A stretch of 41,652 nucleotides of DNA from a virus. The stretch lies in IMG/VR virus record IMGVR_UViG_3300009379_000029, positions 1 to 41,652 of that record. One strand, given 5' to 3'. This document shows positions 1-41,652 of this stretch, piece by piece. Under the pieces are notes generated by a model. The model was given only the letters and a program-made list of their open reading frames with translations. It did no database searches and was not told where the DNA came from. A program made the position numbers and the translations under genes. Numbering within the stretch: position 1 is the first letter of the stretch; each line of letters starts with the position of its first letter.

Positions 1-2541
1 ATGCAGGCCAAGATCAATCCGGAAGAACAGATTCAACGTCAAATCGAACTGGAAAACCTGGGTGTAGACTTGGGTGCCAAAGCATACCGAGAAGCCCTCG
101 CCAAGGCCCGTGACAAGAAGGAGGGGTGTGAGGGGTTCATGCCTGAGCACACCACACTGACTCGCTATATGGACCTCCTGCTCAGGGGTAATGGGGACAC
201 TAAGGGCCTTGTTGACTTCATGACGGTTCCCCGAAACGTAGGGACTGGGTATAAGATCCGCAAGTATATTATGGACCAGGACCCTATTGAGCTGGCCTTC
301 ATTACCCTCAAGGTCTTCATCAACCATCTCCACCTCAAGGAGATCATGCTGACCAACCTTGCTGTCAACATTGGTACCGCCATCAATGAGCACGTCTACT
401 TCAAGCGCTTCGTTAACCATGACCCAAAGTATTACAAGAACCTCAAGCGATACACACGGTTAGCTGGGGCTGCTCATGCCCGTACTGCCATCAAGGTCAT
501 AGCCAATCGTGATGAACAGACCACCTTTGTCGAGTGGCCCAAGAACATCCGGCGAGATGTAGGTCATAAGTTGCTGGACCTCCTGGTTCACACAACAGGC
601 ATAGCCGAGCGGATTGAGTTACCCCCAAAGCGTAAGAAGGAGGCAGGACCTAAGGTGCTGGTCGTCAACCCAGAGCTTCTCACTATGATGGATGATGCCC
701 ATGCATACCATGAGGTGTGTCAGCCTATCCACTTTCCCATGATCGTACCCCCTGGTGACTGGGAGGATATGAAGGGTGGTGGGTATCTGTCCCAGGAGAT
801 CATGAGCCGCTACAAGATGGTCAGCCGTAGCCATAAATGCACAAAGCAGGACGGTCTGTTGGAGAACCTGGACCCACTGACCCAGGCCATCAATGCCCTC
901 CAGCAAGTTCCCTGGGCTATCAATAAGCCTATCCTGGACATCATGCACCAGATCAACGACCTCAAGAATGGACTGGCCGGGACTCCCGTCATGGATAAGA
1001 AGTGCATGTTCACTGACTTCGTGACCCCCTGGTCCGACGACAAGGAGCGGGAGATATATAAGGAGGCGAACCCTGATGCATATAAAAAGGTCATGCGGAA
1101 CCTCAAGAACCGTCACGACAACTGGGCACGAAGTGTGACCAAGAGGTCGGGCTGGCTCAAGCAACTAATGATTGCCGACAAGATCCGGGATGAGAGGGCC
1201 ATTTGGTTCTGTTATAAGGCTGACTGGCGCGGACGTATCAACGCAATGCAGACACATGTGTCCCCCCAGGCTAATGACTCTGGGAAGGCTGTGCTTCGCT
1301 TTGCGACTGGTAAACTACTGATCGACAGAGAAGGGCTTGGTTGGTGGAAGATACATGGGGCAGGGTGCTATGCTGAAGAGACCCCCGACATCAGTCTGGC
1401 TGTGGACAAGCTGGCGTTCAAGGAGAGGGTCGATTGGGTGGACCGCCATGCTCAGGAGATTGTGGACAGTGGGCTTCGACCTATGGATGGTCAGGGGTTC
1501 TGGCTGACTGCTGATAAGCCCCTTCAGTTCCTGGCGTGGTGCATGGAGTTCGCTCAGTACGTGAAGGAGGGAATGTCCCTGGACTTTGTGAGTCACATTC
1601 CGGTGGCTCTTGATGGCTCTTGTAGTGGTCTCCAGCATATGAGTGGAGCCTTGCGTGATGAGATCTGTGCGGTCTACGTGAACCTGACTGCAAGTGTTAG
1701 TCCTGAGGATGTGTATCGCCGAGTCGCTGAAGTGGTGGCACCCCTGGTAGCTGGGGATGCTGAGGCTGGGGATAAGTTCGCCAAGATGTGGAATGGTAAG
1801 ATCACCCGGAAGGTCACCAAGAGTGCTGTCATGACGTTTGTCTATGGGGCCACCAACCGGACCTACACCGAGCAGCTTATGGAACTCCTCCAGAAGTACG
1901 AGGACAAAGGGAAGCCTTTTATAAAGGTGGCGGCTGACCAGCGATGGGATGCTTGTACCTACATGAAGAACCAGATCGTAGCGGCTATGCACGCTGTGAT
2001 TGTCAAAGGCTCCGAGCTTATGGCTTGGTTCCAGGCTGTAGCTACGATCTTTGGTAAGGCTGACATTCCCATGTGGTGGCGCACCCCTGATGACGTTAAG
2101 GTTTACCAGACGTATCGCACCATGACCAAGAAGAGGGTGGATACCTATTGGGGTGAGATACGGTACCAGCCCAGAGTCCAGACCCCCAGCCCTGCGAAGA
2201 TTGACACCACTGGTATCAAGAATGGTATGACCCCCAACTGGACGCATGGTATGGATGCATGTCACCTAAGGACAGCCATTAATGAGTTCCTGGCAGTTGT
2301 TGGCCATAGCATTGTGGTGATCCATGATAGTTTTGGGACCCATGCCTGCGATGCTGCCTCCTTGTCACGAACCTTACGGGGGACGTTCCAGCACCAGTAT
2401 GAGGTTGATCACGTGGCCCGGTTCCTGGAGGATATCCGAGAGCAGCTACCTGATGAACTCTTCGCTTTAGTCCCACCTCGCCCGATGCCCGGTTCCTGGG
2501 ACCCGAAGTCTATGGAGGGAGCGGTGTATTCTTTTGCCTAA
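1..2541 (+). CDS. T7-like single-subunit DNA-directed RNA polymerase (T7 gp1 homologue)
   Basis: Transcribes the phage middle and late genes from its own promoters in the host cytoplasm. The 846-residue product is slightly shorter than T7 RNA polymerase (883). The catalytic residues known from T7 are all visible: Asp538 in the LDGSCSGLQH motif (T7 D537), Lys607 and Tyr615 in VTKSAVMTFVYG (T7 K631 and Y639), and Asp776 in VIHDSFG (T7 D812). It is first in the window; the integrase at the far end stops one base before it if the molecule is joined, leaving no room for a clear ribosome-binding site except inside int. The ATG at base 1 is therefore accepted with some reserve. A terminator and a phage-type promoter follow it. 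Confidence 0.97.
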   Translation: MQAKINPEEQIQRQIELENLGVDLGAKAYREALAKARDKKEGCEGFMPEHTTLTRYMDLLLRGNGDTKGLVDFMTVPRNVGTGYKIRKYIMDQDPIELAFITLKVFINHLHLKEIMLTNLAVNIGTAINEHVYFKRFVNHDPKYYKNLKRYTRLAGAAHARTAIKVIANRDEQTTFVEWPKNIRRDVGHKLLDLLVHTTGIAERIELPPKRKKEAGPKVLVVNPELLTMMDDAHAYHEVCQPIHFPMIVPPGDWEDMKGGGYLSQEIMSRYKMVSRSHKCTKQDGLLENLDPLTQAINALQQVPWAINKPILDIMHQINDLKNGLAGTPVMDKKCMFTDFVTPWSDDKEREIYKEANPDAYKKVMRNLKNRHDNWARSVTKRSGWLKQLMIADKIRDERAIWFCYKADWRGRINAMQTHVSPQANDSGKAVLRFATGKLLIDREGLGWWKIHGAGCYAEETPDISLAVDKLAFKERVDWVDRHAQEIVDSGLRPMDGQGFWLTADKPLQFLAWCMEFAQYVKEGMSLDFVSHIPVALDGSCSGLQHMSGALRDEICAVYVNLTASVSPEDVYRRVAEVVAPLVAGDAEAGDKFAKMWNGKITRKVTKSAVMTFVYGATNRTYTEQLMELLQKYEDKGKPFIKVAADQRWDACTYMKNQIVAAMHAVIVKGSELMAWFQAVATIFGKADIPMWWRTPDDVKVYQTYRTMTKKRVDTYWGEIRYQPRVQTPSPAKIDTTGIKNGMTPNWTHGMDACHLRTAINEFLAVVGHSIVVIHDSFGTHACDAASLSRTLRGTFQHQYEVDHVARFLEDIREQLPDELFALVPPRPMPGSWDPKSMEGAVYSFA

Positions 2542-2593
2542 TGCTCTACCAATCGACAGACAATATCAATAGATGGGTTGTGCCACCAAACGT

Positions 2594-2632
2594 AAGCCCT
2601 GGGTGGACCGTTGTGTCTGTCTGGGGCTTTTT
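2594..2632 (+). terminator. Intrinsic terminator after the RNA polymerase gene
   Basis: AAGCCC at 2594-2599 pairs with GGGCTT at 2624-2629 and runs into a T5 tract (2628-2632). It lies 50 bases after the polymerase stop, where T7 has its early terminator TE. It would end host-polymerase early transcripts. Confidence 0.65.
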
Positions 2633-2676
2633 GTGTGGGAACCCTCGACCGCTGTCACTGTGTAGTGACCCCATGT

Positions 2677-2697
2677 CCCTGCATAGTAGGAGAATGA
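2677..2697 (+). promoter_or_regulatory. Putative phage RNA polymerase promoter, DNA-metabolism genes
   Basis: CCCTGCATAGTAGGAGAATG matches the two clearer copies at 15889 and 34861 (CCCTCCATAGTAGGG followed by purines). It is laid out like a T7 promoter, with the initiating GG run after CATAGTA. It sits just past the early terminator and before the replication genes. The upstream half is less conserved than in the other two, so it is likely weaker. Confidence 0.6.
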
Positions 2698-2730
2698 ACG
2701 TCCACCCTTAATCAATCAGGAGGCAATCAC

Positions 2731-2913
2731 ATTACCCCCGAGACACAGTGTCTCATCGAAGAGGCCCACACCCAGTACATGACGGGGAAGGGCGAGATGC
2801 GTCTGACCACATGGATGCAGCTTGATGACGCACGTATCAGTCCGGCGCAACTTTGGGACCACTTTGAGAATGGCCTCGCGCCGGTAGACATCTTTATTAA
2901 CCCTACCATCTAA
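2731..2913 (+). CDS. Small unknown protein with probable ATT start
   Basis: An open frame of 60 residues runs from ATT at 2731 to TAA at 2911. A full AGGAGG (2718-2723) lies seven bases upstream, and no ATG, GTG or TTG is in frame between the preceding stop and codon 17. The stop codon is embedded in the ribosome-binding site of the SSB gene (TAAGGAG), as is usual for tightly packed phage genes. The product (ITPETQCLIEE...MRLTTWMQLDDARISP...) is soluble and unrecognised. A start at the internal ATG (2779) would give 44 residues but has only a poor SD. The perfect SD plus the neat 3' junction make a real gene likely; the start codon is inference. Confidence 0.55.
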   Translation: MTPETQCLIEEAHTQYMTGKGEMRLTTWMQLDDARISPAQLWDHFENGLAPVDIFINPTI

Positions 2914-2925
2914 GGAGACATTATT

Positions 2926-3558
2926 TTGGCAAAGAAAGAAAGAGCACCCCGATTCAAGACCCCTAAGGCAGAGGCCCTTTACCCCTATCTCACGGCCCCC
3001 GATGAATTTAAAGGCAAGAAGTCCTGGAAGACCACCCTCAGGCTTCATGAGGACTCCGATGCGTGTGCGACCCTCAAGGAGCAGATTGATAGTCTGGTGG
3101 ATGAAGCCTTCGAAGCCGAGATGTCCAAGCTCAAAGGTAAAGCCAAGAAGGAGTGTGCCAAGTATTACCCCTATGAAGAGGAGTACGACGAGAACGACGA
3201 GCTGACCGGCAACCTGCTGTTTCACTTCAAGCGAGCCGCCGAGTACTCCGACAAGAACACCGGGGAACTCAAGACCATCAACATCTTTAGGTACGACCGT
3301 TTCGGCAAGCGCATTCAGGATGACCAGATGGAGGCCAAGATTGGCAACCCCATGAGTGGGACGGTCCTGCGTGTCGAGTTTGAACCTTTTCAGTTCTACA
3401 ACAGTGCTGCCGGGAATGCCGGGGTGTCCTGCCGTATTGTGAGTGTCCAGTTCATCGACATCAAGCAGTTCGAAGGTGGTGGCGCTGGGTGGGACAATGA
3501 GGGTGACGAAGGTGGGGCTACCCCTGCCCGTAATGCTGATGAGCGCGACGACTTCTAA
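2926..3558 (+). CDS. Single-stranded DNA-binding protein (T7 gp2.5-like)
   Basis: Binds single-stranded DNA at the replication fork and coordinates polymerase and helicase. The 210-residue product has the basic N-terminus and the strongly acidic tail ending in Asp-Asp-Phe (NADERDDF) that gp2.5-type proteins use to contact gp4 and gp5. Starts at TTG 2926 with AAGGAG eight bases upstream; no ATG lies near. It directly precedes endonuclease I, as in T7. The fold is inferred from position, length (T7 gp2.5 is 232) and the acidic tail with terminal aromatic residue. Confidence 0.85.
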   Translation: MAKKERAPRFKTPKAEALYPYLTAPDEFKGKKSWKTTLRLHEDSDACATLKEQIDSLVDEAFEAEMSKLKGKAKKECAKYYPYEEEYDENDELTGNLLFHFKRAAEYSDKNTGELKTINIFRYDRFGKRIQDDQMEAKIGNPMSGTVLRVEFEPFQFYNSAAGNAGVSCRIVSVQFIDIKQFEGGGAGWDNEGDEGGATPARNADERDDF

Positions 3559-3560
3559 GT

Positions 3561-3992
3561 TTGGCGTTTCCTCACCGGTATTATTACCCGACCGCTAAAC
3601 AACGGGCTGCAATGGCCCCCTACCGAAGTTTGTTCGAGAAGCACCTTGCTGAGAACCTTGCCCACCGCAAGATCCCCTTTGAATACGAGACCGTAAGCCT
3701 GGCGTACATGGTCCCTGCTGAGACCAAGCGATATACCCCTGACTTCGTTGTCATGACCAATGGGGGACGGACCATCCTGGTCGAAGCAAAGGGTCTGTTC
3801 AGTGCAGATGATCGGAAGAAGGCCCTGTGGGTACGTGATTGTAACCCCGATGCTGACGTCCGGTTCGTCTTCCAGAACCCAGCTCTCAAGATTAACCCTA
3901 ACGCAAAACAGTCCTGTGCTCAGTGGGCAGAACGCAACGGCTTCAAGTGGGCCGACAAGTTCATACCCGAAGAGTGGCTCCAGGAACGATAG
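3561..3992 (+). CDS. Endonuclease I, Holliday-junction resolvase (T7 gp3-like)
   Basis: Cuts branched DNA and helps degrade host DNA and resolve replication intermediates. The 143-residue product carries the family signature: a leading Glu region (FEYETVSLAYMVP), then YTPDFVV, then the VEAKG strand followed by DDRKK, matching the active-site Asp, Glu and Lys of T7 gp3. T7 gp3 is 149 residues. Starts at TTG 3561, two bases after the SSB stop; coupling to SSB translation is likely because no strong SD is present. A stable hairpin follows directly. Confidence 0.93.
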   Translation: MAFPHRYYYPTAKQRAAMAPYRSLFEKHLAENLAHRKIPFEYETVSLAYMVPAETKRYTPDFVVMTNGGRTILVEAKGLFSADDRKKALWVRDCNPDADVRFVFQNPALKINPNAKQSCAQWAERNGFKWADKFIPEEWLQER

Positions 3993-3995
3993 TGC

Positions 3996-4037
3996 CGGAA
4001 GGACCAGGGAGCTACCCCCCTACCTCTGGTCCTTCCG
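3996..4037. terminator. Strong hairpin between convergent genes, probable terminator
   Basis: A perfect 12-bp stem (CGGAAGGACCAG at 3996-4007, CTGGTCCTTCCG at 4026-4037) with an 18-base loop follows the endonuclease stop and precedes the 3' end of the only minus-strand gene. A T/A-rich stretch follows on the plus side. Its position between convergent genes fits a bidirectional terminator, although no clean T-run is present on either side. Confidence 0.6.
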
Positions 4038-4055
4038 TTCATATTATATTCACTT

Positions 4056-4217
4056 TTAACCCAAGTGCTTGAGCAGCCAGGGCGCAACAAATGGATAAAC
4101 AAGCAGCCAGCCAAGGCTAAAGGTGATTGCCGCACCCCTATCTTCCCTCTGTCCAAGCACCAGAACACCCATGATCAAGCCTACAATTTCTCCAAGAATC
4201 AACCATCCATTATTCAT
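4056..4217 (-). CDS. Minus-strand two-helix membrane protein, unknown
   Basis: This is the only gene I can support on the minus strand. It encodes 53 residues from ATG (4217) to TAA (4056). Two hydrophobic segments are visible, GWLILGEIVGLIMGVLVLG (about 4-22) and ITFSLGWLLVYPFVAPWLL (about 31-49), joined by a charged turn (QREDRG). A GGAGG lies eight bases upstream of the start and a sigma70-like promoter with a perfect TTGACA lies upstream at 4241-4270. The convergent hairpin at 3996-4037 would end its transcript. Independent control and opposite orientation in a one-direction phage genome suggest expression from the prophage, for example a superinfection-exclusion type protein. That role is inference; I do not recognise the family. 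Too short and too close to other frames to be certain. Confidence 0.65.
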   Translation of the reverse strand: MNNGWLILGEIVGLIMGVLVLGQREDRGAAITFSLGWLLVYPFVAPWLLKHLG

Positions 4218-4240
4218 TCCTAAGCCCTCCATAAATGGGG

Positions 4241-4270
4241 ACCATACATACAGGAGACCACCTATGTCAA
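4241..4270 (-). promoter_or_regulatory. Sigma70-like promoter for the minus-strand membrane gene
   Basis: On the minus strand, TTGACA (plus-strand TGTCAA, 4265-4270) is followed after 18 bases by TATGGT (plus-strand ACCATA, 4241-4246). The -35 is a perfect match and the -10 matches four of six. It reads toward the ATG at 4217 and overlaps the start codon of the plus-strand gene at 4264. Confidence 0.5.
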
Positions 4271-4545
4271 ACCTTGCACGACGTCATACCGAGACCATCA
4301 ACAAGTATCACAAACGACTCTCCGACGAATGTAAGCGCACCAAGGAGCACCTGAAGGGTAAGCACATCTGGATCAGTGCTGCATTGATCCCCACCCGTGA
4401 CAAGAATGGTCAGCCTATCATCGGTCAGTGGCAAAGGGTTGTCATTGGTGGAACCTACCGCCGTCCCATCCCCAAAACCACTGGTCCTGCATACAAGGCC
4501 TGGGGAACGATCACCCGCAGGTTCCTGGGGAGGGCAGCAGCATGA
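4264..4545 (+). CDS. Small basic protein, unknown
   Basis: 93 residues, rich in Arg, Lys and Thr (MSNLARRHTETINKYHKRLSDE...GTYRRPIPKTTG), probably cytoplasmic. The open frame extends farther upstream, but ATG 4264 has CAGGAG seven bases ahead and the upstream part would overlap the minus-strand gene, so 4264 is chosen. Its stop overlaps the next start by four bases (ATGA), indicating translational coupling. No domain recognised. Confidence 0.7.
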   Translation: MSNLARRHTETINKYHKRLSDECKRTKEHLKGKHIWISAALIPTRDKNGQPIIGQWQRVVIGGTYRRPIPKTTGPAYKAWGTITRRFLGRAAA

Positions 4546-4856
4546 TGGGGTGGATCAAAAGAAAACTTGGTATCACCCACCTGGAGGCTGAGATCAATAT
4601 GTTGAAATGTGAGAAGGGGTACCGGGAGGGGTACCGGAGGGTCTGGGAGAGGAACCGGGCAAAGGACCGGGAGTCGAGCCGTTCCGAGTCCGTACTCAAC
4701 AAGGAGCGGGAGAAAAGACACCGCCAGGAGATCTGGCAACTGGAGGAGAGGGTTGGCGCATTGAAGGAGACCCAGGATGCCCTGCTTAACTACCTGAAGC
4801 TTGAACCTCTTGAGGTCCCGGCGGCACCTACCCGTCTGACCATGCAGGAGAAGTGA
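4542..4856 (+). CDS. Coiled-coil protein, unknown
   Basis: 104 residues, very rich in Arg, Glu and Lys. From about residue 10 to 90 it reads as one long charged helix (LEAEINMLKCEKGY...EREKRHRQEIWQLEERVGALKE), so a coiled coil is likely. Starts in the ATGA overlap with the previous gene; an ATG doublet (ATGATG) makes the exact first Met uncertain by one codon. Function unknown; it lies among replication genes upstream of primase-helicase. Confidence 0.7.
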   Translation: MMGWIKRKLGITHLEAEINMLKCEKGYREGYRRVWERNRAKDRESSRSESVLNKEREKRHRQEIWQLEERVGALKETQDALLNYLKLEPLEVPAAPTRLTMQEK

Positions 4857-4890
4857 TAACCTCTACGTCCAATTCAAGGAGAAGACACCT

Positions 4891-5622
4891 ATGAAAAGAT
4901 CAAACCAGCATAACATCGTTCTTCCTGCATCTACCATTAACAACATCTGGGGCATCTACCGTGCCGCTTATCTGAATAACCGGGAGGTTCAGAGCACCTT
5001 CATCAAGGGTGCCGGTAAGGATACCCAGTACAACGCCGTCAGGTTTGCCACCACCCTTCGTACCACCCCCAAGAGACTGCGCCGGGTGCTGTGTCTGGCA
5101 GTGAACCGAGGTTTCATGACGGTTGGGCGTAATGCCACCGGTCACCACACCTTCAAGATGACCACCAAGGGAATCGAGCGTGCCACCCTGTGTGCTCCCT
5201 GCGAGATCCCCGGCCTCGATGACTACAAGCTCTCCACGGTACCTACCATCAAGGTCACTGAGACAACCACCAAGACTCTCAAGATGCCTACCATCCGAGA
5301 AGCCGCAAAGCGTGGCTACTGCTGCCCTGGCCGTCGGCTCACCAACTGTGATGGGCATTGTGATACCTGCCTGTTGGACCCCACGAACTTCCATGAGGTC
5401 CTTCCCCTGGCTACCATCACCAAGGAGGTCACCCTGACCCGTCATCTGGTACTGCCGGAGGTTCCCGTTTCGACCCACCTGAATCGTAGCCTTTGCGCGA
5501 TCTTCTTTGGTGACCGTACTGGCCCCCACTGCAACACTGCCAACTGTGACGAGTGTGCCTTCGGTGCGTCCAACTCGGCCACTACCATTCGTACGCTGAT
5601 GGAGGGCCATGTCGGAGTATAA
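4891..5622 (+). CDS. Cysteine-rich protein upstream of primase-helicase, unknown
   Basis: 243 residues. The N-terminal 100 or so residues resemble a winged-helix arrangement (TTLRTTPKRLRRVLCLAVNRGFMTVGRNATGHHTFKMT reads as helix, helix, beta wing), which is a weak inference. The C-terminal half holds two Cys clusters, CCPGRRLTNCDGHCDTC and CNTANCDEC, that could each bind zinc. ATG 4891 has CAAGGAG nine to ten bases upstream. The 3' end overlaps the primase-helicase start by 14 bases. I do not recognise the family; DNA or RNA binding is plausible from the Cys clusters and the context. Confidence 0.8.
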   Translation: MKRSNQHNIVLPASTINNIWGIYRAAYLNNREVQSTFIKGAGKDTQYNAVRFATTLRTTPKRLRRVLCLAVNRGFMTVGRNATGHHTFKMTTKGIERATLCAPCEIPGLDDYKLSTVPTIKVTETTTKTLKMPTIREAAKRGYCCPGRRLTNCDGHCDTCLLDPTNFHEVLPLATITKEVTLTRHLVLPEVPVSTHLNRSLCAIFFGDRTGPHCNTANCDECAFGASNSATTIRTLMEGHVGV

Positions 5623-7222
5623 GACGGCGTGCCCCCACTGCGCGTCCACTGATGCCTATACGGTCTACCCTGATGGGCATGGCTACTGCTATTCCTGCGA
5701 GAAGTACGACAAGACCTCCCTGGTGGATGATGCCTGGGAAGCCAAGGACCCCACACCTCCCACACCTCCCACACCCTCCGGTCCCCTCCTGAAACCTGCC
5801 ATCAAGCCTCTCACCGCCCGGAAGATCCTGAAGAAAATCTGCCAGCGTTACGGCTATGGCTACGCCGATGGTTGTCATGTGGCGACCTATCAGTCCAACG
5901 GCCAGGATGTTGCCCAGCACTTTCGGACCAAGGACAAGGACTTTTTCTGGAAGGGTCCCACCAAGCATTTGGAACTGTTTGGCCAGCACCTATGGCAACC
6001 GGGCGGGAAACTGTTGGTAATCACCGAGGGTGAGATTGACTGTCTGACCATCGCCCAGGCCCTGAACCTGAAGGTGCCAGTGGTAAGTCTGCCCAGTGGT
6101 GCTCAGTCCGGTGCCAAGTACATCAAGCAGAACCTGAAGTTCGTCGAGAGCTTCCGTCAGGTGATCATTGCGTTCGATACCGATGAGCCTGGAACCAAAG
6201 CAGCCAAGCAATGTGCCCAGCTCCTCAAGGTCGGCAAGGCAAAGATCGCTACCTACAATGGGTTCAAGGACGCAAACGAACTCCTGTTGGAGAACCGTGG
6301 TGCTGAACTCCCTGAGTGTGTCTTCAAGGCCAAACCATACCGGCCCGATGGCATTGTCCTGGGTAGTGATATCCCTCTGTCCATGATCCTGGAGAAACCT
6401 GAGCCGGGACTCATGACCCCTTATGGTTGCCTCAATGAGATGACCCTGGGAATGCACAAGAAGCGTCTCTATCTGGTGACAGCAGGGTCTGGCATTGGCA
6501 AGTCTACTCTGGCTAAGGAGCTGGGGTTCGACATCCTAACCAACCATAAGGAACGCCTGGGCATCATGGCCTGGGAAGAGTCCCTCAAGCAAAGCGCTGA
6601 AGGTATCATCAGCCTTGACCTCAACATCCCACTTCACATCCGAAGACCCGACGACAAGCTTATTGCAGAGTCGTACCAACGGGTTATTAACCAGCCGAAC
6701 ATTGCGTTTGATCAGCACTGGGGAAGCTCGGATATCGAGACCGTATTGACCAAGATTCGGTACCTCGTAAGGGGGTTGGATATGGACTGGATCATTGTGG
6801 ACCATGTGTCCATCGTGGTGTCCGGTAACAATGAGATCGAGGAGTCTGAGCGTAAGCAGCTTGACATGCTGATGACCAACCTCAGAACCGTTATTGAGGA
6901 AACAGGTGTTGGCATCATTGCAATCTGCCACCTCAAGCGACCCGGCATGGGTAAATCCTGGAACGAAGGACGGCAGGTTAGCCTCACAGACCTTCGTGGC
7001 AGTGCGGCCCTGGAACAGATCCCCGACTTTGTGATCAGCCTGGAAGGAGACCAGCAGGGGGACATGCCAAACATCCGCATAATGCGAGTCCTGAAGAACC
7101 GCCTCACCGGCAAGGTCGGAGTTGCGGACACCCTTGAATACAACCCCACAACTGGACGTCTATTGCCCTATCAGGAAGGTGCCTGGAATGGACAGGAGGT
7201 CCAAATACCCAACGACTTTTAA
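5609..7222 (+). CDS. Primase-helicase (T7 gp4-like)
   Basis: Synthesises RNA primers and unwinds DNA at the fork as a hexamer. The 537-residue product (T7 gp4: 566) shows all expected parts in order. A zinc finger (CPHCASTD...YCYSC, residues about 6-31) recognises primase sites. A TOPRIM core follows, with ITEGEIDCLTIAQ and IIAFDTDEPGTKAA near 135-200. The RecA-like helicase has the Walker A motif AGSGIGKST at about 292-300 and Walker B DWIIVDHVS near 393. Acidic residues and NDF close the protein. The ATG lies inside the end of the preceding gene, so the two are probably coupled. Confidence 0.97.
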   Translation: MSEYKTACPHCASTDAYTVYPDGHGYCYSCEKYDKTSLVDDAWEAKDPTPPTPPTPSGPLLKPAIKPLTARKILKKICQRYGYGYADGCHVATYQSNGQDVAQHFRTKDKDFFWKGPTKHLELFGQHLWQPGGKLLVITEGEIDCLTIAQALNLKVPVVSLPSGAQSGAKYIKQNLKFVESFRQVIIAFDTDEPGTKAAKQCAQLLKVGKAKIATYNGFKDANELLLENRGAELPECVFKAKPYRPDGIVLGSDIPLSMILEKPEPGLMTPYGCLNEMTLGMHKKRLYLVTAGSGIGKSTLAKELGFDILTNHKERLGIMAWEESLKQSAEGIISLDLNIPLHIRRPDDKLIAESYQRVINQPNIAFDQHWGSSDIETVLTKIRYLVRGLDMDWIIVDHVSIVVSGNNEIEESERKQLDMLMTNLRTVIEETGVGIIAICHLKRPGMGKSWNEGRQVSLTDLRGSAALEQIPDFVISLEGDQQGDMPNIRIMRVLKNRLTGKVGVADTLEYNPTTGRLLPYQEGAWNGQEVQIPNDF

Positions 7223-7233
7223 GGAGAACCAAC

Positions 7234-7518
7234 ATGGTACAAGCTGCAATTTCTTATAATAACCCCAATGTCATCCCTATGACACTCACCAAGGATGGTG
7301 ACTGTGTTGCCTATTACGAATCCCTGACGCTTGACCAGAGCCTGGACCCCTATGCAAATTGTCATGAGGTAATGCCTGGTTGCACCATTCTTGATGAATA
7401 CATTGGGCATGGTGATGCTGAGTACCTCGAAGCCACTGTGGTTCTGGACCCTATCTTTCCCTCCTTCCATCAGCGCGTCCGTAACGCCTGGACTGCAATC
7501 AAGGCCATCTTCGCTTAG
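7234..7518 (+). CDS. Small protein between helicase and DNA polymerase, unknown
   Basis: 94 residues, weakly acidic, starting at ATG 7234 with AAGGAG eight bases upstream. Its TAG stop overlaps the GTG start of DNA polymerase (TAGTG). T7 keeps several small dispensable genes (4.3-4.7) here; I see no sequence similarity that would identify it with one of them. No membrane segment or metal motif. Confidence 0.75.
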   Translation: MVQAAISYNNPNVIPMTLTKDGDCVAYYESLTLDQSLDPYANCHEVMPGCTILDEYIGHGDAEYLEATVVLDPIFPSFHQRVRNAWTAIKAIFA

Positions 7519-9293
7519 TGCTCCTTTATGACATTGAGACCAATGGGTTGCTGGATGTTGTCAGCAGAGTTCACTGCATCGCTATTTATGATACCGAGAC
7601 CGAGACCTACGAGATCTATGATCCGCACTCCCGTCCCGTGGAACTTGGTGTCAAACGGCTGGTGAATGCTGGTGACAATACCTGTGGTCACAACATCATT
7701 GGTTACGATGAGCTTGCACTTGAGAAAGTTTATCCTTGGTACAAGCGGCCCCAGAAGTCCCTGGACACCTTGGTTGCTGCCCGACTGTTGAACCCCACTA
7801 TCAAGATGGGTGACTTTGCCCGTGCCAAGAGGGGCATCATGCCTGGAAAGCTGATTGGCTCCCACAGTTTGGAGTCCTATGGCTACCGTATGGGTGAATA
7901 CAAAGGTGACTATGGTAAGGCCACTGACTGGCAGACCTGGAACCCTGAGATGTCCACCTATTGTAAGCAGGACGTCAAGGTCACCTTGGAACTTTGGAAG
8001 CGTCTCCAGAACAGACCTGGATGGGGCACCGAAGCCCTGGATATTGAGCACGACTTTCAGCGACTGATCGTCAAGCAGATGCACCATGGTGTCTGGTTTA
8101 ACGAACTCCAGGCTCATGATCTGGTGAACAAGCTCCAGGCCGATCTGGATGTAGCTGCCGGTGAGATTCGAGAGGTCTGCCCTCCATTCTGGACCCGCAA
8201 TGGCTCCGTCAAGAGCAGTACGTTCACGCCCAAAGCTGACAACAAACGTTACGGCTACACCCAGGGTGGGACCATGACCAAGATCAAATTGGTAGACTTC
8301 AATCCTGCCTCCAACAGTCACATCTACAACTTCCTCATCAAAAAGTACGGCTGGAAACCCGCTGAGTTCACTGACAATAGCAAGGAACCCAAGATCGACG
8401 ACGAGATCCTGGCGGCCCTCAAGGAAAAGTATCCTGAGTGTGACCCCTTGGCTCGATACAAGCTGATCAAGAAGCGCCTGTCTCAGGTTATCGACGGGCA
8501 GAAGGCATGGTTCAACTTCCTGGATGATGATGGTCGCATTCGTGGCTACGTCAACAGTTGTGGTGCCATCAGTAATCGCTGCACCCACAGTAACCCCAAC
8601 CTTGCCCAGGTACCCGCCAATGGTGCCCCTTATGGGGTCGACTGCCGGAAGTGCTTTGGTGTCCCTCCGGGTAAAGTCCTGGTTGGCTGTGATGCAAGTG
8701 GCCTGGAACTTCGATTGCTTGCCCACTTCATGAACGATCAGGACTACATCGACACGGTGCTGAATGGTGACATCCACCAGAAGAACGCTGACGCCCTGGG
8801 GCTGACTCGCTCTGATGGCAAGACGTGGTTCTATGGCTTCATCTATGGGGCTGGTAACAAGCTGTTGGGTAAGGGTGACGCCAAGGCTGGCAAGAAACTC
8901 CGGGACAAATTCCTGAAGAACCTTCCAGCCCTGAATGACCTCACCAATAAGATCAAACATCAAGTGGAGACCAATGGGTGGATCACTGGACTTGCAGGTC
9001 AACGCCTGTACTCCCGGTCCCCTCACTCCGCTCTCAACCTCCTGCTGCAAAGTGCGGGAGCCTACATTATGAAAAAGGCATGTTGCCTGATGTTGGAACG
9101 CCTGGACTGGACGCGATGTGCTCCAGCCCTGAATGTCCACGATGAGGTCCAGATGGAATGTGACCCTGACTATGCAGAAGAGTGTGGTCAGATCTGCCGT
9201 CAAGCTATCGTCGATGCCGGACGTTACTTCAAACTGAATATCCCAATGGACGGTGAGTACAAGATAGGTGCTGACTGGTCGGAGACACATTAA
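7518..9293 (+). CDS. DNA polymerase I family (T7 gp5-like)
   Basis: Replicates the phage genome and proofreads. 591 residues against 704 in T7. The 3'-5' exonuclease motifs are present: DIETNG at residues 5-10, GHNIIGYD, and the third motif around YCKQDVKVT. Polymerase motif A is DASGLELR (Asp392), motif B lies in KTWFYGFIYGAGNKLLG, and motif C is NVHDEVQ (Asp542). The GTG start overlaps the previous stop. The shorter length comes partly from the segment near the C-terminus between motifs B and C; I cannot decide whether a thioredoxin-binding loop is kept. Confidence 0.97.
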   Translation: MLLYDIETNGLLDVVSRVHCIAIYDTETETYEIYDPHSRPVELGVKRLVNAGDNTCGHNIIGYDELALEKVYPWYKRPQKSLDTLVAARLLNPTIKMGDFARAKRGIMPGKLIGSHSLESYGYRMGEYKGDYGKATDWQTWNPEMSTYCKQDVKVTLELWKRLQNRPGWGTEALDIEHDFQRLIVKQMHHGVWFNELQAHDLVNKLQADLDVAAGEIREVCPPFWTRNGSVKSSTFTPKADNKRYGYTQGGTMTKIKLVDFNPASNSHIYNFLIKKYGWKPAEFTDNSKEPKIDDEILAALKEKYPECDPLARYKLIKKRLSQVIDGQKAWFNFLDDDGRIRGYVNSCGAISNRCTHSNPNLAQVPANGAPYGVDCRKCFGVPPGKVLVGCDASGLELRLLAHFMNDQDYIDTVLNGDIHQKNADALGLTRSDGKTWFYGFIYGAGNKLLGKGDAKAGKKLRDKFLKNLPALNDLTNKIKHQVETNGWITGLAGQRLYSRSPHSALNLLLQSAGAYIMKKACCLMLERLDWTRCAPALNVHDEVQMECDPDYAEECGQICRQAIVDAGRYFKLNIPMDGEYKIGADWSETH

Positions 9294-9304
9294 GGAGAAT
9301 TACA

Positions 9305-9514
9305 ATGAATCAAACCATCGCTCACATTAAAGCCCTAACCAAACGAGGGTGGACTGTGACGTTCGAGCAGGTAACCGATGGTTGCTATGAGGTAACCGGC
9401 AAGCACCCGATGCTCTTTGGTGTCTATGTAGGAAGCCCAACGAAGGAGCCAGCCAACGCACTCCGTAGTCTTATCGATGATCTCAAAGCTCATGGACAAT
9501 ATACAAAAGGATAA
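9305..9514 (+). CDS. Small unknown protein downstream of DNA polymerase
   Basis: 69 residues (MNQTIAHIKALTKRGWTVTFEQV...), compact and probably soluble with a beta-alpha pattern. Start at ATG 9305 is set by TAAGGAG just upstream, which also holds the polymerase stop. No recognised domain. Confidence 0.75.
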   Translation: MNQTIAHIKALTKRGWTVTFEQVTDGCYEVTGKHPMLFGVYVGSPTKEPANALRSLIDDLKAHGQYTKG

Positions 9515-9521
9515 CAAGCAT

Positions 9522-9683
9522 ATGAACATTTTTTGTCCGCTCCTCGGAGCATTCTTCATTGGCCTCAAACTGACCGGCTACATCGCTTGGTCTTGGTGGT
9601 TCGTCACTGCGCCTATCTGGCTCCCTGTGGTCATCGTCCTGGTTATCATGCTCGGCGTCTTTACTACCATTCTTACCAAGTAG
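9522..9683 (+). CDS. Two-helix membrane protein of the transmembrane Fragile-X-F type
   Basis: 53 residues that are almost entirely membrane-spanning: helix one CPLLGAFFIGLKLTGYIAWS, then WWFVTAPIW, then helix two LPVVIVLVIMLGVFTTIL. The LKLTGYIAWSWWFVTAPIW block is typical of a small membrane protein common in phages and labelled transmembrane Fragile-X-F in databases (from memory). Function there is unknown. ATG 9522 follows AAAGGA; an earlier ATG at 9492 would overlap the previous gene. Confidence 0.7.
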   Translation: MNIFCPLLGAFFIGLKLTGYIAWSWWFVTAPIWLPVVIVLVIMLGVFTTILTK

Positions 9684-9732
9684 AGCAACCTTCAAAATCA
9701 ACCTCAATACAGAACTCACTAAGGAGAACCTC

Positions 9733-9927
9733 ATGATCAAAGACTGTAACAACTGCGCTGTCCGTAAATGCAACAAGGTATCTCGTAACGATTACCCCAA
9801 CCTTCGCCAGAAGCCCCGCAAGAAGAACGACAAGCTTGGCATGGTGTGCCCCAACTACCAGCCCATCAACCGGTCCATGCCCTTTGATGCCCGTATCGTG
9901 AAGGATGGCGTGGTGCTCCATGGTTAG
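9733..9927 (+). CDS. Small basic Cys-containing protein, unknown
   Basis: 64 residues with four Cys, three in a tight N-terminal group (CNNCAVRKC) and one later (GMVCPNY), which could form a zinc site, and a basic middle (RQKPRKKNDK). ATG 9733 has AAGGAG eight bases upstream. It ends inside the next gene (eight-base overlap). Nucleic-acid binding is a guess from charge and Cys pattern. Confidence 0.7.
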   Translation: MIKDCNNCAVRKCNKVSRNDYPNLRQKPRKKNDKLGMVCPNYQPINRSMPFDARIVKDGVVLHG

Positions 9928-10369
9928 CGACTCCTTGTTCAAGATCGCTCAGGCTGACGACATGTCGGTCTATGCGAGGTTCAATGTCCTCCGGGGGATT
10001 AACCTTCAGTTCATGGAGGCAGACTCCTTGGCTGATCTGGTGACCCTGAATGCTGAGTTCCTGGTCAACATAGGTCTCCTCAAGATGGACCACATGCGGG
10101 AACCTATCTTTCCGGCTGAACCTTCAGAGATCCTCCATTACGTCAACGACTATGGGGCCATGGAACGGTGGGTAAAGTCAGTGAGTGAGTACATGAGCGC
10201 TCGACTCGGTGAGGTTTATGAGGAGGAGCACGTCAGGCCCGACGCCCGGCTTCACTTCCTGGCCTTCGCTATTGGAGTGGTGACTGACAGGTACCTTGAC
10301 CCGGACCAACCCCCAGCCAGTAAGTCCATCACCGATTACCTGGAGGCATATCTGAGTGCCAAGGGTTAA
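9920..10369 (+). CDS. Helical protein, unknown
   Basis: 149 residues, mostly helical, with several Asp/Glu-rich helices (NAEFLVNIGLL, DYGAMERWVKSVSEYMSARLGEVYEEE, DARLHFLAFAIGVVTDRYL). Start ATG 9920 overlaps the previous stop. The helical acidic pattern could suit a MazG-like or structural role, but no catalytic signature is visible, so no function is given. Confidence 0.7.
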   Translation: MVSDSLFKIAQADDMSVYARFNVLRGINLQFMEADSLADLVTLNAEFLVNIGLLKMDHMREPIFPAEPSEILHYVNDYGAMERWVKSVSEYMSARLGEVYEEEHVRPDARLHFLAFAIGVVTDRYLDPDQPPASKSITDYLEAYLSAKG

Positions 10370-10511
10370 TTTCATCTTGATCAGTGACACCGAGACACTC
10401 CGACGTGACCTCACCTTTGAGTGGCTTAAACGACACCTTAACGAACGACGAAAGGAGCGAGTCCGTGAAGCAAACCGGAACAAACGTGAAAGGAGCTACC
10501 TTGGAAACTGA
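10356..10511 (+). CDS. Possible very basic small protein
   Basis: An open frame of 51 residues begins at GTG 10356, nine bases after GGAGG, and ends in TGA at 10509. The product (MPRVNFILISDTETLRRD...) becomes strongly basic (EWLKRHLNERRKERVREANR) and reads as one amphipathic helix. It fills the gap between the 9920 gene and the TTG start at 10501 and overlaps both slightly, in keeping with the neighbours. No homologue recalled. Confidence 0.5.
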   Translation: MPRVNFILISDTETLRRDLTFEWLKRHLNERRKERVREANRNKRERSYLGN

Positions 10512-10872
10512 TCCATACAGCATCGACACATCCAAACCTGGAGCCAAGCTCGACGCTGGCAAAGTACAGGCCGGAACCCTTGCATTGTTTGGGGACGCTC
10601 TGATGGAAGTCATGCGGTTGGCTACCTTTGGTGCCAACAAGTACAGCCGTGGTGGTTTCCTTCACGTCCCTAACGGCCACGAAAGATATTCTGATGCCAT
10701 GGTGCGCCACTACCTGAAGGAGGAATCTGAAGGGATCGACCCTGAGACTGGTATCCACCACGATGTTGCTGTGGCCTGGAACGCCTTGGCCCGGTTGCAA
10801 CTCAAACTGATGGAGAAACAGAAGAGAACAGAATCAAATGTATTGGAGAATCGCTATGAAGGACGTTCGTGA
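10501..10872 (+). CDS. DUF5664 / dATP-dGTP diphosphohydrolase N-terminal-like protein
   Basis: 123 residues from TTG 10501, which has AAAGGAG upstream. The centre GAKLDAGKVQ...LFGDALMEVMRLATFGANKYSRGGF...DAMVRHYLKEESEGIDPETGIHHDVAVAWNALARL is the pattern of the DUF5664 family found in many phages and annotated there as a dATP/dGTP diphosphohydrolase N-terminal or nucleotide-pool domain (family assignment from memory). An earlier GTG at 10384 is open in frame but would cover the basic small gene and has no SD. Confidence 0.75.
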   Translation: METDPYSIDTSKPGAKLDAGKVQAGTLALFGDALMEVMRLATFGANKYSRGGFLHVPNGHERYSDAMVRHYLKEESEGIDPETGIHHDVAVAWNALARLQLKLMEKQKRTESNVLENRYEGRS

Positions 10873-11047
10873 AGCCCTGAAACACTATGGCCCCCTGAAG
10901 TGCTCCCTGTGTGGGGGAACCCTGAGCCTGGATACGGAGGACCATATTGTCAACACCAACTGTAAACCCGACTGCCCTTGTCGGACTCGACGCTACGACC
11001 TACCGACGTCTGATCACTGCGGAAGCCCTGCTGTGGGAAGCACTTGA
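10856..11047 (+). CDS. Small zinc-finger-like protein
   Basis: 63 residues with CSLCGG and CKPDCPC groups, a likely single zinc site, followed by a less convincing tail. ATG 10856 has TTGGAG nine bases upstream and overlaps the previous stop. The last 34 codons are shared in another frame with the gene starting at 10947. The codon quality shifts from this frame to the other near 10990, so either the genes overlap or a frameshift links them. Confidence 0.55.
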   Translation: MKDVREALKHYGPLKCSLCGGTLSLDTEDHIVNTNCKPDCPCRTRRYDLPTSDHCGSPAVGST

Positions 11048-11147
11048 CTACGTGGCTGAACCTTATGGTCAGTCTTACGATGAAGAATTGCACAATAAAA
11101 TCGAGAGGTTTTTGAGGAATGAAGACCCTGAAGAAAGCAATGAGTAA
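10947..11147 (+). CDS. Small acidic protein overlapping the zinc-finger gene
   Basis: 66 residues from TTG 10947 with GGAGG six bases upstream. The C-terminal 50 residues (TTYRRLITAEALLWEALDYVAEPYGQ...EELHNKIERFL) look like a normal acidic helical protein, whereas the first dozen read as out-of-frame sequence. It overlaps the previous gene by 101 bases and the next by 29. Confidence 0.5.
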   Translation: MSTPTVNPTALVGLDATTYRRLITAEALLWEALDYVAEPYGQSYDEELHNKIERFLRNEDPEESNE

Positions 11148-11346
11148 ACTTGGCGATATGATCCTTCGGGGACTCCTGGTGAGTTACCCTGTGTACGTCC
11201 TGATGATGCTGCTGTGGTGGCCCTTTGCCGTCCTCTGGTGTGTGGTCAGTCTGCTGCGTGAGGAAGGCATCGTCAAGGACACCAAGGAGGCGCTCACCCA
11301 TAAGGAGTACGAGCGTATCCGGAGAGTACTTGGGCTGGATCGGTAA
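11119..11346 (+). CDS. Small membrane protein, unknown
   Basis: 75 residues. A basic start (MKTLKKAMSKLGDMILRG) is followed by a hydrophobic segment with Trp residues (LLVSYPVYVLMMLLWWPFAVLWCVVSLL, one long or two short helices) and a charged cytoplasmic tail. It is first in a run of three overlapping membrane genes. ATG 11119 or 11140 could be used; SD signals are weak for both. Confidence 0.7.
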   Translation: MKTLKKAMSKLGDMILRGLLVSYPVYVLMMLLWWPFAVLWCVVSLLREEGIVKDTKEALTHKEYERIRRVLGLDR

Positions 11347-11773
11347 GGTACTCGGTGGTGGGATCGTTGCGCCCATCGCCGGGACCGTCACCCAGTGGCA
11401 GAACCACCGTGCGGAGATCAAGCAGCAGGAACATGAACTCAAGATGTCGGTCCTCAAGAACAAGGCACGGCTGGCTGAATCCCAGCAGACCCATAACAGC
11501 AACAAAGAGATGAGGCAGCTTGAGGTAGCCAGCCCCTGGATGCGCCGCATTGTGGCCTCCCACGTACTGGTCCTCATTGATGTCGCAGTGATCAACCCCA
11601 CCTATGCAAACAAGATCTTCGCGTCCCTCAACAACGTCCCCACCTGGGTGATTGGATTGTATGTGACCGTGTTCGGATTCTATCTGGCAAAGGAACAGCT
11701 CTCTGACTACGGGGCTGGACTCGTTCAGACATGGCGCAAACCCAAGGAGAAGACAAGTGAAGTTCATTCGTAA
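11330..11773 (+). CDS. Holin-like protein (3TM / GTA holin type), tentative
   Basis: 147 residues from TTG 11330 just after GGAG. A glycine-rich hydrophobic start (GWIGKVLGGGIVAPIAGTV) leads to a charged helix of about 50 residues (QQEHELKMSVLKNKARLAES), then two membrane segments (IVASHVLVLIDVAVI and TWVIGLYVTVFGFYLA). This layout resembles the GTA-type 3TM holins that many phages carry. It overlaps both neighbours, which are also membrane proteins. A second short holin candidate exists at 32437, so this could instead be a virion or membrane-remodelling factor. Confidence 0.55.
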   Translation: MGWIGKVLGGGIVAPIAGTVTQWQNHRAEIKQQEHELKMSVLKNKARLAESQQTHNSNKEMRQLEVASPWMRRIVASHVLVLIDVAVINPTYANKIFASLNNVPTWVIGLYVTVFGFYLAKEQLSDYGAGLVQTWRKPKEKTSEVHS

Positions 11774-12008
11774 GGTCCTGCACGCGACCTACCCAACCTA
11801 CCTGATCCTGCTGGCACTCATCCTGCTGGTGGCGGCTCCCTGTGATCTCGTTCGATACTCATGGTCTGGCTGCAAGGAGTTTTACAAGGACATCCGGTGG
11901 AACTGTGGGAAGGTCTATAGAGACATCAAGTGGGCATCCGAAGCATTCACCTACTCTACCTACAAAGAGGGGAGGGAGGACGTACCATGCCCCTCAAAGG
12001 ACTCGTAA
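11757..12008 (+). CDS. Single-pass membrane protein, unknown
   Basis: 83 residues from GTG 11757, overlapping the previous gene by 17 bases. Basic N-terminus, one hydrophobic helix (PTYLILLALILLVAAPCDLV, about 13-32), then a charged aromatic tail (EFYKDIRWNCGKVYRDIKWASEAF), which should lie on the opposite side. The SD is likely CAAGGAGAAG inside the upstream gene. Confidence 0.65.
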   Translation: MKFIRKVLHATYPTYLILLALILLVAAPCDLVRYSWSGCKEFYKDIRWNCGKVYRDIKWASEAFTYSTYKEGREDVPCPSKDS

Positions 12009-12493
12009 GTGCAGCAGTAGGTCAGGCCAAAGGTGTCGCACCCGGTGGTGAACCCTACTTTGATACCCTGGACGCTTCCCTTTATTCAAACCCCCTCATC
12101 CTCGACACCCTCCTGGACCACATTATGACCAACCATTCCGAGTGCAACATGCTGATCCTGAGTGGTCACTTCGGTGAGGCGTTCGTCAGGCAGCATTACA
12201 GCCGGTTGGCTACCAGTGGCTACGGCTACCTGCTGTTCAGTGGTGGGATGCGTGTCGGTAAGCCACCAGAGATGTGGAGCTACCTGCGGACCAACGTGCA
12301 GAAAGCCCTGATCGTCGATGACAGCTCGTACTCATATGGAACCCTGCGGACCCTGCGACGTGAAGCATTCTGGCGTGGGTTCAACGTGGATAAAGCCGTG
12401 GTCCTTTATGATGGTGGCAAGCGAGACAACCTCAAGGGCCTCCACCTGGAGAGCTTCTATCAATATTACACACAGGAGAACATCAATGCTTAA
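11987..12493 (+). CDS. Phosphoribosyltransferase-like protein
   Basis: 168 residues. The segment ALIVDDSSYSYGTLRTL (about 106-122) matches the PRPP-binding signature of type I phosphoribosyltransferases (hydrophobic run, then Asp-Asp, then a Thr/Gly-rich loop), with a preceding beta-alpha fold (NMLILSGHFGEAFVRQHY). These enzymes join bases to PRPP; the substrate here cannot be told. The loop lacks the usual TGGT, having SYGT, so activity is uncertain. ATG 11987 has GGAGG upstream and lies in the previous gene's end. Confidence 0.6.
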   Translation: MPLKGLVSAAVGQAKGVAPGGEPYFDTLDASLYSNPLILDTLLDHIMTNHSECNMLILSGHFGEAFVRQHYSRLATSGYGYLLFSGGMRVGKPPEMWSYLRTNVQKALIVDDSSYSYGTLRTLRREAFWRGFNVDKAVVLYDGGKRDNLKGLHLESFYQYYTQENINA

Positions 12494-12710
12494 ACGTAAG
12501 CCGAACACCCTCGAATCCATCCTTGCTCCATTCAACAAAATGGTTGGCGACCTTGAGACGTTCATCAGCGATCAGACTCTGGTTGCACTCGCCAAGAGAG
12601 CCAAGGCCAATTCCCTCAAGAAGGAAGCTGCTGACCACCTGATAAAGGTTGGTGACGCCAAGCAGTCCCTGGTGGCTATCAAATGCATGATACTGAAAGG
12701 AGACAAGTAG
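12486..12710 (+). CDS. Small basic helical protein, unknown
   Basis: 74 residues, rich in Lys and Ala (LAKRAKANSLKKEAADHLIKVGDAKQS), likely a helical hairpin. The ATG overlaps the stop of the PRTase-like gene with CAGGAG upstream. Its TAG overlaps the GTG of the next gene (TAGTG). Confidence 0.7.
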   Translation: MLKRKPNTLESILAPFNKMVGDLETFISDQTLVALAKRAKANSLKKEAADHLIKVGDAKQSLVAIKCMILKGDK

Positions 12711-12946
12711 TGAAATTCGGAACCAAGCTTAACCACCTGATTAAGGTCGGCGCGGAGATCTCTGACGAACATGAGGGCTGTGCAGTCCACGTTGAGATCC
12801 ACGGGACCATCGGTGACTATGGTAACATCAATGGGCGTCACTCCTTAACTCTGGAGAAGCCTGGGGAGACTGCCATTCATCACAATGTGAGCATCGACAT
12901 GATGATCGCTCTGGCTGGGGACTTCAAGAAAAGCCTGGATGAGTAG
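12710..12946 (+). CDS. Small unknown protein upstream of exonuclease
   Basis: 78 residues, GTG start in a TAGTG junction with AAAGGAG upstream. Beta-rich middle (GCAVHVEIHGTIGDYGNI...HSLTLEK) ending in a helix. Overlaps the exonuclease start by eight bases. No known domain. Confidence 0.7.
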   Translation: MKFGTKLNHLIKVGAEISDEHEGCAVHVEIHGTIGDYGNINGRHSLTLEKPGETAIHHNVSIDMMIALAGDFKKSLDE

Positions 12947-13757
12947 CCCCACTACCCTCCTGGTTGATGCCGACGTCCTGTTCCACAAGTTTGCCTACAA
13001 CAATGAGTTCACCACTGAGTGGGAACCTGGTGTGGTGGAAGTTGTGGTGGACGAACACACCGCCAAGATGCAGATGGACAACTTCATCGACTACCTGATC
13101 CACACAACGGAGTGCCGGGAAGCAATTCTATGTATGAGCGCACGGAACAACTTTCGATACGACGTCATGCCCACCTACAAGCACAACCGATCTGGCAAAG
13201 TTGCCCCCGCCCTTCACAGTATTCTGAAGGATTATGCAGCGAACCACCCCCGGTATCCGTCCTGCCTGATGAACCATCTCGAAGCAGATGACGTCATGGG
13301 GATCATCAGTACCGAGGAACCGAATACCTGTGTGATTGCCACCATCGACAAGGACCTCATGCAGATCCCTGGTTACCACTTCAACTGGAACAAGGACAAG
13401 TGGCTCCAGTATGTCGAACCCGCTGATGGGGACAAGTTCTTCTACAGGCAGATCCTTACCGGAGACACTGTGGATGGATACACCGGTTGCCCCCAGGTTG
13501 GTCCTAAGAAGGCCGACGAGATCATTGAGAGTGTCCCTAATCCGGGTAGCCCCAAGTGGCACCGGGAGATGTGGGAGCTTATTGTCGAAGAGTATGAATG
13601 CTGCGAGTGGATCTATGCATATGAGACCTTCCTGGTCGATGAGTTGACCGAAGAACATGCCTTGACTGAAGCCCGTGTAGCCCGGATGTTACGAGCCGGG
13701 GAGTATGACCATAAGAAGGAGGAACCAATTCTTTGGACACCACCGAACAGACAGTAA
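12939..13757 (+). CDS. 5'-3' exonuclease (T7 gp6-like)
   Basis: Removes primers and digests DNA from 5' ends for nucleotide supply and recombination. The 272-residue product (T7 gp6: 300) has the FEN/PIN acidic motifs in order: LLVDADVLFHKF, HLEADDVMGII, VIATIDKDLMQIPG, and the helix-hairpin-helix region TGDTVDGYTGCPQVGPKKADEI. The order and spacing match the polymerase-I 5' nuclease family. ATG 12939 overlaps the previous stop. The gene sits downstream of DNA polymerase as in T7. Confidence 0.95.
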   Translation: MSSPTTLLVDADVLFHKFAYNNEFTTEWEPGVVEVVVDEHTAKMQMDNFIDYLIHTTECREAILCMSARNNFRYDVMPTYKHNRSGKVAPALHSILKDYAANHPRYPSCLMNHLEADDVMGIISTEEPNTCVIATIDKDLMQIPGYHFNWNKDKWLQYVEPADGDKFFYRQILTGDTVDGYTGCPQVGPKKADEIIESVPNPGSPKWHREMWELIVEEYECCEWIYAYETFLVDELTEEHALTEARVARMLRAGEYDHKKEEPILWTPPNRQ

Positions 13758-13924
13758 CCATCACAAAGGCTGAGCATAATCGACTGCTGGAATGTAAGGA
13801 GCAACTGGAGTTAGCGGAGAGTCTCCTCGAAGAGGCCCATTCCTATATGGATGACACGCATGGATACAACTCGGATATCTTCGCAGAGATCACCACTTTT
13901 CTCTACGGGGAGGATGAGGACTAA
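13733..13924 (+). CDS. Small acidic coiled-coil protein, unknown
   Basis: 63 residues, about one third Asp/Glu, with a helix EHNRLLECKEQLELAESLLEE suited to a coiled coil. Starts at TTG 13733 with AAGGAGG upstream; overlaps the exonuclease end by 25 bases and shares the A of the next ATG (TAATG). No function assigned. Confidence 0.7.
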   Translation: MDTTEQTVTITKAEHNRLLECKEQLELAESLLEEAHSYMDDTHGYNSDIFAEITTFLYGEDED

Positions 13925-14403
13925 TGGTTGAAACCAGATTGACCCATCCCTCCGGTGAGCAGTGCGTCATTACCTACGACCCCACCAAGGAGCGTGTAGG
14001 CGTGCGTACCACCAAGGATGGGGACTGGAAAGGAACTCGCACATCCTACAAGAAGGATGCAACCCAGGCTGACTACATGGAGGCCATTAGTGCCAAACAG
14101 AAGGAGGGATACGTTCTTGAGTCAAGAGAATCAAACACTACTGATATGCCTGGGAGCGATGATCCTGGTGGGTCTGGCGGGTCTGGCATCACTTTCCCAG
14201 TTGTAGGGACCATGCTGCTGCCCAACGCCGACACTTGCTATCTGATCGGCTGTTTGGACAATAGGTATCAGTTCAAAGTGGAAGCACCTATCGAGCACTA
14301 CGAGACTGCCAAACTGGGAGCCTCAGTGCGCATCCGCTACGAATCCACCGACAGCACCGGAGCCCCAGTGGACCCTGTGTTTATCGAAGTGGTGACCTCA
14401 TAG
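13924..14403 (+). CDS. Two-part protein with WGR-like N-terminus, unknown
   Basis: 159 residues. Residues 1-62 (RLTHPSGEQCVITYDPTKERVGVRTTKDGDW...DYMEAISAKQKEGY) resemble the N-terminal domain of the DNA ligase encoded just downstream, both ending in a KQ..GY helix. A Gly/Ser/Asp linker (PGSDDPGGSGGSG) leads to a beta-rich C-terminal half (YLIGCLDNRYQFKVEAP...ASVRIRYEST) that could be an OB-type fold. This might be a ligase or nick-binding accessory protein; that is inference. ATG 13924 overlaps the previous stop. Confidence 0.65.
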   Translation: MVETRLTHPSGEQCVITYDPTKERVGVRTTKDGDWKGTRTSYKKDATQADYMEAISAKQKEGYVLESRESNTTDMPGSDDPGGSGGSGITFPVVGTMLLPNADTCYLIGCLDNRYQFKVEAPIEHYETAKLGASVRIRYESTDSTGAPVDPVFIEVVTS

Positions 14404-14867
14404 CAGCCTACAGTACTTCGGACCTTCGTGCCATTATTGAGGATACCCTCGATGAGATTGGCATGAATAGTCCGACCGCTGTGAACCTGCTGCTGGGGAC
14501 CGCCGCCCAGGAATCCAATATGGGTTACTACCGCCGTCAGATCGGAGGAGGCCCCGCCGTGGGTATCTTCCAGATGGAGCCGAACACCCTGTGCGACATT
14601 TGGACCAACTACCTCAGGTACCGGCCTGTACTGGACCGGCGAATGGGACGACTGGTGGATGACTTCAGCCCGGAAGGTCTTGTTACAAGTGACCGCTACG
14701 CCGTGATCATGGCCCGTCTGCATTACCGTCGTGTCAAGGAACCCTTCCCGGAACCCAATGACATCAAAGGTCTCGCTCATTACTGGAAGGACCACTACAA
14801 CACCAAGAAGGGCAAGGGGACCGTTGAGGAGTTCATCGAGAACTACAAGCGGTACGTGCTCACTTAG
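14400..14867 (+). CDS. Lysozyme / transglycosylase-like endolysin, probable ATA start
   Basis: Predicted to cut peptidoglycan for lysis. LLLGTAAQESNMG contains the putative catalytic Glu and is followed by GPAVGIFQMEP, CDIWTNYL and, later, RLHYRR and LAHYWKDHYNTKKGKG, typical of a phage lysozyme-like family with a QES...GIFQ pattern. The first ATG (14463) starts only 12 residues before that motif and would drop the helix SDLRAIIEDTLDEIGM that normally precedes it. The frame is open to ATA 14400, which overlaps the previous stop as ATAG. From there the protein has 155 residues. If ATG 14463 is used it has 134. T7-type amidase (gp3.5) was not found, so this is the likely lysis enzyme. Confidence 0.75.
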   Translation: MAAYSTSDLRAIIEDTLDEIGMNSPTAVNLLLGTAAQESNMGYYRRQIGGGPAVGIFQMEPNTLCDIWTNYLRYRPVLDRRMGRLVDDFSPEGLVTSDRYAVIMARLHYRRVKEPFPEPNDIKGLAHYWKDHYNTKKGKGTVEEFIENYKRYVLT

Positions 14868-15877
14868 TGGCCTACCTTATTAAGAAGAACCGCTTCTGGT
14901 CCATTATGGTGGGTCAGGACGGTCTTACGAAAGAGTACGGAACCATTGGTGGCAAGGTCACCACGTCCCGCCGTGTTGTCAAGCCTAAGGGGGGTCGCAC
15001 GCTATCTGAGCAACTGACCCTTGAGATTGCCAGCGCGATCAGCAAGCAGCGTGACAAGGGATACCACAGTCCAACCGAAGACCCCCCGACTACCATCCTG
15101 CCAATGCTGGCGAAACCCTACGATCCCGCCCGGATCACCTTCCCGGTAGCCCTCCAGGAGAAGCTGAATGGTGTGCGCTGTGTGGCTGAACGTCGTGGTG
15201 AGATCATCACTCTGACGACCCGTAAGGGTAAGCCTGTCACCAGTATGGGTCATGTCAGGGAGGCCCTCCTTGATGTCATGCAGAATGGAGAACGATGGGA
15301 CGGAGAGTTGTTCTGCCGGTCCCTGAGCCTCCAGGAAATCAGTGGTCTGGTTCGTAAGAAGGAGGCAACCCCTCAGTGTCGGATGATTGAGTTCTGGCAC
15401 TATGACCACATTGCTGATGGCTCATTCCGTGAGCGTTTCATGGGTCACTATATGCCTGAGACCTCCTTCAGCCGGAAGGTCCCCACCTACACGGCCAACA
15501 CTGTAGAGGGTATTGATCTGTACTACGAGAGCATCGTGGGCCAGGGTGGGGAGGGCATCGTGGTGCGTAACCCGGACGCCCCCTACCAGATGGACAAGCG
15601 GACCTGGGACCTTATGAAGCGCAAGGAGTTCCATGACCAGGAGTTTGATATTGTGGATTGGAAGGTGGACGTTGATGGGTGTGTCTACTGGGTTTGTGCA
15701 ACCAAGGAATGCCACTTCAATGTCGTACCGACTGGCACCAAGGAATCCCGCCGAGTTAAGCAGATGAAGCCCTGGGGATATGTGGGACTCCCCCTAACCG
15801 TCCGTTATTCGGAGCTGTCCGATGATGGAATCCCTCAGGGAAATCCCGTGGGAGTTGCAATTCGTAACTATGAGTGA
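14867..15877 (+). CDS. ATP-dependent DNA ligase with N-terminal WGR-like domain
   Basis: Seals nicks during replication. The 336-residue product has a WGR-like domain at 1-65 (FWSIMVGQDGLTKEYGTIGGK) not found in T7 ligase (gp1.3). The nucleotidyltransferase follows: LQEKLNGVRCV with Lys99 as the probable adenylated residue (KLNG instead of the usual KxDG), WDGELFCRSLSLQEI, and GEGIVVRNPDAPYQ, then an OB-type end (PLTVRYSELSDDGIPQ). GTG start in TAGTG after the lysozyme. It is the last gene before the promoter of the structural block. Confidence 0.92.
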   Translation: MAYLIKKNRFWSIMVGQDGLTKEYGTIGGKVTTSRRVVKPKGGRTLSEQLTLEIASAISKQRDKGYHSPTEDPPTTILPMLAKPYDPARITFPVALQEKLNGVRCVAERRGEIITLTTRKGKPVTSMGHVREALLDVMQNGERWDGELFCRSLSLQEISGLVRKKEATPQCRMIEFWHYDHIADGSFRERFMGHYMPETSFSRKVPTYTANTVEGIDLYYESIVGQGGEGIVVRNPDAPYQMDKRTWDLMKRKEFHDQEFDIVDWKVDVDGCVYWVCATKECHFNVVPTGTKESRRVKQMKPWGYVGLPLTVRYSELSDDGIPQGNPVGVAIRNYE

Positions 15878-15888
15878 TCATAGAGTTA

Positions 15889-15913
15889 ATTAGGTTCCCT
15901 CCATAGTAGGGCA
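15889..15913 (+). promoter_or_regulatory. Putative phage RNA polymerase promoter, structural genes
   Basis: AGGTTCCCTCCATAGTAGGG lies here; the identical 20 bases recur at 34861. The end (CATAGTAGGG plus purines) is organised like T7 promoters. It lies in the first true gap after the replication block and upstream of portal, scaffold and capsid. Confidence 0.75.
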
Positions 15914-15918
15914 ATGAG

Positions 15919-15950
15919 TACATTAGGTCCTACATTAGGTCCTACATTAG
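15919..15950 (+). repeat. Direct repeats TACATTAGGTCC downstream of the promoter
   Basis: Two perfect 12-bp copies (15919-15930 and 15931-15942) and a partial third (TACATTAG, 15943-15950). Variants of the same unit follow the promoter at 34861. They fall in the transcribed leader directly after the start site. Role unknown. Confidence 0.75.
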
Positions 15951-16008
15951 ATATCCTCATCCTAACCCTACAGGAGGTCCTACCCTCCATACACCAAGGA
16001 TAATAGTC

Positions 16009-16179
16009 ATGAGTGATTTACCATCAACCATTCAGGAGCTTATCGTCAAGCTGGACCAACAGTACCCACCTAAGTGCCCCCGTATTGAAGAGACCGAACG
16101 TGAGATCTTCAAGTATGCCGGGAAGCGTGAACTGGTGGATACTTTGAAGGTCTGGTACGGACGTAAGCCAGTAGTCTAA
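16009..16179 (+). CDS. Small protein upstream of portal, unknown
   Basis: 56 residues (MSDLPSTIQELIVKLDQQYPP...), helical, with EETEREIFKYAGKRELVDTL. First gene after the structural promoter. The ATG is preceded by AAGGATA; a stronger AGGAGG lies farther upstream. Position corresponds to the T7 gene 6.5-7.3 cluster; no specific match. Confidence 0.7.
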   Translation: MSDLPSTIQELIVKLDQQYPPKCPRIEETEREIFKYAGKRELVDTLKVWYGRKPVV

Positions 16180-16188
16180 GGAGCAGCC

Positions 16189-16374
16189 ATGTGCATGTTC
16201 AACCCACCGAAACCCCCACCTGTACCTGAGTACAAGCCACCCCCCGAACCCAAAAAGATCCGACTGAAGAAACCCAACCAGAAGACGGACGCTAAGACTG
16301 CCCGTAAGACTGGGACCAAGCGCCTTCAGATCCCCCTGAGTCCCATCAGTGAACAGGGAGGTCTTGGAACATAG
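16189..16374 (+). CDS. Proline-rich small virion-type protein (T7 gp7.3-like position)
   Basis: 61 residues. It starts MCMFNPPKPPPVPEYKPPPEP, continues with a basic stretch, and ends TGTKRLQIPLSPISEQGG. The RLQIPL ending near the C-terminus is a pattern I associate with gp7.3-like tail or assembly proteins just before portal in T7-like phages. ATG 16189 has AAGGAG upstream. Its TAG overlaps the probable ATA start of portal. Confidence 0.7.
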   Translation: MCMFNPPKPPPVPEYKPPPEPKKIRLKKPNQKTDAKTARKTGTKRLQIPLSPISEQGGLGT

Positions 16375-17939
16375 AGGCAGGAGTATCCCCAAACGACGGG
16401 ACTCTGGTAGCACGGTATAACAATCTTGATGGAAGGAAGGGAGGTCTCCTGACGTCTGCACGTCGATGCAGCGCCTTGACGATCCCTACCCTATTGCCCC
16501 CTGAGGGCTACAGCATCAGTGATCCACTACCTATGCCCTACCAGGGTCTTGGCGCAAGGGCCGTTCTGAACCTCGCCTCCAAGCTCCTCCTTACCTTACT
16601 TCCCCCCAACAGTCCGTTCTTTAAGTTCGGAATGGATGATGCCCTCCTCGAAGAACTCAAAGCTGCCCTTGGTAAAGATGGTCTGAAGACCCAGGTCGAA
16701 GCCAAACTGGTCAAGCTTGAGGAGATCATCACCAAGTACATCGAAGAGTCAGCGGTGCGGGTTACCATCTTCCGTGCCCTGAAGTACCTGATTGTAACCG
16801 GCAATGCCCTTCTGGAGATCACCGATGGTCCTGGGCGATGCTACCGCTTGGATCAGTACGTCCTGCGCCGGAAGTCCACGGGTGAACCCATTGAGATGAT
16901 CATCCGTGAACCCGTTGATATCAGTGAAATTCCTGAGTCGATGCATGCTGACGTGAAGGCCCACCAGTCCTACGAGAACAACAAGGAGGGTCTGATCCTG
17001 TACACAGGGATGAAGCTGGAAGGGAATCTCTGGCAGTACCACCAGGAAGTCTGTGGGCTGACCATTGAGGAGACCGAGGGTTCCTACTCCACGGCGAACC
17101 TTCCATACATCCCCCTGGCCTGGAACCGTAACGATGGCGACGACTATGGCACCGGGCACGTCCATGACCATATTGGTGACTTCAATAGTTATGAAGGTCT
17201 ACGCAAGGCAATAACCGAAGGTGCTCTGGCTGCGGCGCGACTTGTCTTTCTGGTTGATCCCAATGGTATGACCAATGTGGCTGACCTCCAGAGAACCGCT
17301 AATGGTGGGTTCTGTGCAGGGCGTCGTGTTGATATTGAGGCCCTCCAGGTGGACAAGGGTGCTGACTTCCGAGTGGCCCAAACCGAAGCACGTCAGATTG
17401 AGGAGCAACTGGCCCAGGGCTTCCTGATGGTCCAGAGTATTCAACGTGCTGGCGAAAGGGTCACTGCCGAGGAGATCCGCATCATGGCACAGGAACTGGA
17501 GGATACCCTTGGTGGCATCTACAGCGTCCTCAGCCTTGAGATGCAGCTCCCCCTGGTACGTATTCTGATGCACACCCTCAGTGCCAAGAAGGTACTCCCC
17601 CGCCTACCCAAGGACATCAAACCCACCATTACCACAGGCTTCGAAGCACTTGGTCGAGGCCACGATCTGCGTAAACTCCAGACCTTCCTGCAATACCTCA
17701 GTCCTTTGGGACCCGAGGTCATCGAGAAGCGCATCAATGTCAGTGACTATAGCACCCGTGTTGGTACCGGCCTTGGTCTGAATACTGATGGCCTTGTGTA
17801 CACCGATGAGCAGGTCCAAGCGAAGGAGCAGAACGACATGATGAAGATGATGGCAATGAATGGTGTCAACGCTGCGGCAGGACCCATGGCCCAAGCTGCG
17901 GCTGACAATATGAATAACCAACCAACTCCTGAAGGATAA
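16371..17939 (+). CDS. Portal / head-tail connector (T7 gp8-like), probable ATA start
   Basis: Forms the dodecameric ring at the capsid vertex through which DNA enters. From ATA 16371 it has 522 residues, close to T7 gp8 (536). The first ATG/GTG/TTG-type start is TTG 16476, giving only 487 residues and removing VARYNNLDGRKGGLLTSARR, which corresponds to the conserved first helix of T7-like portals. AGGGAGG (16355-16361) lies nine bases before ATA, and ATA overlaps the previous stop as ATAG. Conserved blocks include LTIPTLLPPEG, GARAVLNLASKLLLTLLPP, and PLAWNRNDGDDYGTGHVHDHIGD. The C-terminus is Met/Asn/Ala-rich. Confidence 0.93.
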   Translation: MEAGVSPNDGTLVARYNNLDGRKGGLLTSARRCSALTIPTLLPPEGYSISDPLPMPYQGLGARAVLNLASKLLLTLLPPNSPFFKFGMDDALLEELKAALGKDGLKTQVEAKLVKLEEIITKYIEESAVRVTIFRALKYLIVTGNALLEITDGPGRCYRLDQYVLRRKSTGEPIEMIIREPVDISEIPESMHADVKAHQSYENNKEGLILYTGMKLEGNLWQYHQEVCGLTIEETEGSYSTANLPYIPLAWNRNDGDDYGTGHVHDHIGDFNSYEGLRKAITEGALAAARLVFLVDPNGMTNVADLQRTANGGFCAGRRVDIEALQVDKGADFRVAQTEARQIEEQLAQGFLMVQSIQRAGERVTAEEIRIMAQELEDTLGGIYSVLSLEMQLPLVRILMHTLSAKKVLPRLPKDIKPTITTGFEALGRGHDLRKLQTFLQYLSPLGPEVIEKRINVSDYSTRVGTGLGLNTDGLVYTDEQVQAKEQNDMMKMMAMNGVNAAAGPMAQAAADNMNNQPTPEG

Positions 17940-17942
17940 TCA

Positions 17943-18767
17943 TTGGAATCACAGCATATTAACCCTGAAGATCAACCCAACTTCAATACCAGCAACACAG
18001 ACACTGGGAGCCACCAGGAGACGGACACCCAGTCCCCCACCCCTGGCTCCCCTGAGTACCTGGGCGAGATGGCAAAGCGTGGTGGTGCAACGGACGAAGA
18101 GATCACAATGATCGTGGAGTCCGCACGTAAAGCTGATCCTAACTACGTACCGGAGGACAACACTACTGAAGGCTCTGAAGAGGGCACTGATGGAGGTGAC
18201 AACAGTGGCAATACTGATGACTCGGATACTGGTGACACACCTGAGGGTCTGAGCCTTGCATCCCTGAGCCAGGAGGTCATCAGCAACGAAGGTAAACTCA
18301 CCGATGCAACCATGCAGAAGCTTGTGGATATGGGCTTCGCTCAGGCTGACGTTGAGCAGTACGTCACTGACCAGTATCAGGCCGGTGAAACCATTCGTGA
18401 GCAGTCCCTTACGAACCTTTACGATTCGGTCGGAGGGGAGGCCAAGTACAACACAATGATCGAATGGGCAGGAGCCAACCTCAGCCCTGAAGATATTACC
18501 AAGTTCAACACTGATGTTGCTGCCAGCGATATGGCAACCGTCAAGGCTGCAATGAAAGGTCTCAGCAACCAGTTCACCCTTGCCAATGGGAGGCCTCCCG
18601 CACGTCGCATTCAGGGAGGTAATGGTCAGACCACCATAGCTGTGGATGCCTATCGGTCCAAGGCCCAGGTGATTACTGACATGGGAAGTACCCAGTACGC
18701 CAAAGACCCGGCCTTCCGTGAGCAGGTTATGCAGAAGCTCAGTCGTTCCCCCAACATCAAAATGTAG
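17943..18767 (+). CDS. Scaffolding / capsid assembly protein (T7 gp9-like)
   Basis: Guides capsid assembly and leaves before maturation. 274 residues, strongly acidic in the first 100 with Thr/Ser/Gly/Asp repeats (TGSHQETDTQS, GTDGGDNSGNTDDSDTGD), a helical middle and a basic end (AFREQVMQKLSRSPNIKM), as in T7-like scaffolds. TTG start at 17943 with GAAGGA about eight bases upstream. It lies between portal and capsid as expected. Confidence 0.9.
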   Translation: MESQHINPEDQPNFNTSNTDTGSHQETDTQSPTPGSPEYLGEMAKRGGATDEEITMIVESARKADPNYVPEDNTTEGSEEGTDGGDNSGNTDDSDTGDTPEGLSLASLSQEVISNEGKLTDATMQKLVDMGFAQADVEQYVTDQYQAGETIREQSLTNLYDSVGGEAKYNTMIEWAGANLSPEDITKFNTDVAASDMATVKAAMKGLSNQFTLANGRPPARRIQGGNGQTTIAVDAYRSKAQVITDMGSTQYAKDPAFREQVMQKLSRSPNIKM

Positions 18768-18860
18768 CACCCAAGGTGGGCATTAGTGCGCCTGATTGTC
18801 CACCGACCATCAACACAAATCACATTTACATTAACTTATCTTTGAAAGGAATTACCCAAC
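18768..18860 (+). other. Leader between scaffold and capsid genes
   Basis: 93 bases without a gene. It contains a small GCACCCAAGGTGGGC dyad at its start and AAAGGAAT before the capsid TTG. I see no promoter of the CATAGTAGG type here, unlike T7, which has a strong promoter before gene 10. Confidence 0.5.
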
Positions 18861-19838
18861 TTGTCAAACGCAACTCCTACCTTCGGTGGTGCCCAGAACA
18901 ATGCAGCCTCAACTATTGAACAGCAGCGCCAGCTCTACCTCAAGCTCTATGCAGGTGAGACCATTACGGCCTTCGAGAAGCACACCGTCATGCTGGACAA
19001 GCACACCGTTCGTACCATCCAGGCTGGTAAATCTGCTCAGTTCCCCGTGATTGGCCAGATGCCCGACGCTGAGTACCACACCCCTGGCGAGGAGATCACT
19101 GGTCAGAATGTGCCCCACTCTGAGGTCATCATCCCTGTGGATAAGCTCTTGATCAGTCACATCTTTATCGACGACCTGGACGACGCAATGCGTCACTTTG
19201 ATGTCCGAGGCAAGTACGCCAACATGCAGGGCCAGAAACTGTCTCAGACCTTTGATAAACACACCATGCTCAATGGCATCATTGGTGCCCGTGATGGGGC
19301 CAACGTCCAGGGTGGTGAAGGTGGCCTGACCGTTAACAACGCAAACCTTACCAACAAGGATGATGACCTGTTCCTGAAGGCATGGCTTGAGTGTTTCCGT
19401 ACCGCCAAGACCAACTTTGACAACAAGTTCGTAACCGGCACTCGATTCGCCATCGTGAAACCTGACACGTACAACCGTCTGGCTACCCTGGTCAACTCTG
19501 TGGGTTTCAGCCTCATGAACCGTGACCACGGTGTGACTGCTGGTGACTTCTCTCAGGCTACTTTGCCTCCCATTGCTGGGTTCCAGGTGATCAGCTCCCC
19601 CATGCTCCCTGTGGGTGACTTCACCACTGGTGAGTTCCACAAGGTCAACACCTTCACCACCCAGTGCCTGTGCTTCACCGAAGATCTGGTGGGTACCGTC
19701 AAGCTCATGGACATCAGTCTCCAGAGCCAGTGGGACATCCGTCGTCAGGGTACCCTCATGGTAGCTCGTTACGCCATGGGCCACAGACCTCTTCAGTCTG
19801 CTTGTGGTGTAGAGCTTCGTACCGCTGACCCCTCATAA
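18861..19838 (+). CDS. Major capsid protein (T7 gp10A-like)
   Basis: Forms the icosahedral shell (HK97 fold). 325 residues (T7 gp10A: 345). Expected features include an N-terminal arm, ETITAFEKHTVMLDKHTVRTIQ with the gp10-type T.F.....M..H..RTI pattern, the YHTPGEEITG turn, and DLDDAMRHFDVRGKYANMQGQKL. The start is TTG 18861 after AAAGGAAT; no ATG is nearby, which is unusual for the most abundant virion protein. A strong terminator follows. Confidence 0.94.
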   Translation: MSNATPTFGGAQNNAASTIEQQRQLYLKLYAGETITAFEKHTVMLDKHTVRTIQAGKSAQFPVIGQMPDAEYHTPGEEITGQNVPHSEVIIPVDKLLISHIFIDDLDDAMRHFDVRGKYANMQGQKLSQTFDKHTMLNGIIGARDGANVQGGEGGLTVNNANLTNKDDDLFLKAWLECFRTAKTNFDNKFVTGTRFAIVKPDTYNRLATLVNSVGFSLMNRDHGVTAGDFSQATLPPIAGFQVISSPMLPVGDFTTGEFHKVNTFTTQCLCFTEDLVGTVKLMDISLQSQWDIRRQGTLMVARYAMGHRPLQSACGVELRTADPS

Positions 19839-19849
19839 TCATTAACCTC

Positions 19850-19891
19850 AAGGGAGAACTCATAGTTAATCACTGTGGGTTCTCCCTTTTT
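19850..19891 (+). terminator. Intrinsic terminator after capsid gene
   Basis: AAGGGAGAAC (19850-19859) pairs perfectly with GTTCTCCCTT (19879-19888) and ends in T5 (19887-19891). Same position as T7 terminator T-phi downstream of gene 10. It would limit the dose of tail and internal proteins relative to capsid. Confidence 0.88.
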
Positions 19892-19902
19892 GTTGGAGCT
19901 TT

Positions 19903-20472
19903 ATGTTAGAAACCATCCCATTATCTACACTGGGTGCCGTCAATATGGCCCTGGATACCATTGGTGAGGAACCCATCGCGGTCCTTGACTTTACCGGTGC
20001 CAGTGATGCAGCCACAGCATACCGCAGCCTGATCAACACCAGCCGCTCTGTCCAAGAGTATGGCTACACGTTCAACAAAGAGTACGACTACCCCTTAGTT
20101 CCCAATACTGAGGGGCGCATTGAGGTCCCCAGCAACACACTGTTTGTGGACCCTGGTCCCATCTACGTTCAGCGTGGCAACTGTCTGTACGACCGCCAGA
20201 AGCACTCCTACAACATTCCCAAGCGAGTCCTGGTTGAGATCATCTTTATGCTCCCTTTCGAGGAGCTACCCAGCTACGCCCGATCCTACATTGCAATCCG
20301 CGCCGCCCGACGTTTCCAGAAAGGCATCCTGGGGTCTGACTCCCTGGACCGCTCCACAGAAGAGATCGAGGGTAAGGCCCTGGCGGTCATGAACAGCCGG
20401 GAGATTGCTGCGGGTGCCTATAATTATCTGGATGCCCCCGACATGATGGCAGCACGAAGGCGAGTACCCTGA
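19903..20472 (+). CDS. Tail tubular protein A (T7 gp11-like)
   Basis: Ring protein joining portal to the tail nozzle. 189 residues (T7 gp11: 196). Family blocks include LGAVNMALDTIGEEPI, the TAYRSLINTSRSVQEYGYTFN helix, and LPSYARSYIAIRAARRFQ, with the C-terminal YNYLDAPDMM. ATG 19903 has TTGGAG five to six bases upstream, just past the terminator. The stop overlaps the next start (TGATG). Confidence 0.92.
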   Translation: MLETIPLSTLGAVNMALDTIGEEPIAVLDFTGASDAATAYRSLINTSRSVQEYGYTFNKEYDYPLVPNTEGRIEVPSNTLFVDPGPIYVQRGNCLYDRQKHSYNIPKRVLVEIIFMLPFEELPSYARSYIAIRAARRFQKGILGSDSLDRSTEEIEGKALAVMNSREIAAGAYNYLDAPDMMAARRRVP

Positions 20473-22532
20473 TGGGCCTTGTCAGTAAGACCATTCCCGG
20501 ATTGTACAATGGGGTCAGCCAGCAGGCTCCGACCTTACGCCTGGAAACCCAGGTAGCCGAGCAGGTTAATATGGTGGGGTCCCTGGTTAAGGGGATGCAC
20601 AAGCGGCCCAACAGTGAACACATTGCAACCCTTCTGTCATCCGCATCCCTGACCTCCAAGGTCCATGTGGTGAACCGAGACGAGTCTGAGCGCTATGTTG
20701 TGATCCTGAATGATGGCAGCATCGAAGTGTACGACACCTCAGGTCACCAACACACCGTGAAGTATGGCTATGTGGACATTGGCAACAACTACAAGTTCAG
20801 CGAGGATCTCAGTGTCCAGGCGTACATCAGTGGGGTCAATCCATCTCACGATATGGTCCTGATGAGTGCAGGGGACTACACGTTTGTCCTTAACAAGAAG
20901 AAGGTGGTCGCTATGACAGGGGATGCTTCCCCAGGCCCCACTGTAGGTACCGTCCAGCAGTTTAGCGATCTGACCGACCCTGACTACACAACCCCCAGTG
21001 AGGGTTCTATCGTGGCCGTCGAGGGTGACCCTGAAGCTAAGGCCCCCAAGTACCACCTCAAGTATATGAATACTGATGTGTACGAAGAGTGTGCTGCCCC
21101 TAATGTCAGGATACGCTTTAATGCAACCACAATGCCTCACGGCTTGCTTCGTCTTCCCAATGGGACCTTTGCGTTCACACGCTTTAAGTGGGCCGACCGG
21201 GAGGTGGGCGATGACCTGACCAACCCCATCCCCAGCTTTGTGGGCAACCCTATCAGCCACATTGCACTCCACCGTAACCGCCTCCTACTGCTGAGTCGGG
21301 ACAATGTGATCTGTAGTCGAGCCAGCAAGTACTGGAACTTCTGGTGTAGCACAGTGCTGGACCAACTGGATAACGACCCTATTGATCTCAGTGCAGCCAG
21401 TCGGACAGTAAGCTACCTCCACAAGGCCGTGGCGCATGGTAAGAATATGGTCCTCTTTAGTGGGCAGCAGCAGTTTAACTTCCATAGTGGGCAACAGATT
21501 CTGACCCCCAAGACAGCCAAGATTGATGCTACCACCACGTTCGAAACCAATGCTCACTCCAGTGCTATCACCGCAGGGAGTGCTGCCTTCTTTGTCAGTC
21601 CGAAGGGGAAGTACGCAAGTATCCTTGAGTACAACATCCAGCCGGACAGCCTTATTGAGGATGCTGCGGACATCACCGCGCATTGCCCTGAGTATGTGCC
21701 TAATGGGGATATCTCCATGGAGGCATTTACCACTCTGAACACCATTGCCATCCATAGTACTGCCAAGCGTGGGTCCCTCTGGATCTACTGCTATTACTGG
21801 GCGGGGGGCACAAAGGTTCAAAGTGCATGGTCAGAATGGCAGCTTGATGAAGGAGCTGAAGTCATTGGGATTGGCTCTGCCCAGTCTGTCCTTTATATGG
21901 TGGTGCGCCGTGGGGGGGTTATCACCCTGGAGGCCATAGGTCTCGATGATAGAAAGACCCCTGGTTTGGACTTTCGAGCAAGCCTGGATCGTTTGGCGCA
22001 ACTGGAGAGCAGTGCCTATGATGCTGACACCTATACTGCCAAGATTACCCTACCTTATGAGATGGATGTCACAGTCATCAAGAGGAGCAATGGGCGAGAA
22101 GTACCCTGCACAAGGTCTGGCAAGGTGGTTACGATCAAAGGGGTAAGTGGTCCTGACACCTATTATGTTGGGGTCCCATATCCCAGTCACTTCACCCTCA
22201 GTCCCTGGTACGTCAAGAACTCAAAGGATGCCTCTGTGATGGAGGGCCGTCTCCAGGTTCGCAATCTGACGGTGATCTATAAGGACTCTGGTTTCTTCAA
22301 CATTGAGATAGCCAACCCTGGCCGACTACCTCGTAACTGCGAGTGGACCTCCAACATCTTGGGGTTGGCCCGTATTGGTGCCACAAACTTGGCTTCCGGT
22401 AAGCACAAGGTAGGTATCCGAGGCCAAGCCGACAAAGTAAAAATCAAGATCTCATCCAACAGTTATCTCCCCGCAGTGTTCGAGGGGATCAGCTACGAGG
22501 GATCATTAACCCAGAGAGCGAGTGTATTATGA
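20472..22532 (+). CDS. Tail tubular protein B / nozzle (T7 gp12-like)
   Basis: Forms the tail nozzle. 686 residues (T7 gp12: 794). Opens with the family block TIPGLYNGVSQQAPTLRLETQ and later HRNRLLLLSRDNVICSRASKYWNFW, FSGQQQFNFHSGQ and a beta-rich C-terminus. The ATG overlaps the gp11 stop, and the TGA overlaps the next start as ATGA. Confidence 0.94.
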   Translation: MGLVSKTIPGLYNGVSQQAPTLRLETQVAEQVNMVGSLVKGMHKRPNSEHIATLLSSASLTSKVHVVNRDESERYVVILNDGSIEVYDTSGHQHTVKYGYVDIGNNYKFSEDLSVQAYISGVNPSHDMVLMSAGDYTFVLNKKKVVAMTGDASPGPTVGTVQQFSDLTDPDYTTPSEGSIVAVEGDPEAKAPKYHLKYMNTDVYEECAAPNVRIRFNATTMPHGLLRLPNGTFAFTRFKWADREVGDDLTNPIPSFVGNPISHIALHRNRLLLLSRDNVICSRASKYWNFWCSTVLDQLDNDPIDLSAASRTVSYLHKAVAHGKNMVLFSGQQQFNFHSGQQILTPKTAKIDATTTFETNAHSSAITAGSAAFFVSPKGKYASILEYNIQPDSLIEDAADITAHCPEYVPNGDISMEAFTTLNTIAIHSTAKRGSLWIYCYYWAGGTKVQSAWSEWQLDEGAEVIGIGSAQSVLYMVVRRGGVITLEAIGLDDRKTPGLDFRASLDRLAQLESSAYDADTYTAKITLPYEMDVTVIKRSNGREVPCTRSGKVVTIKGVSGPDTYYVGVPYPSHFTLSPWYVKNSKDASVMEGRLQVRNLTVIYKDSGFFNIEIANPGRLPRNCEWTSNILGLARIGATNLASGKHKVGIRGQADKVKIKISSNSYLPAVFEGISYEGSLTQRASVL

Positions 22533-22999
22533 AAATAGAAATCCGTCCTATCACCCCCGATGACTATGGAAGCGTCAAGCAGATGTCCCTTCGGGCCTGT
22601 GACTATAATGAGCTGGATGCCAGCAACCCCAATATGACGGTAGCAGAGTGTGTGGCCCTGTGCGTTCAACTCCCAGATGCTGAGGTGATCCTGGAGGATG
22701 GTCAACCCATTGGAGTCCTGGGGTGTACTCCCAGTCCGAAGAACCCTCAGTTTGGCATTGTGTGGGCATTTGGTAGTCCTGCGGTCTATGACCATATGGG
22801 CACCCTGACGTCCTTCGCTCATGCTCAGATCTGCGATTGGCTCATCCGGTACCCTGCTGGTGTGGGCAACTGGGTGGACACCCGAAATGTTGCCAGCATC
22901 AAGTGGCTCAAGGGGTTGCGCTTCAAGTTCGACTCCGACGAGCACGACCTGGGGTGCGGAGTCCCCTTCGTATACTTTGTAAGGTACCCCTGTGTGTAA
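22529..22999 (+). CDS. gp13-like protein with GNAT-type fold
   Basis: 156 residues. IRPITPDDYGSVKQM at the start and PIGVLGCTPSP, then WVDTRNVASIKWLKGLRFKF, follow the order of acetyltransferase (GNAT) proteins; the T7 gp13 family (DUF2833) sits at this position and is needed for virion assembly. Whether it binds acetyl-CoA is unknown. ATGA overlap with gp12. Confidence 0.8.
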   Translation: MKIEIRPITPDDYGSVKQMSLRACDYNELDASNPNMTVAECVALCVQLPDAEVILEDGQPIGVLGCTPSPKNPQFGIVWAFGSPAVYDHMGTLTSFAHAQICDWLIRYPAGVGNWVDTRNVASIKWLKGLRFKFDSDEHDLGCGVPFVYFVRYPCV

Positions 23000-23486
23000 C
23001 CCCTTGGCTGTGGCTGCATTGATGGTTGGGGGTGAGATGATGCAGATTAAAGAGAATCAGGACTACTCCCAGGACCTTATGGACAATGCTGCTGCCTCCA
23101 TGAAGATTGGCAACGAGGCCCGTTACAACCAAGAGGCTGAGAACAACCAGAAAGGTGCTTTGGATGCACTTGAGGTACAGCGTGCCACGCTCCGACGCCT
23201 TGCCACAGCCGACGTGAGTGCCGGAGAGTCAGGCATTGCTGGTAACAGTGTGCTTCGTAACTTCATGACTGCCGAGATCCAGGGTGCCCATGATGCTGGT
23301 ATCATTGAGACAACTCGGTCCAATGCAAACCGGCAAGTTCGTTTGGGGGCTAAGGGTGCAGGTGCCCAATATGGATCTCAGATTAGTCAGGCCAAACATG
23401 TGGCTGGCAACCCCCTGGGTAATGCCCTTCAGATTGGTACTGCGGGTGTCAGTGGATACATGGGAGCAGGAGGTAAGTTCCAATAA
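22992..23486 (+). CDS. Internal virion protein (T7 gp14-like)
   Basis: 164 residues (T7 gp14: 196), helical and Ala/Gln rich. It starts with Met-Cys like gp14 (MCNPLAVAALMVGGEMMQI); the first 15 residues are hydrophobic, in keeping with pore formation in the outer membrane during DNA ejection. GTG 22992 overlaps the previous gene by eight bases; the stop overlaps the next ATG (TAATG). Confidence 0.85.
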   Translation: MCNPLAVAALMVGGEMMQIKENQDYSQDLMDNAAASMKIGNEARYNQEAENNQKGALDALEVQRATLRRLATADVSAGESGIAGNSVLRNFMTAEIQGAHDAGIIETTRSNANRQVRLGAKGAGAQYGSQISQAKHVAGNPLGNALQIGTAGVSGYMGAGGKFQ

Positions 23487-25336
23487 TGGCGAGACAATTA
23501 AAGGACAGACAGCAAGCAGCCTACGACAGGGGGACCCAACAGTCCCTCGGTAGGTCGGCAACCAATGTAAGTGTCAACATGGCAGATCCTGGAGTTAGCC
23601 ATCAGGCCAGCAACATCCTGACCAGCTTGGGGCAGATCGGGGGAAATCTGAATAAGCAGCGCATCAAGCGTGACCATGGACAGGCCCTTGCTGACTATAG
23701 AGCAGAAGTCCAAGCAGAAGATCCCAGTGATGCGTATGTGGAGACCTATGAGTTTCTGGAGGGAGAAGCATCTGCCGGAGACCTGAGGAGAGAGCTGGAT
23801 GACTTCCATACTAAGAATGCAGACCTCCCTGAGGCTGAGTACATGACCCGGAAACGGGAGATCACCAACAAGTTTGTGGCTGGTAAGTCCAAGCACTGGA
23901 TGATGGGTCTTGCGAAGCATGGGATGGCTATTGAGGACTCTGCGGATCAAGCCTACTACGAGCACCACAAGACCAAGTTAGCTGAGACACAACTGGATAA
24001 CCTACGGAAGCGAGCCGAAGAGAAGCTCCTGACAGAACCTGAGCACAACAGCCTGGAGTGGCGAGAGTGGCTTACGAAGGAGTCGGGGGTCCTGGGGAAG
24101 CTGTGTGGGATTACCCCGGAAGCTACCGCCACCACATTGGTTGAGTTACTGGGAGAGAAGGCTAAAGAGCTGGGTCAGCCTGAGCTTCTGAACTTTACAG
24201 CAGAACTTGATGGGGACACTGGCCTCAAGGGAACCAGCCTGATGCACACCAAGCTGCGCCCCCGTATTGTCCAGCTTCGGAAAGCAGCCGTAGTAGAGGG
24301 AGCCAAGCGGCGAACAAGTCGGGCGTTCACCGAAGTACAAACGGCCCGTACCCAGACTGATGGTAGTTACGACATGATTGGCATTGAGTCTGACCTGGAT
24401 GCAAAGGTAGGGAGTGGTGCATTGACCCTGGATGAACGCAACCAAGTGGTCAACTCTTTTCGTGCCTCCTACCGATTTAACATGGAGGATGCTTTACGAC
24501 GTGAAGAGAAGGCCACCAAGGAGACCTTTGAAAGTGCCTGGGACTTGATTGCTGATCATGAGTACGACAAGGCCCGTGAGTACATCAATGGCAATAGTAA
24601 CATCCGTGGTGACCTCCGCATGAAGATGGTTAAGTCTATGCAAGAGGTGACGACTGCCAAGAACAAGGGGATCCACAGCCAGGAGTACGCCCGTCTCAAT
24701 AAGATGATCCTTGAGGGGGGTCTTTCAACAATGTCGGGAGTCCTTGGCGAGATGGGTGCCACACTGCCCCAGGAAATGCTTGCTGACCTCAAGTGGACCA
24801 TTGACGAGGTTCAGGGTCCCCATCAGAAGTATATCAAGACCATCATGAAATACATTGAGGACAGCCTGGGGGATGCCACCCTCATGAAGGGGCACTCCGC
24901 TCCAGCCCTTAAAGCCATTCTTCAGGGTCAGGCACAGTTCCGTCAGGACCTCAAGAACGCTGAAGCTGAAGGTAAACCCCTGGATCTTCAGATGATCATC
25001 AACAATGGTAGTAGCGGGTACTTGGAGACACTTCGCAGGACCTATCAGCCGGGTATGAAGGATCAGCAGGAGTCGCTGATTGAGTCCTTCAAGTTCAATG
25101 CCACAATCAATAACCCCAAAGCCAGCGTGACGGAGTGGACTGCTGCGATGGACCAGGAGCTGGGAAAGGTTGGCACTACAACCGGAGCACTACAACAGTG
25201 GACCACCGAGTACCTAAAGGACCATGGCAGGAAGCCTACGCCCCAAATAATCCGTAATGTCCTTTCTAATGAGGCATCAAGGGGTGACGTGCTTCGAAAG
25301 TACATGACTGCGAAGGCCCAACATAAACAGGAGTAA
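23486..25336 (+). CDS. Internal virion core protein (T7 gp15-like)
   Basis: 616 residues (T7 gp15: 747), almost entirely helical and hydrophilic. The start (DRQQAAYDRGTQQSLGRSATNVSVNMADP) has the short N-terminal region typical of core proteins stacked on the portal and ejected with DNA. The assignment rests on order between gp14-like and gp16-like genes and on helical character. TAATG junction at the start. Confidence 0.85.
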   Translation: MARQLKDRQQAAYDRGTQQSLGRSATNVSVNMADPGVSHQASNILTSLGQIGGNLNKQRIKRDHGQALADYRAEVQAEDPSDAYVETYEFLEGEASAGDLRRELDDFHTKNADLPEAEYMTRKREITNKFVAGKSKHWMMGLAKHGMAIEDSADQAYYEHHKTKLAETQLDNLRKRAEEKLLTEPEHNSLEWREWLTKESGVLGKLCGITPEATATTLVELLGEKAKELGQPELLNFTAELDGDTGLKGTSLMHTKLRPRIVQLRKAAVVEGAKRRTSRAFTEVQTARTQTDGSYDMIGIESDLDAKVGSGALTLDERNQVVNSFRASYRFNMEDALRREEKATKETFESAWDLIADHEYDKAREYINGNSNIRGDLRMKMVKSMQEVTTAKNKGIHSQEYARLNKMILEGGLSTMSGVLGEMGATLPQEMLADLKWTIDEVQGPHQKYIKTIMKYIEDSLGDATLMKGHSAPALKAILQGQAQFRQDLKNAEAEGKPLDLQMIINNGSSGYLETLRRTYQPGMKDQQESLIESFKFNATINNPKASVTEWTAAMDQELGKVGTTTGALQQWTTEYLKDHGRKPTPQIIRNVLSNEASRGDVLRKYMTAKAQHKQE

Positions 25337-25345
25337 GGAGGAAGT

Positions 25346-28300
25346 ATGAACGACATCGACATTGCACCTAAGCGTAATGATCCTATCCTGGCGATTGCAG
25401 ACGCTGGGGATAGCCCCGTGGTGTATGAGATCAATGACCCTATCCTGGTGGCTGCTGATGCTGGTGGCGCAAGGCCCCTCACTACCGAAGCCAAGGAGCA
25501 AGCCTTTGTGTGCCTCAAGGGCCCACGATCCCATTTTACCACTGGAGGTGATCAAGCCTATGAGTCCCATGTTCTGAAGGCTAAAGCCCGACGTGCTGAC
25601 AAGGAGCAAATGGGATCACTTGTGAAGGACACGACAATCGCCCAGATGATTCAGGCAGAGATGCAGGACTGGGGGAAGGCCGTCGAGCTGGGCTATGATG
25701 AGAGTATTGTGGGGATGTATGCTCAGAAGGAGGCCCCTCAGCCTACCGACGAGAAGTTTACCCTTCGTCAGCAGTTCATCAAGGAGATCGTAGTGGGTGC
25801 CTTGGATGCCCCTGTGTCAGTAGCGGGTGCTGCCCCTGGGATATTCACGGCTAACCCTTTTGCTGCTCTTGGTGGTGCTGGAGCTGCACCGGCTGTGCTC
25901 CGTCAGTGGCTCATGGATGAGTACAGTGTGGACCCCGAAGTTAACCAGATGGACCTGGGTGACCGCCTTCAGAGAACTCTGTGGGAGGGTACTAAAGCAG
26001 GGGCAGTGGGGGTGATTGGTGGGAAGGCTGGTGAGGCTGGTGGGAAGGCCCTCAAGGGTGTGTGGGGTGTAGCCGCAGGTCGTATGGGGCAGGTTGTCTC
26101 TGAGCTGGGTGCTGGAACCTTTGCCCACAGTATCATCATGAATGGCGAAATGCCCACTGTTGAGGACTTCAGGATGAGTGCAGTTAGTTTGGCTGCTGGA
26201 CACGCCACCCATGCTGCGGGTGCTCCCCTTCGAGGTAAAATTGCGGACGCGCGGCTCCGTCAGAAGAGTCATATGGAAGCCAAGTTGATGCACATCTACG
26301 AGGAGACCGGCATCCCTCCTAATGCGGTCGTCAAGATGGCCCGTGAGAATACAGCCCTTAGGACCCAGCTTGCATCAGCCCATGAGGGCGTCCCTGATGT
26401 GCTACTGAAGGATGGCCCCCGTGAGAAGATTGACAATGGGGAACGCCCTGCCCGTGATTTTAAGGAGGACGTCAGAGCAGTGAAGGGTCACCTGGAAGAT
26501 GCCTTGGTGGATGATCTGGGACCTGTCCGTAGGTTTGTTGATGAGGTGGAAGGCAAAGGAGCTGCCCCTAAGCTTGACGCTGAGAAGAACCCCTACAAGG
26601 TTGCTCGTGTTGCCCGTGGGTGGATGGGTAAGGTGGAACACATCATGGAGTATGGGGGCTGGGACCTAAAGTCTGGTGATGTTGATGGGACCAAGGGCCT
26701 CCTCCCAATCCTCAAGAGTGTTCACAAGCCAAAAGAGGGAACGACCCTCCAGGGATTCGCTGAGTATGTAGTGAGTCGCCGTGCAGTCGAGCTGGAGAAG
26801 CGGGGCCAAACTGCCCGTGAAGCTTTGCGCTCCGAGATCCGAGACCTCCGTAAGCAGCAGGCAGCTATTGCAACCTCCAGGGTAGCCTATGATGAATTAG
26901 GTAAGGGGGTTCAGCATCACACGACCCTGCTTCAGAAGGAGCAAAAGGTTGGCAACAAGATCCGTCAGGAGATTCGAGGTCTCCGTCAGGAACAGGCACG
27001 TCTGGGCCATCTTGATCCTACCCGTGTTGTGCTCAACAACAAGATCAATGACCTTCAGCTCGACATGAGGGACACCTGGAAGAAGCGTGATGGTCTCCGT
27101 GTAAAGATTGGTGACCTCCAGGAGAAGGCTACCAAGTGGCCCAAAGAGAAAGTCACTCATGCTGAACTGGAAGCAAAGATCCGTAAGCTCCAGAAGGAGT
27201 CCGTCGAGAAGCGAGGACAAAGGGATGCCAACGAGATCACTGGCTTCCGGCAGTATGACCTGAAGGGTACCATTCAGAAAGGAGACCCCCACTACAAACA
27301 AGCTGCGAAGGACTTCCAGGATCTGAACCGTAGCATCCTCTATATGCAGTACAAGGCAGGGTTCTTTGGCTTCGATGAGTGGAACCGCATCAAGAACGCC
27401 AACATGGAGTACGTTCCATTCAAGCGTCTAATGGATGACATGGTGAAGATGAAGGGGTTTGACTCTGAAGGTAAGCCCGTCAAGGCCATTAAGGGTTCCG
27501 GGCGTCCACTGACTAACGTTCTTCGGCAGTGGGCCGTTGACCTTCAGAATACCTTTCGGGCTATTGAGCATAACCGTGTGGTCAACTCAATGGCAGAGCT
27601 GGACAAGAAGGGTGTTTCTGTGAAGCGCCTGAAGATAGGTAAGGAGCATGATGCACTGACTGAAGTTGCTAAGGCCAAAGGAATTGAACGGTCTGAGGTA
27701 ACTGCCATGGATCTCATGAAGGCCACCCATGGTAAGGAGTCCTCAGTCATCTATGGGTATAAGGATGGCCAGCGTCAAGCATATCAAGTACCTAAGGATG
27801 TGGCCCATGCAATGAACAGTTTGACAGGCCGTGAGTGGAGTCCCAGCAGCCCGGCGGGTAAGACCATTCACAACATCCTGAAGACCCCTGCTACTCTCCT
27901 AAGGGGTGGGGCTACCTCCAGTCCTGACTTCATGTTTGCGAATATCATCCGAGATATCAGTACGGGCTACGTCTTCAGTGAGAGTGGCAACCACCACATT
28001 GAAAGTTTCGCTGAGGGTGCCAAGCACGTCATATCCAACTCTGATACCTACAAGGAGTGGCTACGTTCAGGTGGTGCAATGGGTAACCTCAACTCGGAAC
28101 ATCTGGCCCATCTGAAGGGGGATGTCTATAAGTCCCTTAGTGAGCGGACCCTCCAGAACACACTCGACGTAAAGAAGGTGTGGGAATACTACCAGAAGGT
28201 GGGAGGGGGTGCTGAGTCAGCTACGCGAGTAGGGGAATACATTCAGGCCGGACGGAAGGGTAGAGGTCTCACCGAGCGAGCCTACCAGTCCAGGGACATC

Positions 28301-29425
28301 AGTATTGACTTTGGGAAGGCGGGGTATGTTGGCCGATACATTAACGACATCGTGGCATTCCACAATGTTGGTATCCAGAGTCTGGCAAAGCTGCACGGTG
28401 CCCTGAAGCAAAACCCAGCAGGAACAGCTATGCGGTTATTCCTGGGGGTGGCTGCCCCAAGCATAGGGTTCAACCTTCTGTTTGGTGATGATGAGCGTGT
28501 CAAGGAGGTCCCACAGTGGGAGCGAGACTTATACTGGATTGCAGTGCTGGGTGACCATTTGATCCGAATCCCCAAGCCAGGAGAGGTGGGTATCCTCTTT
28601 GGGTCCAGCTTCGAGCGGGGAATAGATGCTATGCATCGAGAGGACAGGCACGCTTGGGATGGTCTTCGCAACAGCCTGTTGGAGAGACTCAAAGTAAATA
28701 CGTCCCCCACCATAGCTGAACCCTTCGTTGAGGCCCTCACCAACCATAGTTTCTTTCGTAACAACAGCCTGATCCCTCACTACATGGAGAATGACCTGCC
28801 TGAGTTCCAGCGTAACACCTACACGTCAGCAACGGCACGTAAGATCAGTAGCTGGATTGCAAGCATGACTCCTGGTGATCATGGGGAGGGGACTGTCAGC
28901 CCCATTGTGATCGACAACTGGGTACAGGGTTGGACTGCGGGGATGGGTCGATACGCCACAATGGGCCTCGATAAGTTTCTCCGACCTACGGCTGAGGTAC
29001 CTGCTGAGTGGAGAATGGAGGACCTACCCGTGATGCGTTCCTTTATGATCCGTAGCCCAAAGTCAAACAGTCGTAGTGTGGATGCATTCATGACACGACA
29101 CAAGGAGGCCAGGAGTTCCAGGTCCACTGCGAACAACCTCCTGAAGGCAATGGACTTTGAAAACTACAATCTGGTTATGAACGACCAACGATGGGTAACG
29201 ATGGATGGTATCTACGAGGGTATCTCTAACCTCCGAGGACTGGCCTTCAGCATCCATAATGCCAAGGACGGGGAGTATGGTCTCCACGGAAAGGAACTGG
29301 CGAGCTTCAAGACAGAACAGCTTGAGGACATCTATAAGCAGATCACGGCAATGGGACATAGTGGCCTTGTTGCCTATGACAAATTGGATAAACAAATCGA
29401 ACAACTGAAGGAGCTTCAACACTAA
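25346..29425 (+). CDS. Internal core / ejection protein (T7 gp16-like)
   Basis: The largest protein: 1359 residues (T7 gp16: 1318), extruded into the cell envelope to form the ejection conduit. N-terminus has an imperfect duplication NDPILAIADAG / NDPILVAADAGG. Hydrophobic Ala/Gly-rich stretches lie near 150-190 and 200-300; a long coiled-coil-like region lies about 485-640 (EIRGLRQEQARLG, KINDLQLDMRDTWKKRDGLR). Unlike T7 gp16, no N-terminal transglycosylase signature (Glu-Ser with a downstream GxxQ block) is apparent. ATG 25346 has AAGGAGGAAG upstream. Confidence 0.88.
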   Translation: MNDIDIAPKRNDPILAIADAGDSPVVYEINDPILVAADAGGARPLTTEAKEQAFVCLKGPRSHFTTGGDQAYESHVLKAKARRADKEQMGSLVKDTTIAQMIQAEMQDWGKAVELGYDESIVGMYAQKEAPQPTDEKFTLRQQFIKEIVVGALDAPVSVAGAAPGIFTANPFAALGGAGAAPAVLRQWLMDEYSVDPEVNQMDLGDRLQRTLWEGTKAGAVGVIGGKAGEAGGKALKGVWGVAAGRMGQVVSELGAGTFAHSIIMNGEMPTVEDFRMSAVSLAAGHATHAAGAPLRGKIADARLRQKSHMEAKLMHIYEETGIPPNAVVKMARENTALRTQLASAHEGVPDVLLKDGPREKIDNGERPARDFKEDVRAVKGHLEDALVDDLGPVRRFVDEVEGKGAAPKLDAEKNPYKVARVARGWMGKVEHIMEYGGWDLKSGDVDGTKGLLPILKSVHKPKEGTTLQGFAEYVVSRRAVELEKRGQTAREALRSEIRDLRKQQAAIATSRVAYDELGKGVQHHTTLLQKEQKVGNKIRQEIRGLRQEQARLGHLDPTRVVLNNKINDLQLDMRDTWKKRDGLRVKIGDLQEKATKWPKEKVTHAELEAKIRKLQKESVEKRGQRDANEITGFRQYDLKGTIQKGDPHYKQAAKDFQDLNRSILYMQYKAGFFGFDEWNRIKNANMEYVPFKRLMDDMVKMKGFDSEGKPVKAIKGSGRPLTNVLRQWAVDLQNTFRAIEHNRVVNSMAELDKKGVSVKRLKIGKEHDALTEVAKAKGIERSEVTAMDLMKATHGKESSVIYGYKDGQRQAYQVPKDVAHAMNSLTGREWSPSSPAGKTIHNILKTPATLLRGGATSSPDFMFANIIRDISTGYVFSESGNHHIESFAEGAKHVISNSDTYKEWLRSGGAMGNLNSEHLAHLKGDVYKSLSERTLQNTLDVKKVWEYYQKVGGGAESATRVGEYIQAGRKGRGLTERAYQSRDISIDFGKAGYVGRYINDIVAFHNVGIQSLAKLHGALKQNPAGTAMRLFLGVAAPSIGFNLLFGDDERVKEVPQWERDLYWIAVLGDHLIRIPKPGEVGILFGSSFERGIDAMHREDRHAWDGLRNSLLERLKVNTSPTIAEPFVEALTNHSFFRNNSLIPHYMENDLPEFQRNTYTSATARKISSWIASMTPGDHGEGTVSPIVIDNWVQGWTAGMGRYATMGLDKFLRPTAEVPAEWRMEDLPVMRSFMIRSPKSNSRSVDAFMTRHKEARSSRSTANNLLKAMDFENYNLVMNDQRWVTMDGIYEGISNLRGLAFSIHNAKDGEYGLHGKELASFKTEQLEDIYKQITAMGHSGLVAYDKLDKQIEQLKELQH

Positions 29426-31006
29426 TTGGCATACAGCTATAAGGACGTACTGGGTGATGGTACGACCACGTTGTTTAACACCCCGAACTATCTCAAGAAG
29501 GAATACATCAAGGTACTGGTGGATGGCACTGAGACTGCCTTCACCTGGAATACAAACACCACCGTCAGCGTAGTCCCTGCCCCAGCTATTGGCACCCTCG
29601 TTCGTGTCAAGCGTGTCACTCCCCTCAAACGATCCATCAACTTCCAGAACGCCAACCTCCTTACCGAAGGCATCATGGACCTTGACTCGGATCAACTCAT
29701 GCACGTCGTACAGGAAGCAGTGGATGGCATGGATGAGAACCTGACGAAGGACAATGATGGTCACTACAATGCCAAAGGACAGCGTATCAAGGGGCTGGGG
29801 ACCCCTGAAGAAGGTAACGACGCTATGTCCCTTCGCTTCTTTGAGCACACCTACATGAGCGAATGGCGGGACCTGAAGACTGCTTCCGAGACTGATATCA
29901 AGCAAGCCCAGGACCTTGTGGATGCCGGATTGCGTGGACCCAAGGGGGACAAGGGTACCACTGGAGAGCAAGGCTCTGCGGGTGTGAATGGTGTGAATGG
30001 AATGCCAGGGGGTACCGGACCCCAGGGTTCCCGTGGTGTACAGGGTTCTAAGGGTGATCTTGGTGATTCTGGACCTCAGGGACCTCAGGGACCTCAGGGT
30101 GATACTGGAGCACGTGGACCTCAGGGTGCTCAGGGTGCTCAGGGACCTAAAGGAGACACCGGACTCACCGGACTCACCGGGGATCGTGGACCTCATGGCC
30201 CTGGAGGACCTAAAGGAGATCCTGGTACAGAAGGACCCACTGGCCCTAACGGGGCGCAAGGACCCCAAGGTACCCAAGGTACCCAAGGATCGAAGGGGGA
30301 TCAAGGCATCCAGGGGGGCACTGGAGTACAGGGCCCTATGGGTCCAGCGGGTTCTGGCATTGGGGGACCTCAGGGACCTCAGGGTGTTCAGGGTTCGGCT
30401 GGTAAGAATGGCTTGAATGGTGCGGAAGGTCCTCAAGGCGTTCAGGGTCCGATGGGCGGTCAAGGCCTGAAGGGAGACACAGGTGATATTGGCCTGAAGG
30501 GTGACACTGGCAGTCAAGGCATCCAGGGACCTAAAGGCATCCAGGGACCTAAAGGGAATGAAGGTCTCCAGGGCATCCAGGGCATTAAAGGTGACACTGG
30601 GGAGCGTGGTCTCCAGGGCGTCCAAGGTCATATTGGCCTGAAGGGTGACACTGGGGATCAGGGTGATCAGGGTCCCAAGGGTGATCAGGGTCCCAAGGGT
30701 GATCAGGGCGTCCAGGGCATCCAAGGTCCCAAGGGTGCCACTGGTGGTCAAGGTCTTAAAGGTGATCAGGGTGCTCCTGGTGTGGTTGTCTTCGCTACCA
30801 AGGCCCAGGCTGGTGCTGGTGCTGATGGTACCCATGGTATGAGTCCCCTGAGGACTAAGGAGGCCATCGACGCTCAGATCCGTCCCCTGGTCAATCAGAA
30901 GGCCGACAAAGCTATGGTTAAGTCCATGGCAAACCGTAACGTGGTCATCAGTACGGCTGCACCCAGTGGAGGAGCCAATGGTGACGTTTGGTTCAAGTAC
31001 TCCTAA
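29426..31006 (+). CDS. Tail fibre with T7 gp17-type anchor and long collagen-like shaft
   Basis: 526 residues. Residues 1-150 (SYKDVLGDGTTTLFNTPNYLKKEYIKVLVDG...RFFEHTYM) match the T7 gp17 N-terminal tail-attachment domain. Residues about 168-453 (29927-30782) are almost continuous Gly-X-Y triplets, about 95 in number, with one interruption near GPAGSGIGG. Many are GPQGPQG, GPKGDQG and GIQGIQG. A short C-terminal part (KEAIDAQIRPLVNQKADKAMV...SGGANGDVWFKYS) follows. Collagen-like triple helices in phage fibres form rigid trimeric shafts; receptor binding is then probably supplied by the downstream proteins. TTG start, no intergenic gap. Confidence 0.92.
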   Translation: MAYSYKDVLGDGTTTLFNTPNYLKKEYIKVLVDGTETAFTWNTNTTVSVVPAPAIGTLVRVKRVTPLKRSINFQNANLLTEGIMDLDSDQLMHVVQEAVDGMDENLTKDNDGHYNAKGQRIKGLGTPEEGNDAMSLRFFEHTYMSEWRDLKTASETDIKQAQDLVDAGLRGPKGDKGTTGEQGSAGVNGVNGMPGGTGPQGSRGVQGSKGDLGDSGPQGPQGPQGDTGARGPQGAQGAQGPKGDTGLTGLTGDRGPHGPGGPKGDPGTEGPTGPNGAQGPQGTQGTQGSKGDQGIQGGTGVQGPMGPAGSGIGGPQGPQGVQGSAGKNGLNGAEGPQGVQGPMGGQGLKGDTGDIGLKGDTGSQGIQGPKGIQGPKGNEGLQGIQGIKGDTGERGLQGVQGHIGLKGDTGDQGDQGPKGDQGPKGDQGVQGIQGPKGATGGQGLKGDQGAPGVVVFATKAQAGAGADGTHGMSPLRTKEAIDAQIRPLVNQKADKAMVKSMANRNVVISTAAPSGGANGDVWFKYS

Positions 31007-31530
31007 TGAGTAGCATCAAGGTCGGCACCTCCTGGAGAACCATTAATGGCGTGAACGCTAAGGTTGGTAGTTCGTGGAAGAGCGTCAAGCAAGCCTACGT
31101 CAAGGTCGGCAGTACCTGGAGGAAAGCCTATGAAGCGTACACCTATTCGTGGAGCATTGGGAGCTACGGGTCCTGTTCAGCCAGTTGTGGTGGTGGGACC
31201 CAAACCCGGAGTGTGGTGTGTAAGCGATCCGATGGTGCGACCGTTGCTGACTCCCATTGCTCCGGCAGTAAACCCGGTACCACCAGATCGTGTAATACTC
31301 AATCGTGTAAGACATGTAAATATGAATACGGAAAATACTACTGGGACCTGTACTGGCCTGAGGAGAGGTCAGCCATAAAATGGAACAACGTGTTGATAGC
31401 GGACTTTGCTGGCGTTGAGAGGGTGTCATATTCCAAAGGTGGGTATTTATACACTATAGGGACGCACAAATATACAGCAGGAAGCTGGCCTATGGATCTC
31501 TATTATTCACTGTGCCGAGAACCTATTTAA
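31006..31530 (+). CDS. Virion-type protein with thrombospondin type-1 repeat
   Basis: 174 residues. The N-terminus has three short repeats (IKVGTSWRTING, AKVGSSWKSVKQ, VKVGSTWRKAYE), a pattern often seen in phage tail tip proteins. Residues about 46-102 (31141-31311) form a clear TSP1 repeat: WSIGSYGSCSASCGGGTQTR, VVCKRSDG, HCSGSKPGTTRSC, ending CNTQSC, with the six-Cys and CGGGxQxR pattern. The C-terminus (YYWDLYWPEERSAIKWNN...) is aromatic and unknown. ATG overlaps the fibre stop (TAATG), so both are co-translated. TSP1 domains bind glycans and proteins in eukaryotes; a receptor-binding or adhesion role here is inference. Confidence 0.8.
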   Translation: MSSIKVGTSWRTINGVNAKVGSSWKSVKQAYVKVGSTWRKAYEAYTYSWSIGSYGSCSASCGGGTQTRSVVCKRSDGATVADSHCSGSKPGTTRSCNTQSCKTCKYEYGKYYWDLYWPEERSAIKWNNVLIADFAGVERVSYSKGGYLYTIGTHKYTAGSWPMDLYYSLCREPI

Positions 31531-31553
31531 CAGACATTGCTAAGGAGAAAACT

Positions 31554-32444
31554 TTGCGAGTAACTTGGTCAGAAGAATTTAAGATTGGTCAGGTTGCGAA
31601 TGAGGAACAGCTTGTGGATGTGACCGAACGTCCTACCACTGGCTTCCCTTTCGACAGCCTTGTATTGGATGAAACGAACAGCTTCAAGATCCTGGGGGGT
31701 GAGCAGATCACCCTTACCGAGGACGAGGTGAGTCTCTGCACGAACTTCGTGGGGACCTTCTCGTTCCCGGAGGTACTGGTCCCGATGGTTGATGACCTGG
31801 GGGTTTACGTGGGACTCTTTACCCTGAGTCAGCGTCAGGCTGATTGGCAGATCGTGGACAGTCCGGCCCCTGACACTGGCTATGTGTGGCGGGACGGGGG
31901 GTGGCGTCGGGTGACCCTGGTGGTCTTCGGGGATGGTACCTATGCGGGCCGTCCTGAGAGTCTTATGGGGGACCTGGCCCTGGTGTACACTGAGTCCGAC
32001 ATCTTCCCCAACCCGGTCCGTGCTACCGACAAATGGAACTTTGTGAAAGGCTGCTGGTACGACTCCCGTGACCTGAACAAGTCTATCAATGAAGCGGTCC
32101 TGGAACTGCGGAACCTGTATGAGGCCCTGAACATCCGTGCAGCCGGTGAGTATACCACTAAGTACGAGATGGCTACCTGGAGAATTCAGCATGAGGAAGC
32201 CACCACTTGGCTGGCAGACAATGACACTCCCACCCCGTTTATCAACGCGCTGAACGAGACCCGTACTGATGGCCTCGCCAAGGCAGAACTGGTGGCAAAG
32301 ATCCTGGTGAAGGTTAACGCATGGAAGGGCATCAGTGCCCGTCTCTTGGGTGAACAGCAGAACCTGGAACGTCGGGTGAGGGCCTGTGTGAGCCTGACCA
32401 TCTTGGATGAACTCCGGGAGAAGGAGATTGCTACACTTGTTTAG
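31554..32444 (+). CDS. Tail fibre-associated protein
   Basis: 296 residues from TTG 31554, which follows AAGGAG. An earlier GTG at 31512 is in frame but overlaps the TSP1 gene and lacks an SD. The C-terminal 110 residues (EYTTKYEMATWRIQHEEATTWLADNDTPTPFINALNETR...AELVAKILVKVNAWKGI) form a helical domain common at the ends of phage tail and fibre proteins (ATWxxQxxEAxxWLAD...TPxxxAL). Its place after the fibre genes suggests a fibre subunit or assembly factor. Confidence 0.75.
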   Translation: MRVTWSEEFKIGQVANEEQLVDVTERPTTGFPFDSLVLDETNSFKILGGEQITLTEDEVSLCTNFVGTFSFPEVLVPMVDDLGVYVGLFTLSQRQADWQIVDSPAPDTGYVWRDGGWRRVTLVVFGDGTYAGRPESLMGDLALVYTESDIFPNPVRATDKWNFVKGCWYDSRDLNKSINEAVLELRNLYEALNIRAAGEYTTKYEMATWRIQHEEATTWLADNDTPTPFINALNETRTDGLAKAELVAKILVKVNAWKGISARLLGEQQNLERRVRACVSLTILDELREKEIATLV

Positions 32445-32595
32445 TTTTGATGATGTGTGTCGGTGGGCCTCAGTGGGCCTCCTGGCACTCTACCAGAATA
32501 TGAACATACTGATGTCGGTAACACTCTTTGTGCTTAACGCAGCATGGCTGATTGTACGACTTTATGACCGATTCAAGGAGAGGAAACATGAGTAA
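32437..32595 (+). CDS. Holin-like membrane protein (T7 gp17.5 position)
   Basis: 52 residues from TTG 32437 with AAGGAG ten bases upstream. Two hydrophobic stretches, VCRWASVGLLALYQ and ILMSVTLFVLNAAWLIVRLY, and a charged C-terminus (DRFKERKHE) give a class II holin layout. T7 places its holin 17.5 between fibre and small terminase, exactly as here. It probably times lysis with the lysozyme at 14400. Confidence 0.7.
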   Translation: MFSFDDVCRWASVGLLALYQNMNILMSVTLFVLNAAWLIVRLYDRFKERKHE

Positions 32596-32839
32596 GGACT
32601 TTGACAAGGAGGAGTTCATTGCGGACCTGTATGTGGACATGCTGCGGGACCTGAAGACCCGCATTCGGGAGGGAACTGCAAGTCCCCAGGACCGTAAGCT
32701 TATTGAGCAGATCGCCCAGCGTCACAACGTGGACGTAGACACTACGGCTCCAAATAACCCCCTGACAGGGACCACCCCGGACGTCCCATTTACTATGGAG
32801 GACCTAACGTCTGGTGCTGAGGATGACACCCTCCACTAA
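32588..32839 (+). CDS. terS: Small terminase subunit (T7 gp18-like)
   Basis: 83 residues (T7 gp18: 89). Helical N-terminus (FIADLYVDMLRDLKTRIREGTASPQDRKLIEQIAQRH), then an acidic tail. Binds concatemeric DNA and positions the large terminase. ATG 32588 follows AGAGGAAAC and overlaps the holin end. The assignment rests on size, position and composition. Confidence 0.85.
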   Translation: MSKDFDKEEFIADLYVDMLRDLKTRIREGTASPQDRKLIEQIAQRHNVDVDTTAPNNPLTGTTPDVPFTMEDLTSGAEDDTLH

Positions 32840-32847
32840 CTAATTGC

Positions 32848-32871
32848 CCACCCAGGGCCGACCCTGGGTGG
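32848..32871 (+). other. Very stable RNA hairpin upstream of the 32887 gene
   Basis: CCACCCAGGG (32848-32857) and CCCTGGGTGG (32862-32871) form a perfect 10-bp stem with a four-base loop. No T-run follows; the next SD (AAGGAG) begins seven bases later. It is likely a processing or mRNA-stabilising element (for example an RNase III target) rather than a terminator. Confidence 0.65.
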
Positions 32872-32886
32872 ACCAGAAAGGAGATC

Positions 32887-33081
32887 ATGAAAGTACTATT
32901 TGACTATGAACGTGAGGGGTTGATCATTGGTGTCACCGGCTCGACCTGCTGGACCAAGAATGGTAAACCCCTGATGTTCTACGCAAGACGTGGACGAATT
33001 GCTGGTGGACACTTAGTCCAAGTCATTCTGTTCTGGATCTTGGCGATTACTATTGCTTACGAAGGGAAGTCTGATAAGTAA
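32887..33081 (+). CDS. Small membrane-anchored protein between the terminase genes
   Basis: 64 residues. Soluble N-terminal half (MKVLFDYEREGLIIGVTG...), then a hydrophobic helix LVQVILFWILAITIAY near the C-terminus and a short charged tail. T7 has Rz-type genes 18.5/18.7 here, but this product has no recognisable Rz features (no long periplasmic helix), so the role is open. ATG 32887 with AAAGGAG upstream. Confidence 0.7.
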   Translation: MKVLFDYEREGLIIGVTGSTCWTKNGKPLMFYARRGRIAGGHLVQVILFWILAITIAYEGKSDK

Positions 33082-34837
33082 AGTCTCAATTGGGGGCCTG
33101 AAAAAGGGCTATTCCAATCCGATTGACGGAAGTATCATCACCGGGGACCCCATCCTGGATGACTTCCGTAACTTCCTCTACATGGTGTGGAAGCACCTGG
33201 ACCTCCCCGATCCGACACCCCTCCAGTACGAGATCGCCCTTTATCTACAGGGTGGTCCTAAGCGACAAGTCATTGAGGCATTCCGTGGGTGTGGTAAGTC
33301 GTGGATTACAGCGGCTTTCGTTCTGTGGTGCCTGTTGCGCGATCCTCAGCGAAAGTTTCTTGTCGTCAGTGCGAGTAAACAGAGGGCCGACGCCTTCAGT
33401 ATCTTCACACTGCGACTGATCAGAGAGATGCCTATCCTCAAGCACCTGATCCCCAGGACTGAACAACGAGAGTCCATGGTCGAGTTTGATGTAGGCCCGG
33501 CAAGTGCCCACCAAGCGGCAAGTGTCCGGTCGGCTGGTATTGAGTCCCAGATTACGGGTGGGCGTGCTCACCATATCATTGCTGATGACGTTGAGGTCCC
33601 GAAGAACAGTGCCACCCAGGCCCTCCGGGAGAAGCTCCTCAAGTCGGTCAGTGAGTTTGAAGCAATCATCATTCCTGAAGGTAAGCCCCGAATTACATTC
33701 CTGGGGACCCCACAGACTGAAGAGTCAATCTACAACCTCATGAACGCCAAGGGATACGACGTCCGTATCTGGCCTGCACGGTATCCAGGAGAGGCGAAAA
33801 TAGCCGCTTATCGAGGTCACCTTGCTCCTACTATTCAGAAGCTCCTGAGTGCCAATATGGGGTTGGCTGGTGAGCCTGTGGACCCCCGACGATTCGATCA
33901 ATTGGAACTGCTGGAACGCGAGGCATCCTATGGTCGTTCAGGCTTTGCGCTTCAGTTCATGCTTGACACATCATTGAGTGATGCAGAGAAGTATCCATTG
34001 AAGACTGGTGACCTGATCGTAACGAACATCAACAGTGCGGTTGCACCCATTGGTATCCAGTATGGTAGTGGACCCCAGCAGATCACAAGGGACATCCCGA
34101 ACGTGGGCTTCAGTGGTGACAAGTGGTGCCGCCCTCTGTTTGCCGACACTACGCTGGCTCCCTATGAGGGAATCGTCATGGCTGTTGACCCTTCTGGTCG
34201 TGGTTCTGATGAGACTACCTATGCCGTCGTTGCCCAGCTCCACGGTAACCTGTGGGTCCTGGATATTGGGGGATTCGCTGGTGGCTACGAGGATGAGACC
34301 CTGGAGGCCCTGTGCCGAATCACCAAGCGTTTCTCCGTCAAGGCTGTGATCGTGGAAAGCAACTTTGGTGATGGCATGTTTACCCGCCTGTTGCAGCCCC
34401 ATATGAGGCGTATTCACGGGGTCTGTGCCATTGATGAAGTATCCCATAGTGTTCAGAAGGAGAAGCGAATTATCGACGTTCTGGAGCCTCTGATGAACCA
34501 GCACCGTCTGGTTATGGACGAGGAAATCATCCGTCGTGATATTCGGTTGAACGTCCATGTGGAGAACCGTCTGCACTACAGTCTGTTCTACCAGATGACC
34601 CGTTTGTGTAGGGCGCGTGGTGCCCTCAAACATGATGACCTTATTGATGCCCTGGCTATGGCTTGCACCTACTGGGTGGACGCAATGAGCCGGGACGAGG
34701 ATACTGCCATCAAGTCCCATCAAGCAGCAGCCCTTGCCGCAGAGCTGGAGAACCATCAGCGGAACCAATCTGGTCTATTTAATAGTGGACCTGTGAAGGC
34801 ACGCTGGGGTTATTCTGGGACGTTTACGGGGTTCTGA
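33074..34837 (+). CDS. terL: Large terminase subunit (T7 gp19-like), start uncertain
   Basis: Packages DNA with ATP hydrolysis and cuts concatemers. The ATPase Walker A is EAFRGCGKSWITAAF, with FLVVSASKQRADAFSIF and the Walker B IIADDVEVPKNSA; the nuclease half has VMAVDPSGRGSDETTYAV, VESNFGDGMF and LKHDDLIDALAMA. These blocks run parallel to T7 gp19 (586 residues). From ATA 33074 the product has 587 residues; ATA follows AAGGGA by six bases and overlaps the previous gene. The nearest conventional codon, TTG 33053, has no SD and adds seven residues. No ATG is available before the conserved core. Confidence 0.95.
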   Translation: MSKVSIGGLKKGYSNPIDGSIITGDPILDDFRNFLYMVWKHLDLPDPTPLQYEIALYLQGGPKRQVIEAFRGCGKSWITAAFVLWCLLRDPQRKFLVVSASKQRADAFSIFTLRLIREMPILKHLIPRTEQRESMVEFDVGPASAHQAASVRSAGIESQITGGRAHHIIADDVEVPKNSATQALREKLLKSVSEFEAIIIPEGKPRITFLGTPQTEESIYNLMNAKGYDVRIWPARYPGEAKIAAYRGHLAPTIQKLLSANMGLAGEPVDPRRFDQLELLEREASYGRSGFALQFMLDTSLSDAEKYPLKTGDLIVTNINSAVAPIGIQYGSGPQQITRDIPNVGFSGDKWCRPLFADTTLAPYEGIVMAVDPSGRGSDETTYAVVAQLHGNLWVLDIGGFAGGYEDETLEALCRITKRFSVKAVIVESNFGDGMFTRLLQPHMRRIHGVCAIDEVSHSVQKEKRIIDVLEPLMNQHRLVMDEEIIRRDIRLNVHVENRLHYSLFYQMTRLCRARGALKHDDLIDALAMACTYWVDAMSRDEDTAIKSHQAAALAAELENHQRNQSGLFNSGPVKARWGYSGTFTGF

Positions 34838-34860
34838 AAAGTGTAGGACATTCGGCCACA

Positions 34861-34888
34861 TATAGGTTCCCTCCATAGTAGGGGAGAG
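34861..34888 (+). promoter_or_regulatory. Putative phage RNA polymerase promoter at the genome right end
   Basis: AGGTTCCCTCCATAGTAGGG followed by GAGAG. The 20-base core is identical to the promoter at 15889. It lies 24 bases after the terminase stop, where T7 has phi-OR, and no gene follows it. A role in replication or packaging-linked transcription is likely. Confidence 0.75.
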
Positions 34889-34903
34889 TGAGCTGAGTGT
34901 CCC

Positions 34904-34989
34904 TACATTAGGTAGGTACTTTAGGTCCTACCTTGGGTCCTCCATCCTTATATACATAGGGTGGTACCTGGGGTAGGTACCTTAGGTCC
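34904..34989 (+). repeat. Iteron-like repeats of TACNTTAGGTCC
   Basis: Copies: TACATTAGGT at 34904, TACTTTAGGTCC at 34917-34928, TACCTTGGGTCC at 34929-34940 and TACCTTAGGTCC at 34978-34989. The same unit is repeated after the promoter at 15889. All are downstream of a phage promoter. Confidence 0.7.
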
Positions 34990-35461
34990 CCTCATAGTCC
35001 CTATATATAAGGTAGCCCCCTCCCACCTGTCTCCCCACCTGTACCAGTTTCGTAGAATCGTGCAGATACAACTCCGTTGACCTGCACCCCTGGTCCTCCC
35101 ATCTGACCCCACCCGTCGTAGAATCTCCTATTATCGTCCTCACGACCTTCCCATCCTCACGCATACCAGTAGTCCCATCACCTCACGATCGTCTTCATAC
35201 GGCCCGGATGGTCCCTCTATCCTGGAATGGTCTCCCAATGTTTTCATTGCGAAAATCTGAAGGGGTATCATTAGGAGGCTGACCTGACCCTCACCCCCCG
35301 TGGCCTTGGTGTTCGCGCTAATAGGATCGTGCGTTTTCCAAAAGTAATCAGATACTGTCTATCCATAGGCCAACTTTGAGCCGTAGGGACACCACCAAAC
35401 GTCACTACACCAGCTGACAACCTTGTGGTGTCAACATCGGTCGCTGGGTGGTCTATCCGTC

Positions 35462-35533
35462 GGTGCCACCAATGGTCGGTGCTGGGGTGCCACCAATGGT
35501 CGGTGCTGGGGTGCCACCAATGGTCGGTGCTGG
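35462..35533 (+). repeat. Three perfect 24-bp tandem repeats
   Basis: Unit GGTGCCACCAATGGTCGGTG plus CTGG, three exact copies (35462-35485, 35486-35509, 35510-35533). A degenerate copy lies just upstream (about 35426-35448). Each unit contains GGTGCCACC, a short dyad. Lies in the non-coding region beside terminase; could be protein-binding sites for packaging or replication. Confidence 0.9.
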
Positions 35534-35966
35534 GGTGGTGTCTCCTGTCCTCTTGGTTGTTAACGTCGGGGTATCTGTTCGGTTGGTTGGCACTGGTGGT
35601 GGTCTCTACGGTCGCGGGACCTTGCGTCACTACACGTTCCTCTATCACTCCTGACGGCCTCTTGTGGTCACTATCTGTGATTTTTCTTGTGAGCTGGTTG
35701 TGCTGTTATTATGGGGGTTTGTCCTCTGTTGGCTGGTGGTGGTCAATCTTTTGTAATCTTTTCTGTTGACTGGTGGGGGTGGTCCGTGTAGCTTCAATCC
35801 ATCAACGGGGCAGCAACAACGCTCCATCGGGAACGGGCACTGAGCCCAACCCCTTAGATCTTTGACAAATTGAAGTGAGTGCCAAGTAAGCACCGACGAC
35901 CACAGCGGGTGGTTGTCACGACGACGAACGGCACAAAAGGTAACACTCTGTTTCTTCCAAACAAAT

Positions 35967-36010
35967 AGCGGGACCACAGGACGGCCAAATGGTCAACCTG
36001 TGGTCCCGCT
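35967..36010. terminator. Perfect 14-bp inverted repeat, terminator-like
   Basis: AGCGGGACCACAGG (35967-35980) and CCTGTGGTCCCGCT (35997-36010) with a 16-base loop, followed by CCTTTCATGTTT. It could stop transcription entering or leaving the early region, or be a processing site. The tail is not a clean T-run. Confidence 0.6.
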
Positions 36011-36127
36011 CCTTTCATGTTTATGGTCGAATAGGATCACTACAGCCACCCCACCACGATTAGGAACACTCCGAAAGGGTGGTAAACGGTAGCCGTGGTG
36101 GTCTTCTCCGACTATTAACTAAGTACT

Positions 36128-36139
36128 GGCCTTCGGGCC
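36128..36139 (+). other. UUCG-tetraloop hairpin before the first early gene
   Basis: GGCCTTCGGGCC forms a GGCC/GGCC stem closed as C(UUCG)G, with T and A extending it. It lies just upstream of the SD ATGGAGGAAC. The same element precedes the gene at 37734. Likely a 5' mRNA stabiliser. Confidence 0.7.
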
Positions 36140-36157
36140 AACATGGAGGAACAACCT

Positions 36158-36442
36158 ATGGATAACAAACAGTTTATATGTGCAGCCATAATGGAGAACT
36201 TCCCGGAGACATCAAAGGTTCCCGGTGAGGACTTCGGTACCGACTATTGGATCACCAACGGAGCACGGGCCTTAGGGCGCGTATCAGTGAGTGATAGTGG
36301 TTTGGGTTGCATTCAGGTTTGGTATCAGACGAATGGTGAAGACGAACCGAAGTCAGCCCACCTCAGCTACTCGAAACGCACCGACAGTGTGTGCGCTCTG
36401 GTAGATGATATGTTGACGGACTTCCAGCGGCTTACTTGCTAA
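36158..36442 (+). CDS. Small acidic early protein, unknown
   Basis: 94 residues from ATG 36158; the ATG at 36143 is part of the SD (ATGGAGGAAC) and is not used. Moderately acidic with FPETSKVPGEDFGTDYWI and SVCALVDDMLTDFQRL. First gene of the early region, where T7 encodes the Ocr DNA mimic, but I see no similarity. Host-takeover function is possible. Confidence 0.75.
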   Translation: MDNKQFICAAIMENFPETSKVPGEDFGTDYWITNGARALGRVSVSDSGLGCIQVWYQTNGEDEPKSAHLSYSKRTDSVCALVDDMLTDFQRLTC

Positions 36443-36475
36443 TCCACCGAACGACAGTACAAACCAAGGGGAACT

Positions 36476-36652
36476 ATGAACGACACCACGGCACAATACA
36501 TAACACGCCTACCTTGTGTGAAGGGGGTGGCTGTATTGCTGGACTTAGGGGCAACTGTAACTGAAGAGGACGGCACACTCTCTTATCAAATAGAGGGTTA
36601 CGTGTTCTTCAAAGCGTACCCGGACAGCACCACCCTGTATTACGAGTGTTAA
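36476..36652 (+). CDS. Small early protein, unknown
   Basis: 58 residues from ATG 36476 after AAGGGGAAC. Beta-rich and weakly acidic (GVAVLLDLGATVTEEDGTLSY, VFFKAYPDS). Stop TAA is followed five bases later by the first conserved intergenic hairpin. Unrecognised. Confidence 0.65.
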   Translation: MNDTTAQYITRLPCVKGVAVLLDLGATVTEEDGTLSYQIEGYVFFKAYPDSTTLYYEC

Positions 36653-36656
36653 TGAC

Positions 36657-36701
36657 CTATCGGACTCCTGACAATGGTCGGGGGTCTCATTAGACTATTA
36701 A
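36657..36701 (+). other. Early intergenic hairpin, copy 1
   Basis: Conserved CTATCGGACTCCT, variable inner part, then GGGGGTCTCATTAGACTATTAA. A 10-bp stem can form: GACTCCT pairs with GGGGGTC (two G-U), extended by GAC/GTC around loop AATG. It shares flanks with copies at 37022 and 37652, whose inner three pairs differ but still pair. Likely an RNA-processing or regulatory site between early genes. Confidence 0.75.
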
Positions 36702-36720
36702 CCCTATGGAGGAACGAACC

Positions 36721-37017
36721 ATGATTAGCACATTTAGTGAGCCACGAGTCTTTCTTAATAAACTCAAAAACATATACTCCATGTGGGATGGTGGGTACAA
36801 CCTGTTCTTTACCACCACTGACGGGGGAACACTATGTGTTAAGTGTGCTAAGGAAGAACGCACCAATATCATGCGGTCAATGGCTCATGAAGTTGACGAC
36901 GGGTGGAGGGTAAATGGTCTGGACAGTTGCACTGACTATGACCCAATGCCAGAACCTGACGACGACTGGGATGCAGCACCGATCATTTGTGATCACTGTG
37001 GAAAGGTCCTGAATTAA
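36721..37017 (+). CDS. Early protein with two CxxC pairs, unknown
   Basis: 98 residues from ATG 36721; an upstream in-frame ATG at 36706 is part of the SD. CVKC (about 41-44) and CDHCGKVLN at the C-terminus form a likely zinc site. The stretch between is acidic (DYDPMPEPDDDWD). Flanked on both sides by conserved early hairpins. Function unknown. Confidence 0.75.
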   Translation: MISTFSEPRVFLNKLKNIYSMWDGGYNLFFTTTDGGTLCVKCAKEERTNIMRSMAHEVDDGWRVNGLDSCTDYDPMPEPDDDWDAAPIICDHCGKVLN

Positions 37018-37021
37018 CACT

Positions 37022-37065
37022 CTATCGGACTCCTGAATACTTCGGGGGTCTCATTAGACTGTTAA
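37022..37065 (+). other. Early intergenic hairpin, copy 2
   Basis: Same conserved arms as at 36657 (CTATCGGACTCCT ... GGGGGTCTCATTAGACT then GTTAA), with inner pairs GAA/TTC around a three-base loop TAC. The change at all three inner positions relative to the other copies keeps pairing. Confidence 0.75.
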
Positions 37066-37097
37066 ACAAAACATAACCACCAACGGAGGAACATACT

Positions 37098-37619
37098 ATG
37101 AGTGAAAACCAAATCTACGTAGCTTGCCTTGCAGCATATAATAATGGTCATCTTCATGGAGAATGGATTGACGCAACCATGGGGTACGACACTGTCATGG
37201 AATCCATCCGGGAAATGCTCAAGGCAAGCCCCATACCGAACGCCGAAGAGTGGGCCATCCACGATTACGATGGTGAACTGTCAGGGTTGGGCCTGGGAGA
37301 GTACGAAGACCTTGAAACCGTCTGTACCCTGGCTGAGAAGTTGGAGGAGATCGGGGAACCCTTTGGTGCCTTTTACCAGTGGGCCGGAAGCCTGGACACA
37401 GCTGTCGAACACTTCGAGGACGCCTACCAAGGGACCTACGGTAGTGAGGAGGAGTACGCACAAGCATGGTGTGACGAAATGGAGGCATTGAAGGACGTCC
37501 CAAGCTACATTCAGTATCACATTAACTGGGAAGGGGTTGCACGGGACATGTTTATCAACGATGTCCACAGTGAGGAATTGAGCAACAGGCACATTGCGGT
37601 CTTTAGCAATAACTGGTGA
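37098..37619 (+). CDS. ardA: Antirestriction protein ArdA
   Basis: Mimics B-form DNA and inhibits type I restriction-modification enzymes, protecting incoming phage DNA. 173 residues, very acidic. The start IYVACLAAYNNGHLHGEWIDA is the hallmark ArdA block; then EEWAIHDYDG, the acidic EYEDLETVCTLAEKLEE, and FEDAYQGTYGSEEEYAQAW follow the family order and length (about 165-170). ATG 37098 has GGAGG upstream. It takes the functional place of T7 Ocr (gp0.3) among the first genes to enter the cell. Flanked by the conserved hairpins. Confidence 0.93.
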   Translation: MSENQIYVACLAAYNNGHLHGEWIDATMGYDTVMESIREMLKASPIPNAEEWAIHDYDGELSGLGLGEYEDLETVCTLAEKLEEIGEPFGAFYQWAGSLDTAVEHFEDAYQGTYGSEEEYAQAWCDEMEALKDVPSYIQYHINWEGVARDMFINDVHSEELSNRHIAVFSNNW

Positions 37620-37651
37620 TCCACCACTCGACAGAACAGACTGTTAATGAT

Positions 37652-37697
37652 CTATCGGACTCCTAAGTGAGGCTTGGGGGTCTCATTAGACTATTAA
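37652..37697 (+). other. Early intergenic hairpin, copy 3
   Basis: Same conserved arms; the inner pairs are AAG/CTT around loop TGAGG. Together with copies at 36657 and 37022 it shows compensatory change in three base pairs, good evidence that the RNA structure is maintained. Confidence 0.75.
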
Positions 37698-37704
37698 CAA
37701 CAAC

Positions 37705-37716
37705 GGCCTTCGGGCC
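37705..37716 (+). other. UUCG-tetraloop hairpin, second copy
   Basis: GGCCTTCGGGCC, identical to 36128-36139, again directly upstream of ATGGAGGAAC. Likely protects the 5' end made by cleavage at the preceding hairpin. Confidence 0.7.
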
Positions 37717-37733
37717 ACATGGAGGAACAACAC

Positions 37734-38108
37734 ATGAGCATTACCACTGAAGGGAACACTTTCGACAGCTACGCTTGTATCGGGGACACCGTCGAACGTG
37801 AGTCCGACAAGTATCGTCTGGTGGCCCGTCTGGAGTTTGACCACGACACCACCCCTGACGAATTTGACTGCTACGACGACGAGGACACCCAGGCATGGAA
37901 GGACAATGAGTGGTGTTATGTGGGGATTGTAATTGGTGCCAGCTATGACGGTATCACCCTGGATGACCACCTAACGTCTTGCTGGGGCTACGAGATGAAC
38001 CTTACTGACAACACATGGCTGACCACGGAAGCACTCCGACTCATGGAGGAGTCCATGGAGGAGGCTGAAGAGTTACGCAAGGATATGACCGCACGTCTGG
38101 CCGCATAG
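37734..38108 (+). CDS. Acidic early protein, possible DNA mimic
   Basis: 124 residues from ATG 37734; the upstream in-frame ATG (37719) is part of the SD. Strongly acidic (FDHDTTPDEFDCYDDEDTQAW, MEESMEEAEELRKDM). The composition and the place beside ardA would suit a DNA-mimic or host-inhibitor protein, but no family is recognised. Confidence 0.75.
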   Translation: MSITTEGNTFDSYACIGDTVERESDKYRLVARLEFDHDTTPDEFDCYDDEDTQAWKDNEWCYVGIVIGASYDGITLDDHLTSCWGYEMNLTDNTWLTTEALRLMEESMEEAEELRKDMTARLAA

Positions 38109-38117
38109 GAGGAACAC

Positions 38118-38348
38118 ATGAACGAACGAATTGTAATGTGTGTTGGCACATGGCCTGAGGACAATTATGCGGACTTTGAACTGACTGTGGCCGAAAAGCG
38201 TCACATCCTGAACGACCACAGCATGAACTACAAGGTACTACCCGATAACTCCCTGATTGCAGAGGAGGTCTTCAGCACAGGACCAAGCAAGTGGGCTGAC
38301 ACCACCGGGTGGACATGCTCCAATATCCGCAATTGGCTGGGCTATTAA
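38118..38348 (+). CDS. Small early protein, unknown
   Basis: 76 residues from ATG 38118 with AGGAGGAAC upstream, nine bases after the previous stop. VAEKRHILNDHSMNYKVLPDNSLIAEEVFSTGP; ends WTCSNIRNWLGY. Slightly acidic, soluble. No known domain. Confidence 0.75.
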   Translation: MNERIVMCVGTWPEDNYADFELTVAEKRHILNDHSMNYKVLPDNSLIAEEVFSTGPSKWADTTGWTCSNIRNWLGY

Positions 38349-38359
38349 GAGGGAACACA

Positions 38360-38614
38360 ATGCTGAAATCAGAGAACGTTAACAACTATCGACTCGTGAA
38401 GGCCATAGCTGAGGTGCATATCCATGGGACATATCTGGAGGACTACATCGTGGATGTATTCTTTGAGCACGGAAGCTTTGGTGTCAAGGCATGGAACGAA
38501 GATGGCGAACGGAACTTCCGGGTGGTGGACTCCGAGTGCGCCCTTTGCCAGGGTGAAGTTGATTATTGCACAAACTGCGGAGCCCACTCTGGCATGGCTC
38601 TTGAGGAGCTTTAG
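38360..38614 (+). CDS. Small early protein with C-terminal zinc-ribbon-like Cys pairs
   Basis: 84 residues from ATG 38360 after GAGGGAAC. N-terminal alpha-beta part (YRLVKAIAEVHIHGTYLEDYIV) and a C-terminal CALCQGEVDYCTNCG that can bind one zinc. Unknown function. Confidence 0.75.
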   Translation: MLKSENVNNYRLVKAIAEVHIHGTYLEDYIVDVFFEHGSFGVKAWNEDGERNFRVVDSECALCQGEVDYCTNCGAHSGMALEEL

Positions 38615-38623
38615 GAGGAACGT

Positions 38624-38803
38624 ATGAAACTAACATTCTGCTGCCAGGGACAGGTGATGACCGCCCATACAGGGACAGCCCGATGGAACTGGATCAATTG
38701 GCAGCTACATCAGGAGGGCTACAAACCATTGGAACGTTTACTGAACTACCCGGAACCAGTCACTGTGGGTTCCTATACGATCCTGGATGTACGCCGGGGT
38801 TAA
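38624..38803 (+). CDS. Small Trp-rich early protein, unknown
   Basis: 59 residues from ATG 38624 with AGGAGGAAC upstream. MKLTFCCQGQVMTAHTGTARWNWI...; four Trp-adjacent aromatic residues in the N-terminal half, ends YTILDVRRG. Soluble by appearance. No family recognised. Confidence 0.65.
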   Translation: MKLTFCCQGQVMTAHTGTARWNWINWQLHQEGYKPLERLLNYPEPVTVGSYTILDVRRG

Positions 38804-38865
38804 ACCTCAATCGGAGGGTCCCAACCCTGGGGCCTTCCTGTGGATGTTTAACCATAGGAGGTTTA

Positions 38866-39141
38866 TTGAAACGACTGTTAATTGGAATGGTGTTGGTCAT
38901 ACTACTGACGGGATGTACCCACAGCACTCTAATACCATTATTTTCCGGCAATTGTGTGGATCGTGCAGTTCAGATTCGCCAGCATCTCAAGGAGGACGGA
39001 TACGAAGCTGAGATCGTCATCGGAACAGGTAGGCTGCATGGTAAGAAGGTAGGTCACGCCTGGATTAAGTACCGGAAGCCAGGGAACTCTGAGTGGATTC
39101 GGTACACAAATTGGATCGCTAAACGAGAGGACATTTTATGA
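38866..39141 (+). CDS. Small lipoprotein with Cys-His (transglutaminase-like) motifs
   Basis: 91 residues from TTG 38866, which has AGGAGG upstream. A basic start, hydrophobic helix and lipobox (KRLLIGMVLVILLTGC) predict lipid attachment at Cys17, placing the protein in the envelope. The mature part has NCVDRAVQIRQHLKEDGYEA followed by GHAWIKY and EWIRYTNW: the order Cys, His, then an acidic or polar residue resembles transglutaminase-like / papain-fold proteins, though it is very short. It could be a lysogenic-conversion or superinfection-exclusion factor (inference). A longer in-frame reading from 38683 would overlap the previous gene and destroy the signal peptide. Confidence 0.75.
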   Translation: MKRLLIGMVLVILLTGCTHSTLIPLFSGNCVDRAVQIRQHLKEDGYEAEIVIGTGRLHGKKVGHAWIKYRKPGNSEWIRYTNWIAKREDIL

Positions 39142-39239
39142 AGCTACTGATCGGCCTGGGGCTTATCTTTGGGTTACCTATCCTGGGGGCCTATCTCCAT
39201 GAAGCTTTTGAACGCCACCAGCAAACCCCAAGGGATTGA
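39138..39239 (+). CDS. 33-residue single-span membrane peptide
   Basis: ATG overlaps the lipoprotein stop (ATGA). KLLIGLGLIFGLPILGAYL is a single membrane helix, followed by a charged tail (HEAFERHQQTPRD). The coupling to the lipoprotein suggests that the two act together at the envelope. Very short, but the overlap and composition are convincing. Confidence 0.55.
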   Translation: MKLLIGLGLIFGLPILGAYLHEAFERHQQTPRD

Positions 39240-39264
39240 AGCACATAGACTTATAGTGTATAGC
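39236..39264 (+). promoter_or_regulatory. Sigma70-like promoter of the regulator gene
   Basis: TTGAAG (39236-39241), 17-base spacer, TATAGC (39259-39264). It would start transcription near 39271, inside the inverted repeat at 39265-39303 just before the regulator ATG. Confidence 0.6.
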
Positions 39265-39303
39265 GGGGGTTATTACCCATCAAGGAACAGGAAGATAACC
39301 CCC
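39265..39303 (+). promoter_or_regulatory. Inverted repeat over the regulator's start site and RBS (operator or RNA switch)
   Basis: GGGGGTTAT (39265-39273) and ATAACCCCC (39295-39303) are perfect inverted copies. The first abuts the -10 box; the second ends one base before the ATG at 39305. The AAGGAACAGGAAG SD region lies in the loop. Either an operator bound by the HTH protein itself, or a hairpin presenting or hiding the SD. Confidence 0.6.
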
Positions 39304-39304
39304 T

Positions 39305-39835
39305 ATGTGCAGTATTCATAAGAAAATCCGAAGGGCCATGGCCTTGAAAAAGCTCTCCGTGGAAGACCTACAACGTCACTGTGGTGTGGCACGTTCCACT
39401 GTCTACAGATGGCTCAATGGTTCATCAGTCCCTCAGGGAGAGGCGCATGTCCGACTATTGGAGCTGCTACGTGTTGACCGTGACTACAACGAGAACCCTG
39501 GCCCGTGGAATGACCCACTTATAGGGTCCGAATTGAATGGCTGCATCGTCATTGTGTATGAGCAGGATGGTCATATCATATACTCTGAACCCTACGTCAA
39601 TCCCCTCTGGCAGGACTCCATAATTCACCACAACATTATTGACTACTGGTGCGAAACACCTGAGAGGTTCCAGATGATCCAAGCACTGGTGCAGGGGGGT
39701 GTGCCCCTATGTCTGGAACATTGCCATCGTCATAAGAATGTCGTCCGTGCATCACTGGGGTGGGTTCACCACTTGAAGCACAAGGGGCTGTTTAAGTACC
39801 AGGAGACTTGGTTCGAGCACTGTATGCTTGACTAA
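39305..39835 (+). CDS. Cro/CI-type HTH regulator with a PAS-like C-terminal domain, probable repressor
   Basis: 176 residues. Residues 8-58 (KIRRAMALKKLSVEDLQRHCGVARSTVYRWLNGSSVPQGEAHVRLLELL) form an XRE helix-turn-helix. The remainder lacks the Ser-Lys peptidase of LexA/CI repressors. Instead NGCIVIVYEQDGHIIYSEPYVNPLW...QMIQALVQGGVPL has the strand order of a PAS sensor domain (weak, my reading). It lies between early genes and integrase with its own promoter and operator-like repeat, so it is the best candidate for lysogeny repressor. Confidence 0.8.
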   Translation: MCSIHKKIRRAMALKKLSVEDLQRHCGVARSTVYRWLNGSSVPQGEAHVRLLELLRVDRDYNENPGPWNDPLIGSELNGCIVIVYEQDGHIIYSEPYVNPLWQDSIIHHNIIDYWCETPERFQMIQALVQGGVPLCLEHCHRHKNVVRASLGWVHHLKHKGLFKYQETWFEHCMLD

Positions 39836-39875
39836 AAGTGAGACAAACTATTCCCATTATTCGCATATGTGGGAC

Positions 39876-39904
39876 TTGACGACCCATGATGGTGGGCGTA
39901 ATTA
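39876..39904 (+). promoter_or_regulatory. Sigma70-like promoter for the 39964 gene, MarR-like gene and integrase
   Basis: TTGACG (39876-39881), 17-base spacer, TAATTA (39899-39904). The spacer carries ACCCATGATGG, close to ACCCATCAAGG in the regulator's own leader (39275-39285), which may be a shared operator half-site. Confidence 0.6.
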
Positions 39905-39963
39905 CAGGGGCACAGGAAATAGTGATTGGTAATATATAGAAGTATTAAGGAGCAGTAAGACAC

Positions 39964-40245
39964 ATGGAAGTCACAATCAAGAGTGAGAATACCCTTGTGG
40001 TTATCGAAGATGGATGTTATCTACTGATCGAAAGCACAACAACAAGTCAATTCATTACTTGGGATCGGTTGAGCAAACCAGTACAATCACTGATTGCAGA
40101 GTGGTGGCATCGTCTGGCGTTCCTGAGTGTCGTAGATGAACAACGATTTATAAGGGAGATCACGTATGAACTTGAAGAAGCTTGTAGGACTGACGGGACA
40201 CATTCGCACGAACATACAGCACGACATCAACATTCAGCAGCTTGA
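39964..40245 (+). CDS. Small protein upstream of MarR-like gene, unknown
   Basis: 93 residues from ATG 39964 with AAGGAGCAG upstream. Beta-rich N-terminus (VTIKSENTLVVIEDGCYLLIEST), an aromatic helix (VQSLIAEWWHRLAFLSVVDEQRF) and a His-rich tail that overlaps the next gene by 80 bases. The tail may be less important than the body. No function assigned. Confidence 0.65.
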   Translation: MEVTIKSENTLVVIEDGCYLLIESTTTSQFITWDRLSKPVQSLIAEWWHRLAFLSVVDEQRFIREITYELEEACRTDGTHSHEHTARHQHSAA

Positions 40246-40510
40246 TATCCTGTTCCGGGTGGCCCTGAACCCTGGGATCACCCAGCCTGAACTCATGGAG
40301 CAGACCGGTCTTATGACTGGTAGTATCTCCCGCCATCTTGCCAAGCTCGGACGATACCGTAACCATAGCACGGGGAAGATGGTGGGCCTGGGGTACGTCA
40401 TTCAGTCACCTGATCCTGAGAACCGGAAACGGCTGGCCTCATATCTAACACTTGAAGGTAAACAGGCTATCGAGGAGGTGCTGGGATCATGGGACAATAC
40501 GTCAAAGTAG
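40166..40510 (+). CDS. MarR-type winged-helix regulator
   Basis: 114 residues. [41 protein letters not shown] is a winged helix of the MarR group, followed by the beta wing [29 protein letters not shown]. MarR proteins bind as dimers; the usual N- and C-terminal dimerisation helices are short here. ATG 40166 has AAGGGAG upstream. It overlaps the integrase by 22 bases, so it may control or be co-expressed with int, for example as an excision or lysogeny factor. Confidence 0.8.
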
Positions 40511-41652
40511 CGACGGGCTTGGTTCAGTGGTACAACGGTGATGGTGAGGCCACAGGCGACATAAAGATGCAGTTCCGACATCGAGGTAAGCGGGTTGCCC
40601 GTACCACTGGTTCGAGGGACATCAAGAGAGCCAAGGTGGTCATGGAGCAGGTCCGGCTGGAACTGGATGCAGACGCCGGGGTTACCATGGAGCGATTATC
40701 CACCGGGAACTACACACGCCTAAGTGAGGCCGTTGAGGTCTATTATAACGTTAACTGGAAGGGGACGCTGCATGGGGATGACTCCAAGGTCAAGCTGGAG
40801 ATCATCATCAACCATCTTCACAATCCCTACTGTCACAGCATTAATAGCATGATTGTGAAACGCCTACGCCGCTCCCTTGCCACTGAGGACATTGGGTCCC
40901 ATGATGAGCCTAAGTTCCGGGCACCCACCACAGTGAATCGTTACATTGCAGCCCTCAAGACGGTAATGATTGATCTCCAGAAGCAAGGCTACATTGATCG
41001 GCTCCCTGAGTGGGGGATGGTCAGCGAGAAGCCTTATCGAAGAGACCGAGTGATAACCGATCCTGAGTTAGGGGACATCATCAAGTACTGCCACAGGCCT
41101 GTCTATCGCTATGGTCGGACCAATGGTAAACGTGCTGTCCTCCTCGACAAGGTGACACGAAAGCCAATCATTAACCAACGGGCCACCGAGATGCGGCAAC
41201 GGGTGGGAGACCTTTTTCTGGTCCTTCGTAAGACAGGTATGAGAATAGGGGAGGCCACCTCGATCGCCTTTGGCCGTCACATTAAGATGGACCGTCGGGC
41301 CATAACGATCACCGCCGACATAGCCAAGGGGAAGTCCATCCGAACCATTCCAATGGCTGACGTTGTGTATGAGATCCTAAGCAGCATCACGCCTGGACCC
41401 GATGGTCGAGCCTTCCCATTCACCAAGGACTACGCTGACAAGGTGTGGCGACAAGCTCGGAGCCTCTTAGGGATCGAGGACAAGAACTTTGTGCCCCATG
41501 CCTTACGTCATACCCTTGCTACCAACCTCTTGGAGAAGGGGGTCCCTGTTGGTAAGGTCCAGGCCCTGTTGGGTCATGAGGATCTCAGCACCACGATGAT
41601 CTATACGCACCTCACTGCCGATGATATGGGGGGTGTGCTGAATGCAAGTTAG
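40489..41652 (+). CDS. int: Tyrosine recombinase integrase
   Basis: Integrates and excises phage DNA by site-specific recombination. 387 residues. The catalytic set is complete: Arg252 (TGMRIGEA), His337 and Arg340 (HALRHTLA), His363 ([10 protein letters not shown]) and the nucleophile Tyr372 (MIYTHL). The N-terminal 190 residues hold the arm- and core-binding part ([15 protein letters not shown] resembles a SAM-like domain). ATG 40489 overlaps the MarR-like gene. It lies immediately upstream of the RNA polymerase if the genome is circular, as in other integrase-bearing T7-like phages. I see no tRNA-like att site nearby. Confidence 0.95.

What the first reader, a model, noticed from the sequence alone, without database searches (positions are those of the whole stretch)
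4056..4270. A lone antisense membrane-protein gene with its own promoter and convergent terminator
Seen: a 53-codon minus-strand frame with good SD, two hydrophobic helices, a perfect TTGACA with 18-base spacing to TATGGT, and a strong hairpin between it and the convergent endonuclease gene. All other genes run on the plus strand. Inference: this is a prophage-expressed cargo gene, possibly superinfection exclusion, independent of the phage polymerase cascade.
Basis: partly seen in the sequence, partly recalled or inferred. Interest (0 to 1): 0.75.

Follow-up and report, generated by a model that had tools for sequence, protein, structure and literature searches.

The report
Lone reversed membrane-protein gene in phage
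A T7-like phage that can probably sit dormant in bacterial chromosomes seems to carry one tiny membrane-protein gene pointing the opposite way from its other genes, with its own bacterial-type promoter; this looks like an ordinary optional cargo gene, and its function is unproven.

Summary
A 53-codon minus-strand ORF (4217-4056) fills the 271-bp gap between the endonuclease I gene and the next plus gene. It has GGAGG 8 nt before ATG, two predicted transmembrane helices, and TTGACA-18-TATGGT upstream. In 400 shuffles of 13 intergenic gaps, ORF + two helices + SD appeared in 0.25% of sets, and with a promoter in none. AlphaFold2 gives a helical hairpin (pLDDT 80.8); the mirror plus-strand frame does not (67.4).

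Two details need correcting. The 12-bp hairpin (3996-4037) is a plus-strand phage feature: it has no U-tract on the minus side, and a sister phage has a hairpin at the same place without the ORF. The -35 box overlaps the start codon of the plus gene at 4264.

The nearest relative is syntenic genome-wide but lacks the ORF and the whole block up to the primase. 0 of 15 relatives with the endonuclease carry such an ORF there. No homologue was found anywhere searched.

Best reading: a moron-like cargo gene in a variable cassette, readable by host RNA polymerase in a lysogen. Superinfection exclusion is plausible but untested. Expression is unproven, and codon usage is neutral. New member of a known kind.

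The parts
4056..4217 (-). 53-codon ORF, predicted two-helix inner-membrane hairpin protein (helices residues 3-23 and 27-52, loop QREDRG between)
4226..4230 (-). Shine-Dalgarno GGAGG, 8 nt from ATG
4265..4270 (-). -35 hexamer TTGACA (overlaps start codon of plus gene at 4264)
   Evidence: sequence
4241..4246 (-). -10 hexamer TATGGT, 18-bp spacer
3996..4037 (.). 12-bp perfect stem hairpin between endonuclease and the ORF; read here as a plus-strand phage terminator, shared as a convergent boundary
3561..3992 (+). endonuclease I (T7 gp3-like), convergent neighbour
   Evidence: PF05367 E 8.7e-38
4264..4545 (+). 93-aa ORF of unknown family, divergent neighbour, absent from the sister phage
4542..4856 (+). 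104-aa ORF of unknown family, part of the same variable block
4891..5622 (+). 243-aa ORF of unknown family, part of the same variable block

Best explanation
A moron-like accessory gene carried by a temperate T7-like phage. Shown: a small minus-strand ORF with SD, two predicted membrane helices and a sigma-70-like promoter sits alone, convergent to the endonuclease gene, inside a block that is replaced or absent in relatives. Inferred: in a lysogen the phage RNA polymerase is silent, so the plus-strand genes are off, while host RNA polymerase reads this gene from its own promoter; transcription runs towards a phage hairpin that stops the plus-strand endonuclease transcript. The product would insert in the inner membrane as a helical hairpin and change the lysogen. 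The likeliest single role, by analogy only, is hindering DNA entry by other phages.
For: Conjunction of ORF, SD, two helices and promoter far beyond shuffles (0 of 5000; 0 of 400 sets). Only one other promoter-like site as good in the window, both strands. Helical hairpin predicted at pLDDT 80.8 without an alignment against 67.4 and one short helix for the mirror plus frame. Sister phage G001 (IMGVR_UViG_3300005589_000752) matches along the whole genome but goes from endonuclease to the next gene in 77 bp, without the ORF. Integrase, MarR-like and HTH genes present. Precedent for prophage accessory genes antisense to lytic genes with their own promoter: STMMW_20121 of prophage ST64B (PMC7067206, passages).
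Against: No homologue in any collection searched, so no evolutionary proof of coding. Codon usage neutral: 0.03 bits per codon against 0.2-0.4 for most genes, about equal to the mirror plus frame, though several genes of the lysogeny end also score near zero or below. -10 box is only 4 of 6. No U-tract after the hairpin on the minus strand. The -35 box may exist because ATGTCAA starts the plus gene. Lysogeny of this record is inferred; no host flanks are present.
Confidence: 0.6

Rival explanations
1. A real gene that makes a small membrane protein acting in the phage's own lytic cycle or in host takeover (for example a holin-like or early membrane protein), not a lysogen cargo gene.
For: Small membrane genes occur in T7-like phages; Pasto's annotation lists several short predicted membrane proteins. 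A host promoter would also fire just after DNA entry.
Against: Those listed in Pasto lie on the plus strand; opposite orientation would work against the plus-strand phage transcription. The sister phage and the relatives lack it.
Confidence: 0.15
2. A non-coding antisense RNA: the promoter makes a transcript that reads through the hairpin and silences the endonuclease or SSB mRNA; the ORF is incidental.
For: No minus-side U-tract, so read-through into the endonuclease gene is possible. Antisense transcripts without coding sequence were reported in LUZ100 (PMC10134795, passages), and an antisense RNA gives superinfection exclusion in BTP1 (PMC7067206, passages).
Against: SD plus a two-helix ORF would then be coincidence, seen in 1 of 400 shuffled sets. 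No Rfam family above threshold.
Confidence: 0.12
3. No gene: a chance open frame, with a promoter-like string caused by the start of the plus gene.
For: An ORF of at least 50 aa in such a gap arises in 22% of shuffles. Neutral codon usage, no conservation.
Against: The conjunction with SD, two helices and promoter is rare even after allowing for 13 gaps and two strands.
Confidence: 0.13

Closest known systems
Moron / prophage accessory loci (lambdoid phages; e.g. STMMW_20121 in ST64B; lambda bor, position recalled)
   Same: Extra gene absent from close relatives, own sigma-70-type promoter, antisense to lytic genes, boundary hairpin
   Different: T7-like phage with its own RNA polymerase; hairpin belongs to the plus strand; expression not shown here
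HK97 gp15 superinfection exclusion protein (cited in PMC10883804, passages; size and helices recalled)
   Same: Prophage-encoded moron that blocks DNA injection; recalled as a small membrane protein
   Different: No sequence match in any search; function untested
P22 SieA (PMC10883804, passages)
   Same: Prophage-expressed inner-membrane protein
   Different: SieA is 162-164 aa with three helices; this is 53 aa with two
Rhizobium phage vB_RleA_TRX32-1 reverse CDS 18515-19384
   Same: Lone reverse-strand gene in a T7-like phage induced from a lysogen
   Different: 289 aa, beside the capsid gene, no confident family

Membership tests
Moron (accessory prophage gene; definition recalled) | Present in one phage, absent at the same place in a relative | tested here: met
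   Absent from sister G001 and 0 of 15 records with the endonuclease; but neighbouring plus genes are also absent from G001, so it is part of a larger variable block, not a clean single insertion
Moron (accessory prophage gene; definition recalled) | Own host-type promoter | tested here: met
   TTGACA-18-TATGGT by sequence only; activity not measured
Moron (accessory prophage gene; definition recalled) | Own factor-independent terminator | tested here: inconclusive
   Strong hairpin, no U-run on the minus side; plus-strand equivalent in the sister phage
Moron (accessory prophage gene; definition recalled) | Base composition unlike neighbours | tested here: inconclusive
   Gap G+C 0.49 against 0.53 overall, but most other gaps are 0.49-0.55
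Moron (accessory prophage gene; definition recalled) | Expressed in the lysogen | not testable with these tools
   No RNA data
Small membrane superinfection exclusion proteins | Sequence similarity to a known exclusion family | tested here: not met
   No match in Pfam, PHROGs, NCBIfam, PADLOC, PDB sequences
Small membrane superinfection exclusion proteins | Transmembrane segments | tested here: met
   Two hydrophobic helices
Small membrane superinfection exclusion proteins | Blocks other phages when expressed | not testable with these tools
   Needs an experiment

The most novel reading that the evidence does not exclude
A previously undescribed family of two-helix membrane proteins by which a temperate T7-like prophage, with its own polymerase switched off, uses the host polymerase to guard its host against DNA entry by related phages.
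Probability: 0.2. Interest if true: 0.55.

Novelty: new member of a known kind. Interest (0 to 1): 0.35.

Why it matters
[quoted passage not shown] A gene outside the phage polymerase cascade would be a marker of what such a prophage does for its host. As it stands this is one unverified orphan gene of a familiar type.

Tried and rejected
Homologue L001 from the first viral scan was rejected: 20 residues matching the antisense of a terminase gene. Weak tblastn phage hits (listed E 0.5 to 10) fall in unrelated genes. Genome hits at E 0.3-1 fall inside open frames of 145-881 aa and look like noise. The mirror plus-strand frame (4065-4223) as the real gene was rejected: GTG start, no SD of 5, no two helices, poor model. 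An Rfam hit to mir-185 lies far below its threshold. Codon usage did not decide. Scans with the endonuclease and RNA polymerase alone found no close relative; the terminase scan did. The scan with the neighbouring 243-aa gene gave no relative. The search of genomes by capsid found matches in 5 of 398 genomes at 34-42% identity, not followed. A first pass over the endonuclease loci read the minus-strand loci on the wrong strand and one locus from a wrong offset; repeated correctly.

Full report
WHAT THE RECORD IS. The window is a virus record of 41,652 bases: a T7-like genome with RNA polymerase at 1-2541, SSB, endonuclease I, primase-helicase, DNA polymerase, structural genes, terminase (594 aa, 33053-34837), an HTH gene (39305), a MarR-like gene (40166) and a tyrosine integrase ending at 41652 (some of these names rest on matches in the tblastn listings or on recall of T7 gene order). 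Its polymerase is at most about 33% identical to those of the best-listed annotated phages. The nearest relative found is IMGVR_UViG_3300005589_000752 (G001, 39,916 bp): terminase 67%, portal 71%, capsid 74% identical, same order, and cut at the same place between integrase and polymerase. That shared cut suggests, without proving, that both are prophages whose attachment site lies between these genes. LUZ100 has the same MarR-integrase-polymerase order, and its authors propose MarR control of the polymerase (PMC10134795, one section and passages).

THE OBSERVATION. An open frame of this length is not remarkable (22% of shuffles of the gap), but with SD and two hydrophobic stretches it occurred in 0 of 5000. 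To allow for looking elsewhere, 13 hand-chosen intergenic gaps were shuffled 400 times on both strands: two helices + SD in 1 set, two helices + promoter of 10/12 in none. In the real gaps only this one passes; a plus frame in 34838-36157 has two helices but no SD or promoter. The gap list leaves out gaps that I had filled with small plus ORFs. Among 35 minus-strand starts with SD of at least 5 and at least 40 aa, three have two hydrophobic stretches, and the other two lie antisense inside large plus genes.

THE PROTEIN. AlphaFold2 without an alignment gives helices 3-23 and 27-52, mean pLDDT 80.8, pTM 0.41. The mirror plus frame of the same DNA, 52 aa, gives 67.4, pTM 0.17 and one short helix. 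This is one control only, and hydrophobic sequences are easily predicted as helices.

THE HAIRPIN. Only four perfect stems of at least 10 bp with loops up to 25 exist in the window, against 0 to 2 in each of ten mononucleotide shuffles, and all four are intergenic: after the endonuclease, just after the capsid gene (19850-19888), before the large terminase (32848-32871), and at 35967-36010. They look like the phage's transcription punctuation; LUZ100 has a terminator just after its capsid gene. The sister phage has its own hairpin after the endonuclease with no reverse ORF there. So the hairpin is better read as a plus-strand terminator that the ORF faces, though its U-tract is poor on that side too (TTCATATT).

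RELATIVES. The endonuclease was sought in 39 records; 15 matched, two of them with the same first ORF downstream. In none of the 15 is there a minus-strand ORF with SD and two helices in the stretch searched after the endonuclease (up to 900 bases taken; ORFs ending within 500 considered). LUZ100, TRX32-1 and HTVC019P have an amidase or endolysin gene directly after the endonuclease; Pasto has a DNA-binding protein there. Here and in G001 that place holds unrelated genes; in G001 a Bro-N protein (E 1.7e-25). The stretch from endonuclease to primase is therefore a variable cassette. The ORF itself had no match in 30 related virus records, none at E 0.01 in 398 genomes of one phylum (that of a Dyella genome), only noise-level matches in 7 of 12 genomes with T7-like prophages, and none in Pfam, PHROGs, NCBIfam, PADLOC or PDB. 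The tools warn that an empty answer without a positive control shows little.

HOW COMMON. Of four whole annotations of integrase-bearing or lysogen-derived T7-like phages read, three (LUZ100, Pasto, HTVC019P) have no reverse CDS and one (TRX32-1, induced from a lysogen) has two. Part of two more (jiawei, S2B) showed only plus CDS. A lone reverse gene is thus rare but has a precedent.

MECHANISM AND VERDICT. The parts fit a gene read by host RNA polymerase while the phage polymerase is off. PMC7067206 (passages) describes antisense position as characteristic of prophage accessory loci, in a case with its own promoter. Exclusion of other phages is a role I recall for several small membrane morons, hence the leading guess, but nothing here tests it. 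I did not find a print report of this gene; the searches made were made, all limited to the open library, and none named this phage. The case is a plausible new member of a known kind.

Noticed in passing
window 15891-15911, 34863-34883, and weaker 2675-2691: Exact repeat TAGGTTCCCTCCATAGTAGGG ahead of the structural genes and after the terminase, with a 3-mismatch version of its core before SSB; possibly the phage RNA polymerase promoter (3 matches against 0.17 expected).
   Followed up: partly
window 19850-19888, 32848-32871, 35967-36010: Three further strong intergenic hairpins that look like transcription terminators.
   Followed up: partly
window 36644, 37009, 37639: Three copies of a paired repeat (GAGTGTTAATGACC.. 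and GGGGGTCTCATTAGACTATTAAC) between small genes; by eye they could form hairpins.
   Followed up: no
window 35449-35537: Three tandem 24-bp units in a 1.3-kb gene-poor stretch.
   Followed up: no
window 38866-39141: Small putative lipoprotein with a weak transglutaminase-like match (below cut-off) near the lysogeny genes, with atypical codon usage in the longer frame; a second cargo candidate.
   Followed up: no
window 1 and 41652; G001 ends: Both sister records are cut between integrase and RNA polymerase. If this is the attachment site, integration parts the polymerase from the upstream host promoter region, which could itself silence the prophage.
   Followed up: no
L217 18515-19384: Reverse-strand 289-aa gene beside the capsid gene of lysogen-induced Rhizobium phage TRX32-1, no confident family.
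   Followed up: no

Follow-up and report, generated by a model that had tools for sequence, protein, structure and literature searches.

Genes and features at the portal locus

The stretch of DNA analysed here, referred to as the window, is a 41,652-base record of a T7-like phage, which encodes a phage RNA polymerase, a portal, a T7-type scaffold and capsid, and a terminase. The features around the start of the portal gene are as follows, with the evidence for each in parentheses.

16189-16374, + strand: small gene preceding the portal gene, at the position of T7 gene 7.3, 61 aa (ORF list; homolog in the related contig L001)
16354-16363, + strand: Shine-Dalgarno (SD) site of the portal gene, CAGGGAGGTC (duplex of about -12 kcal/mol; suitably spaced from ATA 16371)
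16371-16373, + strand: proposed portal start ATA, forming ATAG with the upstream TAG, a -4 nt overlap (no canonical start; distance to the TIP motif)
16371-17939, + strand: portal (T7 gp8-like) gene, 522 aa from ATA (matches to PF12236, phrog_449 and T7 gp8)
16404-16478, + strand: codons of the conserved N-terminal helix (AlphaFold helix, residues 12-36; HMM of relatives)

The small gene had a homolog in L001 with a matching C-terminal pattern, and the gene at the equivalent place in LUZ100 is annotated as gp7.3-like. Its stop codon is the TAG at 16372-16374. As described in the initial annotation, no canonical start codon follows the last in-frame stop of the portal frame for some distance: after TGA at 16350-16352 the frame is open from 16353 to 17936, and the first ATG, GTG or TTG in it is TTG 16476.

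Database comparison identified the product as a full-length T7-type portal, N-terminal helix included. The match to PF12236 (1e-62) began at residue 17 of the open frame (16401) and spanned positions 3-487 of the 489 in the profile, that to phrog_449 (6e-160) began at the same residue and spanned positions 7-514 of 520, and T7 gp8 (2e-101) aligned from its residue 16 onward, at codon 16413. Read from ATA, the protein would have the predicted 522 aa, compared with 536 in T7 gp8 (PDB 6r21). An HMM built from the N-termini of 222 relatives matched the portal frame with an E value of 3e-19 and gave no match in the other two frames. Codon-usage log-odds over 16371-16475 were -3.5 bits in the portal frame versus -25 and -28 bits in the others. 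Comparing the helix codons one by one with those of L001 gave no clear-cut signal, 11, 15 and 10 of 24 nucleotides being identical at codon positions 1, 2 and 3, respectively; the comparisons at the protein level were the decisive ones. In addition, an AlphaFold model of the ATA-started portal predicted a confident helix at residues 12-36. The profile, T7 gp8, the HMM and the model thus agreed with the earlier claim that the first T7-type portal helix is encoded upstream of TTG 16476. Judged from these comparisons, the region from about 16395 to 16475 encodes this helix, and its conservation implies that translation begins upstream of 16395.

Selection of the portal start codon

The comparison drew on over 300 portal loci from IMG/VR, GTDB genomes and phage records. 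After removal of identical loci and truncated ones, about 275 distinct relatives remained whose upstream sequence was intact. In every one of these the helix is preceded by ATG, GTG or TTG, mostly ATG, with GTG or TTG as the only choice in about fifteen, and the portal of the window was the sole one surveyed to lack a canonical start there. Alignment of the junction, as proposed in the initial annotation, revealed GTG in L001, the nearest relative (70% identical), and ATG in most others; every relative carried residues upstream of the position of TTG 16476. The ATA itself is not conserved among the relatives, and no closer one than L001 was found, since peptide searches for close contigs yielded L001 only and no second contig of the species. 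It was also noticed that the portal of Rhizobium phage vB_RleA_TRX32-1 (L121, 989-2654) is annotated as two consecutive CDS and may be split or frameshifted.

The motif AGGGAGG is located at 16355-16361, nine bases ahead of ATA 16371-16373, and this portal-frame ATA shares two bases with TAG 16372-16374, both as originally described. The SD site to which the motif belongs is among the strongest of the genome, one as strong at usable spacing being found at 1.2% of the + strand positions. Within 16353-16398, AGG 16359 and ATA 16371 are the only in-frame codons that differ from ATG by one base. In the relatives, the first canonical start lies 27-48 codons (median, 33) from the TIP motif; the corresponding distance is 36 codons for ATA 16371, 32 for GTA 16383, 25 for CTG 16404 and 1 for TTG 16476.

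These values bear on two alternatives in which another codon starts the portal. Initiation at TTG 16476, giving a portal without the first helix, would make use of the first canonical codon of the frame; it is, however, extremely improbable, as it would remove a whole helix that is protein-coding in the portal frame, and no relative is so short. No SD site was found at either this codon or CTG 16404. The second alternative, a different non-canonical in-frame codon, was considered improbable for each of its candidates. CTG 16404 is where the predicted helix begins, but its distance to TIP falls outside the range of the relatives, and a start there would lose the PNDGT stretch that resembles them. 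Specifically, PNDGTLVARY, encoded from upstream of this CTG, is similar to NNDGCAKRY of CRP-804 and QGDGTAKSLY of L024, and the start is therefore probably upstream of CTG 16404. GTA 16383 is inside the range of TIP distances; nevertheless, it is two bases off ATG, and the nearest purine stretch abuts the codon. CTG 16449 and ACG 16452 are preceded by a strong SD-like site, whereas a start at 16449 would cut the helix. This site is a second AGGGAGGT (16438-16446) within the early portal codons; it could bind ribosomes, but is probably a coincidence of Gly and Arg codons.

As the identity to L001 is only 70% and the stretch from ATA 16371 to 16395 lacks conserved residues, the exact codon had to be chosen by elimination. 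Elimination, the SD site and the geometry of the junction together point to ATA 16371, in line with the initial proposal; support also comes from the relatives and from a repeat of ATAG at 14400 (see below).

A junction of this kind might alternatively reflect programmed frameshifting, either by -1, to fuse gp7.3 with the portal, or by +1 after TTG 16364, to enter the portal frame. Relative to the upstream frame, the portal frame is indeed at -1, without a stop in the 18 nt ahead of ATA, and TTG 16364 sits in the third frame. However, the overlap contains no X XXY YYZ heptamer, the folding energy at the junction is ordinary (z +0.6), and the relative frame in L001 is the opposite one, which makes a frameshift fusion very unlikely. 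Moreover, no slippery sequence is common to the two ATAG junctions, and the frame of TTG 16364 has poor codon usage.

Proposed ATA starts of two further genes

Further cases were sought by gene comparison with L001 and by checking nominal starts that lack an SD site. Two other genes of the window became candidates.

13924-14403, + strand: gene preceding the endolysin-like gene, ending with TAG 14401-14403 (ORF list; strong SD site; weak homolog in L001)
14400-14402, + strand: second proposed ATA start, overlapping this TAG as ATAG (site GAAGTGGTGA, -8.0 kcal/mol; start position of relatives)
14400-14867, + strand: endolysin-like gene, 155 aa from ATA (assignment to phrog_3108)
33074-33076, + strand: probable third ATA start, that of the terminase gene; the upstream stop, TAA 33079-33081, lies in a -8 overlap (ATG at the aligned position in L001)
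33074-34837, + strand: terminase large subunit gene (PF22530, phrog_38)

The phrog_3108 gene is annotated as endolysin in some relatives. In the window, the first canonical codon of its frame is ATG 14463, which is within the conserved part and has no SD site (-2.7 kcal/mol). The site ahead of ATA 14400 is only moderate, of a strength equalled at 12% of positions. Six annotated relatives have canonical starts about 21-24 residues ahead of a conserved S..A..L motif or further upstream, and all of 74 distinct relatives from IMG/VR have a canonical start ahead of this motif, the commonest distance from start to conserved Ser being 22 codons, compared with 23 from ATA 14400. In phage T2S1, the start of this gene forms an ordinary overlap of 4 nt. 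Folding of the protein without an alignment gave an uninformative model (pLDDT 44). On the basis of start position, site and overlap, we propose that the endolysin-like gene starts at ATA 14400, as an independent repeat of the arrangement at the portal gene.

For the terminase gene, alignment placed ATG of L001, located behind TTAAGGGAGTGTT, opposite ATA 33074 of the window, located behind GAAGGGAAGTCTG with a similar AAGGGA site; at the junction, ATAAGTAA, this ATA and the stop of the preceding gene form a -8 overlap. The SD site at this ATA reaches only -5.9 kcal/mol. TTG 33053, seven codons upstream, has a site of equal strength and is an alternative start, and the N-termini of terminases vary among relatives; for these reasons ATA 33074 is regarded only as the probable start by alignment. 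Accordingly, a canonical start is absent upstream of conserved coding sequence in the portal and endolysin-like genes but not in the terminase gene.

In the whole window, six overlaps of ATA with a stop codon join an upstream ORF of at least 45 residues to a downstream ORF of at least 60 residues, and the portal and endolysin-like genes are both among these six. Three other candidates were rejected: ORF 9574, which appeared to be start-less, has its true start at ATG 9733, conserved in L001; the holin-like ORF 11207 contains ATA 11300 behind a strong site, yet comparison with L001 places its start near TTG 11330; and ORF 31512 has upstream ATA codons but is likely to start at TTG 31554, which has a good site.

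The recurrence of ATA bears on two alternatives that concern the DNA or its decoding. It is conceivable that a sequencing or assembly error has obscured a canonical start, e.g., ATG, at or near 16371, the window being a single metagenome contig of which no independent copy was found, and the relatives having ATG or GTG. This is nonetheless unlikely: with ATAG behind an SD site again at 14400 and a probable ATA start at 33074, base errors would have had to hit start codons two or three times, and the large conserved genes were intact in comparison with L001. Alternatively, a changed genetic code in the host or phage, in which ATA is read as Met throughout, would turn ATA into an ordinary start. 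We give this virtually no credence, since internal ATA codons behave as Ile codons: among 29 of them aligned with L001, the counterparts included I (12), V (4), L (4) and M (1). Nor were phage tRNA genes found in the window.

Possible re-initiation at AUA and comparison with known systems

In E. coli reporters, AUA initiates very weakly, which makes it odd for an essential gene, and ATA starts are very unusual for essential viral genes. For a start of the NTG type, a -4 overlap requires the stop UGA; with AUA, the stop can be UAG or UAA. The commonest coupled junction in prokaryotes is the -4 overlap, followed by -1 and -8 (PMC10666635, PMC12548453). As to the cost of a near-cognate start, ATT has about 0.3% of the output of ATG in E. 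coli, according to Hecht 2017 as quoted in PMC10666635.

We propose, with a probability of roughly 0.8, that the portal gene is initiated at AUA 16371 by SD-held re-initiation, that the endolysin-like gene is likewise initiated at AUA 14400, and that this probably also applies to the terminase gene at AUA 33074. Ribosomes terminating at the UAG of the gp7.3-like gene would be held by the strong SD site just upstream, the overlapping AUA would then adjoin the P site, and re-initiation would follow, most likely with fMet, a -4 nt stop-start junction being thereby built with UAG. The endolysin-like gene would use the same device at AUA 14400, as would probably the terminase gene at AUA 33074, there with an overlap of -8. 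From the DNA we infer AUA as the initiating codon, re-initiation as the driver and low coupled output as the purpose.

Similar starts are known in bacteria. In S. aureus, infC, ccpN and citZ have AUA starts behind extended SD sites with about 10-30% of AUG output (PMC13009471); they resemble the present cases in having AUA behind a strong SD site, but are bacterial and individual initiation sites, whereas here phage genes on ATAG overlaps are concerned, known from sequence. The starts of E. coli infC (AUU) and Streptomyces sigR (GTC), which are discriminated by IF3 (PMC5472188), are also non-canonical starts in conserved genes that gene finders miss. They differ in codon, in belonging to regulatory proteins and in having demonstrated IF3 control, the genes here encoding structural and lysis-type proteins; output is kept low in those systems, and would be low in the phage of the window by our reading.

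Coupling at NTGA (PMC12548453, PMC10666635) shares with the ATAG junctions at 14400 and 16371 the 4-nt stop/start overlap and an SD site within the upstream gene, but the start here is ATA, so that a TAG stop is possible, while NTG allows only TGA. In termination-reinitiation of calicivirus and influenza B, almost any start codon is tolerated near the stop because rRNA pairing tethers the small subunit, and in calicivirus the identity of the start codon has little influence on re-initiation (PMC5972666). These systems involve eukaryotic ribosomes and another tether, and the likeness is an analogy only. Compared with the T7 gp8 family (PF12236, phrog_449), the portal would be an ordinary full-length member read from ATA, differing in the start codon alone. 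No relevant paper on phage ATA starts was found in the part of the literature covered. AUA starts are known in bacteria; a phage that uses them repeatedly at ATAG junctions seems to represent a new variation on this.

As a rule, gene finders take only ATG, GTG and TTG, and genes of this kind are consequently shortened or lost; standard calling of the window would give a portal without its first helix and an endolysin-like protein without its N-terminus. If the proposed starts are correct, essential phage genes can rely on a poorly initiating codon, given an overlap with the upstream stop and a good SD site, and a lower start-codon strictness of re-initiating bacterial ribosomes, as in calicivirus, would become directly testable.

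A broader reading is that AUA in the portal, endolysin-like and terminase genes, always at stop-overlapping junctions (-4 ATAG or -8), serves as a recurrent coupling signal of the lineage with low output, made possible either by ribosomes that re-initiate or by lax start selection in the host; we offer this tentatively, with a little less than even confidence. TTG or GTG was found where the L001 orthologs have ATG at 2926, 7518, 17943, 18861, 22992 and 29426, including the genes for the major capsid and scaffold proteins. Because of these replacements in several genes, a relaxed choice of start codon seems to be a more general trait of the phage lineage to which the window belongs.

With regard to the record as a whole, its first base is that of the RNA polymerase ATG and position 41652 ends the stop codon of the last ORF; the L001 record likewise begins at the RNA polymerase ATG, and both may be rotated circular contigs. 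In addition, a short direct repeat, ACATTAGGTCCT, was observed at 15920-15950, in the gap ahead of the gene at 16009.

Follow-up and report, generated by a model that had tools for sequence, protein, structure and literature searches.

We found that the early genes of a temperate T7-like phage are separated by repeated hairpins whose structure in the sense-strand RNA is kept by compensatory base changes, and whose location and topology match those of the RNase III sites (R sites) of phage T7. The phage is represented by a virus record of 41,652 bases, the whole of which was analyzed and is referred to here as the window. We regard the hairpins as probable RNase III processing signals of a polycistronic early mRNA, resembling the T7 R sites in action and forming a sequence family of their own. 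In T7, the cutting of early mRNA by RNase III is textbook biology, and it is known from close relatives as well.

The phage and its early region

The window carries a T7-like RNA polymerase gene at 1–2541 and also encodes a primase/helicase, a head–tail adaptor, a major head protein, a tail protein, and a terminase. Together with the integrase gene (Table 1), this T7-like gene set indicates a temperate T7-like phage; HTH regulators are present as well. The record runs from the polymerase ATG at position 1 to the integrase stop codon at its last base, like a prophage trimmed at gene borders. The closest RNA polymerases in annotated phages were only about 33% identical to that of the window, and the window polymerase, used as a single-protein query against viral_contigs, returned no match. 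Additionally, the right 11.7 kb of the window had no near DNA relative in the annotated phage collection. The sequence TCCCTSCATAGTAGG, of which three exact copies lie ahead of gene blocks (2676–2690, 15896–15910, and 34868–34882), is a candidate for, and probably is, the promoter of the phage's own RNA polymerase; presumably, it resembles the T7 promoter. In the tail region, the protein encoded by the ORF at 29426–31006 contains a collagen-like stretch with nine-base-periodic repeats (30013–30775).

The early genes start at approximately 36.1 kb. On their 5′ side, a long non-coding stretch harbors 24-bp tandem repeats around GGTGCCACCAATGGTCGGTGCTGG (35449–35537), and a strong, terminator-like 14-bp hairpin is located at 35967–36010. 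A ten-pair stem (39255–39305) ends just 5′ of the ATG of an HTH repressor-like gene (39305–39835). The hairpin copies are designated c1 to c4, with a partial copy, c0, ahead of the first early gene.

Table 1. Coordinates of the hairpin copies, the adjoining early genes, and the integrase gene in the window
Feature	Position	Strand	Description
c0	36110–36155	+	3′ arm only (GACTATTAAC), with GGCCTTCGGGCC hairpin and ATGGAGGAAC leader; 5′ of first early gene
Gene upstream of c1	36476–36652	+	Stop codon 36650–36652
c1	36648–36702	+	Outer stem 7 bp; middle stem 3 bp, fourth pair C·A; upper stem 11 bp; inner triplet GAC/GTC; apical loop AAUG; internal loop 2×3 UC/CAU
Early gene 3′ of c1	36721–37017	+	ATG behind GGAGG, by eye; ORF listing from 36706
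c2	37013–37066	+	Inner triplet GAA/TTC; apical loop UAC; outer stem UUAACA/UGUUAA
ardA-type antirestriction gene	37098–37619	+	c2 and c3 on either side; phrog_2059, E 1.4e-32
c3	37643–37698	+	Inner triplet AAG/CTT; upper stem 11–12 bp
Early gene 3′ of c3	37734–38108	+	Start by eye; ORF listing from 37719
Gene upstream of c4	38624–38803	+	Stop codon 38801–38803
c4	38797–38854	+	Diverged fourth copy; 17.6 bits, E 0.063 (c1–c3 model, filters off)
Gene 3′ of c4	38866–39141	+	TTG start; small protein, lipoprotein-like N-terminus, lipobox-like LLTGC
Integrase gene	40489–41652		

Structure and covariation of the hairpins

A preliminary description of this DNA had reported three intergenic hairpins with identical arms, and these copies are real and lie on the coding strand (repeat families D9 and D10). 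Upon folding, c1–c3 each formed one irregular hairpin of about 55 nt on the sense strand, with a common layout: an upper stem of 11–12 bp, a 2×3 internal loop (UC/CAU), a middle stem of about 4 bp (3 in c1), a 1×1 mismatch (2×2 in c1), and an outer stem of seven pairs (six in c2). The outer and middle stems had been missed before. The fold energies of c1–c3 beat 200 of 200 dinucleotide shuffles (z = −3.77, −5.78, and −6.00), and each copy scored 76.8–81.8 bits in a model built from the three, high scores being given by construction. Arms and internal loop are highly conserved among c1–c3, and the apical loop is variable. The hairpins lie between early genes, just ahead of the Shine–Dalgarno sequence of the next gene. 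In c1, c2 (37015–37017), and c4, the plus-strand stop codon of the upstream gene is inside the 5′ arm, and c3 lies 24 bases 3′ of the upstream stop codon. At the gathering score, Rfam 15 gave no matches in the window, and a tRNA search of the window was empty.

The inner triplets had been described as changing together at all three positions while still pairing. This is correct for two of the three pairs, and the middle pair is A–U in all three copies. A third covarying pair, previously overlooked, is in the outer stem, where c2 carries a double change from U–A to C–G; a G–U to A–U change in this stem had also gone unnoticed. In the three-row alignment, 97.0% of cells were paired and double-sided changes occurred in 3 of 22 pairs, whereas among 500 shuffles of this alignment, 1 reached that paired percentage and 18 that number of pairs.

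With filters off, c4 was the sole further plus-strand match in the window for the three-copy model. It has the same architecture, with the 3′ internal loop one nucleotide shorter and an upper stem almost wholly different yet paired, and it overlaps the stop codon of the gene before it, with a Shine–Dalgarno sequence downstream. The c1–c4 alignment had 96.6% of cells paired and 8 of 22 pairs double-changed, and 0 of 500 shuffles reached either value, figures to be taken with caution given that c4 was found by a pairing-favoring model and hand-aligned with one N. The partial match noted earlier before the first gene is also present: GACTATTAAC occurs three times in the window (36110, 36693, and 37689) versus 0.03 expected. 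At c0, the 5′ arm is absent and the hairpin did not form on folding; the GGCCTTCGGGCC and ATGGAGGAAC leader is common to c0 and c3. Since c0 consists of the 3′ arm and a c3-like leader, the first mRNA could begin with what cutting would give the others.

The sense folds of c1, c2, c3, and c4 had energies of −23.5, −22.4, −26.5, and −33.7 kcal/mol versus −15.6, −17.8, −18.3, and −23.6 kcal/mol for the antisense folds, that is, the sense strand was more stable by 4.6–10.1 kcal/mol in all four copies, owing to G·U pairs. The conserved sense-strand G·U pairs, combined with the compensatory changes, indicate an RNA rather than a DNA element.

Likeness to T7 and T3 RNase III sites

For comparison, T7 sites were folded at what we take to be the positions of the RNase III cuts. 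In R0.3, R1, and R1.1, an upper stem of 9–10 bp is joined through a 2×3 internal loop to an interrupted lower stem, the topology also seen in the window; R0.5 has its minimum-energy fold in another register, yet this site fits the same descriptor. The descriptor is sequence-blind (upper stem of at least 9 pairs, 2×3 loop, and pairing at 9 or more of 12 lower positions) and post hoc, having been devised after both the T7 folds and the window had been seen. In the window, all four of its matches were on the plus strand: c1–c3 and a fourth that falls within a coding region. T7 1–7500 contained five, comprising R0.3, R0.5, R1, and R1.1 (four of the five known sites) and 80–134, which we assume is no known RNase III site. 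The three T3 matches were all annotated R sites (R0.5, R1, and R1.1, i.e., three of five). K1F had two matches and phiKMV one, the minus strands had none, and there were none in gh-1, including its four putative sites, or in SP6. Within 36000–40500 of the window, three matches were observed, whereas 500 shuffles gave 14 in total, with at most 1 per shuffle.

Beside the lower stem, a U faces a U across the internal loop, a feature outside the descriptor criteria that was noted here, with no published definition behind it. Facing U's were found in 10 of the 11 descriptor matches from the T7, T3, gh-1, SP6, K1F, and phiKMV records and in three of the four window matches, i.e., all three copies, the exception being the one in the coding region. 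Elsewhere, they occurred in 8 of 69 matches on the plus strand and in 2 of 45 on the minus strand (11 re-fetched or duplicate loci and three pieces of the window left out). In an alignment of 16 sites (A8), U13 and U38 were the sole invariant positions (16/16), with the SP6 row chosen by its loop signature and with phiKMV 4568–4618, whose loop lacks U–U, and T7 80–134 left out.

A covariance model of seven T7 and T3 sites (R3), run with filters off and E up to 10, returned no window copy, which indicates that the window copies resemble those sites by their shape and loop and not by their sequence as a whole. The same model returned four K1F sites (two of them missed by the descriptor), one in L041 (E 0.043), and one in L377 (E 2.9); the L270 and SP6 sites described below were not returned. 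Beyond its training rows, model R2, applied to 267 sources, returned T3 R0.3 where it is annotated, K1F 707–767, K1F 1766–1820, a minus-strand match with an E value of 4.5, and nothing else. The description of the elements as having their own sequence is borne out by this blindness of R3, by the absence of the exact 16-mer from viral_contigs, and by 0 of 168 related loci with the covariance model. These results support the view that the window elements are like T7 R sites in shape and place, not members by sequence profile, with a predicted RNase III role.

When the window covariance model (R1) was applied to 86 and 82 related loci, the best match outside the window had an E value of 0.98 and was on the minus strand, and L215, the nearest TerL relative (67%), had nothing better than 1.2. 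A looser gapped pattern matched at least 119 stretches in viral_contigs, which entered the descriptor scans only. Upstream of the polymerase gene in the 86 related loci, the descriptor gave 5 plus-strand versus 3 minus-strand matches, i.e., no general enrichment. One outstanding site among them, L041 2093–2151, has 12+12 pairs, the UA/AAU loop of T7 R1, and the upstream stop codon in its arm. Relaxed limits combined with the loop signatures seen so far in sites gave 12 plus-strand matches (T7, 4; T3, 2; K1F, 1; SP6, 1; window, 3; L041, 1) and 1 minus-strand match in 2.2 Mb, versus 2 and 3, respectively, with permuted loops in the same scan; none of 160 further loci had the loop signature. SP6 3318–3372 was found solely by this relaxed scan, being missed by models R2 and R3.

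Near-identical copies of the hairpins in related phages were not found; the expectation of further copies holds in the form of a positional counterpart in L270 and its close relative L377, with CUCAUU. The L270 record, reached via terminase, encodes a T7-like polymerase, an ardA homologue (44%), and a homologue of the gene 3′ of c3 (50%). Its hairpin (12376–12431) lies between the latter two, which are one extra gene apart, and has the loop UA/CAU, with CUCAUU around the internal loop as in the window; L377 shows a compensated U–A to C–G change in the lower stem. In the alignment of the window, L270, and L377, 96.4% of cells were paired and 12 of 22 pairs were double-changed. The pairing of the L270 site is not independent evidence because this site was picked by the descriptor, whereas its location, its loop, and the difference between L270 and L377 are.

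Several other hairpins and leaders were observed in the related records. RNase III-site-like hairpins, unannotated in the records, occur in K1F (L213; 707–767, 1030–1084, 1766–1820, and 5566–5621) and at the above SP6 position (L212). L385 has three hairpins of its own family (2386–2440, 2859–2917, and 3484–3543), the last two of which flank ardA; the outer arms are kept, and the upper stem of the first is different but paired. Two intergenic hairpins in L392 (1157–1219 and 1968–2030) share the fixed loop CATTGATGTTG, with stems that are different and compensated. The L270 phage repeats a leader motif around AACTATCCACCTTCGCGA in its early region (L376; 2263–2295, 2469–2501, and 3575–3607). 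A count of stable intergenic hairpins of at least 16 bp, made in the window and 33 further loci, was too permissive and was set aside, the plus- and minus-strand numbers being similar among the matches listed.

Predicted processing, alternative readings, and known systems

From the structure and placement of the hairpins, we infer that the early genes would be transcribed as one mRNA, by host RNA polymerase, in which each element folds into an irregular helix of roughly two turns. Host RNase III may recognize this helix and cut once, on the 3′ side of the 2×3 internal loop; by analogy with T7 ...UAU^GA..., the predicted cut is ...GUCUCAU^UAGACUAUUAAC.... The putative benefit would be twofold: the upstream mRNA would keep the upper stem as a protective 3′ end, and the next gene would gain, from the released lower 3′ arm, a short leader before its Shine–Dalgarno sequence. 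With the stop codon in the 5′ arm of c1, c2, and c4, terminating ribosomes could delay folding.

It is unlikely that the hairpins stay uncut and serve as passive 3′ stabilizers and as insulators between the translation of adjacent early genes. Strong structures right after stop codons and right before Shine–Dalgarno sequences would suit such a function, and covariation is equally compatible with it, but a plain stem would suffice, whereas the 2×3 loop, its U–U face, and CUCAUU are kept between the window and L270 while the stems change. Less probable still are terminators or attenuators, or HK022 put-type antitermination RNAs, that set read-through in the early operon. An early intergenic hairpin region of LUZ100, a related temperate T7-like phage, is annotated as terminator T2 and gave a long stem on folding. 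However, the sequence behind every hairpin copy in the window is devoid of a U-run, and a terminator scan of the window did not report c1–c3; its match at 38834–38861 pairs part of the 3′ half of c4 in another register. The put elements are two-hairpin RNAs near early promoters, a layout that differs from one hairpin per gene junction. They act on early phage genes, according to the available part of their description (PMC9378689).

We give slightly less credence again to sites for a phage or host RNA-binding protein that controls how the genes behind them are translated: the conserved arms and internal loop of c1–c3, with their variable apical loop, would fit such sites, but no candidate protein was found, and c4 and L270 retain the shape, not the stem sequence, which suits a shape-reading nuclease better. 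DNA-level repeats, such as repressor operators, promoters of the phage RNA polymerase, or ESAS-like recombination linkers, are very improbable, for although inverted repeats 5′ of early genes in a phage with an integrase and HTH regulators would be in line with them, the sense-strand G·U pairs and compensatory changes favor RNA, and the phage promoter looks like a different sequence, TCCCTSCATAGTAGG.

If RNase III processing is the correct reading, the same architecture, with its own sequence and maintained by compensatory change, occurs among temperate T7-like phages with RNA polymerase identities of only about 30%; the RNase III strategy would then be older or would have arisen repeatedly, and selection would keep shape and internal loop rather than stem sequence. 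The hairpins also offer a small set of natural substrates on which the choice of a single cut by RNase III could be studied. A wider idea, possible but doubtful, is that phages outside the T7 group have a class of processing hairpins divergent in sequence and recognized by their shape together with the U–U 2×3 loop, in which the upstream stop codon in the 5′ arm would make the cutting of early mRNA translation-gated. Our searches of open-licence literature yielded no account of RNase III sites beyond the T7 group.

Among known systems, the PeSL of T4-type phages are mobile regulatory cassettes, namely repeated stem-loops between early genes that carry an early promoter. The repeated early intergenic stem-loops are alike in the window, whereas only two promoter-like 9-of-12 matches overlapped hairpins, namely c1 and c2, with the overall total at chance level; a host promoter was not identified. 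In cluster K mycobacteriophages, the ESAS, as far as the available part of the source (PMC3203893) goes, are similarly repeated inverted repeats just 5′ of some non-structural genes, with a variable spacer; their arm departures do not support RNA pairing and DNA-binding sites are preferred by the authors, whereas the window arms covary. The companion 13-bp SAS GGGATAGGAGCCC, associated with the start codon, had no occurrence in the window at up to two mismatches.

The T7 and T3 R sites differ from the window elements in that the stem sequences are unrelated; furthermore, the window elements have a longer upper stem and a predicted cleavage, and belong to a temperate phage. In the available parts of PMC6121014 and PMC4858673, T7 R1.1 is described as an RNA of 60 nt that has an asymmetric internal loop and one main cut site; the loop is 4/5 in PMC6121014, larger than the 2×3 loop of the energy folds here. 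Conversely, R0.3, R0.5, R1, R1.1, and R1.3 share with the window elements their position between early genes, an irregular hairpin of about 50–55 nt, an upper stem of 9–12 bp, a lower stem of approximately 10 pairs with a mismatch, and a 2×3 internal loop in which a U faces a U. One R site adjoins an antirestriction gene, as c2 and c3 do in the window, and in T7 R0.5 and R1, as in c1, c2, and c4, a stop codon lies at or inside the 5′ arm. The original impression that these elements stand between early genes in the manner of T7 RNase III sites thus agrees with their topology, their U–U 2×3 loop, and their placement at the upstream stop codon.
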